From Roridomyces roridus (Eukaryota; Basidiomycota; Agaricomycetes; Agaricales; Mycenaceae), in the NCBI GenBank assembly GCA_029378245.1, contig JARKIF010000034.1:186001-250000 (forward strand): a stretch of DNA of 64,000 bases. Reading direction: 5' to 3'. A program made the position numbers and the translations under genes. The notes beneath the pieces were generated by a model that was not told where the DNA came from, made no database searches, and saw only the letters and a list, made by a program, of their open reading frames with translations. Shown here piece after piece: positions 1-64,000 of this stretch. Position 1 is the stretch's first letter, and each line of letters begins with the position of its first letter.

Positions 1-1096
1 CATTGGCAGCCAGACCACTGGGCTGCATGCAACGGAAGGAAGTAATGCAGGGCTCCATGCAACGAAGCCGAGTGATGCAGGGTCACGCGTCACAGGCTCT
101 AGTCGTGAAGACCCGATGTCACAACACAGGAGTCATGGCCGTAGCCGAGCAGACCTGGGTGTTTCCGTGTGCGATGTGGTGGGCGATTGAGAGAGGAATA
201 GAATTTGGGCAAGACGAGATGCGCCTCCTGAACTCATTGCTCCGGCAAATGGGGTTCAAACCGACTGGGAAACGCGTCTGCCTCGCGGCGAGGAACAGCA
301 AAGCGATGCGGCAGCCAAGCGATGCGAGCTTCAGAGGTAGAAGCACCGTCTGACGGGGAACGTAGGCCTTACGGCGAGAGAGGGGATGGGAAGGATGCCG
401 GTGAGCCCAAGGCGATTGACTGTGGCACGGAGTCGCCGGACGACGCGAAGTCGCTCCTCTCTCGCCATGTCTCAGACCAGGCTGTTATGACGTCCAAACT
501 CGGCTGAAATTCGAATGAGCCTAGAGTGGAGAGGACGCAATGACTTGTACTCACCGGATAAGAAAGTGGGAGAGCTCTGGGTCCGAGTGTGCCTCTTCAG
601 CGCGTCAATGACGTTGAAAGGGTGCTTGCTGTCCGCTATCGTCAGCAGACGAGCTCTGGATGTCCTGCGAGTTGATAAATTAGTACGGGAGCGTCAACTG
701 TATGAGGGCGGACACACAGGAAGGCCGAACACGAGGAAAGGATACGAAGACATCGGTAGATGTTTTCGCGCAGATTGAGATCCTAGGTTGGCGACACCCT
801 GCCAGAGAGGGCAACGAGCCGATTCCAGTGGATGGGTGGGGTGAGCGAATTTTCGAAGATGGACGTTCTGAGTCAAGACCAATGGCATCGTGATCCGATT
901 CGTCGCTAGCTCATTTGATGTCCATACCACATACATATCTATTCTACCCCTCCAACCCGTATGGTATGGACAGCTACCTTCATTCCCAACGAAATAGCTA
1001 TATTCAAGTTCATGTGTGTCACTGATGGTTCGACGCTCGTAAACTCGCAAGGTGAACAGGTAAAAGTATCCACACAGCCATTCAATGTTTCCCTAA
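1..1096. other. No confident gene; short degenerate repeat near the left edge
   Basis: I see no convincing coding exon here. Open frames occur on both strands but none resembles a known domain or is joined by good splice sites. The first 100 bases contain imperfect repeats built on atgcagggctccatgcaa-like units. A possible donor (cag|gtaaaa, about 1060) lies just before the acceptor that opens the next feature, so an upstream exon of that gene could lie around 961-1060, but its translation looks like nothing I know. Confidence 0.5.
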
Positions 1097-1594
1097 GCGA
1101 CACCTCTACCCGCTTCGCCCGCTGTAGTGCCACCGCCGTCGAGGCGCGTCGACCAGCAAGCGACTGTCCGGCACATGCCCGAGGCGCAAGGGTCGCGCAA
1201 CAGCCACTCTACCCGAAGAGAGCCGTCGGACGAGTACGACGACGACTACGACGAGTACCCTGACGCATACTCGTCTCGTGGAGGCAGTACTGCGCAGTTA
1301 TCAGATAAGATGAACCATGTACAGCTGGAGGATGATCTACCCGATACGACCATGCTCGACTCTGTCATATTACCAGCCATAGCTTCCGTGCGTATATTCC
1401 GTTTTTGTGTGGGACGTGAATGCTAATACCATTCGTCTCAGTTGTTCCCCAGGGTATCCTCCCAAGAGGCACGGGTCGCTCTCAGCGCTTTGCAACGGGC
1501 ATTCACTGATGCCGAGAGAATTATTCCCGGGGTGACCATGGAACTGGTCAACGAAATCGTCGACTCTGTCGAGCACGTCGAAGAGGACCGATGA
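1097..1594 (+). CDS. 3' exons of a truncated gene, possibly the C-terminal tail of a germinal-centre (STE20-like) kinase
   Basis: Two joined exons give a convincing protein end. The first runs from an acceptor near 1097 through an acidic linker (SDEYDDDYDEYPDAYSSRGG) to LPDTTMLDSVILPAIAS. After a 53-base intron (gtgcgt...tctcag) the second continues LFPRVSSQEARVALSALQRAF, then a stretch ending IVDSVEHVEEDR and a TGA at 1592-1594. The acidic linker followed by a short helical end reminds me of the C-terminal region of fungal Kic1/Nak1-type kinases; that match is from memory and unproven. No kinase domain is visible in the preceding kilobase, and the frame has a stop (taa at 1094) just upstream of the acceptor. 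Either distant exons lie left of the window or the 5' part has been lost. Confidence 0.42.
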
Positions 1595-2385
1595 GTTGTA
1601 ATATTTCCTTTTCATCGCACGCAACACATTATTTTGGACACGGTATCAAGTAGTACAATCATTCCCGGCCTTTGTATCTGACTATTCTGTTTCCCTCTCC
1701 CTCCCTCACTCACACATCATCCATCCGCGCTTTCTGTATACCGTCTCCAGCGTAAATAATATGACTTGAATGCTACGGATTAATAGACAAAAAAGTCGAC
1801 TTCTGTTTCTTTTTCCCTGACGTTTTCCTCGAGCGACTTCGCTTGTGTTGCGTCCTCGTTGGGTGATCATAGTAGGGTCTCGAGGATAAGGCAAAGGCGG
1901 GTCTACCTGGAAGAGGTTTGAGCACAGTGTGTCAAGAATGAGAGTCGTGCCATACCAAATAGACGGTCGTCGCGTGGGCCTCAGATTCAGACATTCCAAA
2001 ATCCGACAAAAGCAAATGCACCCAAACTCGGCTATCGTGGCAGCGTCTTCAATTTGGTGTATACGAATAACGCTGCATCTGTCAAGTATGTTTATATCGT
2101 TCGTTCCCTTGGACGCTGTCCCTGACCTCGACAAAACCAGACTCTGGGAGCAGGAAGGAGCGCAAGCCAGAGGTGTAGGGGTCGCAATCGACAAGACTTG
2201 TAAGTATAGGTTCATCGTCGACATTGAGCATAATGAGTGGGAGGGGATTGCAAGGAAGTGATTGATCGCGCCCCTATGTATTACTATCTGATAAGATGAG
2301 CGCTCCCTCACTCCCACTTTCCGTATAGCGTCTCCGTAAATAACATGACTTGAATGCTACAGATTAACAGACAAGAAATCGACTA
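1595..2385. other. Intergenic stretch holding a duplicated AP-3 delta 3' end
   Basis: There is no supported gene. A 203-codon open frame on minus (2317 to 1706) has no recognisable content and coincides with the repeat described in the next entry, so I regard it as chance. Confidence 0.5.
1726..1845. repeat. Imperfect copy of the AP-3 delta 3' end (partner at 2313-2443)
   Basis: The run tgacttgaatgctac followed by a(c/g)attaa(t/c)agaca and a pyrimidine-rich tail occurs at about 1759-1834 and again at about 2345-2443. The preceding gtata(c/g)cgtctcc...gtaaata also matches. The second copy covers the stop codon, the basic C-terminal codons and the 3' flank of the AP-3 delta gene; the first is degenerate. 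It looks like an old local duplication about 590 bases apart. Confidence 0.6.
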
Positions 2386-5300
2386 TCAGCCAACCTCTGT
2401 CCGTTTCTTCTTCCCCGGCGTCTTCTTTTTCGAACGAGTGACTTTTATAGGCTCGGGTGTGCTCGTCCTAACCGCCTCGTCGTCGACCTCGTATTGAGGG
2501 AAGGATGTGGCCATCGCGCCGCGTGTAGGAGTGTTGGTGCCTCCTGTTGATCGCGGCGAGGGCGTCACAGGTAAGGGTGGTAGAACGGCGCCATCGGGCA
2601 TCTCGCCGTCTCTGTCGATTGTGAATGATGTACTGGAGGGCGTGTATGATTCTCGTAATGAGGGTAATACCCGGTGGTCGTCTGTAGCGTGTTAAGTCTA
2701 ACTGAAGACGAAGGAATGAAGGCCATGTACCTAAAGGGAGCGCAGGCATTCCTTCTAACCGGACAACAGGTATCGAATCCACATCGTCGTGAGTTCGCGA
2801 AGTGGATGGTCGATCGTCGACAATGTAATACGGGTCCTCCCGCATTCGTTCTCGTCGTTCAGCCAGTCGCTGCTCAAGCCCATGTTTTTCAGCAGCACCA
2901 GCAGAGCAAATGAAGTTGACGCACCTGTTCCCTCTCAAGAGCTTCCTCAGGCGTCTCCACATGGCCCTCGGGTGACGCCAGCTCATCTGCATCCCCGTTA
3001 ACCTCCTCCTTGTGTCTATTCTTCGCCTTGGCCTTGCCCCCGTTGACCTCACTCTTGCCCTTACCCTTCCCCTTCTTGGCCTTCCTAGCCGCCTTGGCCT
3101 CCGGATCCTCCACAACAGCCTCTGGCGGCGGCGGCACAATCCACGCATCCAGATCCAGACCGTCAGGAATGGCCACGCTGGCTTGTGCTGCTAACGCCAC
3201 GGGGTTGAGCTCGTACACATCATGGAGCGGTTGAATGAGGTATAGGCTCTTTGGGAATCGGGGCTCGTTTGATGACATGGGGTCAAAGGAAGAGGAGGCT
3301 TCGGCGAAGGGGTTTTCCGCGGGTCCTCGCGGTCGGTAGGATTTCAGGTCCGCTTGGATGAAGGTGAATAGTTGGAGCGAGTTTGCAGCCTGTAATCAGA
3401 CGAGCTCGATAAATACGGGAGAAATAATTAATTAAAACACTCACCCGCTCTTGCACCTCCACATCTGAGCTTTTAGCAAAGTCGCCGACGCGGGTGATGA
3501 ACAAGTCAACGGTAGTATTGACTTCAGCGAGATCGCTGTCGTCCCACCGCTGTGCGATTTCCGCTGCCCAATATCCAAATATTTTGGATGTAGCATGGAT
3601 GTAGACGGCCACTATCTCGGGATGCAACGTAGTCACTTGAGGCTGCAGGAGGTACGGCAGGAGTTTTTGAGGCTCCGAAAGCTCGCTGAGGCGCAAGATG
3701 AGTAAACTAGAGGCGAAGAACGAACGAACAAACCTGCAATATTCCCCACATATCCAAGCAGCAGCCCAAAGTACCTCGGAGCAACTCCCCTCCTCACGAG
3801 CATTATGCAATATCGTATCGTCGCAAAGCAGAGTATACATCAGCTTGACCGCATAGCGCCTCACGCCTTTAACCCGACCCACGACGTCAACGAGTTGATC
3901 TCGAATTTGCACTCCCACGTCAACGTTGGCGACGTGTGCCAGGTCAACGAGGACGGAGAGATACCACTCAAAGTTGGTGATGTTCTCGTACATTGATTGT
4001 GAGCAAATGCTGAGAATTCGCTGGGCGAGGACGAGGCGATAGGCGGGGGATTGGCTAGGGGAGAGAGGTTTATTTGACGTGGGTGAGCTGGGGATAGTGT
4101 GTTGAGCGAGTGATTGGGCGGCTGTTTGCGCGGTTGAGGAGGAGTCGGGGACGAGATGGGAGAGGACTTGTTGGACAATGGATTGGAGGTTATTCGGTGT
4201 CACCTGAAACGTATTTTAGTACAAGTGGAAATTTTCGAGATTTGACGGACCATGGCGGATACAAGATCCAATGCTCGCAATCGTATACTGATATCTTGGT
4301 CATTGACGCTAGCGAGAATCGTGTCTTGGTATTCCGCTACCAAATGAGGATGCGTCGGCACGATCTTGACCAGGGCAAGTAAAGCAATGTACTTGACTAG
4401 AACCCGTTATTCGAGACAATCAAAAGCGACTTTTAATACATACGATTCTGATCTGCATCTTGAATAAAGGCAGCAAGCTTCGAGACACACAACTTGGCCA
4501 GAGAGTAGCCCGAAGACCCTTGTAGCATCCCTCCAATGATGCAAGTGTGTACACATTCATACAACAACGAGATAGCAGGTGTTGTGGAGATGAGCTCTGT
4601 TATGGGTGGCTGGAGTTTCTTGACCAGCCGCGGTTCATGCGGTGATAGTGACCCAAACTGAAATGCATGGTATTAGAAAATGCTTCAGGAAGTGGAGGAC
4701 CGTGTACCAATTTGACGATCTTTATGAGCATCCAATTGTTCGTGGAGCTGGTCAGCAGATGGAATAGCTGGGGAGCGAGTGTCAGGTAATCCTCCGGATT
4801 GCGTCGTGCCAATTCACAAAGAACGTTGACGGTCGAAGCAACCACGCCTATTCTAGTTGAGTGAGCCCGGAATGCGCGTCAAAATAGTTGGAAAACGCGC
4901 CTGGATCGGGGTCGTCCAACTTGTCCTTCAGCCGCGCGACGCCAGGCTGCAGCGCTTCCGGGTACTTGATCATGACTTTGTACAGTGCCAAAATCGCTCG
5001 TTTCCGGATGTGGGCTCGGGAATGCGTCAACATGGTGATTAATTCGGGCGACAAGTCGCGACCCAGGTCTGGGGTGACGATGTGGGATAGACCGTTTAGC
5101 GTCAAAGCCACGTCTGAAGGGTTGGAGGTCATGTCCTACGCGGAATGAATATCATTGCCAAGGTAGATGAATCTCGACCGACGCACCTTCTTGAGTAGAT
5201 TCGTGGTGAGCATGAGAACGTCCGTTTCCTGGTCAAAGGACTGCACGGCGGCGAGATATCCGACACTTTTGAGATGGAATCTCGTGGAGGACATGACCTC

Positions 5301-5554
5301 GACTACATGGAATGAGGCCCAGCTCATATCTAACCCCAACATATCGAGCTACACGCAAGGTAGTGAGACGGCCGCCTGCTGTCGGGGGGTGTACATACAT
5401 AAGTGAGCTTGAGGACGGCACCAGCCTTGAGCTCCATGTCGTCGCTCTTGATCTCTGTCCTGATTTCATCGACGGCCTTGGCTATGAACTTGGATTCGTC
5501 CTTCTTGTTGGCGCGCAGGCCACGAATGAGGTCTTGCAGCGTGCGTTCCCACAT
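2386..5554 (-). CDS. APL5: AP-3 adaptor complex subunit delta
   Basis: This is the large delta subunit of the AP-3 clathrin-associated adaptor, which sorts cargo from Golgi or endosomes to the vacuole. The start is ATG at 5554, opening MWERTLQDLIRGLRANKKDE, the family's characteristic N-terminus. It is followed by VLKLTY, LGLDMSWASFHVVEVMSS and SVGYLAAVQSF on successive exons, typical of the adaptin N-terminal HEAT-like trunk. Later exons carry HSRAHIRKRAILALYKVMIK, VASTVNVLCELARRNP and the helical repeats of 4203-3283. The C-terminal part is charged and repetitive (EAKAARKAKKGKGKGK) and ends in a basic tail with a TGA at 2386-2388. I count about eight or more short introns and estimate 850-900 residues, usual for fungi. 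It is transcribed away from the monooxygenase gene at 6399. No damage was seen. Confidence 0.92.
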
Positions 5555-5947
5555 AATGCCGCGTATAAGGGACCTCGATTCACGCAGGGAACATTGTGGA
5601 GGGTGACGTGATTGGAAATCAGCGGCTTGCTCCCGACCACAAACTCTGTCCGACTCTTTGGCTTAAACGAACTTGCGAACCCCTTCAAGTTGGATGCTCG
5701 GGCAGTACAAACGCCTTTGTTCCGATTCACAGGCTTTGGGCAGACTACGACCACCCACGTACAATGAAGACATCTATTTGGATGGATTATTGCACGATGC
5801 TTTGACGATGCTACTACCGGCCCATGGTGCCGATTCTCGGGAGATGGTGTCCAGAGAGAAAGACTGGAGAATGGCGGCTTGTATGGACGGATTTATGGCA
5901 GGACTCCGCTCCGCCCCGCACGCCCATTCCGTCTCTTTCCTCATGTT
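5555..5947. other. Intergenic region upstream of AP-3 delta
   Basis: No confident gene. Overlapping frames of 60-170 codons on plus (5673-6188, 5824-6456) have no recognisable domains and unusual composition. The region presumably holds the AP-3 delta promoter. Confidence 0.4.
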
Positions 5948-6461
5948 TCAAGGTCCAAACTGCTTCTCCATGTTGCTCATCTCGACTAGGATGTGGTCCT
6001 CACTACCGTATTTTACCCCAGTTATTTCCTGTACTTGTCGCAAACGAATATTTCGAAGCAGTTCGTGGGAGTATTACTTGGCTTTCTCTGTCTCGATCCA
6101 CAACCATGTTGCACTATCGAGCCCACGCCCTTCACGTACAACGAATCAACGCGCAAACTGCGCGCATCGGTGGCATTATGGTGCCTGACGGCGATGAGAT
6201 GTTGGCCTCCTCAGCGTTGAACCCGACGCGCTTGGTTCTTCGCGTTTCTTGCTGCAGCTCTGATCTCCCAACGCTTTTCTACATGCACGCGTCCGTCAAC
6301 CTGTGGGACAGTCTGAAAGCGCGCAAATCCAATGACTCCAATTCAATCTCCATCTCTCTCAGGATGCGACAAATGGGCGCCCCATCATCCGGTGACCCAT
6401 GGCCACATATAATGGGACAGTTCGTACTTCCAACATATCGGAATGCCGCCTTGTGAGTCAC
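5948..6461 (-). pseudogene. Decayed minus-strand reading frame of unknown origin
   Basis: Several minus-strand segments read like real protein but sit in different frames. They are REMEIELESLDLRAFRLSHR (about 6362-6300), RTKRVGFNAEEANISSPSGT (about 6238-6180), REGRGLDSATWLWIETEKAK (about 6140-6080) and, after an in-frame TAA, ELLRNIRLRQVQEITGVKYG running to GP and a TGA at 5948-5950. Charged helical composition and conserved-looking tryptophans argue against chance. The in-frame stop and frame changes suggest a C-terminal gene remnant, perhaps from a transposon-encoded protein. I cannot assign a family. Its upstream end overlaps the first exon of the monooxygenase gene. Confidence 0.33.
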
Positions 6462-8995
6462 GGTAGGTTCCCCGCGCCAGACTTACTCAAGCTTTGCAGC
6501 AGCGTTATTTGGAGATTCTGCGATTGATGCTGCGCGTCCCATACGCGTCGTTGTGGTCGGAGCAGGATTTAGTGGTGCGTTGTAGATTTCAATTCGCACA
6601 GTGTATAACCCGAATCCAGGCATCACGACTGCAATCCGGTGAGCAGCTTTCATTCCAGGATACCTTCATTCGAACGCATACATAGATTGCTGCAGCGCGT
6701 CCCAAACATCAAGTTGACTATTTACGAAGCGTACGCGGGTGTCGGAGGGACCTGGTTCTCGAACAAGTATCCCGGAATTGCATGCGACATCCCCAGCCAT
6801 TGCTACCAACTATCGTTTTTTCAGAAGGTATTCACTCGAAGGCTCGACGAAATTCCTTGACTGACTGGTGGCGCAGACAGACTGGTCGTCTTTCTATGCG
6901 CCTGGCCATGGTACGAAGTCTCTCAAGATCAATTCACATACCAATCTTGTATTTAGAAATCCAAGCGTATCTCCAATCTGCAGGTCTGCATTCCACGGCC
7001 ACTGCAACGTTCACTCACTACTTTCAGTGGACGCATACAAACTCTGGCCGTACATCAAGCTTGAACACCGCCTCACCAATGCCATCTACTCTGAAGAAAC
7101 GGGCAAATGGAATTTAACTATTCAATACGGAAATGCAGAGCAATTCGACGACACTGCGGATATCCTCATCACTGCCATGGGCGCGCTGAGTCGATGGAAG
7201 TGGCCAGATATCAAAGGTCTCGACTCGTTTACTGGCAAGATCATGCATAGCGCCAATTGGGAGGCGGACAAGGGTGAAGGTGCTTGGGAGGATTCGTGGA
7301 AAGATAAAAGGGTTGGAGTTATTGGTGTGGTGAGTATCCATATATTTCCTTGACCACGGAATCCAACTCTCATCAGGGTTCCTCTGCCATCCAAATTGTC
7401 CCAGCTCTGCAGCCCAAAGTCGGCCATCTGATCAATTACGTTCGCGGCAAGACCTGGGTGTCTCCCACGTTCCTTGGGAATCGCGCAGGGGAATTGGGGA
7501 TGGGGAAGACCGAGTCGAATTGCACGTCGACTTGTTTTCCCCCTCTCCGGCACGCTGATTGACGGTCACAGATGTATTCACGGACAAGGACAAGGAACAA
7601 TACAAAGATCCGATGTTCTACAAAGAGTTTAGAAGAGATTTGGAATCGGATCTGAACGTCCGTATCCATACATCTTACTTTCAAGCAACATTGATTGATG
7701 ATGAGCTCAGTCGATCCACGTCGTCACGTTGAAGGGGAACGCCCTGCAAGAGATTGGCAAGGCGGCGTTCAAAGAGGATATGTTGCAGCGGCTATCAGCT
7801 AGGCCGCTCATTGCTGAACGACGTGAGTGTTCTTGTTTGACGTTGCTTGGTGCTGATTTCTTGTCCAGTTATTCCTGAATTCTCCCCCGGATGCCGTCGT
7901 TTGACTCCGGGGCCAGGGTATCTCGAAGCCCTCTGCACAGATAATGTTCTTCCCAGCTCGTTTCTCTAGCCTCACTCTCTGACTCTGACCCAGGTCGAAT
8001 TCAATTCCACCGAGATTAAGCAAATTCTGCCCACAGGAATCGAAACAGTCGACGGCAAGGTAGATGAGCTGGACGTTATAGTCTGGTTAGTCCTTTCACG
8101 TCCAACTGCCGACTCGTCCATAGTCAAATATCTACAGCGCAACCGGGTTCGATACCTCATATAAGCCCCGTTTCCCCATCGTTGGGCGTGGCGGGGTGAA
8201 GTTGGCTGACAAGTACACGCCGCACGCGAAGCATTATCTCTCCGTCGCGATTGATGGGTTCCCGAATTGGTTCCAGGTCATGGGGCCGAATTCTGCTGTG
8301 GGCAGTGGGTGAGTGCATGTTAACGCTGCGTTCGAGTTGGACTTACCTCGAGCTCAGATCCCTACTGATTGTAATCGAACGGCAAGTCGACTATATCGTA
8401 GAGGCGACCCTAAAGTTGCAGCGCGAACATCTGAAGAGTATGGAAGTCAAGGTTGAGGCGGTGGAAGATTGGGATGCGTACATCGAGGTCAGTTGTTATA
8501 TTCAACCACGAACACTCGATTGATGCTCTGGGTAGCACCATTTTAAGAAGGTAGGAACAGGCCGCGCAAGAACTTGTATTGACGCAAGCAGACCGTGTTC
8601 AGTGAAAAGTGCCGTTCATGGTATAAACAGGGCGGGGAGGAGGGACGGGTAGTGGCTCTGTGGCCTGGTGCGTTTGCGTTTGCGTCTTGATAAGAATGCT
8701 GGAACTGCATATAGGATCTTGCCTTCACGCCGCGCGCGCGCTCGAGCACCCACGCTGGGAGGATTACAACTACGAGTATCTGGAGGGCCATACGAATCGG
8801 TTCTTCTGGGCTGGGAATGGCACGACTGTGGCAGAGGAGACGGCCGGTGCTGATAGTAAGCCGTATGCATATCCTTCTGGTCGCCGTTAACTGGCAATTG
8901 TAGAGGCGTGGTACTTGAGCGAGGTCGATGTGCCGCCGCGTATGTATCTTCCTGTTCAGCGTCCCGCACGGATTGACGAGGTTGTAGTTTCCTAG
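6399..8995 (+). CDS. Flavin-containing (Baeyer-Villiger-type) monooxygenase
   Basis: This is an FAD- and NADPH-dependent monooxygenase of the Baeyer-Villiger class, which inserts oxygen into ketones or related substrates. ATG at 6399 opens MATYNGTVRTSNISECRL; a splice at the g of 'cac g|gtaggt' leads into PIRVVVVGAGFSG, the first Rossmann (FAD) motif. Next come GGTWFSNKYPGIACDIPSH, the fingerprint-like FTGKIMHSANWE (FxGxxxHxxxW), GVIGV|GSSAIQIVPALQP (second, NADPH-binding Rossmann motif, split by an intron) and ATGFDTSYKPRFP. The C-terminal part has GPNSAVGSGS and the end MYLPVQRPARIDEVVVS, with a TAG at 8993-8995. About a dozen short introns; estimated 600 residues, the expected size. The substrate cannot be told from sequence. 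It looks intact. Confidence 0.88.
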
Positions 8996-9447
8996 CGCAA
9001 TTCTTTTGTATTTAGGATTGCATTTTACAGCGTACAACATTTCTTTGTACCATGTAATACCTAATCAAGACCAACCCGCTTACTCTCACCGGACCCGTGT
9101 TCAGCAAACGCACATCTCACCACTATCTCATCTTTCACCACCGGCAGACTCGGACTGGCCGACCTACCGCATTCTTCATCATTTATTTCTCCCAGCGACC
9201 AGATCAAACCCTAGCCCACGTCCGAAACACCATGTTTGACGAGCTGGGATCCAGCCTGAGGGACAAGAAGGGTTCTACACTGGCAGGACTACGGTTACCT
9301 GGCCCCAACATTATTTGCTGCATCCCTTCTTTCCACCCTTCTCCACCTCCTGTCACGAACACATTTCGAGGAGCAACTGCACTTGGGAAGAGCGCAAGCA
9401 ACAAAGAAGTTTCACGAGAATACAGACGTCAAATAATAATAAGATGA
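8996..9447. other. Intergenic, no supported gene
   Basis: Small open frames on plus (ATG at 9231, about 70 codons) and minus exist but none is recognisable. The stretch lies between the 3' ends of the monooxygenase gene (plus) and the split Crinkler/RHS-like gene (minus). Confidence 0.5.
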
Positions 9448-9789
9448 TTATTGCGCAATCTTTTTCAGGGCATCGTGAATGTCCGGGGAGACATACTGCA
9501 CTCCCACCTTGTACTCCATCTGCCTTGCTCCTCTGCGCGTTTGCTTCGCTTCGAATACATCCTCTTTCTTGACCCACAGAAAATGCCACTGTATGATCCC
9601 CACATTGAGTGTTGAATTCTCCAGCACTTCTTTCCAGGCCTCCCAATCCCCTCCATCAGCATAAAACTGCTCGTTGGAAGGTTTGTGTCGAGGGCTGACC
9701 GTTATCTGGACCGCCATCAGGTGGGTAATCCTTTGGGCGGCATTTCCGGTGCTCCACACAACCACAGCATCGACGTATCGGAAATCAAA
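9448..9789 (-). pseudogene. 3' fragment of Crinkler/RHS-like gene copy A (nuclease-like domain), separated by a transposon
   Basis: This minus-strand exon encodes the C-terminal domain of the protein whose 5' part lies at 19446-21617. It opens with FRYVDAVVVWSTGNAAQR and continues MAVQITVSPRHKPS, GDWEAWKEVL and IIQWHFLWVK, ending at a TAA (9448-9450). It matches the last about 105 residues of copy B (27209 onward) almost position by position. The hydrophobic strand with D, followed by QIT and H, resembles the restriction-endonuclease-like domain described for RHS/Crinkler effectors; that assignment is inference. Here it is cut off from its promoter and N-terminal exons by 9.6 kb of inserted DNA, so it is presumably not expressed as part of a whole protein. 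Confidence 0.75.
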
Positions 9790-9799
9790 ACACCCATGC
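9790..9799. repeat. Left target-site duplication of the KDZ element
   Basis: acacccatgc directly precedes the left inverted repeat. The right flank has acaccaacgc: eight of ten positions agree. A duplication of 8-10 bases fits what is reported for KDZ/Zisupton-type elements (about 8). Confidence 0.65.
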
Positions 9800-9851
9800 T
9801 ATGGGGTTGATGGCGGATTGGCGGATTGATGGCGGATTGATGGCGGAATTC
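9800..9851 (+). repeat. Left terminal inverted repeat of the KDZ element
   Basis: It holds three ttgatggcgga units and one shorter ttggcgga unit, ending gatggcggaattc. It is the inverted partner of 19386-19435. Confidence 0.8.
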
Positions 9852-10200
9852 CCTTGCACCGAACTCCATGTACGGCGATCTCCAAGTACTCATGCATGCT
9901 TTTCCGTGCAAGGGATTTACCCTGCATCCCTTCTCCTGCACCTAGGACCTCGTCTTGAGTAATCTGGTCCGCTATTTCCATTCACAGATTTCCATGTAAG
10001 GATACCGGTGTAAGCAAATCCATGCAAGGAATCTCGTACATGCATTGCTCTGAAGCCTGTGCAAGGAATCCTGTGCACAAAGTCCCTTCTACCAGATTTC
10101 TTCGTCCGGCCAAATCCCCTACACGGAAAACCATGCACGGAAAACTGTACAAGTGAGACGTGCATGAAATTCTGTGCACCGAATTCCATCCATAGATTAG
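9852..10200. repeat. Left subterminal repeat array of the KDZ element
   Basis: Many degenerate copies of a short motif occur in both orientations, for example ttccgtgcaaggga, ccatgcaaggaatc, ctgtgcaaggaatc, catgcacggaaaac and tgtgcaccgaattcc. The consensus is roughly tgcacggaat, spaced about 20-35 bases. The same motif fills the right subterminal region. Such arrays often bind the transposase; that role is inferred. Confidence 0.7.
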
Positions 10201-10260
10201 CGGAGACTTTGTTTGCTTGTAGCTATTCAAAGCCCTGAACAACTTCCAGCGACAGCCATC

Positions 10261-12493
10261 ATGCCAGTCCTTGCGGTAGAGATTCTTCGGCGCCTACTAG
10301 CTCATACATCCCTAGCCTCTTCCTTGCAGTTCTCACACATACAGCGTTTTCTGGAACTCACTCGGAGAATATGGCCGGAAATTGTGGGCAGAAAGGGAAT
10401 CTTGCCTGTGGCTCTTCCGGCAGCTCCCGCCGCTTTCTTGTCGGCCGCCCTCAACCTCCCGCCTGAAACCGTCACTCTGTCTTGGGTTGCATTTAGTGAC
10501 ATTGCTCAAAGACTGTACGAAGACCCGGCAGAGCCACCTCTGGACGATGCATTCCGTTTGCATGGCATGGATTATCACATTGGCGCGTATACGCTGCCCT
10601 CCATCGTTCTCTTTTTCTTATAGTCCTGGATAGGCGCCGAGTACTTGGGTCCACCCATTCATCAATGCTCCCGACCTTCGTGCAACCAAAAGCAGCTTTC
10701 AGACCCAGTAACCGTCGAAGCCCGGCTGTTCACGCTTCACCGTGGTGTACTTCCTGTGTTTTCGAATTCTCTTTATTGCCGCGGTATCTCACATCTCTTT
10801 CCGCTTTAGTATGTTCGTTCTGACTGATTCAGGTTGCCATACCCGCTACTATCCAAACTACTTTGTAAAGGATGCCTCCAATGCGGACGAGGCTACTCGG
10901 GAATACTACAAGTCCGAGATTCCTAATTACATACACGTCACCGAATCGACCTTTGTTGAGAAGCAGCTTTGTGTCCATTTTGAAATGCAAATGGCCATGA
11001 CCCAGTACGTTCCGAATTTTGGGTCATCAGTCTGGAGTTGCAGCTCATCCGATTTACTAGTTCTTCCTCTCAAGGGATTGCCACCATTTATAACTTGGCA
11101 TTGGGCACATCTGCTGTCCCCCACTCCTCTCGACTCAGTCACCAGCTTGATGGAGAGATGGTCTTCGACTGCTTCCTTCATCATGCCATCTTACGGGACA
11201 AATCCACTCGTCATGAAATCCTGTGTGTCCCTCATGGTGGTCCTCAGCGCCATCGGCTCGACCAAGTGTTGGCTCAGCGCAACTATCTCATCATGGGTAC
11301 CGGGCAGGAGATGTGGGCTCATGCATGTGATCGATGCATGAAGGTATACAAGGGAGATGATGGAAACTGGTGTGCGTATCTCTCAGCATTGCGCAAGCTT
11401 CTGGATTGAGTTTCTCGGAACACAGATATAATGACCGCTGGGGTGCATGACGGCGTTTCCGTCCAGCATCTAAAGTGCCGCATCCATGATTGCAAAGAGC
11501 CGCTTCCATCTCAAAAATCCCGGTTCTGTCAGCCTCACAACCAGCTGCGCTTCGCTTGCTACATTGATGGCTGTTCGAACGCGATTCAGACTGGCTTCAG
11601 TACGTGCACGATCGCATCTCATCGAGCCCATGAGCTTGCTGCACTGGAGCACCACAAGGCTATGTTCCAACTCCACAGTCGTCTTCAAAACGCCGGAATC
11701 TCTCAAGTTCCACAGGCGGGCTCCTCAACACCCGTGCCGACTTCCACTTCCAACTCTGCCTCTAATAGCGGTCCCACCCCAGCGACTTCAAGCACCTCAT
11801 CGGGCCAGACATCTACACCTGAAGTCAAGGGCAGCAACTCACGCAGCTACACGCACAACGAACAGCTTTTCGTGCGCTGCTGTGGGGTAATCATTTCTCG
11901 AGCAACCTTTTTCGGATCTGAGGGAATCACCGGCGTCTCAGTATGTTTTTTCTCTTACTTCAAACCTCCATTCTCAGACCGTTATGCAGCTGTTCTTGAA
12001 GGCGACCTTTCCTGAGCAGTATCCAGGCGCCTTGCCCTCCTACATTTTCTATGACAACAACTGCCAATTCCAAAAGCATCTGAACGCTTCTGGTGACCAC
12101 TATTTTGATCGAGTCGGTCTTCCTGTCGATGTGTGGCACTTCGAGTGCAAACACAAGGAGGGGGACACCTTTTGTCAGACTCATTGCAACCCTGCCCGCT
12201 TCCGGGAGCTCATCGGGGCAGATGGCGAGTGGGTCTTTAATTCCTCTGCGGCAGAGCAGGCCAACGTCTGGTTCGGAAAATTCCAAAACATAGTACGGGA
12301 AATGTCTGCAATCCGGTGCGTTACTCTTCTTTCCGTTTTCAGCGCCTTTCCATTAATTCTCTGCAGTTATAATTTCTTCTTGGACGAAATGATTGCCATC
12401 CACAACCAATACATAGTCTCACAACTCCAGCAGAAGGGAGAGCGCCCCCACATGCTTCCAGACGAGATATTATGTGGTACTAGCATGGTCTAG
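10261..12493 (+). CDS. KDZ transposase with CxC5- and CxC6-like cysteine clusters
   Basis: Predicted transposase of the Kyakuja-Dileera-Zisupton superfamily. The start is ATG at 10261 (MPVLAVEILRRLLAHTSLAS). The N-terminal helical region is followed by a first zinc-binding cluster: CSRPSCNQKQ, then SLYCRGCHTRYYPNYFV, as in CxC5 proteins. After two more exons comes a second cluster, CRIHDCKEPLPSQKSRFCQP with CYIDGCSNAI, as in CxC6, and a Ser/Thr/Pro linker. The catalytic part carries SYIFYDNNCQF (candidate acidic residue), DVWHFECKHKEGD and SSAAEQANVWFGKFQNIVRE, ending in a TAG at 12491-12493. About 640 residues after removing five or six introns. No stop or frame break was noticed. It converges on the RTC4-like gene with only 30 bases between stops. 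Confidence 0.82.
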
Positions 12494-12523
12494 AGGATAA
12501 TTTATTCTTATTGAAGCTGCATA

Positions 12524-13654
12524 TCATTCATCTGCCGGAAACATTTGCACACCGTACGTGGAGCTAGCTCTAAGAATATGCACTGCTCCAGCTGCATCCA
12601 AGGCCGCGTCCTCACTGTCCTCCATAATGAGGCGCATCGCAACCTCCGGCGTTAACACATTGATGATGAACTCCATCCAGGTCATGGGGTCGACAGAAAC
12701 TTTGAGCGCCTCCGAAAACGGAAACATTTTCATCAAAGTCCGATGAATGACCGTCGCACCCATTTCGCCGTAGCTGTTTGGCGTTAGTGGCTGCATCTCC
12801 GTGAGTAGGGAGCACATACTAGCCCGTTTGCATGTGTTGAAGTCTGCTGTATTGGCCACGCGCACTGAGGGCTTTTGCGAGGGATCCCAGAGATTCGGTG
12901 TCAGCGCGTAGCTGCTGCCAAAAGATGCAAGCCTCCCTTGGCCCCGTGCGTTCTTCAAATATCGGCCTGAGTTCCGGTTCCATCCAACTGACTCTATCCC
13001 CCAGGGCGTACCAGTTGTGTTCGGTCGGCCATCCGTTCGCCAGGGCTTCCGGGAGTACTTTGAGCTCGAAATCATGCTGAGAGCAAACGGAAACGGCAAT
13101 GGCGGTAGATGTCGTTCGACCCCAGACGTTATGAAGTCGAGGATCGGCCTGAGACATCTTGGATGCGGAAGCAAGAAGGGTGCGCAGTTTCAGGCTGATG
13201 GGTTGAGGCAGCTCGGAATCGCAATGGGGACAAAGGTGGTCGGGATCTGGAGTGAATTTTCGGCCTGTGGCGTCTCAATTGCTGTGGCACTCACGCTGAG
13301 CCTGAATAGTGTCGAATGGCTCCAATCTGCTCTTTTTCCCAGCTCCACCCGGTCCAGGGCTTGATAGACGCCGAATGAGGTTGCTCTTGACAGAACGCCT
13401 GGGGAGACTATAGATGTCGAAGCCGCGGGTCCGTTGTTGGCGAGGCTTGGAGAACTTGGTTGCCATCGGTAGGCAGAATCGGTAGAGAAGTTCCGCGTCT
13501 CACGTGGTAAGAAACAAATCAAAACAACACGTAAACTCACCACCCTGTTTGCTGCTGCTTTGACGAGATGGTTTCCAACACCCATCTCGTCCTCCCCAGT
13601 GTCCCGGCCCCTTACAAATGTTGGCCTCCGGGGCTCTGGGGATACGACTATCAT
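12524..13654 (-). CDS. RTC4-like domain protein carried by the KDZ element
   Basis: Start ATG at 13654 (MIVVSPEPRRPTFVRGRDTG), stop TGA at 12524-12526, about four exons. A Cys pair in LCPHCDSELPQPISLKLRTL is followed by a long helical region (LHNVWGRTTSTAIAVSVCSQHDFELK is in the same exon). The final exon contains MTWMEFIINVLTPEVAMRLI, then MEDSEDAALDAAG and a serine-rich end. The arrangement VL(T/V)PE.A..LI.ED is what I know from the RTC4-like domain. RTC4 in yeast is linked to telomere maintenance, but the molecular role of the fungal domain is unclear. As transposon cargo it may help mobility or dampen host silencing; this is speculation. It converges tail to tail with the transposase gene. 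Confidence 0.7.
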
Positions 13655-14007
13655 GTCCTGTCCTCTCCTATGTTACCGGCCCCATACACTTGTTGGCACC
13701 CGGTGGCTTGGGAGAGGTAGAGACGCGCAAAACGTGTCGCGTCGTATTGAATTTTGAACTTCACGGCGCGCGAGAGAATCAATCAACTCGCTGTTTGACA
13801 AACGCAAGCATAGGTAAGTTTTTGCTGGAGACAACCCTCATTCTAAACCGAGAATTGCCAGTTCCACCATCGCCAATCTTCGACAACACCCGACTTGCTG
13901 TCCTGATGCCGCACAATATAACTTATTGCCACTGCGCACGGACCACCTCAGATATCGAGACGTCAAAATCATCTACATCTTCGAGCTATTGACCGGACAA
14001 TGTACTA
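13655..14007. other. Gap inside the KDZ element, no supported gene
   Basis: A plus-strand frame (13618-13992) runs through but is unrecognised. The stretch probably holds the promoter of the RTC4-like gene and the 3' flank of the next minus-strand gene. Confidence 0.45.
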
Positions 14008-16251
14008 CTAATCCAGTTTATTCTTGGCAACCTTCTTTCCCAACGCCTGAGGGCTCAAGCTGACGTCCTCCTGCTCCAAAAATTTGGCAACATCCGGCTC
14101 TTCCTTGCGTCGGTCAATCTGTTGGAATGCCACCTTGCATTGAGTAAGCCACGACTCTCCCCGATCAAAGACCTTCTGCCAGATCTTCATGTTCGGTTTC
14201 CCATTCCTGACGCGCTTCAGCTCCTCCTGGTCTGCATCGGGAAAATCCTCTCCTTCTATGCGGGTGTAGTGTTTTAGCACATACTGAACCTCTTGGATCC
14301 AAGACCATGTTTTCTTGATGTTCGTAGCAGTATTGCCTCGCTTCTCCTCCCGTATCTCCTGGATGATTGAACGCGCAGGAACAAGGTGCTTCAGAAGGAA
14401 ATCAAGGATGGCTGAATTTTTATCAGCGGTCGCTTTCTTGACTTTCCCCCAACCGGATTCAGCACGCCACGCCGTTATACTGTTAACACCTTCCTCCGTC
14501 CCTGGTGGGAGGCCAGGAACATCAAGACTTTGATCCTAACAGCAACGCTAAGGTGCGTGTCCCAAAGGTTTGGAGGAAGCTCACCGAAGGATGCTTGAAG
14601 ATGACCATGATTCGAAGAGCATCTTCTGATCCCTGGACGGGGATCTCTCGATGATGCGCGACGGAGTCATCAAATTGCACTTCTTCACTCTGGGCGTCAT
14701 GCACGCGCGCTATGGGTCCGATGGCTGATGTATACCCCGGGAGGCACCAGAGAAGGTCCCAAGGAGCTGAACAGACGGTCAGCGTGCACGCGGATTCCGG
14801 AACGAGAGAGCCGCATTCACCCTCAGGGAGAAGGTTCTCGGATTCCATGTAGTCGACGATATCTCGTGTCTCGACATAAATACTAACAAAATCGTAAGTA
14901 ATCAGATGCAATGGAGGTGAGTGGGTGGGCTTACCACTCAGTCGATCCCTCCGGTCCATGTGCCTCCAGGTTTACACCTTCAAGGAGAGAAACGATGGTC
15001 TCGTCGTTTTCTGGGTCAACACTGCAGTGTTTTATCAAAATGACGACAGTCCACGGCTTGTCGTACGCCTCTGCACAAACCCTTGAGGTGATTTTCAAAC
15101 AGTGGTGGAAGACGTACGTTTGTCCAAGGCTTTCGTGTAAAAGTCCTCATCTTTGACGTATCGGGGCCACTTCTCATCTCCATCCTCTTCTTTCTCTTTC
15201 TCCCCGCCTTCACCCTCGCCGTCACCACCAGTTTCCTCTCTATCCTTCTGCTTCAGCTTGTATTCCTCCTCCTCTTTGCGCCTTGCCTCTTCCTCCTCCT
15301 TGCGCTTCGCCTCCTCCTCCTTGCGCTTCGCCTCCTCCTCCTTGCGCTTCGCCTCCTCCTCCTTGCGCCTCGCCTTCTCCTTGCGCTTGATCTCTTCCTC
15401 TTCCTCGTTGCGCCTCGCCTCCTCCTCCTTGCGCTTCATCTCCTCCTCCTTGCGCCTCGCCTCTTCCTCCTTGCGCTTCATCTCCTCCTCCTTGCGCCTC
15501 GCCTCCTCCTCCTTGCGCTTGACCTCATCTTCCTTGCGCTTTGCCTCTTGCTCGTCACTCTTCAGCTCCTCTTCGTCACTCTTCGGCTCGTCCACGTCCA
15601 TGGATTCGTCGGAATCCATGTCCGCACTGATACCGCCCCACTCGTCTCCATCATCATCCACATCCATATCATCCACATCCTCCGGGCGAGGAGCGTAATC
15701 TGGCGCATACACCAAGGGCACCCTCATTGGGCCTACACTGGTTTGTTTCACAATATTTCCGTTGGATTGAATGGGGGATGTGGGAGGCGTAGTGAGAGGC
15801 GAATCAGGCAACACTGGAGGTGCCGGCTACAAAGATAGTCAGTCCAGCTCTTTCATGGCATTCAAGGACTCACGGGCACGGGGACCTTAGCTCTCCCTTC
15901 CTTCAGGAAGTGCTTGAAGAGGTTGTCGACAGCACGGGTTGGCAGTTCCTCGATGGAGTCGCTGAGCACGTATGTCCAGTCAACGGTGATTTCAAGGTCG
16001 TGAACCCTCTTGATGGTGCGGGTTAATTTCTTGGGTTGCTCCTTCGGTAGCAGCTCTCGGCCCAGATGAACGGAAATTAATTTCTGGAAAACACTCAGTA
16101 TCCAGCCAAAATACCAATTGTGATCGAATACCCAAAGTTCAATGGTATTCAAAGGCTGGTCATATCTGAAGAAGAAAGGGATGAGCGCCTAGATTGGCAC
16201 TAGGGTTGAGACTCACAGATAGACCGTGGTCAACAGCCAAGGCTCAGACAT
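14008..16251 (-). CDS. Lys/Glu-rich protein of unknown function carried by the KDZ element
   Basis: ATG at 16251 opens MSEPWLLTTVYL. After an intron comes LNTIELWVFDHNWYFGWILS and a conserved-looking N-terminal domain (TIKRVHDLEITVDWTYVLSD, EELPTRAVDNLFKHFLKEGR). The middle is proline-rich, then acidic (DDMDVDDDGDEWGG), then a long (K/R)RKEEE(A/M) tract predicted to be one charged helix. The C-terminal exons contain LPGYTSAIGPIARVHDAQSE, SAILDFLLKHLVPARSIIQE and NMKIWQKVFDRGESWLTQCK, ending in a stop at 14008. I do not recognise the family. Frames join well across about seven introns, so it is a real gene. Location between two other minus-strand cargo genes of the same element suggests an accessory role for the transposon. 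Confidence 0.7.
15264..15560 (-). repeat. Low-complexity codon repeat (KRKEEEA/M units) inside the Lys/Glu-rich gene
   Basis: About a dozen tandem copies of a 21-base unit, ctcctcctccttgcgc(t/c)t(c/t)gc on plus, encode (K/R)RKEEEA or KRKEEEM. The array keeps the frame open. Such arrays change copy number easily and form long single helices. Confidence 0.85.
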
Positions 16252-16382
16252 CTTGAAACCAGTTCAGCGCACACAGAGGATACAAAGGGACCCTAACAAA
16301 TCCGAAAAACTGTGCAGTTGTTGCTGACCAAAAGCGTCTTAGCGAGCAAAAGTAATTTGGAATATTGTAAGGGTAAAATGTA

Positions 16383-18272
16383 TCAACAGGAATTTCCCTT
16401 TCGCCGGCGCCAAGCTGTCACCAACGGACTCCATTCCCCACCAGCCTTGTGTCCGCATGCGATAGCCCGATCCATGTCCTCACACGGCGTCTCTGACCAT
16501 GTCTTCCAGCTATCCGACCATGTACTTGAGTTAAATTCCCCCACGTCCAGGAAGCCAAACATCTTTTCAAAGAGCTCCCGCGCAGGCAGCTTTTCAGCCA
16601 GCTGCAGTCTTTTAGCATCTTTGAAAGCCGCATGCATGTCGACCGCAAATGCCAAAGGAAATTGTGAACGCTTGCCGGAGGGAGGTCTGATGAACACGAT
16701 TGAGTTCCTACGGTCACAAAAATATCAATATTACCTGGACGGCGATGGTGACACTTCCGGGATCGAGACGGGACTGCAGCGGACCAAGATGAGGAATGGA
16801 ATGAGCCAGGGTGGAAATGATCTTTGACGTACGTGGTAGCAGGAATGAATGCAACAAATTCTACCTCGTCTTCATCATGGCTTTGGGTGTTTGCCTGCAT
16901 ACGAGACCGCTTGGTTGGTGAGGGCGTGATGGGAGAACTATAGCATGAGTGGTTAAACCGAGTGGTGAAAAGGGTTTGAAGGATTGCACATACGAAGCGG
17001 TGGAGTCTGTTACAGAGACAAACGGATCAGAGAGTATCCGTTTGTGGGAAGAGGAGGGACGTAGGCCCACGCAGGTAGAAACCCCTGGCAGTCGGAGGTA
17101 AAGCTCCATGTTCGGCTTGACTTTGGTCGCTAGGCTGGTGGTCTGCCACTCGTCGTCATCCTCCGACGTAACAGCGAGCAACTCCGCTGAGGTGCGGAGA
17201 AACTCGTAGGTGGCACAGGGGCATTCGAGCCGACTGGTGATCATTTTGGAGTCCTTCGGATGGAAGTACGGGAATAGAGGTACAGCTTCCTGGAAGACTA
17301 GCGCACGAGACGTGTCCTGGAGTCGCATGCAATCGGTTTCAGGTGGAAATTAAGAAGTGTCAAAACACACCGAAGCCCAGAGGCGCACTTTGATAGTGTG
17401 CTGCATGGAGAGACGGTATTCTTCCGTCTGAACACGTTTTGAGGGTGAGATGTCAAAATCCTTGTTCGCTATCTTCTCGGCGTATGCGGAAGAAACCATT
17501 CTGGCGAATGGACCCGCAAACGGGGCAACACTGGTGGCTGTAAGCGGGATAGCCGTGGGCAACGGGGCCGTTTTTCGGTGCGCGGGTACGCTGCAGGGAA
17601 CGGTGCACGCGAGGCAGCATTCTTTGCAGAACTTTTGGGAGCATCTCTGCGAGCCAGCGCGAGCCTTTGGTGCAGACCGGCAGTGATCGCTGGTGCAGGA
17701 CTGCCTTTTGCTGGGCGTTCTTGGGTTTTCAATGGCATTGCCCCAGGGTGGAGGACTGAGCTCGTCCACCCATTCAAAGAAGTCGCAACCTTTATCATCC
17801 CGGAAGGTATTGGCAGGACACTGTAAACGTAGCATTAGCGTGTCAAAAGACCACCAGCCGAGGAGCTTGTTACTCACTCCGCGCCAGTAGCGCCCCTCAT
17901 TTCCGGGCGTCTTAAAGCCTGTAGAGGGCTTGGCCTCCGTGAGTGGCCATTTCTTGCATTTTGGGCAAAGAGCGTCGACACAGGCCCGTGAGTCCATGCA
18001 GAAAGAAGAGTGAGAACTGTACAGGTGACAGGAAACAACAGCGACAAACCAGGGCTTTCCATCGTCTTGCAAGGAAGTTGAGGAGGATTCTGTGGACGGA
18101 CTTCGATCGAGATTTGATGCAAGGTAATCAGTGGACGCATTTGGAAAGAAGGCTGCATCCAGATTGGTGTACGGAATTCATTACACAACCGAAATAAATC
18201 TAGAGTGCTGCCCATCCAGTGTACCCCCAACCCACCCAGCCGGGCGTCGCATGCGAGGACAACATACGACAC
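16383..18272 (-). CDS. GRF-type zinc-finger protein carried by the KDZ element
   Basis: The diagnostic part spans two exons: CPKCKKWPLTEA, TPGNEGRYWRG, then after an intron CPANTFRDDKGCDFFEWVDE. This is the GRF zinc finger (paired Cys, the glycine-arginine motif, C..FF.W), a single-strand nucleic-acid binding module. A second Cys-rich stretch follows (CTSDHCRSAP, CSQKFCKECCLACTVPC). Downstream exons contain SKMITSRLECPCATYEFLRT, MELYLRLPGVSTCVGLR and SHDEDEVEFVAFIPATTY; the last exon has AFAVDMHAAFKDAKRLQLAE and FGFLDVGEFNSSTWSDSWKT, ending at 16383-16385. The start is unresolved: an ATG at 18272 opens a frame with an unclear first splice, and reading in phase with the GRF exon extends only to about 18190. 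No known enzyme domain was seen. Confidence 0.68.
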
Positions 18273-18960
18273 TGGAATCTCGAATATTCGTGTCGTGTTA
18301 CTGGCAAGAATAATCAGTAATGAGGTCCATAAAGTGACGCGTACGCCTCACCCCAAAAAGAAGACCAAATGATTCATCGCCCTGCCAATACAGCCTGTGC
18401 GTTCAAACACCCCGTCAACAGTCGGCCGTAGTTCTTCGCAGATGATCAATTTTTTCATTCGGTGGATGATGTCCTGCGGCCGCTGAGGTAGGGAAAAAAT
18501 CAGCCGCAGGAACATAGGCCCGAACGATGAACTAACTATATGAGCTCAACGACGGTACAGTATTAGTGCGCAGCGCTGCATACGGTCGGCGATGCAGACA
18601 CAGGTTTTCAACGGCGCTGGTAGTCATAGGGCGGCGGGCCACGGGATATCTAAGAAGGTGTGGTGGGTACAGTAATGCCGCTCCGTCGAGAGTCTGTTGC
18701 ACGTTGAAGCACCGCAAAAGAGTCAGAGAAAGGATGGGGAGTACGCATAGGGAACGCACGTTGACATCTCCGGCACTTCAAATGCTCTGTCCCTGCGCCT
18801 CCATGGAGAAGACCGTCAACGTAGGCACCCTTGGGCAGCATGAGCATCAGACGAGAGAGAAGGAGCAGAAGCAAACCTGGACGACGTCGACAAGGGAGAC
18901 TCAGAAAAGAAAGAATCACGCCATTTGTTGACGGTCATGTGAAACGTACTGGTCTTGTTT
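18273..18960. other. Non-coding part of the KDZ element
   Basis: Short frames only, with none recognisable. It lies between the GRF gene and the right subterminal repeats, and probably contains the GRF gene promoter. Confidence 0.5.
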
Positions 18961-19385
18961 GGTCGCGGCAAGTCCGCGGAATTCCATGCAATGATCTCCT
19001 TCAGAATTCTTGCACAAGATTCGACGCAGCAATCTATGTGCACGGAAAGCCCTGAATGAAAAATCCAGATCGAATTCCACGCAGTGTTTTTCTTGCACGG
19101 AATTCAGTGCACGTCTCAGAGCTGACGCACCTTGCACAAAAATCCTTGCACCGGGATCAGTGTACGGAAGTAGCTTCAGGAATTGCGTGGAGAGTAATCA
19201 GTGCATGGGAATTAGTGCAATGAAGAATGTACAAGGAAAGACAAGAGAAATACATGCACCGGAATCCTTGGACAGACTCCCGTGCACAGAGAATCAAGGC
19301 AGAGCTTCGTGCACGGAAGTACTTGCAAGGATTTTCTTCTACGCTATCCTCGAATCCAGTGCACGGAAATCCGTGAACCCACGAT
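18961..19385. repeat. Right subterminal repeat array of the KDZ element
   Basis: At least a dozen degenerate copies of the motif seen at the left end, for example tgtgcacggaaag, cttgcacggaattc, cttgcaccgggatc, cagtgcatgggaatt, catgcaccggaatcc, cgtgcacggaagt and cagtgcacggaaatcc, in both orientations. Confidence 0.72.
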
Positions 19386-19435
19386 CAAATTCCGCCATCA
19401 CTTGTCCGCCATCATTTTCCGCCATCATACCAATA
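19386..19435 (-). repeat. Right terminal inverted repeat of the KDZ element
   Basis: Three (t)tccgccatca units closing with taccaata. Its reverse complement matches the left end in start, unit content and inner boundary. Confidence 0.8.
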
Positions 19436-19445
19436 ACACCAACGC
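19436..19445. repeat. Right target-site duplication of the KDZ element
   Basis: acaccaacgc matches the left flank acacccatgc at eight of ten positions. Confidence 0.65.
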
Positions 19446-21617
19446 TCTCTCGGAAGTTGCTGGCCATTGGCACGTATATGCCTTCGACCGTGATGGCGTC
19501 TGGGACAAGTTGACGAGAAGGGATGCGCAAGACTGGCAAGCGTCCGAAAGACAGTCTTGGAGGGGCTGGTTTCAAGTCCAAAGGAGGTAGGCGGTAACCG
19601 AGCCCGAAAACAGCTGTCACGGCGAACTCCGTTGAGAAGCCTACCATGGATGGGTTGTCCCTGACCAAGTGTATATTGGCCGCCCATCGCTTCGCATCCA
19701 AAACGATGATCCCATCTTGGAGTTTGGTGATGAGGCGGACTATGGCCGTGAATGCCAACACGTTTGAATATCGCCAGTGCCCATTCTGGTCTTGGAACAT
19801 GAATCTCCTATCAGGCATTTCCACCACGACATCCGCTTTATCGCAATTCAACACCGCCATGAGGAAGTCAGCCACATCCGTTCTGAGGCTACAGTATATG
19901 TAAGAATGGGAAAGAACGGAGGGAGTAGAAATAGCTGACATCTCTTGGCGACTGTTTAAGAGATTGGAATAATGACGGTCCAGTTGAGAGAAAATGGCAT
20001 CGGAGTAATCAATGGAACTTTGCGAAAACTCGAGAAGTTCTTGAGAGAAACAGCGCTCTTTTTGAAGCTTCTTAAAAAATATGTCGACGAGCATGGGAAC
20101 TCCTCCCGTTGTCGCAAGAATGTCGTTGACGTGGTTTTCCTCGAGCGGAACATTGGCCTCCTTTTCGTAGTTTTGCATCCAACATTGTAGATCAGGCTGC
20201 TCCAGGAGAGATGAGATGAGAATATGGTGCAAACAGCATCCTTACCGTTGGTAAAGTATACAATGGGAACTCATGGCAAATCTCCGAGAACGCGGTATTT
20301 GTATGGTGCGTGCGCCAAATATCCCCATTGGGGTCTGCTGTAAAATACAACGAATGGCCTCTGGCCATCGAAAGTATAGTGTCCATGATTTGCGAGGACG
20401 GGGAGTCGAGATGGAGTGCGATGATGACCATTTTGTGGCCCTTGGAGTTCATGGACTGCATGAAGTTTCGCAATCCTGTTAGTGGATCCGGGCCCCGACA
20501 ATTGTCCAATAATTTATTGATGAAGACCTTCAGTTCTGGGTTTGCGCATAGTGCAACACCAATGGCATCCCGGATGTCCTTTGGACGGCTTCTCATTGAT
20601 GACAGCACCAGAAACACGACCGGACATCCGAGGACGAGCAGCACCACTGCGAGGGCAGCCAAGAGGTGACTTTTACCACACCCCTGAATACCCACTACAT
20701 TCACCATCTCGGTCTTATTGGACCCATCGTTGGCGATGACGTCTTGGACGAGCTCCGGGAGAGCCGAGCGCGTCCTATATTCAAAATGAGTCCGTTTGTC
20801 GTTTGCCGTCGCTTTGAAAGTGCCCGGAAGCTCACTGCCCAAAAAGGCAGGGAAGGGGATGCTCGTGGTATGGCCGGACTGATTCATGATATCTTTATAT
20901 CGCATTTCTTGCACGATGTGGTCGACAAGGGATTGAGCGGAAAGGGTAAACTCTTCTCTCGACTGTTCTGGAGGGCAGGTGAATATGCATACAGGATGTG
21001 ATAATTGAAAGAATTACCGCTGCCAAGGTCTGTATCATCAGACTTTGAAGCCGTCAAGGTTTCTTGTTCCCTAGGTCTCTTCGAGGGTGAGCCTTGCTCC
21101 GTTTGTTCCATAGAACTAGACAGTTTGCGTTTGTGCTGTTTGGGATAGATTATGAAGCGGATACCCGGAGTCGAAGGATCCAATTCGAGAGTTCGGAAGA
21201 TTTCTGGCAGGGAGACACCCTCGCTCCAAACCCAGGCGTTCCCGTCAGGAATGGCCAGCTTGGAGTTGCCGGCTACGAGACCTTGTTGGTCGGCTTGAGT
21301 CGGTTGTTGGACTAATCGTTCTATGGCGCAGGACCAGTGGGTGTATAGTTTCTCCTGATATTCGGCAGACCGTTGTACGTCCAGCGGTGGGTCCATCTAG
21401 AAGAAGCTCCAGCACCGTTTATCGAGGTCAGGATTGAGTGCCGCACAATATATACAGTGGCTTCGTTGGCCTCGATTTGATTTACGGACCAAGCTGCCAT
21501 TATGAGCTTGCTAGGTCCAGTCGCCCTCGCCCACTCCATACATATCATCTTGGGCAGCAACGGGTGATTGTCGAGCTTCAGTCCCAGGAGGTCAAATGAC
21601 TCCGGCGAGTCTGTCAT
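19446..21617 (-). pseudogene. 5' part of Crinkler/RHS-like NTPase-nuclease gene, copy A, interrupted by the KDZ element
   Basis: ATG at 21617 opens an N-terminal domain (LLGLKLDNHPLLPK, then MEWARATGPSKLIMAAWSVN). Next is a linker with a basic patch (SPSKRPREQETL), then a P-loop NTPase: VVGIQGCGKSH (Walker A), SMRSRPKDIRDAIG, and a hydrophobic strand ending ALHLD (Walker B-like). A later ATTGGVPMLVDIFFKKLQ resembles the TGG.P sensor segment of AAA/STAND-like ATPases in RHS and Crinkler proteins. The part ends at SNFR where the transposon begins; the nuclease-like domain continues at 9789-9448. The family is thought to act as effectors or in conflict with other elements. Family assignment is by architecture and I could not test it. 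At least four introns. It is described here only as a broken gene. Confidence 0.7.
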
Positions 21618-23742
21618 GGTGGGACAGTGAGAGATTAGATTATGAGTGGATGGGTGGATGGTCTTGATTGTTGATCGTTACCCGGTGCAAATGAACAAAT
21701 TCTATTTAGTAATGGAGGGCTTGTGCTTCCCTATGCGATTCTTCTCCTACTACGTAGTACTTGGCATGAAATTATATCGCGAACCCAGCGATCTATCCAA
21801 ACTTTGAAACGGTACTTACATGCTTCCGCTTTATTTTGCGAAACCTGAAGAGTGCTGGGTGACAGAGCGAATGTCCCCAACCTCGCTGTCGGGAAAAGTG
21901 ATGCACAGCTGGGCGACCTCGGCACCACGGAGGTGCCGGTGTTCTTGACTTATGTTCACCTGCGCTTGGTCAGTTACACGGAGAATGGGAAGAAGGGAGG
22001 AAAACGGTGTACATGCAGCTTCCGGGGTCGACAGTAACCTGAACAACTTCTCGGCCGTTGGTTAGATCGAAGTCTTGTCGGCCTTGGAGGTCTTGACAAG
22101 GCTAAAATCGCCGTGAGTGAATATGGTGTAGCTCATTCCGAAGCCAAACTCCAAGGAGTGATGCCCTTGACGTCAAACCACTTACCAGTGATGAGTGCGG
22201 GACGGGGCTCGCAGGCAGCGGCATGGCATGCGGTTGGTCCGGACATACAGCGAAAGAAATCTCACCAAATGTTGACCTGATCAATGTCAATAAACGAATA
22301 AAGCTGTAGGGCCGGCAAGCGGCAAGGCCTGCTACCATTGAGCGAGGCCAATGTCAACATCAATTGTTGAACATGACAAGTTCTATTGAACCTAATGCTA
22401 AGGTAGTGGATGGTGGGCTAGTACTTATTCATCCCTGCAGCAATTGCAAGCCGGACTAGATTCAGAATCATCACATAGGACTTGAAAAAACAGCATTTGA
22501 CGGTGCAACATAAGTACAATCTTATTATCCACCATGAGTTGCAGTGGTCGCTCGTCCGTGCGCCGCTTCGCGCCGCACTCCCTCGCTCCTCAGGCTGCCA
22601 TCCAACTTGAAGGATCCAAAATAGAATTGAGTCAAAAGAATGTCAGTTGAAGGTCACAGAGGACGGGAGAAATGATACAGCACCATTCATTCAAGGGACT
22701 GCAGTCAGTGTGGCCCGTCGACTCTTCTCAGTACAGAGTTGTTTCAACTTGTGCAATGAAAACTTATTGTTCAACCCCATTGAATTCAGGATTCGACCTC
22801 CAAAATAAGCCGTCGACGATTCGAGCCTCAACCCAGGAGAAGCTCACCAAATTTGAAATGAGCACGGTCAGCACACTGAACTTCGTTGTCTATCGTGCCG
22901 GTTGCGCGCCGGCCTGTGGTGGAGGCTGGACTCCGATGGAGGCTCAAGCAAGGCTCAAAAGGGCAGTGTAAGTAAAAGCTTGGCAAGCCGCAAGAGAGAA
23001 CAAGAATCAAATTACAGCCTTCCAAGGTGGAGGGTGGTGGCAGTTGAGGACGGAAACTTATGTCAAGCAGGAGCAAGCAGAGAGCAAGGCATTTGGAAGG
23101 GGTTTACCTCACTGTGGCACTCTTGGGAATCTCTTTCGGCAAAGAACCCGACATCTGTGCATGGCATTTGCACAGATGTTGAAAAGCCTGTCGGATACGA
23201 CTGCTCCCGGAAGACGAGGTCATCAATAGTACGTTGGAGTTCGGCAATCATCGGCTTGGCGTAGCATTTGGCTGGATACATCAGTGCTGACGCAAAAACG
23301 AACGACAAAAACGTGATCGCCTGCAAAAACCAGAAAATAGGGCGCCCTATAGAAACCTGTACCTAACGGTAGCAGGAATCTTGACTGGTTAAAGAACACG
23401 CACTCCTTTGTCATGGGATTCGCGGCCGATGGCAGATAGATGCACGAACAGCGATGAGGTCGCGATTCCAGGTAAAAAACACGGTAACACCAGCAGTGAA
23501 CCAGGACGGACACCAGCCGTCCTGCAAGCATATAGCGGTAAAGCCAAGGGGAGGAACTTCACCACCCGTGAACCCAACATTTTCCAGTGTATCCCGTGGT
23601 GACGTTGACCTATAGCGTGGTTAACAACATGAGAGGCGGTATTCGAAGTCATCAGGTTGAGAGTGCCTTTACTGTCGAAAAACCATTCTTCCATGTACCG
23701 CCAGTCACCTTTGCGATATTGTCCTATGGCGGACTTGCCGAG
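21618..23742. other. Gene-poor stretch between Crinkler/RHS-like copy A and the RNase H1 pair
   Basis: I find no confident gene. A minus-strand string between about 23735 and 23064 looks coding in places (MTSNTASHVVNHAI before a good intron; a hydrophobic AITFLSFVFASALMYPAKC after another) but cannot be joined into one protein. It might be a small secreted protein or a remnant. The rest (21690-23060) holds short frames only. The left part presumably carries the copy A promoter. Confidence 0.4.
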
Positions 23743-24963
23743 TTATGGCAAGTCTGAGAGCAAGTCATCATCATCAAGCAAACAACCCGCGTATTCCGCC
23801 AATTCATCCTGCGTACAACGGGTTAAATCGAGAATGAATTTGGTCAAATGAGAGTACCTCTGAGGTCGGAACGGGAGCGGGAACTGATTTGGCCGTCTTC
23901 TTGGTCAGAGGATGTGGCTCTGCCGACACCTTGAGTTTCTTCGCTGGCCTCTCCAGGCTATTTTCCAGGTGGCGATTCTGTACATCGAGGAGCACGGACT
24001 CGAGCTGCCCAGGTGGTACGAGCTCTTCGTCGAGGTCGGCGAGCAATTCGGCCTCGAGTATCGCCCATTCGCGTTCTGGCTCGGCCGGTTTCGTGGCACC
24101 CAAGTTGGCTTGTCGGTCCGCGCCATCGTTGCCTGGGTCGCCGCTGTGGCCTTGGACGTAGACCAGTTTCACCTTTTGGCCATGATGCTTTCGGGCCTCC
24201 AGTTGGGAGTGGATGTATCGGATTATGGGCGCGTTCTTGACCGGCTTGCCCTCCGAGGTTCTCCAGCCATTCTTCATCCAACCACTGATATATTTCTGGA
24301 GACCTTGGGAGACGATTAATCCGGTTAGCGCTGATGAGAGATATAGGAACGTACAGTCCATCGAGTATCTCGAGTCGGTCTTGATCATAAGGGGTCTTTG
24401 GCTCGGGGGAGTGGTCTCAAGGACTCGAAGAATCGCCTGTGGATTTGAATTAACATTGCAGCAAAACAATGGCACTCCAGACGCACAATGAGCTCTGCAC
24501 GGTTGTTGGTCTGATCGCCCGGACAGCGCTCCGCGATGTTCCTTGGCGGAGTAAGGAAACTGCATGAAAACGAGTGCCGTACGCACCTAGGGTCGTACGG
24601 TCCCCAGAATACTCCCACTCCTGCAACGGCGCCAGCTTTTCCATTGCCTTTACATGCGCCGTCGCTGTAGACTACATCCCAACCGTCTGAATCATCATCC
24701 TCTGGGAGTGCACGCTTCTTCCCCTTGTTGCTGGAAGCTCCATTCGTTGTCTTGAGGGGCAATGAACCTTGGGCCATCCAAGCCTCCGCTTCGGTTCTAG
24801 ACGGGAAACTTTTGTGGATCGGTCGCTTGAAGCCCTTCGTCTGAGAGGTTGAGTCATTCATATGTCCATATGAGCAGAAAATGTCAAGTACTTGTTCTTC
24901 GGCCTCGGGCCAAGTGGAATAGATTCCTGGCTTGTGGCCGACTTTCACAGCCCAGAATGGCAT
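23743..24963 (-). CDS. Ribonuclease H1-like protein, copy 1 of the minus-strand paralog
   Basis: RNase H1 cleaves the RNA of RNA-DNA hybrids. ATG at 24963 opens MPFWAVKVGHKPGIYSTWPE, the hybrid-binding (viroplasmin-like) domain, continuing after an intron in KRPIHKSFPSRTEAEAWMAQ. The catalytic domain follows with all expected acidic residues: VVYSDGACKGNG (D), TNNRAELI (E), MIKTDSRYS (D) and GHSGDPGNDGADRQAN (H, D). A final intron (gtactc...gtacgcag) leads to DELAEYAGCLLDDDDLLSDL and a TAA at 23743-23745. An ORF reading straight through that intron stops early at 23804 and is wrong. About 310 residues. It diverges from its plus-strand paralog, start codons 257 bases apart. A damaged second copy lies at about 30731-31556. 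Confidence 0.85.
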
Positions 24964-25220
24964 CTTGCTAGGTTCAATACGCGTTCAAATGTGAGGAAAG
25001 AGGCGCAGTTGAGTGTTGGTTGGGTGTAAGACGCGTTGGCACGCAAACGCAAACGCAAACGCGTCGTGATCTAGCCGAGCATCAATTTGTGATGCGCGAA
25101 GTGATGCACGTGACTCAAATTGCAATTCGCGTCTAACTCAAACTGCCTCGTACTCGATTCGTCTGCAGATTTCTGCGGCCACCGGCTCCTCTTACACCGC
25201 GTATATCGAAACCATCCAAA
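24964..25220. promoter_or_regulatory. Shared intergenic promoter region of the divergent RNase H1 pair
   Basis: 257 bases separate the two start codons. It contains a short direct repeat, (cgcaaa)n at about 25040-25062, and must carry both promoters. The right part is retained in the second copy (31557-31759), where the left part is deleted. No specific factor site is claimed. Confidence 0.5.
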
Positions 25221-26482
25221 ATGCCTTACTACGCCGTCCGAATTGGGAGGCAACCGGGAGTTTATCTCGAATGGCCTGGGAAAAACCAGGCAGAGGAACA
25301 GGTGAGCAGCTCTTGACCAGCTATACGGATGCCTTGAAACGTGCATTCAGGTTAAAGGATTCACCGGCGCGAAATACAAAAAGTTCCACAGCAACGCAGA
25401 GGCTGAAGCATGGATTGCCGGAGACGGTGCTTCGTCTTCCACAGCAGCGGCGGCACCAGCACCCGGAGCCTCCTCGAGCAGCAAGGGAAAGAAGAGGGAA
25501 ATGTCCTCTGATGTCGATGCAGACGGCTGGGACGTTGTATACAGCGACGGGGCCTGCAAGGGCAACGGCCAAGTCGGTTCCGTCGCTGGCGTCGGAGTAT
25601 GGTGGGGACCAGACGACCCGAGGTGCGTATAGTACTCCTTTTCACGCACTGTATTCATGCGACCAAGGAATATCGCAGAGCGCTGTCCGGGCGATCAGAC
25701 TAACAATCGCGCGGAGCTCATTGTGCGTTTACAATACCACTTCGTCCGACGCTAATACGTTGCAGGCTATTCTCCGAGTCCTCGAGACCACGCCGAACAG
25801 CACGCGACCACTTATGATCAAGACCGACTCCCAATATTCAATCCAATGTTCATCCACATATCTTATCACCTAACCGAACTAATCACTCTCCAAGGCTTTA
25901 ACGACTGGATCGGTGGTTGGATCAAGAAGAACTGGATAAATTCGTCTGGTCAGCCAGTGAAGAACGCGCCTCTTATTCGATACATCCAAGCCCACCTGGA
26001 AGCCCGCAAGCGTCGTGATCAACAGGTCAAGCTGTCCTACGTGAAAGGCCACAGCGGCGACCGGGGCAACGACGGTGCCGACTACCAGGCCAACATCGGC
26101 GCCACGATGTCGATCACGCCCGAACGTCCTTGGGCTTCACTGGAAGCCGCATTGCGCGCCCGGGAGGCGGAACCTATTCTCGTAGATGTGGCAAACCACC
26201 AGGTTTCCGGCCAGAGTCCCTCCAAGATACGCAAGACGGCGATGAGTGAAGCCATTAAGGCTTCTTCATCTCGTGCTGCAGCCCCAGCGCCCGTTCCATT
26301 TTATTTGACACCACAAAACAATGTCGTCAAATATTCCTCCGCCCCTGCACCTTCAGCAGATGTATGTTCCCCGTCGTCCACTTTCCCTGAATCTAATACA
26401 TCCTGTGCAGGAACTGGAGCAGTACGCCGAGCTTTGCCGCAGCCGTGGACGTCGACAAGGCGCTGGATGCGCGCCAGCATAA
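25221..26482 (+). CDS. Ribonuclease H1-like protein, copy 1 of the plus-strand paralog, with an altered C-terminus
   Basis: ATG at 25221 opens MPYYAVRIGRQPGVYLEWPG (hybrid-binding domain). After an intron come VKGFTGAKYKKFHSNAEAEA and an Ala/Ser-rich linker, then the catalytic domain: VVYSDGACKGNGQ (D), TNNRAELI (E), MIKTDSQYS (D) and VKGHSGDRGNDGADYQAN (H, D). The last exon begins ELEQYAE, in step with the second copy, but then leaves homology at about 26437 and ends after a basic tail at a TAA (26480-26482). The acidic end seen in copy 2 (CLLDDDDIMADLSD) is missing. The catalytic core is intact, so the protein may still work. It is about 96% or more identical by eye to the copy at 31760. 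Confidence 0.8.
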
Positions 26483-27208
26483 TATCCTGCAGCTGTGGAC
26501 GCCGTACCCTCGCCTACGGGTCTCGCCGGACAATGCGCAAACGGACAAGCCGGGCATCGCACAGATGGACATGCCCATCTTCGCCGTCGCCACGCTGCTC
26601 GATTGGGCCGAGGACGCGTCGACGTTACCAACCGCTCCCCTCCCCAAATCATCACCATCTTCAGCTGTCCGAGACTTTTCGTGTCTCCGTAGCGAAGCCC
26701 CTGCTCCTTTGGCGAGCATACAGCGTCGTCGCCCTCAACGATCCCCCCAATCCCGCCGTCCTTCACATCAAAATCGGTGCTATTCGAGTGCTGCAGCATC
26801 GCGTACACCACCGAACCACTACTACCGCCAGCTGCCACCATTCGTGCCCCCGCCGTCCACCCGCGCCTTCCCGCTTCGAGATTCGGCGTCACTGGATTGG
26901 GACCAATCCACGCCTTTCCGTTTTGGGACGCGCACTTACAGCGCTGGGTTGGATAAGGCCTGGTTAATTCGGAGATGGGGCACTCGTTCGACGTTGGGCA
27001 ACGAGGAGGACGTTGCTATTTTTCATGCGGTAGATCTGTCGGTGCGGCAGCTAGGGTTAGGGTTAGATCCTCTTGTCGTTTATCGACGATGGTACCCTGC
27101 CATCTGGGGCACTCCACCAGGTTTCTCTTCCTCTGTCATTTATACTGTATTATGATATCGTACATGTATGATAAAGAATAACGGGGGGAAAATGGAGAAA
27201 GATACCAA
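26483..27208 (+). other. Coding-like remnant of unknown origin fused behind the RNase H1 gene
   Basis: Plus-strand frames here look like real protein but shift phase: AVDVDKALDARQHNILQLWT with RLRVSPDNAQTDKPGIAQMD (26445-26600), then LLLWRAYSVVALNDPPNPAV (about 26700), then GLGPIHAFPFWDAHLQRWVG (about 26905). I do not recognise the family. The breakpoint with RNase H1 homology is at about 26437, so this DNA was joined there by rearrangement. It also includes a short tagggttagggttag run near 27051. Confidence 0.4.
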
Positions 27209-29763
27209 TTACAAAATTTTAATCCGTTGCAAAGCTGCATGAATGTCGCGGGAAACATATTGGATGCCTACACTGTACTCGGTGTAGCGCGGCCTTTTAT
27301 CCCCCGGGCCGGGCCGTCTTTGAACGGCTTTGAAGATTTCCTCGGCCTTGACCCATAAGAAATGCCACTCAATCTTGCCCAATTCAAGCGTCGATTCCTG
27401 GAGCCGGTCTCGCCATTCTGTCCAATCCCCATCATCGGCATAAAATAAGGCAGGTGAGGGTTTGTGTCTGGCACCGATCGTGATCTGGACGGGCACAACA
27501 TGGGTCCGTCCTCCTACTGGTGCTCGTTCCCTCGGACCAAACTACCACAGCATCAACGTAGCGAAAGTTGCTCTCTATCGGGACGTAAATGCATCCTTCC
27601 GCGCTGATACTGTTGGGGCAGAGTCGTCCTGAGGGTATGGCCACAGTTCGCACTCTAGGAATGTGCAGTGGTTGAGGTGGTGGTTGGACATCGACGGCTG
27701 GTAACGGAAGTCCGAGGGCAATGACACCGTTGGTGGCATACTCTGTGGAGAACCCGACCATAGACGGGTTCTGTTGCACCAGGCGGATGTTAGCCACCCA
27801 GCTTTGAACGTTGATGGTTATTATGCCATCCTCCAGCTGAGAAATAAGCTTGACAATAGCCTTGAAGACCAACAAGTTGGAATATCTCCAGTGGCCCATA
27901 GCGTCTTTGAATATAAACCGCCTGTCTGGCATTTCCGGGTGGAAATCACCTCCATCGCAGTTGAGCACGTTTTGAAGGAAAGAGGAAATTCTGCTTCGAT
28001 CTCTGCATCATAAAGTATAATGATGAGCGATAGAATGGCTAGCATAGAGAAGAAGCTGACAGTTCTGGATGTTTTCTTGATAGATCTGAGTAAAAGTCGG
28101 TCATTTCCCAAAATATCGCATCTGAATATTCCAAAAAGACAAGGAGGTTGTCGGTGTAATGGCCCTGTTTTTGGAGCCGCTTGGAGAAGAGTTCCAGAAG
28201 CGCAGGGACTCCCCCCGTGGTGGCCATGACGTCATTGAGCTCGTGTTGCTTCAGCTTAACTTGGGTATCGATCTGATATTGCGCTAACCAGTGGTATTGA
28301 ATTCGCTATTCCAGGAGAGGTAAGATGAGAATATGTGATACTTGACTATACTCACCGGTGGTAGCTCGACCGGTATTTCAGAATATCCTGGAGAGAGAGC
28401 CATTCGCCTGTGGTGTTTTTGCCACATGTCGCCATTGGCAGAGGCGCTGAAATACAGCAGGTGACCTCTGGCCATAGAGAGGATGCTTTCTCTCACGGGG
28501 GTGGGGGCACAGTCCAGATGAATAGCAATGATAATCATCTTTTTCTTGGACGGTTTGGAGATTAGAGACTGCATAAAATTTCGAAAACCCAGGAGCGGAT
28601 CTTCCCCTGAACAATGATCCAAGAGGTTGTTCACAAACTCTTTCCGTGCTCCATCTTCAGGGATGCTTGCTGAACCTGCAAGGCCGATGGCATTTCGTAT
28701 GTCCCTGGGACGGGTTTGGGCAGAGCATACAATAAAGGCTGCAGGGAGGCCTAGAGCAAGCAACGCAGTGGCGAGGGCAGCCGAACGGTGACTTTTTCCG
28801 CTTCCTTGAACACCGACCACGCTGACTTGTTCCGTGTTCAAGTAATCAAGTCTCCCTTTGGCATCCTCCACAAGAGCTGGGAGGGCTGGGCATGGCCTGT
28901 ATGCAAATGACGTGTATGCTCCATCTTCCGAGAGTTCGAATGTTGGAGGAATCTCCGACCCGGAAAGGGCGGGAAAGGGTATATGGGTGACGGCGGCTGG
29001 GAAGGGGACGGGGTTGCCTCCAGCTCCACTGATTTCTCCCTTCATGCGTTCCTTGATGTGAGAAGCGGTGCATTGCAAATCTCGTATGAACTCTTCCCGC
29101 TTTGACTCTGGAACTCAGGTGAATATGGATAGGGGATGGGATGATTCAAATAATTACCTCCAGATATATCAGTATTGTCCGATCTGGACGCCATCAGCGT
29201 CTCCTGCTCGGAGTCCTCCTTCAACTTCTTCTTAGGAAAAAGGTCGATGTCTTCCATAGAAAGACGACGTTTCTGCTGTCTTCCGGGGTGTATCAAAAAA
29301 CGAATTCCCTTGGCCGAAGGGTCAATGTAAGGGTTGGCATTAAACCAAGCCTTGAGATCGTCTTCTTCAGTCCATAGTCGAGCTTCACCGGCAGGAATGC
29401 CCAGCTCCGGGTTGCCCGCTACCGGGCCTTCTTGTGGTACTGGAGACTGGACAAAGTTATCAATTGCCTTTGTCCAATGGGCATATAGATTTTGTTGGTA
29501 TTGAGAGTTCGAATCCTTGGGGATGACCAGTGGCGGTTGAATCTGGAAGAAGCTTCAGCACAGTTTATCAGAGTCGGGGTTCCGTGTCGTACTACGTAGA
29601 AAATGGCTCTCAAACTGGCCTGAACATCTGTCTGGGTCCATGCCGATAAGATGACCTGGCTTGGTCCGGTTGCTTGACTCCAATCCATGGAGACGGGACT
29701 CGGGAGTTGGGTTGGCTCGTCCAGCTTAAGTGCCAGAAAGCGAAAACGTCCATTCATGGTCAT
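27209..29763 (-). CDS. Crinkler/RHS-like P-loop NTPase with nuclease-like C-terminus, copy B (one frame break)
   Basis: Paralog of copy A, collinear along its length. ATG at 29763; N-terminal domain with LALKLDEPTQLPSPVSMDWS; linker with FPKKKLKEDSEQET; NTPase with VVGVQGSGKSH (Walker A), SAQTRPRDIRNAIG and IIIAIHLD (Walker B-like); MATTGGVPALLELFSKRLQK; then MPDRRFIFKDAMGHWRYSNL, and the C-terminal domain starting YVDAVVVWSEG and, in another frame, VQITIGARHKPS to the stop at 27209-27211. The change of frame near 27500 is not explained by a canonical intron and would end the protein early, so this copy may be a recent pseudogene, or it may be a sequence error. Introns sit at the same places as in copy A. 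It lies between the two RNase H1 duplicates. Confidence 0.68.
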
Positions 29764-30730
29764 GATTGGCAAGAAAAAGAAGAAGCAGAATTCGAGGATT
29801 AGGAGTCTGAGTCAATCAGATGGAGGATAGGATATCATCAATCATGACTAAATCCAGGAAAGGAAGTCAAGGTCAAAGCACCTTTGGTGTGCCTGTTTTT
29901 CCTACCAGGTGGAGCCTAAGTAGTATGCGATGACGTTGCAAAGCCCAGAGCAAAAATGTAGTCGTTGTTATAACTATATACTTTAACGACGCATACTAAT
30001 GTTTCATGCAAACCTTTGCTGGCCAGTGATCAGACCGCTGAATGGTAGTGCCCTCAGGAACTAGAGAAGAAACCCATCAGCAAGAAAGTCCAGGGCAACC
30101 GCAACAAGATGAAACTCACTCTCCCAATGCTAGCTAACCACATCCCACACCCCGCGTGAGCTCAAACGTTACACTTTCTGACCCGGAGCCAAATCAAGCT
30201 TTTCGAAACCGCCCAGCGAACGCAACGGCTGGTCCACCTCGCTTTCAGGGAGTGAACTGTACAGCTACCAATTGTAGTGGAGCTTCTTGGTAAAGGTCGA
30301 CCGTCGGCGTGAAGAAAGAAAACGTAGTCCGTGGTGATAGTATTCGGTGCGTAGTCTTAGGACCGTCAACGGACGGACCAGGAGTACAATCAAGGACAAT
30401 TCACACCAGATTCGTTCTTGGCCAATGGCAACAGTATAAGGGAGCTTGCCGGAGAAGTCTCACCCCAGAGGACAGGAACGAGAGAGTTGCCGCTGTCTTG
30501 GCCAGGAAGGTGCGCAATAACGATGACAGTGACCTAATTGCCAATCAGATTGGATTGTAACCTGCAAGTTAAAACAACATACTTCACGTTCTCGTGGTCA
30601 ATCCAATCCGATAATCGGGTCGTGGACGGCATAAACACAATGGTGTTATTGTTCACGACAGTGACGGTTGACAAGAGCCGCGCCGAGCGCCGTAAGGTTG
30701 TCGCGGTCTGCGCCCTCAATGGACCACGCA
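29764..30730. other. Intergenic between copy B and the second RNase H1 block
   Basis: No supported gene. Short frames (30309-30560 plus; 30534-30719 minus) have no recognisable content. The right end runs into the broken end of the duplicated RNase H1 block. Confidence 0.5.
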
Positions 30731-31556
30731 GCGATGAACACAGGCGGCGTACTCCGCCAATTCATCCTGCGTACATTGGGTCAAATCGAGAATAAAGCGT
30801 GAAAGCAAGAGTAACGGGAGCTGGAACGGTCTCCTTGCTCGAAAGATGTGGCTCTATAGACGCCTTGAGTTTCTTCGCTGGGCTCTCCATGCTATTTTCC
30901 AGGTGGCGGTTCTGTACATCGAGGAGCACGGACTCGAGCTGCCCAGGGGGTACGAGCTCTTCGTCGAGGTCGGCGAGCAATTCGGCCTCGAGTATCGCCC
31001 ATTCGCGTTCCGGCTCAGGCGGTTTCCTGGCACCCATGTTGGCTTGTCGGTCCGCGCCATCGTTGCCTGGGTCGCCGCTGTGGCCTTGGACGTAGACCAG
31101 TTTCACCTTTTGGCCATGATGCTTTCGGGCCTCCAGGTGGGAGTGGATGTATCGGATTATGGGCGCGTTCTTGACCGGCTTGCCCTCCGAGGTTCTCCAG
31201 CCATTCTTCATCCAACCACTGATATATTTCTGGAGACCTTGGGAGACGATTAATCCGGTTAGCGCTGATGAGAGATATAGGAACGTACAGTCCATCGAGT
31301 ATCTCGAGTCGGTCTTGATCATAAGGGGTCTTTGGCTCGGGGGAGTGGTCTCAAGGACTCGAAGAATCGCCTGTGGATTTGAATTAACATTGCAGCAAAA
31401 CAATGGCACTCCAGACGCACAATGAGCTCTGCACGGTTGTTGGTCTGATCGCCCGGACAGCGCTCCGCGATGTTCCTTGGCGGAGTGAGGAAACTGCATG
31501 AAAACGAGTGCCGTACGCACCTAGGGTCGTACGGTCCCCAGAATACTCCCACTCGG
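30731..31556 (-). pseudogene. RNase H1-like minus-strand paralog, copy 2, truncated at both ends
   Basis: Nearly identical to 23870-24620. It keeps the middle and distal catalytic segments (TNNRAELI, MIKTDSRYS, GHSGDPGNDGADRQAN) but lacks the start codon, the hybrid-binding domain and the first catalytic strand. Homology stops at 31554, where the sequence jumps straight to the partner of 25018. At the other end the last exon starts DELAEYAA, then leaves homology and reads CVHRCVVH to a stop. Without the first catalytic aspartate or a start it should be inactive. Confidence 0.85.
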
Positions 31557-31759
31557 TTGGGTGCAAGACGCGTTTGCACGCAAACGCAAACGCAAACGCG
31601 TCGTGATCTAGCCGAGCATCAATTTGTGATGCGCGAAGTGATGCACGTGACTCAAATTGCAATTCGCGTCTTCAACTCAAACTGCCTCGTACTCGATTCG
31701 TCTGCAGATTTCTGCGGCCACCGGCTCCTCTTACACCGCGTATATCGAAACCATCCAAA

Positions 31760-33015
31760 ATGCCTTACTACGCCGTCCGAATTGGGAGGCAACCGGGAGT
31801 TTATCTCGAATGGCCTGGGAAAAACCAGGCAGAGGAACAGGTGAGCAGCTCTTGACCAGCTATACGGATGCCTTGAAACGTGCATTCAGGTTAAAGGATT
31901 CACCGGCGCGAAATACAAAAAGTTCCACAGCAACGCAGAGGCTGAAGCATGGATTGCCGGAGACGGTGCTTCGTCTTCCACAGCAGCGGCGGCACCAGCA
32001 CCCGGAGCCTCCTCGAGCAGCAAGGGAAAGAAGAGGGAAATGTCCTCTGATGTCGATGCAGACGGCTGGGACGTTGTATACAGCGACGGGGCCTGCAAGG
32101 GCAACGGCCAAGTTGGTTCCGTCGCTGGCGTCGGAGTATGGTGGGGACCAGACGACCCGAGGTGCGTATAGCACTCCTTTTCACGTACTGTATTCATGCG
32201 ACCAAGGAATATCGCAGAGCGCTGTCCGGGCGACCAGACCAACAATCGCGCGGAGCTCATTGTACGTTTACAATACCACTTCGTCCGACGCTAATACGTT
32301 ACAGGCTATTCTCCGAGTCCTCGAGACCACGCCGAACAGCACGCGACCTCTTATGATAAAAACCGACTCCCAATATTCAATCCAATGTTCATCCACATAT
32401 CTTATCACCTAACCGAACTAATCACTCTCCAAGGCTTTAACGACTGGATCGGTGGTTGGATTAAAAGGAACTGGATAACCTCGTCCGGGCAGCCAGTGAA
32501 GAACGCGCCTCTTATTCGATACATCCAAGCCCACCTGGAAGCCCGCAAGCGTCGTGATCAACAGGTCAAGCTGTCCTACGTGAAAGGCCACAGCGGCGAC
32601 CGGGGCAACGACGGTGCCGACTACCAGGCCAACATTGGAGCCACGATGTCGATCACGCCCGAACGTCCTTGGGCTTCGCTGGAAGCCGCATTGCGCGCCC
32701 GGGAGGCGGAACCTATTCTCGTAGATGTGGCAAACCACCAGGTTTCCGGTCAGAGTCCCTCCAAGATACGCAAGACGGCGATGAGTGAAGCCATTAAGGC
32801 TTCTTCATCTCGTGCTGCAGCCCCAGCGCCCGTTCCATTTTATTTGACGCCGCAAAACAATGTCGTCAAATATTCCTCCGCCCCTGCACCTTCGGCAGAT
32901 GTACGTTCCCCGTCGTCCACTTTCCCTGAATCTAATACATCCTGTGCAGGAACTGGAGCAGTACGCCGATTGTCTCCTCGACGACGACGACATTATGGCG
33001 GATCTCAGTGATTAA
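31760..33015 (+). CDS. Ribonuclease H1-like protein, copy 2 of the plus-strand paralog (complete)
   Basis: ATG at 31760, same N-terminus as copy 1 (MPYYAVRIGRQPGVYLEWPG), same exon pattern (about six exons) and same catalytic residues: SDGACKGNGQ, TNNRAELI, MIKTDSQYS and GHSGDRGNDGADYQAN. The last intron (gtacgttcc...gtgcag) joins to DELEQYADCLLDDDDIMADL and a TAA at 33013-33015. This acidic end matches that of the minus-strand paralog (CLLDDDDLLSDL), showing it is original and that copy 1 lost it. About 300 residues. Its upstream region is the right half of the ancestral divergent promoter; the left half and the start of the partner gene are deleted, so regulation may differ from copy 1. Confidence 0.86.
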
Positions 33016-33310
33016 ACGAATCTAAACATTAATGGACCATGTAGGATTGATTTATGTGTGGAATGTATCTCCAAAAAGCGTCAGATTGCGTACAGTACAG
33101 GATACAAATGCATTGTGAGAGCAGAGATATGCGATGGATGGATGGAAAAAAAGGAATGTGTGGATGCATGCAGAGTGCGCAATTAAGAATAAGGTATAAA
33201 TGCATTGTCAAGAGAGGTGATGAGTGCAAGAAAGAAAGGAAAAACGAGAGTAGTCCGCCGCGCGGAAAGAGGATAAATATATGTACCAGGGTTGCGCGGC
33301 GGTGGCAAGG

Positions 33311-35402
33311 TTATAGCAGCGCCGTGCCGTCCTTGCCCGCAGCAACAAGCTCTTTCCAATCAGCTCGCCACCGCGTCATGTTGGCTCGCAAAGTCTTGTC
33401 GCCCAGAGTCTTCTCGATCCATAATAGAAGCGAGTCTTCATCTTCGGGGACAAAGAACGAGGAAAGCAAAGAGAGGATCGTCTCAAAATTGGCCGCAGCA
33501 GATGTTATGTGATCTGTATTCGTTAGAACGGACCTGACGAGAATACACGGAACACAAACCTCTGTAGACCCACACGATCGCGACAGCTACCGCCACAAAG
33601 AGATCCGTGCCCTCTAATAGAAAGGCATCCCAAAGGCGCAGCTGTGTTTGGAAGGGCACCGAGTTGGAGAACAGGGTAATGTACCACTTGGTCGCATACG
33701 ACGTTGTGGAGATGGTGTGTTTTTGGAACGCCGCATACACGTCCGGCATCATTTGCTCCGTTATCCGCTCCTGGACGTAGATGGCTTCGAGGAGGCCGGG
33801 GAATCCGGGCATGAAGATGCTGTGCATACCATAGGCATCGTGTAGCCGCACCATGGACGCGTAGACCTTTTCCGGCTCGAAGTAGCACAGAAGGGTGGCG
33901 GCAATGGGGCCCATGCCCTGGACGTAGCCGCAGTCATCACATCGCAAAGAAAAACAGTGCAGGACGTGGAATAGTGATCGCTGGCCTGCACCGTATCTCG
34001 TCCGGAACATAATATGTCCGCTGATAGTCCGTGGTACGTCCAAATCAATCTGGATATCGTACGTTGACGGCTTTTCCAGAGATTGGCGATACTGCTGGCT
34101 GAGCTGGGCCATCACGGCAGGCGATGTTCGTGCGAACGCGGTCATGAGCATGTCCCACGCAGCGGGCCGCCACCGATCCGGAATGCCCTTGTACGTTCGG
34201 AGTCGCAATTTCGCCTGCTTCGACGCTTTGACGCGCCACGACTCGACGTTGCCACCCTGATCACGAGAGAGAGGCTGCATCATCCGCGTCCACTTTTCTA
34301 TCCGCGACGTTTCCTTTAGAAGCACGGGGGCTGGGGGGACGGCGTCGAGGGATCGGGTAGTGGGTTTCTCAGACGAAGGACCCGCACGTGTTATAGAAAG
34401 GCGTTTCACAAGCGGTGTGGAGGGAAGCTGCACCAGTCGATCATGGGACGGCGTCGAGAAGAATCCATAGCTTGCGCGGCGTTAATGAAAGCCCATAAGT
34501 GCTATAGCAACTCACCGGTCGACCGCTTTCAGCGTCTGCATCTCTTTCGGGTCTAACGGAACCGACTTTTCCGTCCCGTCGCCAACGGCATTCTCAGCCA
34601 ACAGCTGACTTGCACGACTCGTTCCTATTCGTGCACGCGTCCGTTCCACACCCTCCTCGTACCCATCCCCTTTCACACCCGACATTTCCAGCTGGGCATA
34701 CGTGTTACGGACGTGGAAACCATCCATATCCTCGCCCTCGGATGGAACAAGCGAGGTCTTGCTCCCGGGAGAATATGTTGGATGCTTTAGCGGCAGTGAT
34801 GGACTTGGCATGCCCGCAGCTAAGAGAGAAGGGGTTGTAGGTATTGGTGAGGGGGTCGCTGGAGGCGAGTGTCCCACCGAAGCAGGAAGAGGTGGTAGCG
34901 CACGGAGAGAATTGGACTTTGGCGAACTGTGTCTGGAAGACTGACGGGAGGATGAGGGAATTGACGGGGAATGGCTAAAGTTGCCCGTGGACGCTCTTCG
35001 ATCCTCGACGGCTGTCATGCCCGAGGAGGTCGTCGCTGTCGTGTAGTCGGAAACGGGCCTGAGACTGGTTGTCCGCGGAGGCCCATTCAGAAGTACCCCT
35101 GCCTTTGTACGTGTCTGAGGTGGTGGTTTTGGGGGCACCTCCTGGTCCGCGTAGGCCAGTTCGGAGGGCTCGAAGCCATTGGTCTTTGGATATGAGGTGT
35201 GGTATGTGTCCGGGAGGGTGACGCTGACAATTGGGATGTGGTGGTCCTTTGGGGGGACAATCGGGCTCGGGCTGTCTGTGTACATGGAATAGATGGAAAA
35301 GAGTGTGGTTTCGGATGGAGTGCGTTCGTGCTCGAGACCTGTACCGGCGGATGTAGAGGAAGAGGAACGCGAAATCGTAACAGAGGGTGCTTCGAGGTCC
35401 AT
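33311..35402 (-). CDS. TBC-domain protein, probable Rab GTPase-activating protein
   Basis: TBC proteins switch off Rab GTPases on membranes. ATG at 35402 (MDLEAPSVTISRSSSSTSAG) opens a long disordered Ser/Pro-rich half of about 300 residues. After an intron the TBC domain starts at KGIPDRWRPAAWDMLM. The arginine-finger segment IDLDVPRTISGHIMF (IxxDxxR type) and the glutamine motif CGYVQGMGPIAATLL are both present, so it should be catalytically competent. LRLWDAFLLEGTDLFVAVAV marks the second half. The last exon, after gtttgtgttcc...gaatacag, gives DHITSAAANFETILSLLSSF and ends at a TAA (33311-33313). About 680 residues. It lies tail-upstream of the DNMT1-like gene on the same strand. Target Rab unknown. 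Confidence 0.85.
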
Positions 35403-35594
35403 AGACTCGAAGGGAGCAGGAACAGAGTTGTGATGGATCTTCTCCTCGGCCTGATGGATACAGAGTACCGCAAAAAGCAGCTACCTCCGACGTGGCAACT
35501 CGCTTGCATATGGCTACATGAATGATACTGCTACAGTGGCTATTATTCGATTTTCTTCTTCTTCTTCCCTGCAAGGCCCGCGTGGTCACATGCA

Positions 35595-38500
35595 TCAGTC
35601 GTCCACGAGCTCGTTCTTCCACCGGCTAAACAGAGCTGCTCTAAGTTCGCGACCCAACGCACGCGATATTTGCCAAGGCACCGCGTTGCCAATCTGGCGG
35701 TGCATCTGCCAATGATGAGTTGACTTGCATTCGAGCTCTCTTCAAGGCGCCTACCGTCACGACGTTGTTGTTCAACGACACGAACACAAACCAGTCAGGG
35801 AATCCCTGTGATCGCGCTAGTTCCCGCTGGACGGGAGTTTGAACAACGCCGCCGAATTAAAACACAGGAATCACGCACAACCGTCACCATTCTCATGCAC
35901 TGGAATTCAAGTTGAGTGGAGTGTTACAGAAAATGAGGAAATGACAGACATCAGGGTGGAGAACTCGGCTCTGCTTGGCTGTAGGGTGCATATTCGTGAC
36001 CGTCGTCGGAAAGTACCCCGCCCAGTTCAACCTCGAGTATAATGCTTGAGAGCGAAAATGAACATTACCCTTTCAAACTCAAGCCCGCTTACTTGATCTA
36101 TATCTGTTTCTCCCGACTGAAGAGGTCGGATTGCTGAACTGCCATTCGCCCAAACTGTCCGGAAGACCTGTTCCAATCAGCTCGACGTCAACACAAGAAA
36201 TGAGCTGCCCACTCCGGAAATCGGCACCGACTTCAAGTGGTACCGTCACGACACTATCAAAGTTTCAGCAAACTGACACTGGGATGAATGAATTCATACC
36301 GTTCGACCGTCTTTGGCAAAAGACACCTCGTAAAGTGTTGTAAATCTTCTGTGGCATGCTCCCGTGCCTCTCGCTGATAACTTGTCCGCGGCTCATACTT
36401 GTATTGAACCACACCCTCATACCCACAGTGAGGCTTCTCATAGTCACATTTCACAACGGGTATCCCCTCATCCTTCCGCCGCTTGACTAGATTTTGCAGT
36501 TTAGGATCGGCCTTCTTCCGATTGGGATGTTTCCTAGACCCGCAATCAACAATTGAACGTCGATTCAAAACAAAACCCTAACCAATCGAACGGCGGCAAG
36601 TCGCCGATGGCGTCTTCGATGGAGACAGACGGGTGTGCCATAGTACCGCGCGTCGTGCGCACCGGATTGACAGGCACCTTTTGAAGAGGCAACTTTATCC
36701 GAAGTTGGTGCACCACTTCAAAATCGTGACTGCACAAAACAGTCAGCGAGCAGCACATCAAGAAGAACGAAACCATTCACGTTGGTTGGGGTATTTCAGG
36801 CAGTGGATGCCCATGCAGCGCCGCCACGAGAAAAAAGCGAACTCGACTCTGTGGAGCACCGTAGTTGCCCGCTTGCAATAGGAAGTACCGCACTTGGTAC
36901 TTCATATCCAGCAAGGCACGAAGCAAGAGTTTGATGCCGCCCATCTCGATGCCGCCCTCGACGCGATATCGGCTCTCCTGCTTCGCAAGAAGATTGTATC
37001 GCAAGAATCCGGGGACGTTCTCGAGGAAGAAGAAATGCGGTCGGAAGAAGTCGACGTAGGAAAGGGTGGTAAGTATCAGATTACTTTTGGGATCCTCTGC
37101 TTTGCGGAACATGTTTAGTCCAGAATGTGATTGGCAAGGCAGGCCTGCGAATATGGCCCGCATCTTGCCAGGTTTCAGCGGGGGCGGTAGCTGCTCTCCG
37201 TTCCCGAAAAACTGATTTGGAATCTTGAATTCATGGCCCTCGTGCAATTTGACAAAATACCGCAGAACCGTATTGGCATCCTGACAGTATACCACCGCGT
37301 CCGAGTTTTTTCTACAAACTCATCATTGAGTGTCAACAACAAAAGCGCGTAACTCACTGTACAGTTCGAGCAGCGCTCGGCGTGATCTCAACGAGATGCG
37401 TAGGCTTCAGCAGTCCCCTACTTCCCTCGGCAATCCCATGGCTGAAGGCACCAGTCCCACCAAATAAATCCAGACAAGTGTAGTCTTCGTCCGTGTGCTG
37501 CGCCTCAAAGTCCTGCTCGCGCAACTCCGGGCGGTATAAATCCGACCGGCAGGTGGGGAATCCACAGACCACGTGAGAAGCAGCGAGTACCTCCACCCGT
37601 TTGGCCCACAATTCCTTACGCGAGCCAGAGAGAGAGGAAACACGGTGGGTGCAATAGAAGTTGTATGGAGAGTAATCGATCCACTCCTTCAACTCGTCCA
37701 GATCTTGAAAGAAATCGTACGCATAGACGTGCACGGGACGAATTAACAGTTTCCCGGGGACTGTAGTCGTTTCGTGGGTGAGAAAGACATGTCGTTCAGG
37801 CTGAGACAGGTCAGGCAGCCATCAATGACAGAAATTTGATACGCACGTAGATGTAAGGGACATCCCCGCCAAAGTCGATACCTCGCATATCAATCGCCAT
37901 TCGACCCACTTTCCGAAGAACAACCATAACACCTCCCCTCGATTCACGTTGCACTTCGGTCAGCTGCCCAATGAAAGCAGGACCAGAGCCTTTCTCGTTC
38001 TTGTAGAGAAAAAACTCGTGCTTGTGGAATTCAAAGCCCTGGTAGGTGACACCGGTCCTGTCCGGCAGAATAGTGCACTCGCCCAATATATTGTATTGCT
38101 CCGAGCGTGCGCATCGAACGCAATTCTCTGGTGGAGATCGCCCGAAACAGCGGATGAGTTCATCCTTGTCGATGGACGTGAATGACCCATCTGGTTGGCC
38201 GTTGTAAATGAATCTATGCACCCGTTGTCAGAACAGAAAATAAGGACAGAAAATATCGATACCGCACGAAAAAATGGCCCGGTAAGTCGCTGTGCGGCAG
38301 ATCTCCCCCATCTACAACGCTTGAAACTTTGATCTTGCGGACAATAGAGCTAACATCCTGATTCTCGCATAGAATAAGCATGAAGAGCTCTTGGGGATCT
38401 GCCATCTCGCCCATGATGGTCCCTAACCCGTGCTCCAGCCACTGAACGTGTACAATGCCTCTGTCGATTATGAAATAGATGATCCTGGCAAACCAGAAGT

Positions 38501-40146
38501 AGTCCGAGAGCGTCGCATTCTCGCCAATATTCGTAAAGGATGGTGCTGGTGCTTCCCGATTGGGATCATGAGCTCTACGAATCAACACAAAATCGCCCGA
38601 CTGGCGAAAAATGGTAGGACGGTGCAAATTAGTAGTAAATGAAATCACCTTGTACAGCTCTCCCCCAATCGTAGCTTCAGTATAATAGGGGTCCCTCTTC
38701 CTCTGATCGCTGTCCGTTGGGTACGCCTTCCGCATACCGGGACTCAGGACCAAATTAATCGATTCCCTAAGGTACCGGAGCTCCTTGGCTTTGCGGGCCT
38801 CCACGTCCGCCTGTTTCGGGGGTTTTGGCTGTGCACCCAGGACGTGCAGATCTTCTGTGAACAATCCATGCGCAAGCTGGGCGATGAGTGGAGTCACGGT
38901 TGTCGCAACTTGATTTTCCGCCCGGAGGAGCGCGAGGTCGGGATTGCCGATCGGCGCCAACTTGAGCGGTAATTGCGGTCGTCTTTGAGGGCGCCGGCGT
39001 GAGCGCACTTCACCCAACTTCTTGAGCAATAAATCGTGAACAAAAGGAACGGAGTCGAGATGTCTCATAGCTGGATTGTCCTCGAGTGCCTCTCGAATGC
39101 GCGGATTCTGCAGGGCCAACTTCAGGAAAGTGCTGGCCAAAGTTGAATGCGGTTCTTACAGAGGCATCCAGCGCTTCATCAGAATATTCTGTTTCGAACC
39201 GGAACGTAGCCCAGTCCTCGTTCGGATTGGAACGAGCCCGACGCAGAACGAACCGGGCCAAGCGTCGCGGAGCCAGATATCTTTTGAATAGGGTCTCATA
39301 CGATGCAGCAGGACCTCTCAGCTCGTAGAAAGCCCATTTCGTCTCTAAATAGATTGGTCTGCGTGCCAAGAATTAGCAAGAATCTATAGCAGCCCGAAAT
39401 TCACTTACATTTCCTGCTCTTCGAAATACCCAAACGCAGTGACTCCCAGAACGTCGAGGTGGAGATAATCGCCCTCATCCTCCTGCCCATAATCCTCGTC
39501 GTTTGCATCGGGCAAAAGAACAACTCCTGCAGCAACATAGTGCCTCGCGTCTGCTTCATCCGCATCCTGCTCCACGGCGTCGAGCCCAACCAGCGCGTCT
39601 CGCGCACACGGGTCGAAGACGCTGAAATTGGTTAACACGCGGAATGGTTTGCCTTGCAAGTCAAAGATATAGCAGCTCGTCTTGGCCAAGTGGATAAATT
39701 TACTCACCGTGTGCCGCCTCGACATCCTCCCCGGGCGCGGTATACTCAGAAGTTTCAATGATGACTTCGACGTTGGGTGGGGCCTTGTAAACCCACGCTT
39801 CTGTGCATACCATCGGAGTTGAACGTTGAACGGGCGGACCGATCCATTAACGCACGTACCGTCCAAGGGCTGCAGACGCTTCGCATCCTACGAGAGTGTA
39901 CAGCCCTGCTCAAGTGGATGCCCTGATACTTACGCGTCTTTGTCTGTCGTTCGAGTCCATCGTCTTGCGCTTTCGCGTGCTAGTTGGTATGTGTTGCTCT
40001 GGCTCAGGTTCGGGTTCAGGCACTATGCCTTCCGCCTCATCGGTCACGTCCATAGCTGTGCGTCTCCTGGGCGGCGGTGCCATGTTGAGAGTTGCGAATA
40101 GTCGGGTGTCAAGTCCAAGATCAAAAGTGGATTGACGCGCCATCAT
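35595..40146 (-). CDS. DNMT1-like cytosine-5 DNA methyltransferase with two BAH domains
   Basis: Maintenance-type DNA methyltransferase. ATG at 40146 (a second ATG follows). N-terminal exons give a basic/acidic linker, then a replication-foci-like domain (CYIFDLQGKPFRVLTNFSVF; RPIYLETKWAFYELRG). Two BAH domains follow: one around GELYKVISFTTNLHRPTIFR to RIIYFIIDRGIVHVQWLEHG, and one around GFEFHKHEFFLYKNEKGSG. The catalytic domain has motif I (CLDLFGGTGAFSHGIAEG), IV (AGLPCQSHSGLNMF, catalytic Cys), VI (FFLENVPGF), VIII (QAGNYGAPQSRVRFF), then VPLEVGADFRSG, GYFPTTVTNMHPTAKQSRVL, ARSQGFPDWF and motif X (RQIGNAVPWQISRALGREL), with a TGA at 35595-35597. About 15 exons, roughly 1150 residues. Motif IV has PCQSHS in place of the common PCQGFS, otherwise complete. 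It likely maintains methylation that represses elements such as those at 9-33 kb. Confidence 0.9.
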
Positions 40147-40476
40147 AAGGCGCTCCTCCGAAACAACTTTTGGTTACATGACTGCAGTTTTCATCCATTT
40201 CTGTAGCTAACAACAGTAATACATCGAGAGCATTGCAAGCACGCATCCGACGCCAAACCCATCAGCCGTTTCGTATATCAAGGTAGCAGGTAGGGCGGCA
40301 GGAGGCGGCGCGCAGGCAGTAGGCGGGATACAATTCGGAAGTGAGGGTCGAGAATAATAGGGTCCATGTGGTGGCAGAACACAACGCACGCGTCGTCTAA
40401 CGTCCACAGTGCGCATTACATTGAGCTTATAACCAAAAGAGAGGCAGAAAAGGAGGGATGGAGGGTTGAGCGCTGC
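40147..40476. other. Intergenic between HOG1 3' end and the methyltransferase start
   Basis: No gene seen. It should hold the methyltransferase promoter and the HOG1 3' flank. Confidence 0.6.
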
Positions 40477-42045
<1,569 letters not shown>

Positions 42046-42273
42046 GGAGGGTGGAGAGAAGAGAGGGAATGATTGATCAAGTCCAAATATCACCCGCCGA
42101 TTCTTTTGGATTGTATTCAAATTTCAGCGCCTTCTCCTGACAATTCTGCTCTCAATAGGGTACTCTCTCGTCTTTGTGGCCGATCTTGTCAAGAAATCTG
42201 AGGGACGAGACGATGAAAATCTTGGGTCAACTCGTTCGTTTAACGACGTCATACTTCCAAACGGGTAACGAAG

Positions 42274-43429
42274 ATGTTGCGACTTGCCACCAACAAGCTG
42301 ATTGTGCGTTGCCGACCCCTGCTGCCATTGTCTCGAATATTAACGCGTTTCCAGGCCTCTGGTGCCCGTCGATATGCGACGGAGGCAGCCCCGAAAAAGT
42401 CCAATGCGCTACCCTTGACACTGGCTCTGGGAGGTGTTGCTGGTTTGGCTTGCTACACTTACCTCTCCCGTACCGGCGGCATTCCGTCCAAGGTGCTCCC
42501 GAGTGCGCTCAATCCAGATGAGTTCATCACTCTCCCGCTGAAGAAAGTGGTTCCGTACAACCACAACACTTCAACGTTAGTCTTCCATCGAGTGTTTCCT
42601 CGCTGAATTCTCATGAAATGCCAGCTTTGTCTTTGGCCTCCCACCAAACACATCATCCAAACTACCAGTGGCTTCGTGTATCGTGGTCAAGGCCACCGAC
42701 CCTGAAGCTCTCAAGGACAAGAAGGTTCGTGTCAATTCTTTGTCATACCACACGACTGGACATTGTACCAGGGCAACCCCGTTGTACGTCCGTACACCCC
42801 GCTCTCTGGACATGCGGAAAGCACGGGTGAACTCTCCCTGCTTGTCAAAAAATACGAAACCGGCGTCATGTCCAAATACATCCATGAGCTCAAACCTGGC
42901 GACACCCTCTCCGTGAAAGGCCCTATCCCCAAGCTCCCGTACAAGGAGAACGAATTCTCCTCGGTCACCCTCATTGGGGGTGGTTCAGGTTAGATTACCC
43001 ACTCATCCACGACGTTGGCTAACCACCCACTCAGGCATCACTCCGCTCTACCAGGTCATCACTCACGCTCTGTCCAGCCCGCGCAACACCACCAAGTTCA
43101 CGCTTCTCTTTTCGAACGTGACTGAGGCCGATATTCTCCTCAAATCCGATCTGGACGCGCTAGCCAAAAAGCATTCCAACAACCTCCGCGTCGTGTACCT
43201 CCTCGACCAACCTCCCGCCGGGTGGACCGGCGGCAAAGGCTTCATCAGCGCAGACGTGATCAAGGAATACGTCGCGCCTCCCACTACGGAGGGTACTAAA
43301 GTCCTGGTGTGTGGGCCGCCGGGTCAAGTCGCTGCCATTGCGGGCAAGAAAGCGGGTATGAAGCAGGGTGAACTCGGCGGTGTCTTGAAGGAGCTTGGAT
43401 ACACTGAGGATCAGGTATTCAAGTTTTAG
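42274..43429 (+). CDS. MCR1: Mitochondrial NADH-cytochrome b5 reductase
   Basis: FAD enzyme passing electrons from NADH to cytochrome b5. ATG at 42274 opens MLRLATNKLIVRCRPLLPLS, an Arg-rich mitochondrial presequence, followed by one membrane segment (LPLTLALGGVAGLACYTYLS) as in Mcr1. The catalytic part has NPDEFITLPLKKVVPYNHNT, FVFGLPPNTSSKLPVASCIV, NPVVRPYTPLSG (FAD-binding RxYTPL), VKGPIPKLPY, TLIGGGSG|ITPLYQV (NADH-binding, split by an intron) and KVLVCGPPGQVAA, ending GYTEDQVFKF with a TAG at 43427-43429. About five exons and 330 residues, usual for the family. It shares a 228-base promoter region with HOG1. Confidence 0.93.
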
Positions 43430-43575
43430 AACAGAGCATAAGTAGAGCAATAATTATCGAATAAGTAAATGGATGACCGCAGGAGGTGTGGTTACTTCAA
43501 GTTCCACTGTATCTCCTACTAGATCTTCTCGCGTCGTGCGTTGTCTCGTGATCGCTGCCTTGTTCTCACCGCTCC

Positions 43576-44803
43576 ATGTCCCTTGCCTGGTTTCCCAGTG
43601 GTAAGACCGACCTACCTCTCGCTCGAAAAGCTCATCCAGAGCTAGCCCAATCCCGTCTCGGTCTCAGCAAGTGCGAACAAAGAGTCTGGTTTCTGTTCAG
43701 CACTTACGGGACTCTTGCAGTAATCGCATGAAGAAACAGCAACAGAAACAGGCGACTTGGCTTGCTTTGAAGAAAAGGGAATCGGAGCGGGCAGCTATTC
43801 GTGCCCGCCATCTGGCTGCTAATCCGGAAGAGCGCGAACCTCTGGATTCTCAAGATCGAACGCTCCTCGATTACTACTCCATCGCAGTGGGCTGCGAGAA
43901 CAGAAACATGAATCGTTACGCCGATGTCATGCCATACGACAGGACTCGCGTAGTTGTAGGCGCACAGGTGCTTGCTGCTCAGCTTTCTTCACCCCTTCAC
44001 GCCTGACTTGTATTCTCAAGAGATACCTCAATGCGAGTTGGTGTGTCGAACAGTTTGGTGGCCACAGCTGGATAGCATCCCAAGCACCCTTGCCCAATAC
44101 GGCACATACATTCCTCAGTTTCATTCGTGGACCCGTCACCGTTCCGGGCTCGGCGTCTTCGACTCGCATAAGGACCGTTGTCCAGCTCACGCGACTTGTC
44201 GAGGGCGGCCGCACCAAAGCTCACCCCTACTTTCCCGGTGTTGTAGGCCAATCCATCGTCCACGATGGGTACCCGGGACCGCCCCTCGAAGTCACCCTGG
44301 TCGAGAAGGCGAATATAGTCGAAGCGTCCTGTGTCAGATCCGTGGTCTCGCTCTCTATCCAAGGCGATCGGCAGAATGATATCCGTTTCCAACACTTGCT
44401 CTACACGGCGTGGCCAGACCAAGGAGTGCCTGAGCTAGAAGAAGAAAGGACTCTTCTATCCTTCGTGCGGCTGGTCGACAGCACGAACAGGCAAAAGGAA
44501 GCAGCTTCGGATGACCCTGATCCTCCCATTCTGGTCGGCTGCTCTGCTGGAATAGGGAGAACCGGCACCTTCATTGCGATCTCGTCTTTACTACGGAAAC
44601 ATGGTTTCCTACCTCCCCCCGCGTCTCCATCCTCCTTGTCTTTGACGTCCCCCCTCGGAGAGTTGCCTGCCACTTTTGATGTCGTTGGTCGGGAAGTTGA
44701 CTCGTTGCGAGAGCAGAGACCTGCGATGGTACAACAATTTTCGCAGCTTGAGTTGATATATACTCTCCTTGACTCTGCGCTAGCCAGTGAGCAGCGACTG
44801 TAG
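43576..44803 (+). CDS. Tyrosine-specific protein phosphatase (classical PTP)
   Basis: Removes phosphate from phosphotyrosine. ATG at 43576 (MSLAWFPS) begins a short first exon; small exons lead to NRMKKQQQKQATWLALKKRE. The PTP fold shows DYYSIAVGCENRNMNRYADV, YLNASWCVEQFGGHSWIASQ APLPNT, FQHLLYTAWPDQGVP (WPD loop with the general acid) and the P-loop ILVGCSAGIGRTGTFIAI (C-x5-R), then the Q loop MVQQFSQLELIYTLL. Stop TAG at 44801-44803. All catalytic elements are present, so an active enzyme is expected. Fungal relatives (Pyp1/2, Ptp2/3) often dephosphorylate Hog1-type kinases; HOG1 lies 1.5 kb away, but any link is only suggestive. The first two introns are my least certain joins. Confidence 0.85.
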
Positions 44804-44980
44804 ACTACTCTCTTCATGTACTACTACGCATCCTCTTGGATTGATTTGTCAGCGATAGTGGCCCATAGACGACATACGTATTGTTTTCGCGTCTTGCGCT
44901 GCTCCATCGCCTTTGTACATGTCCATTGACTCTTGATTCGCGCCGTCTATCGAATTAACCTCGTCCCGACCCTCACAACG

Positions 44981-47900
44981 ATGGAGAACAAAGAGACACA
45001 GGGTCCAGGACGAGTTGCCAAGTCTCGCCCCCTTCCAACTCCAGGGAACGTTCCTGCCCCGCGTCCCGATTCTCCCATGATTGTGGACGAGCCGACAGCC
45101 TCCACCAGCGCTGTCCAGAGACCGAATTCTCCAGTCACTCAGAGTTCATCCGCAGCTGGGTCGTCCACGTCCATTTCTGCATCCAACTTTTATGGCCCCA
45201 AGCCTTCCCTCCCCGCACGCCGCACGAATCTGGGCTCGAGCCACACGACAGTCTGGGGCGAAACCTGGAAGGCAGACCCGCTTCCATCCTACACGGACTC
45301 GATGTCGAGTGCAGGCTTCAGAGAGCCTGAGCTTGTACCAGACACCGACGACACGGATGGAATGCCTGAACTCATCGGCCCCGATCCCTACCCATGGCCC
45401 GGCTCTACAGAAGCTTGGGGTGGCGGCGGCGGTTGGGGCGGGGCGGCTGATGGCTGGGGCGTCCAGTCGTCGTGCAAAATCGACGGTCGCGATATGCAGG
45501 AAGAGGAAAACTGGTGGGATCCAGGACGCCAGCTCGACCGACCAGGGCCCGGAATATTGCCACCTCTGTTGGCGGACAACCTTCACGATCCGGGTCACAC
45601 TCTCTTCTCCGTATCCTTCACGCCTCCCGATATCAAGCCCAGTCCAAAGTCTGACGCGTCCGAGTCGTCCACCGCCTCTTCGGTGTCAGAACCACCATCC
45701 TTCGACGACGTTCGCGCGTCTGTTCCTCATCCAGACGCGTATTATTGCCCCAAGGACAACGGATGGGTCATACTGAGCTGGGGAGACGCCGACACGCCTC
45801 CTGCTCTCGCTCGGTCGTCACCGCACTGCCCACTACCAAGACCAATGGGGCGACAGTCCGAGAACTGCGTTGATGGCACAGTAAACGAGACACATCATTT
45901 CCACAAATACGAAAAGGCGGTGGACTCGCACCAACTGCCTGTTCCATTCCGATTTGATCAGTGGGATACGATAGAGACCGTCAAACACAGGCGACGAGTC
46001 GGCACCGTTCTTCCTGATGAGCTCAATCTCGACAAGATGGGCGTAGGGGAGGAGGACAAGATGGACATCGACGAGCCGGAGGGCCCTCTTCTGGATCTTT
46101 ACGTATGTTGCCAGTGCAACTTCTATCTTCTTCGCTCTCCCGTCATACCTGGGGTGATTCCCAAGCCTGCATGGGACGATCTATTGAAGGAGAAGAACGA
46201 GAATCCGCAGCCTGGGAAGACTCCGGCCAGGTCCACTGCATTGGCCATGGAAACCCTCTTAATGTGAGTGAATCAGCAAACCAATACTCCGAAAAAATAT
46301 CGACTAGGTCATTAGGGCAATCGAAAATTTACTTTGGAAGCGCGAGAATCGAATGCTTCGGGTAACCAGAAGTGGGTTTCAGAATAAAATTGGTTGGAGT
46401 CCCGCCGTGTACGAATGTTTTTCCTCTATCTTGACCGTGACTCAAGTATTGTGAGGCCAGACAGAAAGTGTTCCAGGCCCTCGGCTTCACAGACGACATG
46501 TTTGGTTCCGAAGCCGGGATGCGGCCTCCGTCGGTCGACGCCAGCACCCCGCAGGGAAAGCAGTATCGTGCAAAACTTCTCCGAGCTTGGGCGGAGATCG
46601 GTTCTTGGACATCAGAGTTCGAGCGGCTCAATCGTACGTCAGTGGAATTACATACGTTATTAGTTCTGATTTCCATTCAGCGGCTGTCATTGATCACGAA
46701 AACAAAGGATACAAGCTTTGGGTTCACCTCGACAATGCCAGGGAAAAGTACCAGCTCGCGATCGGCGCCCATCCGACACAAAGTCAGAACTTCTTTGGCT
46801 TTATTTTATCCTCAGAAATTGATTTCTGCTAGTTCCCCGTGCCGACCTAGACGGCGACAAGAGAGCGATGCTTGAAACGCGCGATGAGCAATGGCAAAGC
46901 TTGGGGATGACCCCAACCACGTACTCTCCTGGTAACTTGTTCCAAGGCTTCTACTGGCGGTTTCTCACTCCGTCTTCAAGACATGCTCGAGTTCGCCTAT
47001 TTGGCCCAGTGCCGATGTGATCCCCGTCGGACAGTGGACTACTTCTCCAATCTTCGTACCCTGGCGGATGCACTACAAAGTTCGGGTGAAGATTGTGTTC
47101 AATTCGTCCAACTTCTCGACAGGGAAGAGAGTCGTGGCCGATTCAGTCACGCAGACGCGGAGATGGCTGCCAGAAACCTTGGCTTTGGCGCCGACAATGT
47201 TCTCGCAGTGGATTATATCGACGTGACGGAGGACGAATTTATCGAGAATGCTTGGAAACACTCCCGCAAGAGGAACTATGAGAGCGGTAACAACTCCCAA
47301 AAGACAGCGGATGATGCACTGAAGATTATCGCCGCTTTGCGGGGGAGCCGTGCTCTGCACAAGATCTGGGATAACCGCAACAGTATGAACCCCGACCAGG
47401 CGTATAGTATGTTCCAAGTCTCAAAGGATGTGGACGAGGAGATGTTGATCACGGTCTTTGCGATACGGGCAAGTTGTTTTCTCACTGGTTCTGACGATCT
47501 TAAATACCTGCGATAGCTTGAAGAAGAGCCTTTGCGGATTGATCAGTGGCGAGAGGCGTTCAAAGTGATTGCCTTCTTCCGCGGCAGCGAGCGGTTGCAA
47601 AAGTTCTTGGAGATTGGCCACGATCGTATGTCGTCCTTCAGTCACCTTCGCGTTTTAATAATGTTGACCCGCAGCGGGGGTGATCGTCGAGCCAACACGA
47701 TTGGACCTTCCTCGTGGTCTGAATCAACTTGGAAACACTTGCTATGTGAGGATCTTCCGCTTGCCAAACATCAGTCACTGAATGGTTTTGTTGCAGCTTA
47801 ATTCACTGCTCCAGTATTTCTATACTATCAAAGAGCTGCGTGACGCGGTGCGACCGATGGACGGCATTGACAAGAAAACGATCGAGGACGACAGGCTAAC

Positions 47901-49624
47901 GGACGATGACCTTAAGCGGCACCGTGTCGGCGGGCGCCTGGTCACGCGACGGGAGATCGTTCGGTCAAAGAAATGTGCTTATCAAAAAATATCGTCCCTT
48001 TCTTTCTATTCTGATCTTTGATTGCCAGTCCTGAGTCGTCTTGCTAGTCTGTTCCACGAGCTGGAATACTGCGAATCTGCTGCCGTGACTCCACACCTGG
48101 AGCTGGCCAAATTGGCGCTGGTCACTTCCAAGGACGAAGAGGAGGACGAGGATCAGGGTGGTACCGACTCGTCCAATGATACCGATGCGACATTGGTTGA
48201 CGACGGGTCCAGCACGGATTACTTCCGAGCCGAGTCCAATGAATGTAGACAAGGAGCATTCTCCGGAAGCTAGTTCATCGAAGATTCCTGCCGTGGAATC
48301 AACGGTGGCCAAGAAACCGCCACCACTTCCGCCAAGGAAGGCCACGGAGGTTTCCAGTTCTACAATGATGTTTGGTCAGTGGCCGTCGACATATATTTTA
48401 TTTTTGGCTGACGGATACCGCAGGGAAGCAGCATGACGTCGCAGAGTGCATGGACAACTGCATGTTCCAAATTGAGACTGCGCTACTCAAGTTTGATGCC
48501 ATGGGCGGGTCCCAGGATGATAACAAGACCAGTGTTGTCAAACGGTGCGTCTTGCTCACACATACGAACGGTCGTGGACTGACAAAATCGGTAGACTGTT
48601 CTATGGCAAAATTAGACAACGACTTGCCTCGGATGATCCCAACTCCAAGTCCTCCGTTCATGAGAAGGAAGACTTGTTCTCCCACCTCCCCGTGAACGTT
48701 GTAGATGAAGGAGCGGATATCTACGATGGGCTCAGTGGATATTTTGACGATGTCGTCGAGTTTGAGGGCAAAAAGGCGCGAATGGAGGTCACCCTTTTGG
48801 AGACACCACCATTATTACAGATCCAGTTGCAGGTAAGCTGCCACCCTTCTCTCCAACTTGAATTATAACTCGTCTTTCCAGAGAGTCCAATTCAACCGTG
48901 ATACTCTGCAACCTTACAAGTCGCAAGCCTACGTCAAGTTTGGAGAGACAATCTATATGGATCGCTTCCTTGATAGTGCCGACCCTCAAAAGAAGGCACG
49001 AGGCAAGGAGATCCAAGCCGAACTCAACAAGTGCCGAGAACGTATCCGCACGCTGTTATCAGCCAAGGTAGGCAGCGATATCACTCTCTTCGATGCGACC
49101 CTGAACCGTTCACAGAACGGGCCATATACGACGAGGCTCAAGAACACCCTCACTTTCTTAACTGTACAAGCCAGCGACGACGAGGAACTTCTTGCGAGCC
49201 TTCGATCAGAGCAGGAACATATCAACCAACAGATTGATCTTCTTCGAGCCCGTGTGGATGAGCTGAAGGATCTATTGGAAAATCTTTGGCGAGACTGCAC
49301 TGACGCTCCGTACGAATTGACGTCGGTCTTCATCCACCGGGGTTCATCGCCATCTTGGGGCCATTATTTCTTCTACTCACGACATCTTCCCGGCTCGCCC
49401 GATTCTTGGTTTAAATACAATGACTCGGATGTTACTGTCATTGACAAGAGCGAGGTTTTGGCGGACACGACGGGTTCTACCGCCAATCCGTATTTGGTGA
49501 GTGGAGTTGCTTGCCAACTCGCGGCCTCACTAATCTGCCAAACTAGCTTGTCTTTGCACGAAAAGGATCGGAAGTGGTGGACACCGTCAATCGTTTTGAC
49601 ATGACAAATCTAACAGCATTTTGA
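44981..49624 (+). CDS. UBP2: Ubiquitin carboxyl-terminal hydrolase, Ubp2-like
   Basis: Deubiquitinating enzyme of the USP family, Ubp2 type (large, with a long N-terminal region before the catalytic box). ATG at 44981 (MENKETQGPGRVAKSRPLPT). The first exon is disordered and acidic; then come conserved Ubp2-type segments (KVFQALGFTDDMFGSEAGMR, YLAQCRCDPRRTVDYFSNLR, VQLLDREESRG). The Cys box is LNQLGNTCYLNSLLQYFYTI near 47790. A disordered insert follows (SKDEEEDEDQGG, PPPLPPRK), then KQHDVAECMDNCMFQIETAL and the His box HRGSSPSWGHYFFYSRHLPG. The last exon ends DTVNRFDMTNLTAF with a TGA at 49622-49624. About 15 exons and over 1200 residues. Catalytic Cys and His are present. Yeast Ubp2 trims K63 chains and works with Rsp5. 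Confidence 0.9.
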
Positions 49625-49705
49625 ATATTGTACAGACTCTTTCATTGTATTCACCACCTGCGCATTATTTATCTGTCTGCTGTGAAGAGCGAATGAGGCA
49701 TACCC

Positions 49706-50002
49706 TTAGGGCTCTTTGGGTTCTTCTGTTGTCTCGTTCTTGTCCTCCTGCGTCTCCAGGGTCTCGAGGAGGGTGTTTAGATTCCCCAGCAACGCATCGA
49801 GCTTGTCCTCGACCCCTGTGGCTATACCGTCTGCTTTCTCCAATCTAGCAAAGAGTTCGGCGACGGTGGCCTCTTCGGCATCATCGAGAGTGTCCCGAGA
49901 TAACAATTCGTCCAGTTGAGCGACATCGGCTTCGATAGTGGCAATCTGCTCGTATTCGGGTTTCGTATCTTTCTTGGGGGCGTCTGTGCCGTTGGAGGAC
50001 AT
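49706..50002 (-). CDS. Small acidic coiled-coil protein, unknown function
   Basis: Intronless 98-codon gene, ATG at 50002 (MSSNGTDAPKKDTKPEYEQI), stop at 49706-49708. The sequence is strongly acidic and helical (EADVAQLDELLSRDTLDDAE, VEDKLDALLGNLNTLLETLE) with leucine heptads, so a coiled coil of about 60 residues is likely. I do not recognise the family; the position between housekeeping genes and a clean frame support a real gene. It converges with UBP2 (81 bases between stops) and diverges from the THO subunit gene, with only 42 bases between start codons. Confidence 0.72.
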   Translation of the reverse strand: MSSNGTDAPKKDTKPEYEQIATIEADVAQLDELLSRDTLDDAEEATVAELFARLEKADGIATGVEDKLDALLGNLNTLLETLETQEDKNETTEEPKEP

Positions 50003-50044
50003 GAGTGCAAGTCAAGTCCAAATGGGGCTGATCAATCAATTCGA

Positions 50045-52356
50045 ATGGCGTCTGCTCTCAAACCGCGTCTCGCCGCGCTGCTCGAATCTCTCCCTCCCAC
50101 ACCCCCTCAATCGAAACTCGACGAATTGGTCAAGAAGACAGTATCCGAGTCCTCTGATTCTTCTTCTCCGGAGAACCGCAAGAGCCAGTGGGAGTTTCTG
50201 CTCAAGAACCAAGTATTCGACCTTGCTGTGCGTGACGCGCGCTTTCGGTTATGAAGACTGAACAAACGTGAAACGCAGTGTACGGAAGGGAGGGCTCTCA
50301 AGGCCGATAGCAGCTTGTATTACAGCCAACTACGGGACCTGCTAGATGTCGTACTAGCATTCACCGAACAAGGTGCGTCGTCGCGTCTGTTTTTTTCCGT
50401 GCCACTTGGACTGACACAGTATGATAGAGGCGTGCGAGCAAACTCTTCCGTTCCTCGTCTTGCAGGACCTCCTCGAGACCCAGACTATCGCCTCGTGCTC
50501 ACATATATTCTCTTGGATTGAAGAGCGCGCTTCACGGCTAACGGAGGGACTTGTGCCGGAGAAGGGGAAAGCGCTCATTCTGTTGCGCACTCTCAATGAT
50601 CTGCTGCGACGTCTCTCCAAAATGGGGTCTACCACGATATTTTGTGGTCGAATATTGACATTCCTGAGTGGAGTCTTTCCGCTATGCGAGCGCAGTGGTG
50701 TTAACCTCCGTGGCGAGTATGGCCCCACTTGGGAAGGTGTCAAGGCGCCGGTCGAGAATGCACAGGACGTGGCCATGGAGGAGGAGGAGGAGAAGGACAA
50801 GATGCAAGTCGACGAGGAGCCGAAAAAGGCTGAGCCAGAGGACACCAAAGCTGGTAGGTCTTTCAAGATATCAACGAACGAACAAGTTCTCAGCCTTGAT
50901 AGACTTTTACAACACCTTCTGGTCTCTCCAACTACCGTTCTCAAAACCTCCGCTCTTCGCCGTGCCAAATACAGTTCGACGAGTTCAAAGACTGTGTGAA
51001 CAAGGTCATTCCCGTTATCAAGGAGGCCACTGCTAAAGAACGCGCCATGATGGGAAGCCGCGCGGTCGGAGCAGTGTCGCTGAAAAGAAAACGGGAACCA
51101 GACGCTGAGGAAAATAGCAGTGTGACGGAGTACTTTTTCGCCAAGTTCCTCACAAGCCCCGATCTGCTTGACCTCGAAGTATGTGCTCTCCATTGGTGTT
51201 GGACTCTCTCGTTAATGATTACCTTTAGATTGCGGACACACATTTCCGGCGTCAATTCCTGTTCCAGCTAGCCATCCTCCTCACACATCTCCAAACATTC
51301 ACAAAAGCCGCCAAAAGTTCATGGGCTAGTTCTCGTAATCGCTCCCTTCAGATGGATTTCACGCTTGAGCCGCCACAGGCCGAGTGGGTCCAGGAGACGT
51401 ATAACAAAGTGATGGATGAACTAAAGCAAACGACGCCCAACGGCCGAACTTTTGCCGATACAGTCGCCGCCATTCTTGAACGAGAGAAAAACTGGGTCAA
51501 GTGGAAGAATGAACTGTGTCCAACATTCGACAAGGCGCCGTGGTCTGCCGAGATTGATGGCCAAAAGGTCGACTTGGAGGGAGCGACTCGGGATGTGCGT
51601 CGAAAGATGCGTGAACCGAGCGAAGAGTGGCCTTGGAGGTTGGGCACCGAACCTCTGACGGAGATTTGGGACATGGGTTATCGAGATCTCACGGATTTAC
51701 AGAGACCTTTCCAGTGGGTGGATTGTTTCACTATTCGATTTCAAACTGAGATATTTTACAGCGCTGGGGATGTCAAGGACTTTGTCAAGAGGGTCAAGCA
51801 GATCGATGGGAGGATTGCGTTGCGGCAAAAGAAGCTTGCAGTTGTTGCCGAAGCAAAGGCAGCAGCTCAGGCTGCAGTCAAGGCCGAACCCCCAGAAGTG
51901 GTTATGGAGTCTGGGGAGACGCCCTCGTCGGAAGACACATCGTCGCCATTACATCCTTCTCTGCCAGCAAAACCGGGCGCTGCTGAGGCGGTTCCTATTC
52001 CGGTTGTAGCACCTGCACCATCATCAGATGACCAAATCATCATGCTGGAAGAGGTACGGCCATCACGATTTTCCATGTGTTATTTCCTGAAAGGGACACA
52101 GGCCAAACAACGACTGGCATGGCTCGCGCTCCGAACGGCCCGGGACCAGCATCTGCAACATTTCGGTAAGATCGGGACTGGAGACATTGAGTTACTGGCC
52201 AAGGAGATCGAGATCGAGGCAGAGAAGCGGGTTCAGGACGAGCTGGCGGCAGGGGAAGAGGTTGGATCGGCGAGTCCAGCGTCGATGACGGTTTCATCGA
52301 AAGTGCTTGTTGCCTTCGGACAGCATCGCCGCGGAAGGGGATGTCAAGATGGATGA
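50045..52356 (+). CDS. HPR1: THO complex subunit 1 (Hpr1)
   Basis: Component of the THO complex, which couples transcription with mRNA export in the nucleus. ATG at 50045 ([20 protein letters not shown]). Conserved THOC1 segments include [18 protein letters not shown], the exon around [20 protein letters not shown] then [91 protein letters not shown] and [20 protein letters not shown]. The middle has an acidic insert ([18 protein letters not shown]). The C-terminal part is helical and charged, with a TGA at 52354-52356. About eight to ten exons and 650 residues, normal for fungi. Confidence 0.9.
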
Positions 52357-52423
52357 TCGATAGCCCCACGTTTGTTATAAAATACCCCTCAAGAAATTGT
52401 GAACACCATTTGCCATCTTCCCT

Positions 52424-53783
52424 ATGTCTGATTCTCCCCTTCCGGTATGCTTTTCGCGTCCTCGCCGTCCGCGCCGTTAATCCGTAACAGAGAGTGCTCG
52501 TCACTGGCGGCGCAGGCTACATCGGTACACCGCGTTCCGCTTTTCTATTTCGGCTCTCATCTTGACACCTACCAGGCTCGCACGTAATCTACACCCTGCA
52601 AAAGACTCGTCGCTACAAGATCGTGTCGCTCGACAACAGCCACAACTCTACGCCCAAGTCTCTCGAGCGGGTCTCTGCCTTGTCCAGGAGCGAGCTTCCC
52701 GCGGATGCATCGGAGCGAGACATTGACACCACCGTCATCGAAAACCATGCTTGCGATCTCACAAAGCGGGACGAGATTCGGGCTGTCTTTGAAAAGTACG
52801 GCAAGGGTGGTATCTGGGGTGTTGTCCACATCGCGGTGCGTGTAGCTCTACGACGAATGTCTCAGTGTCCTGATTCACTTCTCCTAGGCGTACAAAGCTG
52901 TTGGGGAGTCGGTCGAGATTCCGCTCACGTACTATGAGAACAACGTTGCCGCGACGCTGTACTTGCTGCAGGTCATGAACGAGTACGACTGTCATCGAGT
53001 GGTCTACTCGTCCTCGGCCACTGTCTATGGTATTCCGCCTACGATTCCCATCCCGGAGACGACGCGGCTCAAGGCGGATAGTCCCTACGGCAAGACCAAG
53101 GTCGTATGCGAGACCATGCTCGACGATCTGTGTCATTCGGACTCGAAATGGTCGGCCATCTCTCTGAGATATTTCAACCCCGCTGGTGCCCACCCGTCCG
53201 GTATGATTGGTGAAGATCCCAAGGGACGCCCTGGTAACTTGCTGCCTCTGCTCTCCGCCATGGCCGTCGGCCGTGTCGATGCCTCAACCTTGACCGTCTT
53301 TGGCAACGACTATCCCACTCCGTGCGTCATCTTTTCTTTCCCCTGTCTTGTAATCTGAAGATTGTACCCAGTGATGGCACTTGTGTACGAGACTACCTCC
53401 ACATCCTTGACCTCGCCGCAGGCCACCTACTCGCGCTAGAATCCCTTACTTCCGACACGATCTTTGACCCTGACGCCCGATACAAAGCATACAACCTTGG
53501 CCAGGGCCGAGGGATCAGCGTTCTGGAAATCATCGAGGCCATGCGCAAAGCGACCGGGTTTGATTTCAAGTACGAGATTATCGGTCGGCGGTGGGTCTTT
53601 TTTGTCGATTCTCTTGCTTCACAATACTCATTACGCTTCAGCCGTGGCGATGTGCCCGACCTCACTGCGGACCCTGCATTGGCTGAGAAGGAGCTCGGGT
53701 TCAAGGCGAATCAGGACCTTGCTGTCATGTGCCGCGATCTGTGGAACTTCCAGTCCAAGAATCCCAACGGGTACGACAACTAG
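52424..53783 (+). CDS. UDP-glucose 4-epimerase, first tandem copy
   Basis: Interconverts UDP-glucose and UDP-galactose (Leloir pathway and cell-wall precursors). A tiny first exon, ATG at 52424 (MSDSPLP), joins to [12 protein letters not shown] (NAD-binding GxxGxxG). Then come [33 protein letters not shown] (the AAYKAVGES region split by an intron), [11 protein letters not shown] (catalytic Ser), DSPYGKTK (Tyr and Lys of the YxxxK motif), [33 protein letters not shown] and [20 protein letters not shown]. Stop TAG at 53781-53783. About six exons and 370 residues. The full SDR triad is present. Yeast Gal10 has an extra mutarotase domain; this protein lacks it. It is followed in tandem by a close paralog. 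Confidence 0.92.
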
Positions 53784-54088
53784 AGTCGCTAGAAATAATA
53801 CGTTGTCACCGGTCTCCATTGGTTGGATTGAATTTTGTATCCTTAATCGAATAAATTTTATTCTGGGCTTCGGCGTGTACCAGTCTTTTGATCCGAAGCA
53901 ACCTTTCAACAATTGCCACATTGAGCACGCGTCGCTCACATCTTTGCAGTCCGTCGAACACCCAGAAAAATGCACTCGGCACGTATATCGGGGTCAGGAG
54001 AACGGTCCTGGTACCTGTCAAAAGCGGAAGCTTAAGGTGATCGAGGCGGCTGCCCGCTCCTATGTCCAAAGCCCCTTGCTCCTTCACC
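53784..54088. other. Spacer between the two epimerase genes
   Basis: 305 bases with no gene seen. It contains the 3' flank of the first copy and the promoter of the second. Confidence 0.6.
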
Positions 54089-55494
<1,406 letters not shown>

Positions 55495-55577
55495 AGTGGA
55501 GACTTAAAGTTAGAGAGAGGAGACGGATCCAATTTTTTTAATCGTTATGTACATCGAGGGTTTAGGTGGATTTGTAT

Positions 55578-56222
55578 TCAATGGATCTGTATTTCTAGAG
55601 ACTCGCGCCCACACCAAAGAAAATTAACATCTTCGTTTCCCGACTCTACCGATGCCGGATCGGAGTTAAACGACCGCCTTCGTTTGTGCTCGATCGTCTC
55701 CACATCAGCGTCCTCAAACTTCGCGACAAAATCGGCGTCATCCTTGTACTCCGCCTTGTACCTGTCCAAATCTTCCCCATCGTTGTAGAAATAATACTTG
55801 CCCCCTGCAGTGAACATGAACCAATCACCGGCCTCATGTGGGAGGAACAGGACGGGCCTGACAGGCCCCTCGATAACGCCAAACTGTTCCGCCAGAGTGC
55901 CCTCAATGCGTGTATTCCATTGACGTTGGAATGGCTCCTTTCGGAGGTCTGGAGAGGCGAAGAGGAGGAGCCCGCCCCAGTTAGCCCAGTCTGTACTCCA
56001 TATCCCGAGATCTTTCTTTGTCTTGAACCAGTGCTTGTAGAGATACGACCACTTGGCGAATGGCGGACGCAACGGCGCGGAAGGCCGTGTGGTCTCAAGA
56101 CGCGGAGGAGGAGGGCGAATAGGACGAGTACGCGTCGGTTTTGTCTTGATCCACGTATTAAGGAAACCCTGCTGGAGATATAGGTTATACTGGACTTGAG
56201 AAAAGGGATAGCTCCTCACCAC
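55578..56222 (-). CDS. Orphan family member 1 (unknown function)
   Basis: Single long frame ending at 55578. The core reads FAKWSYLYKHWFKTKKDLGI, WSTDWANWGGLLLFASPDL, QRQWNTRIEGTLAEQFGVIE, GPVRPVLFLPHEAGDWFMFT and AGGKYYFYNDGEDLDRYKAE, then a helical tail. I do not recognise the family. Two relatives lie at 56527-57130 and 63433-63981, so the core (about 130 residues, rich in W, F and Y) is conserved. The open frame begins with gtg gtg where copy 3 has an ATG in the equivalent place, so the true start is uncertain; an ATG in another frame 30-40 bases upstream (atgtttctgctgcgttcc) is conserved in all three copies and may be a first exon. Confidence 0.6.
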   Translation of the reverse strand: MVRSYPFSQVQYNLYLQQGFLNTWIKTKPTRTRPIRPPPPRLETTRPSAPLRPPFAKWSYLYKHWFKTKKDLGIWSTDWANWGGLLLFASPDLRKEPFQRQWNTRIEGTLAEQFGVIEGPVRPVLFLPHEAGDWFMFTAGGKYYFYNDGEDLDRYKAEYKDDADFVAKFEDADVETIEHKRRRSFNSDPASVESGNEDVNFLWCGRESLEIQIH

Positions 56223-56274
56223 CGTTGTGAGATACTAGTGGAACGCAGCAGAAACATTCAGGAGGCCTGTAACA

Positions 56275-56435
56275 ATCACCAATCAATTTCAATTTCTTGT
56301 AGTTGTCGACCGCTAAGAGGACGGAGTGCGTTGTGGCTGGATTTTGGTCGAAGGAAGAGTCATTGACATGCAGAGAAATGCTTCATGTGCTTGGACTTGC
56401 TCAGGACCGAGTTCAGCGAGAGCCACCTGCTTGAT
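56275..56435 (-). repeat. Conserved upstream block of the orphan family (also 57194-57336; partly 63351-63376)
   Basis: Copies 1 and 2 share cttgctca(g/c)gaccgagttcag-agcgagagccacctgcttga at 56396-56435 and 57296-57336. All three share caagaaattgaaattgattggtg just upstream of the gene (56275-56300, 57194-57217, 63351-63376). The block is not obviously coding and may be a promoter or 5' leader kept by duplication. Confidence 0.65.
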
Positions 56436-56526
56436 GGTATGAGACAAGTAGGATGTGCCTGAGCTGTATCTGTCTCGAGGCCGATAATAGTTTGAATGTG
56501 GATGAGGTTGGGATGAGGTTCAAAAG

Positions 56527-57130
56527 CTACAGAAACAACCGACGACCGTTCTCTTCCGTCATGATCAGTTCGTCCCTCGGCAGGATCTTCTCCAAATTAG
56601 CACCCATGCTCTTCACCTCCTCCTTATACCTCGCGACGAAATCGGCCTCGTCCTTGTACTCCCACCTATACCGCTTCAAATATTCCCCGTCATTGTAGTA
56701 ATAATACTTCCCTCCAACAGTGAACATGAACCAGTCGCCGGCTCCATGTGGGAGGAAGAAGATGGGCCTGACAGGTCCTTCGATAATGTCATAATTCCGC
56801 CAGGATGCCCTCGAAGCGCGTATTCCACTGGTGTTGAAATTCCGGGTATCGGGCATCCGGAGAGGCAAAGAGGGAGATGCTGCGCCACTGAGCCCAGTCC
56901 GTACTCCATATCCCGAGATCTTTCTTTGTCGTGAACCAGTCCTTGTAGATGGACGACCGATCAAATGACGGACGCAACAGCGCGGAAGGTCGTGCGGTCT
57001 GCTCGGCACGCAGAGCAGGACGACTCGGACGAGTAATCCGCCTCGGTTTTGTCTTGATTCTATGTGTTAAGGAAATCCTGTCGATGATATGGTTGATCTG
57101 GACTTGGGGAAAGGGATGGCTCCTCACCAC
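56527..57130 (-). pseudogene. Orphan family member 2, frameshifted
   Basis: Homologous to member 1 over its whole length, but the two halves lie in different frames. The upstream half reads SSIYKDWFTTKKDLGIWSTD, WAQWRSISLFASPD and HQWNTRFEGILAE; the downstream half YDIIEGPVRPIFFLPHGAGD, WFMFTVGGKYYYYNDGEYLK, and ends at 56527. The frame changes at about 56795, inside a segment continuous in members 1 and 3, and no splice sites explain it. As in member 1 the position of the expected ATG reads gtg. Confidence 0.65.
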
Positions 57131-57736
57131 CGTTGTGGGACACTAGTCCTAGTGGAACGAAGCTGAAACATTTGAAGACATGCATGTATCGACCACCAAT
57201 CAATTTCAATTTCTTGCCGACCGTTCCGTTAACAGGAGATGGAGCCGAACGAAAGAGTTACTGCCACGCAGAGAAATGTGTTATATTGGGGCTTGGACTT
57301 GCTCACGACCGAGTTCAGCGAGAGCCACCTGCTTGAGCTATGATTGAACAAGTCGGATACTTATCCCTCGGAGTCTGAGACTCTGCGGAACCGCAGCTGT
57401 CTCGAGGCCTAGATAATAGATTGCTGGGAGGGGACAGAGTGGTGACGAATCAAGTGACAAGTCAAGAGGTACTGTGCCTATCTGCGCCGCGGCGGATGCT
57501 TACGGGGCGAAAGAGGCAATTGATGTCGACTTGATCGCGATATCGGCCGCTTCTGCCGTTTCCCTGCCGTTCAGCGCCATAGCCATCGCTGGCAAAATTC
57601 GGCAATCAGTTTGACGACACGCCGAAGCGCTCGGCAAATCCGGCCTCGACCATCCTCGACAGTAGCGAACGATTTTCAGCAGGATGTAGATACAGTAAAT
57701 ACATATTCAACACCAAACGTCGACGAACAGCTTCAC
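57131..57736. other. Intergenic, no supported gene
   Basis: Contains the upstream block of orphan member 2 (57194-57336) and otherwise no coding signal I trust. Confidence 0.5.
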
Positions 57737-60700
57737 TCAAGCCTCTTCTTGCTTGCACATCCCTAAAGCTTCCCGACAGTCATTTATATCACATTTCTTG
57801 GCCGCGAAAGGTGGTCTATATTCTCCGGTCTTGTCGATGATCTGGGCCTTGGCCACCTTGTCTTCCTTGGAGAGATCAACTTCCTCTGAAAATCCCTTTC
57901 AGTATGTGGAGACTCCAGGCCATGAAAAATCTCACCGATCAGAGATACATGCAGAAGAGTGACAATGTCCAACAGCTCTTGGCGATAATGCTCCTTGACG
58001 TGCGAGAACGCGGACTGTAGCAAGTCCCGGATGGATACGGAGATGGGATCGAAGGCCTGCTGGGTGAGGGAATCTGCAATCGAATCCTATCTCATTATGT
58101 TAGAACGAGCACGGTGAGATTAAAATACGCGTCAGTACCTTCATCCGTTTCACCGCCCCATTTCCAGTCAGTTTTGAGGCGCTTTGGTACTGCGAAGTCA
58201 ATTCTTGCTGCAGGATGGTGCTGAATGCACGATTTCCTTGACTATCCAGAGGATGAGAGACACCAGTTTTGATAGTACCATTCCAAAAGACTAACCGTTG
58301 AGCATTGACCATGATTTTGCCCGCATGCACACGCATGTCGGAGAGCGTGACTTCAATCGAGAGAGAACGAGTCGCAGCCGTGATGCTCTTGTTGGGACTC
58401 CCGGACCCATGGAGAACTTTGGTAATCTCACCAACGCCATCGATAGTGTTCTTTTCCAATTTCTGGTGCAATCAGCCTGGGAACCAGCTGTAAAGAAATA
58501 AACATACTTGCGTCACCTTCTTGAGCATGGAAGGAATGTTACGATTCATGACTTCGTTCCAGATGGTCTGGATATGCGGCATGATGCTATCGGTCAAGAG
58601 CTTGTTGAGATCCCCATGCTTATTATGAATCCCGTTATTTCGCATAAGGGCCTTGTAAGCTGAGTGGTTGTTTCCAAGGCGTGCATTGAAATCCTTCAAT
58701 ACACGAGGCGCGCCTTGAATGGCCTGCCCGATTGGTGAATGCTGGATCAAGGCTGCGCTGCAAGAACGATGATACCTTGGCAATAGCGTCTTGGAGACTC
58801 GTCTCGACACGTTGCAAATCCTCTCCAACGACGTGCCAGGTCGCCGTTGTTTCGTCGGTATTCTTCTAAAGAAAGGTCAGATATGAAATTCCGACTTGGA
58901 AGCGCACACACCTTAACCAGATGGTCTATCAGAGATCGTGCCTTGTTCTTGTTTGCTGGAAGGAGTCGTCCGGAGTATCTCTCTTGCGCAAAGTAGAGAT
59001 TAACTTCCTCTGAGAAAGCGGCGGCGGTATTCAACAAATGACCTGCCCACTCTATGCGACGGCGTTGTCCGATAAGGTGCAAGCGAGATTGCATGTCCGG
59101 GATCCCGGTCTAGAAGATTTGAGAAACAAGGCATGAAGCAATTGGCGAGTTAATACTTCATCCACCGATGTAAAAACAACAGGGCTCGTCGACAATGTCA
59201 ACAGAGCATCGTAGTCGTGGCCGCCAATGCAAAAGAGGGGGAGCTCCGGAATAATCTCCTGGTAGACAGCTGAGTAAGGTACCTTCACGACAAATGTTCT
59301 GCTGCTCACGCCTCCATTCGGGACGAGTGCCGAATACATCTGCTGGAAAGTTTCCTGCATTGCTCTGCGGATGTTGCCTATTCGAGCTTTCTGCAAGTGG
59401 CAATCCTTAGCACGAAAGGACCCAGTTCTTGCGCACAGTGCCTACAGCCAGAACGAGTTTCTTCTCCTGCTGATATCCTTGAATTTTGTCGCGGTGCAAA
59501 TGAGTACTTGTCGATGCTTTCGAAGCTTCTTTTTTTGGACTGGACGTTCTGGATTTAGAGACGCCACGGCTCGATGTCTTGGCTTTTTGCGGGGAGGCTT
59601 TGCGACTCAGGGCGGCGATCTTCTACATTGTGTTGTTAGAGCTGAGTACTTGAGTGCGGTGTCATTACCTTGTCAAGTTGTGAAACCTCTTCGCGATCTT
59701 GAGGCTCAAGCTGAATCTCGTTGTCCCTGATCGGAATCTGAACGTTCGTTAGTCCTCGACCACGAAGAATGGCATTCAGTGTACATCTGTACCCGTCACC
59801 GCCAGCAGAACGAAATTTGCGAGGTCACGACCATCCAAAACCAGCTGCTTGAGTCTGAGGTACGATCAATGATCAACTTGAGAGGAGGGGTTCAGTATAA
59901 GATTACTGACTGCTGCCGGAGATGCCCGAGAGTGTCCTGCGAAATGCAATAGGTAGTTTCTGAAGGATAACTCGAAATTCATACACGGTCGTCCTGGGCG
60001 CGCCTGGCGTCGACAACTAGGAATGGGTAAGTGACGAAAGTAATGGTAACATTTGGCTTGAATACCGAGAATGACACCGTCCGCGTCTCGGAGATATTCA
60101 ACAGCAGAGTTGTTGCGGCTGGGTTTGCTTGAGCTGAGAAGCGTACGGAGTTGTCCAGGAATGCTCACGTGTCGTCGTCGTCCCCGTGTCCCGGTAAATC
60201 AACTAGGATGACTCCGGTAGCCAGAAGCGGAAACCTGCCAGAGATTCGGACTCTGTAACGATGTAAAGACCACGAATACGGTCGACGATTATGAAAATAC
60301 TTTTCGACTATGGGCCACAACTAACGTGGAGTGGATTGTATTTGCTTTATTTGCATATGTCGATCCTGCTCACCGTTGTCCTAGAGCCATTAGAGGAGGA
60401 CAGATACTCCTGCAGCTACGGCCTATTGTCAACCGATCACCGTGGGATGAGAAGTTGGACATACCTCAATGCTGAGGGGAGCGCCTGAGACGTTGAGCGT
60501 GCACGAGGTGCCTAGTTTCGTGCGGACCATCTCGTCTTGTTGTAGCAGTTTCGACGCCGTCAGATTCCCCAGATCTTTCTTGGACATGGCAAGTATCCTG
60601 AACATGATCAATACAAGAAAGAAATACGCGGCGGGATGTCGCACCGAGGATGTATCTGGAAACCCATCGGCGACAACAGAAACCTCTATTAGCGCTCGTT

Positions 60701-61459
60701 ATACCCTGGAGATATACTGCGCATGTTTGGAGGCTGCAGGTTCGGCTATGCCATCGTCTTCTCTTCTATCGTAGTATGCTGAATCAACGGAGCTTGAGGA
60801 AACAAAAGGAGGACGAACAGTTCTCGTAACTGGGTGTCGACCACCTGAAAAAAAGTCAATACGGAGAACGTCAAAGCGCGCTCGTGCAACCGACCTGTTT
60901 CCAGGCATCGCTCGACATGAAGGTCACGGTAGCTTGCGTGTCTGAATCCGCGTAGGCGATTTCGGTTATGGCAGAGGTGCATGCCCTTGGAGCACATCAA
61001 TGGGCCGTCGGGAAATATGTGAATACAGCGTACCCCTTGAAGACAATGAGTATAGAGAACTGCTCATCAGAGAATTACATACCGCAGCGGAAGAAGGAAG
61101 GATGGATTCGCCGAGAAGATTGTTGATGAGGGTCGACTTCCCTGATCCTTGGGTCGAGCATGAGTGAGAACTGAACAAGATTTCTTCAATGAAAGTTCAC
61201 CAGTTTTCCCTATCAGGGCAAACTTGTAGGAAGGAACGCTTGAATTGGCAACGCGGGAGCTAGACTTGGACCAAGCCTTCCGCTGCGCGTCAGGAATGTT
61301 GGGGAACTTCTTGACAAGGTCGGACAACTCCGCGACTATTGGTACGCAGAACTCGTGAACTTGAGAAGGCAGAGCGACGCTGTGATCTTCTTCGCTGGAC
61401 AGCACAGACTGCATGTCGACATCCGACTCCGAGCCGTAGTCTGAGAAGTCGACGTCCAT
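57737..61459 (-). CDS. Large nuclear-type GTPase, SLIP-GC-like (dynamin-related P-loop)
   Basis: ATG at 61459 opens MDVDFSDYGSESDVDMQSVL. After an acidic leader, YKFALIGKTG joins across an intron to SGKSTLINNLLGESILPSSA (G1/P-loop). The G3 motif appears as TGVILVDLPGHGDDDD near 60200, followed by AVEYLRDADGVIL. The remainder is a long helical region: QKARIGNIRRAMQETFQQMY, ELPLFCIGGHDYDALL, GQRRRIEWAGHLLNTAAAFS, LMRNNGIHNKHGDLNKLLTD, KITAATRSLSIE-like and ICDIND. The last exon has DKVAKAQIIDKTGEYRPPFA and a TGA at 57737-57739. At least 15 exons, about 950 residues. Architecture and the 'ELPLFC(I/V)...DY' segment match SLIP-GC homologs expanded in Agaricomycetes. Function in fungi is unknown. 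The region 59400-60300 is my least certain for exon joins. Confidence 0.75.
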
Positions 61460-61895
61460 GGCGTGCACGATGGGTAGCGGTAGAAACAGGGCAGGAAATG
61501 GACGGCATTTTAACATATAAACAGCGAACTAAATTGGGATCCCAAAAAGCTTGAAAAATGAGAGACGAATGGAAGATCTGAACTGAATATATTCATCGAA
61601 GCTCGGTGTATTTTCAGAAACTTGACTCGGTAGGAGGGTAGCACACCGGGTCGGATTGACTACTTCTGAGATAGGAGGGACGATTGGGCTGAAGCAGACA
61701 AAGTCAGGCGAACAGGGCTGACGGCCGAAGAGTGGTTCATGCAAGGTTCATGGTGCCGATACAGTCTGGTGACGGCAGATCAGGCAATCAGCTTGCCGTC
61801 ACGCCGAGTGGCAGTGTCGCCATAACATGATACTTATGGACCAGGCAACAGGTATGTACAGCTGAATTACACAGGCTACTATGTACGTAACGAAA
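61460..61895. other. Spacer containing a fragment resembling the FunK1 gene's N-terminal end
   Basis: The minus-strand frame 61744-61529 includes NPTRCATLLPSQVSENTPSF, which parallels VDLVRCPTTETSLEHTPSF in the FunK1 gene; at DNA level 61598-61655 matches 62961-63016. It is probably a truncated duplicate. Confidence 0.55.
61598..61655. repeat. Duplicate of the FunK1 5' segment (partner 62961-63016)
   Basis: gaagctcggtgtat..tc..aaacttg(a/t)ctcggtag(g/t)agggtagcacacc matches with about ten mismatches over 57 bases. It shows a duplicated kinase 5' end, most of which has been lost. Confidence 0.65.
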
Positions 61896-63182
61896 CTACA
61901 GGTTTGTGAATGGAAGGTGATCTTGAAACACCTTCTCGACCATGTCAAAGTCGGGTTCGCCACCCCGGCCGTGCTTCCGGAGCAACTCCTGCAGCCACTG
62001 AGCCCCATCTTCGTACGTTTGGTGGTCCTGAAACAGCCCGTGCAAGTGGGCGACGACGGGTTTAAGCGACATGAAGTTCTGCGTCGGATTCGCAAGTCTT
62101 CGAGTGAAGAAGGCTCTCTTCGCATCCCAGAGTTGCAGGGCGTCGCACTGTTCCCAGTACTGGTATGGAGGATCTGGAATCTCCTGCCCCTCGTGGTAAT
62201 GGTGAATGGTGAATGTCATGGCGTAGAGAAGCGATTCAAGGTCGAAACGATAAACATGGGGTGGTGGGCGAGCGGCGGCGAGAAGTTCGCGTGCCATGAA
62301 GACCGGTGTTCCTATGCGATGCGCGGAGGCGGATGTCGCAAGGGCAAGGTCGAAATCGTTGAGCACTCCGTTAACTTTACCGTCTATTACGCGGAACATG
62401 AGGTTACTGAGGCTGATATCACGGTGCAGGATGCCAGCAATCTCATATAGCCAGCGATAGCCTGTCCACGAATAAGATATGGCGAGGAGGAATGACAACA
62501 ACGCACAGCGGAAGATATCATGGAACGCCTTTCCCAGGTCTTCCGCATTCGTCAAGTCGGTGATGGGGAAAAGCTCTTCGAAAACTGCGACGGAAACTCG
62601 GTGTTCCTCTTCCTCGCCACATAGATCGGAAATCCCAAGCTGATGAGGGACTGCATCGAATTGGCACAGGAGATGCGGCAGATGGTCGCGGACCCAAAAT
62701 GAATTCCCCGTGGCCTTTTCAGTGGCCTCTTTGATAAGTTCCACCTCCGATGTCTCAGAGGGACAGATGCACTTGAGAATTACATTCTTCCCGCCTGAAT
62801 CTGAGTTCGCGTGCATGATCGCACGGCACACCCAGGTGCCCCATCCCTTGGGCCCATCTGAGCGCGAGACGATGGTGTCGCGGAGAACGAGATGGCAGTC
62901 GCGCAAATAGATATGCATGACTTGAGGGGTGTCTGTAGTCAAGCTAATGGCATTTCCAGTGAAGCTCGGTGTATGTTCCAAACTTGTCTCGGTAGTAGGG
63001 CAGCGCACCAAGTCGACGCTAGGAGGGGTTGAAGCGGAGGGAAAGGGAGAGTTGGTTGCCAGAAAGGAGCATCTTTGATCCGTGCACCTCTTGACTTGAT
63101 CCGTCACCACTGCTCTTTCCACTTGCTTTCCACCCTTCAAGCAAGGCCTCGAGACCCTCGATGCACTCTGACACTGTCTCAC
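61896..63182 (-). CDS. FunK1-type fungal protein kinase
   Basis: FunK1 kinases are a large family confined to fungi and expanded in mushrooms; partners are unknown. The core is clear: GKNVILKCICP (candidate catalytic Lys), EHRVSVAVFEELFPITDL, YEIAGILHRDISLSNLMFR (HRDxxxxN loop, with HRDIS typical of FunK1), GKVNGVLNDFDLALA (DFD in place of DFG, typical), GTPVFMARELL, then YRFDLESLLYAMTFTIHHYH. A 45-base in-frame intron (gtgcgttg...gtggacag, about 62480-62524) should be removed, joining DIFRC to YRWLYE. Stop TAG at 61896-61898. The open frame begins with gtg at 63182; the first good ATG inside it is at about 62920 (MHIYLRDCHLVLRD), so the start is uncertain. At 330-410 residues it is shorter than many FunK1 proteins, possibly N-terminally truncated. 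Confidence 0.8.
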   Translation of the reverse strand: MRQCQSASRVSRPCLKGGKQVERAVVTDQVKRCTDQRCSFLATNSPFPSASTPPSVDLVRCPTTETSLEHTPSFTGNAISLTTDTPQVMHIYLRDCHLVLRDTIVSRSDGPKGWGTWVCRAIMHANSDSGGKNVILKCICPSETSEVELIKEATEKATGNSFWVRDHLPHLLCQFDAVPHQLGISDLCGEEEEHRVSVAVFEELFPITDLTNAEDLGKAFHDIFRCALLSFLLAISYSWTGYRWLYEIAGILHRDISLSNLMFRVIDGKVNGVLNDFDLALATSASAHRIGTPVFMARELLAAARPPPHVYRFDLESLLYAMTFTIHHYHEGQEIPDPPYQYWEQCDALQLWDAKRAFFTRRLANPTQNFMSLKPVVAHLHGLFQDHQTYEDGAQWLQELLRKHGRGGEPDFDMVEKVFQDHLPFTNL

Positions 63183-63432
63183 CAGTTATCCGAAAGTCCG
63201 ATTCCGCATCTCAAATCCCCGGGGACACCCTACTGGAATACCAAAGCTGGAAGCTTCGAAGTCAGTCCCGAGCAAGTTCAAAGCATTTCTCTTCGTTCGG
63301 CCAATCCTCTAATCCCCACAACGCACTCCGCCCTCTTAACGGCACGGTCGGCAAGAAATTGAAATTGATTGGTGATCGTAAATTACAGGCCTCAATGTTT
63401 CCGCTTCGTTCCGCCAGTATCTCACAACGGTG

Positions 63433-63981
63433 ATGAGACTGCGTTTCCCCCTGTCCAGCATTACCTATATTGTCGGCAGGGTTTCCCTGATACGTGGAAT
63501 CAAGACAAAACCGACTCGACGGATTCTTCGCCCGAGTCGTCCTGCTCAGCGGACAACACGGCCTTCTGCGCTGCCGCCGCCATTTGTTTGGTCGTCCATC
63601 TACAAAGACTGGTTCAAGACGAAGAAGCCTCTCGGGATATGGAGTACGAACTGGGCTAAATGGGGTGGAATCCTCCTCTTTGCCTCTCCGGACCACTGGG
63701 ACGAGGAATTCCAACACGAGTGGAATACACGCATTGAGGGCATTCTGGGGGAGGAGTATGGCATTATCGACGGGCCTGCCAGGCCCATCTTCTTCCTCCC
63801 ACATGACGCTGGCCACTGGTTCATGTTCACCGTTGGGGGCAAGTATTATTTTTACAATGATGGGGAATATTTGGAGAGGTATAGGTGGAAGTATCGCGGC
63901 GACGCCGATTTTGTCGCGAGGTTCAAGGAGGAGGAGGAGATGAGTGATGATTTGGAGAAGATCAAGCCTCGTTGGAAATGA
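63433..63981 (+). CDS. Orphan family member 3 (unknown function)
   Basis: ATG at 63433 (MRLRFPLSSITYIVGRVSLI), stop TGA at 63979-63981, one exon, 182 residues. The core matches members 1 and 2: WSSIYKDWFKTKKPLGIWST, WAKWGGILLFASPDHWDE, HEWNTRIEGILGEEYGIIDG, PARPIFFLPHDAGHWFMFTV, GGKYYFYNDGEYLERYRWKY, DADFVARFKEEEE. It is the only one of the three with both a normal start codon in this position and an uninterrupted frame. It lies in opposite orientation to members 1 and 2, on the other side of the GTPase and FunK1 genes. No known domain recognised; the W/F/Y-rich β-strand-like pattern suggests a compact globular domain. Confidence 0.68.
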   Translation: MRLRFPLSSITYIVGRVSLIRGIKTKPTRRILRPSRPAQRTTRPSALPPPFVWSSIYKDWFKTKKPLGIWSTNWAKWGGILLFASPDHWDEEFQHEWNTRIEGILGEEYGIIDGPARPIFFLPHDAGHWFMFTVGGKYYFYNDGEYLERYRWKYRGDADFVARFKEEEEMSDDLEKIKPRWK

Positions 63982-64000
63982 AGGACGAACTGAGGTTGAC

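What the first reader, a model, noticed from the sequence alone, without database searches (positions are those of the whole stretch)
9790..19445. Complete 9.6-kb KDZ transposon caught inside a Crinkler/RHS-like gene
Both terminal inverted repeats, both inner repeat boundaries and a 10-base near-duplicate flank (acacccatgc/acaccaacgc) can be read. The host gene's halves lie on the same strand at 19446 and 9789, exactly outside the element. The transposase frame looks open. Whole, readable KDZ elements with their insertion site are uncommon, and the target is itself a gene family derived from mobile DNA.
Basis: partly seen in the sequence, partly recalled or inferred. Interest (0 to 1): 0.87.

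Follow-up and report, generated by a model that had tools for sequence, protein, structure and literature searches.

The report
Complete mushroom transposon with empty allele
A 9.7-kb jumping gene, almost certainly of the mushroom Roridomyces roridus, sits inside an ATPase-like gene on one copy of the genome and is missing from the other, and its zinc-cluster protein looks like the enzyme that moves it.

Summary
The element is window 9786-19449 (9,664 bp). Two more copies in the same assembly differ from it by 12 and 11 SNPs over the compared sequence. All three carry 8-bp target-site duplications (8/8, 8/8, 7/8). A second contig, C153, carries the same locus without the element and with one copy of the 8-bp site, so the insertion is real and polymorphic.

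The transposase gene is open: 635 aa, CxC5 and CxC6 zinc clusters, a conserved D/D/E triad and a predicted RNase H core. It does not match the Pfam KDZ domain, nor is that domain listed for any of 83 homologues. So the CxC5/CxC6 protein is itself the likely transposase, probably a KDZ-like sister lineage. This bears on a published puzzle: a CxC5/CxC6 insert in sporeless oyster mushrooms was linked to Copia because no KDZ transposon lay nearby.

The element also carries three cargo genes (RTC4-like, unknown charged, GRF-like). Order and orientation recur in a diverged, interrupted relative on C442. 'Crinkler/RHS-like' for the target gene is not confirmed; only weak AAA/P-loop matches were found.

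The parts
9786..19449 (+). complete transposon, 9,664 bp, oriented by its transposase
   Evidence: limits shared by three copies with different flanks; empty allele on C153
9778..9785 (.). left copy of the 8-bp target-site duplication, TCGGAAAT (1 mismatch to the right copy)
   Evidence: empty site on C153 reads TCGGAAGT
19450..19457 (.). right copy of the 8-bp target-site duplication, TCGGAAGT
9786..9850 (+). left terminal repeat, imperfect, with TTGATGGCGGA array (9807-9847)
19385..19449 (-). right terminal repeat, imperfect, with TTCCGCCATCATT array (19390-19428)
   Evidence: the exact three-unit pattern occurs 4 times in the genome, in the 3 copies and on C2
9851..10200 (.). left subterminal repeats with GTGCA core
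   Evidence: GTGCACGGA (up to 1 mismatch, overlapping hits merged) at 17 sites in the element, 13 of them in the first 500 or last 664 bp, against 13 sites in the other 54 kb of window
18970..19384 (.). right subterminal repeats with GTGCA core
10261..12493 (+). transposase gene, 7-exon model, 635 aa, CxC5 and CxC6 zinc clusters; D318, D507 and E574 as proposed catalytic triad
   Evidence: models; Pfam; homologues; conservation; structure of homologue P0001
12527..13466 (-). cargo gene: RTC4-like domain protein (annotated, 282 aa, P0091)
   Evidence: exon model uncertain
14008..16251 (-). cargo gene C: 665 aa in the model, charged repeat region, no Pfam match; may be the downstream part of the GRF gene
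   Evidence: homologous part in Mycena vitilis P0087
16386..17997 (-). cargo gene: GRF-type zinc-finger-like protein (annotated, 446 aa, P0084)
   Evidence: Pfam GRF only below cut-off (E 0.009)
19458..21396 (-). interrupted host gene, upstream pieces (P-loop, AAA-like ATPase)
   Evidence: weak matches only
9451..9777 (-). interrupted host gene, last piece
   Evidence: resembles the end of a paralogue at 27212-29811

Best explanation
A recently mobile DNA transposon, most likely cut-and-paste, whose transposase is the CxC5/CxC6 protein itself. Shown: three near-identical copies at different sites, 8-bp duplications, an empty allele, an open 635-aa gene model with a conserved D/D/E triad. Predicted: an RNase H core with the CxC6 zinc cluster inserted between the first and second strands of that core. 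Inferred: the protein binds the GTGCA-core repeats near both ends through its zinc clusters, cuts both ends and joins them to a target staggered by 8 bp. Inferred: the RTC4-like, C and GRF-like genes travel as a fixed cargo set that helps the element in chromatin or DNA handling; their biochemical role is unknown. One such insertion split an AAA-like ATPase gene on one haplotype.
Against: Foldseek alone gave no match at E <= 0.001 in PDB or in the viral library; the solved-structure rows are a second look at Foldseek's own 792 chains. The model is of a homologue, not of the window protein. Other ASV rows (1asw, 1asu, 1cxq) start on an earlier strand with another offset, so the D326-D64 pairing assumes no gap; the second and third residues were not checked in coordinates, and D525 (76 of 79) and D537 (75 of 76) are as conserved. 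No transcription or excision data; copy-and-paste is not excluded. The 7/8 duplication at the window site needs one later change. On C442, 9 of 961 end placements within 15 bp give 7/8 or better. Only 1 of 6 GRF homologues from other species shares a contig length with a listed transposase (Mycena capillaripes, 3,453,772 bp), though the protein search has limited reach. Gene models have no RNA support.
Confidence: 0.85

Rival explanations
1. A true KDZ transposon in the sense of the Pfam KDZ domain, merely divergent. (Compatible with the mechanism above; it differs on family membership.)
For: Pfam names both zinc clusters as associated with KDZ transposases. KDZ1 of Cryptococcus is about 11 kb with 8-bp duplications (passages of PMC12810828). 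The one profile-profile hit to KDZ proteins of this genome aligns YD..C, FH and CQ motifs.
Confidence: 0.45
2. A passive fragment moved by another element, such as a Copia retrotransposon, as proposed for the CxC5/CxC6 insert in the oyster mushroom.
For: PMC7641404 (two result sections and passages seen) reports CxC5/CxC6 regions very often associated with Copia copies or LTRs and no KDZ-type transposon within expected distance.
Against: Pfam scans of six frames of 9001-20500 at E up to 0.05 gave no reverse transcriptase, integrase or other transposase family, only CxC5, CxC6 and RTC4; the ends, 8-bp duplications and a D/D/E protein inside suffice for a DNA transposon. LTRs as such and Copia elements near the other copies were not searched.
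Confidence: 0.05
3. Assembly artefact or segmental duplication rather than transposition.
For: The assembly appears to hold two haplotypes, with many near-duplicate loci on different contigs.
Against: Three copies have different flanks and different 8-bp duplications; C153 is collinear with the window on both sides of the empty site, window 4120-9783 (95.5%, 37 gaps opened) and 19450-22299 (99.6%).
Confidence: 0.03

Closest known systems
KDZ1, KDZ2, KDZ3 of Cryptococcus neoformans (PMC12810828, passages seen)
   Same: about 9-11 kb DNA transposons, terminal inverted repeats, 8-bp (KDZ2 and KDZ3: 4-8 bp) duplications, zinc-cluster transposase
   Different: those have a KDZ domain with CxC1 and TIRs of 139-241 bp; here CxC5 and CxC6, no PF18758 match, terminal repeats under about 70 bp and imperfect
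CxC5/CxC6 insert in poMSH4 of Pleurotus ostreatus (PMC7641404, two sections and passages seen)
   Same: an insert carrying a CxC5/CxC6 gene (739 aa) that breaks a gene, with further copies in the genome
   Different: 6,792 bp; no terminal inverted repeats, target duplications or transposase role reported in what I saw, Copia association proposed; no RTC4 or other cargo named there
Kyakuja with TET/JBP genes (PMC12730594, section 3.2.1 and passages seen)
   Same: Agaricomycete DNA transposon of the KDZ group that carries an extra gene
   Different: 7-bp duplications, CA..TG ends, no TIRs, TET/JBP cargo; here 8 bp, CA..TC ends, imperfect TIRs, RTC4/C/GRF cargo and no TET/JBP match

Membership tests
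KDZ transposons | KDZ catalytic domain PF18758 | tested here: not met
   no match at E up to 1; not in the precomputed domains of any of 83 homologues
KDZ transposons | profile relation to KDZ proteins below Pfam threshold | tested here: inconclusive
   one hit, E 0.031, probability 1.6, motif-level agreement; KDZ side had only 4 sequences
KDZ transposons | DDE transposase of RNase H fold | tested here: inconclusive
   fits: on homologue P0001 and the alignment; but no Foldseek match at E <= 0.001 and the triad rests on conservation and topology
KDZ transposons | cysteine (CxC) zinc cluster in the transposase | tested here: met
   CxC5 E 8.1e-31, CxC6 E 8.1e-19
KDZ transposons | 8-bp target-site duplication (reported for Zisupton and Cryptococcus KDZ1) | tested here: met
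   3 of 3 near-identical copies: 8/8, 8/8, 7/8; C442 relative 7/8
Kyakuja (as in PMC12730594) | 7-bp duplication, CA..TG ends, no TIRs | tested here: not met
   8 bp, CA..TC, imperfect TIRs
Copia-mobilised fragment | Copia proteins or LTRs on the mobile unit | tested here: not met
   no reverse transcriptase or integrase match in six frames; LTRs as such not searched
Crinkler/RHS genes (host gene) | Crinkler or RHS domain profile | tested here: inconclusive
   only weak AAA/P-loop matches, best in Pfam AAA_35 E 0.0012 below cut-off; pieces scanned apart
Autonomous, active transposon | transposase moves the element | not testable with these tools
   needs an excision assay

The most novel reading that the evidence does not exclude
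CxC5/CxC6 proteins are a self-standing lineage of fungal DDE transposases, with a zinc cluster built into the RNase H core between its first two strands, that moves its own elements (8-bp duplications) and in Mycenaceae carries a conserved cargo set, RTC4-like, C and GRF-like. The insert behind the sporeless oyster mushroom is one of them.
Probability: 0.55. Interest if true: 0.68.

Novelty: new variant of a known kind. Interest (0 to 1): 0.6.

Why it matters
It gives CxC5/CxC6 genes, which occur in 44 to nearly 60 copies in oyster mushroom genomes (PMC7641404) and are only loosely labelled, a complete element with defined ends, duplications and an empty allele, so their role as transposases becomes directly testable. 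It offers a simple answer to a published puzzle: the insert in the sporeless oyster mushroom had no KDZ transposon nearby because its CxC5/CxC6 gene may be the transposase. The recurring cargo set poses the question of why a transposon carries an RTC4-like and a GRF-like gene.

Tried and rejected
Near-duplicate flank as target duplication: rejected, it is inside the ends of all three copies. KDZ by Pfam: not met. TET/JBP cargo: no match in the element. Structure of the GRF/C cargo (P0087, 6 sequences): mean pLDDT 39.5, of no use, not searched. Foldseek in PDB and BFVD: nothing at E <= 0.001; DDE families that are not listed are not excluded. RTC4 protein search found only the Roridomyces protein itself, so cross-species evidence for that cargo gene is lacking; the C442 relative is in the same genome. 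A first reading of C442 for any shared 8-mer near its ends gave an 11-bp repeat, GGTGTGAGTGG, off the predicted ends; ends placed by analogy with the window gave a 7/8 duplication, while 9 of 961 placements within 15 bp reach 7/8 or better, so that duplication is suggestive only. The 852-bp relative on C2 has both kinds of ends but no matching 8-bp duplication. My first count of the subterminal motif, 20 hits with 16 terminal, counted some sites on both strands; merged, it is 17 with 13 terminal. Literature: searches, 86 of the held library; one paper, PMC7641404, holds both CxC5 and transposon as whole words. The paper that defined KDZ (PNAS 2014, recalled) is not held, so it may already describe CxC5/CxC6 proteins as transposases; I could not check.
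Full report
The window is C268:186001-250000 of a 90.8-Mb assembly in 501 contigs. An annotated protein of Roridomyces roridus, P0084, lies on a contig of 583,101 bp, the length of C268; P0091, also named Roridomyces roridus, has a longest contig of 4,026,065 bp, the length of C112. So the organism is almost certainly this mushroom (Mycenaceae). This is an inference from contig lengths and sequence identity.

The element. Searching the genome with the left end, the right end and the whole stretch found the window copy, a full copy at C469:900403-910049 and a copy at C112:1310850-1322265 on the other strand that two later insertions interrupt. The copies share 9786-19449 and differ outside. The flanks give 8-bp target-site duplications in 3 of 3: GCTCGAGC twice on C469, TAAAATTC twice on C112, TCGGAAAT and TCGGAAGT in the window. 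The left flank alone and the right flank alone each match two places, C268 and C153. On C153 they meet, with a single TCGGAAGT. In the 10 kb of C153 that I fetched the order follows the window from 4120 to 24870, apart from the element, a second indel of 1,076 bp and smaller indels on the left, where identity is 95.5% over 5.7 kb. Window and C469 differ by 12 SNPs and 19 gap columns, 18 of them one unit in a coding repeat; window and C112 differ by 11 SNPs and 17 gap columns over its three pieces. The flanking alleles differ at 10 of 2850 positions on the right and 4 of 1506 next to the left junction, more per base than the element copies, so the spread looks younger than the split of the two haplotypes at this locus.

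Ends. The termini are CAAAAC...CTCTC. The inverted repeat is short and imperfect, with 11- and 13-bp units around GATGGCGGA. A local alignment of the ends scores 25.5; 1 of 3000 random pairs of window pieces did as well. Inside lie repeats with a GTGCA core: GTGCACGGA with up to one mismatch, overlapping hits merged, occurs at 17 sites in the element, 13 of them in the first 500 or last 664 bp, and at 13 sites in the other 54 kb of window. Such arrays can serve as binding sites of a transposase (general knowledge).

The transposase. A 7-exon model, 10261-12493, is open and gives 635 aa. Its first intron is uncertain, since homologues have about ten more residues there. Pfam finds CxC5 and CxC6 far above threshold and no KDZ domain at E up to 1. 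A protein search found 83 homologues, most named Mycena, others in further Agaricomycetes; none has the KDZ domain in its precomputed list (only the 7,994 candidates sharing most words were scored). In an alignment of these and the window protein, three acidic residues are nearly invariant, gaps aside: D326 81 of 82, D500 76 of 78, E567 74 of 75 in P0001 numbers, which are D318, D507 and E574 here. Two more aspartates, D525 (76 of 79) and D537 (75 of 76), are as conserved, so the triad is a proposal. A model of homologue P0001 is good (pLDDT 88). Among the solved chains aligned, the best are the ISCth4 transposase, IstA and retroviral integrases, mostly over residues 304-626. Five rows of ASV integrase start at an offset that would put D326 on ASV D64; three other ASV rows start on an earlier strand with another offset. 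In the model the order is strand with D326, zinc cluster, two strands, helix, strand followed by D500, helices, helix with E567. That fits RNase H topology with the CxC6 cluster inserted between the first two strands. Against this: Foldseek by itself gave no match at E <= 0.001.

Cargo. Behind the transposase, all on the minus strand, lie an RTC4-like gene, gene C with a charged repeat region and no Pfam match, and a GRF-like gene. On C442 a diverged relative holds a transposase matching piece by piece at about 43-71% amino-acid identity, interrupted, then RTC4-like, C and GRF-like matches in the same order and orientation. The C and GRF matches there are weak (about 26-38% identity), one GRF match holds a stop, and retrotransposon domains lie in between. 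Ends placed by analogy with the window, CAGTACACC...TTCTC, stand at C442:1647669-1671441, 23,773 bp, with inverted GATGGGGGA units at both sides and 7 of 8 matching flanking bases; 9 of 961 placements within 15 bp reach 7 of 8 or better. In Mycena capillaripes a transposase and a GRF homologue lie on contigs of the same length with neighbouring identifiers. In Mycena vitilis two annotated proteins contain both a part of the GRF protein and a C-type part, so the two genes may be one. Against: 5 of 6 GRF homologues from other species share no contig length with a listed transposase, and the RTC4 search found no other species.

KDZ or not. KDZ elements of Cryptococcus have 8-bp duplications and similar size (PMC12810828, passages). 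Kyakuja elements have 7-bp duplications and no TIRs (PMC12730594, section 3.2.1). A profile comparison with four KDZ proteins of this genome gave one weak hit. Of 10 CxC6 loci in the genome none lies within 100 kb of a listed KDZ match; the nearest is 165 kb away, and three are on contigs with no listed match (the KDZ list is a lower bound). I therefore call it KDZ-like and leave membership open.

A published puzzle. In sporeless Pleurotus ostreatus the gene poMSH4 is broken by a 6,792-bp insert with a CxC5/CxC6 gene. The authors found no KDZ-type transposon within expected distance of such genes, only CxC2 before intact KDZ, and proposed a link with Copia (PMC7641404, passages and two sections). 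If the CxC5/CxC6 protein is the transposase, no KDZ neighbour is needed. I could not test their insert.

The host gene. Minus-strand pieces on both sides resemble a paralogue at 27212-29811. Profiles give only weak AAA/P-loop matches. The pieces were read apart. 'Crinkler/RHS-like' remains a resemblance.

Noticed in passing
C112:1317023-1317683 (L034, L035): 661-bp insertion in the C112 copy with about 31-bp inverted ends and 8-bp duplication CCTGTGGC; looks like a small hAT-type element (label recalled).
   Followed up: partly
C112:1318602-1319695 (L035): 1,094-bp insertion in an intron of the transposase of the C112 copy, 75-bp inverted ends and TA duplication, like a Tc1/mariner-type element (label recalled).
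   Followed up: partly
window 22300-23375: 1,076-bp stretch absent from the C153 allele, possible 4-bp duplication GAAT, no inverted ends found.
   Followed up: partly
window 27212-29811, minus strand: Paralogue of the interrupted host gene, about 64% identical in DNA over one 617-column stretch.
   Followed up: partly
C2:719054-719355 and upstream (L017): 852-bp relative with both kinds of ends and no large interior, 77-81% identical at the ends, no matching 8-bp duplication.
   Followed up: partly
window 30829-31554: Also matched at 97.5% by the C153 stretch that aligns near window 23.9-24.6 kb, so the window seems to hold a recent duplication.
   Followed up: no
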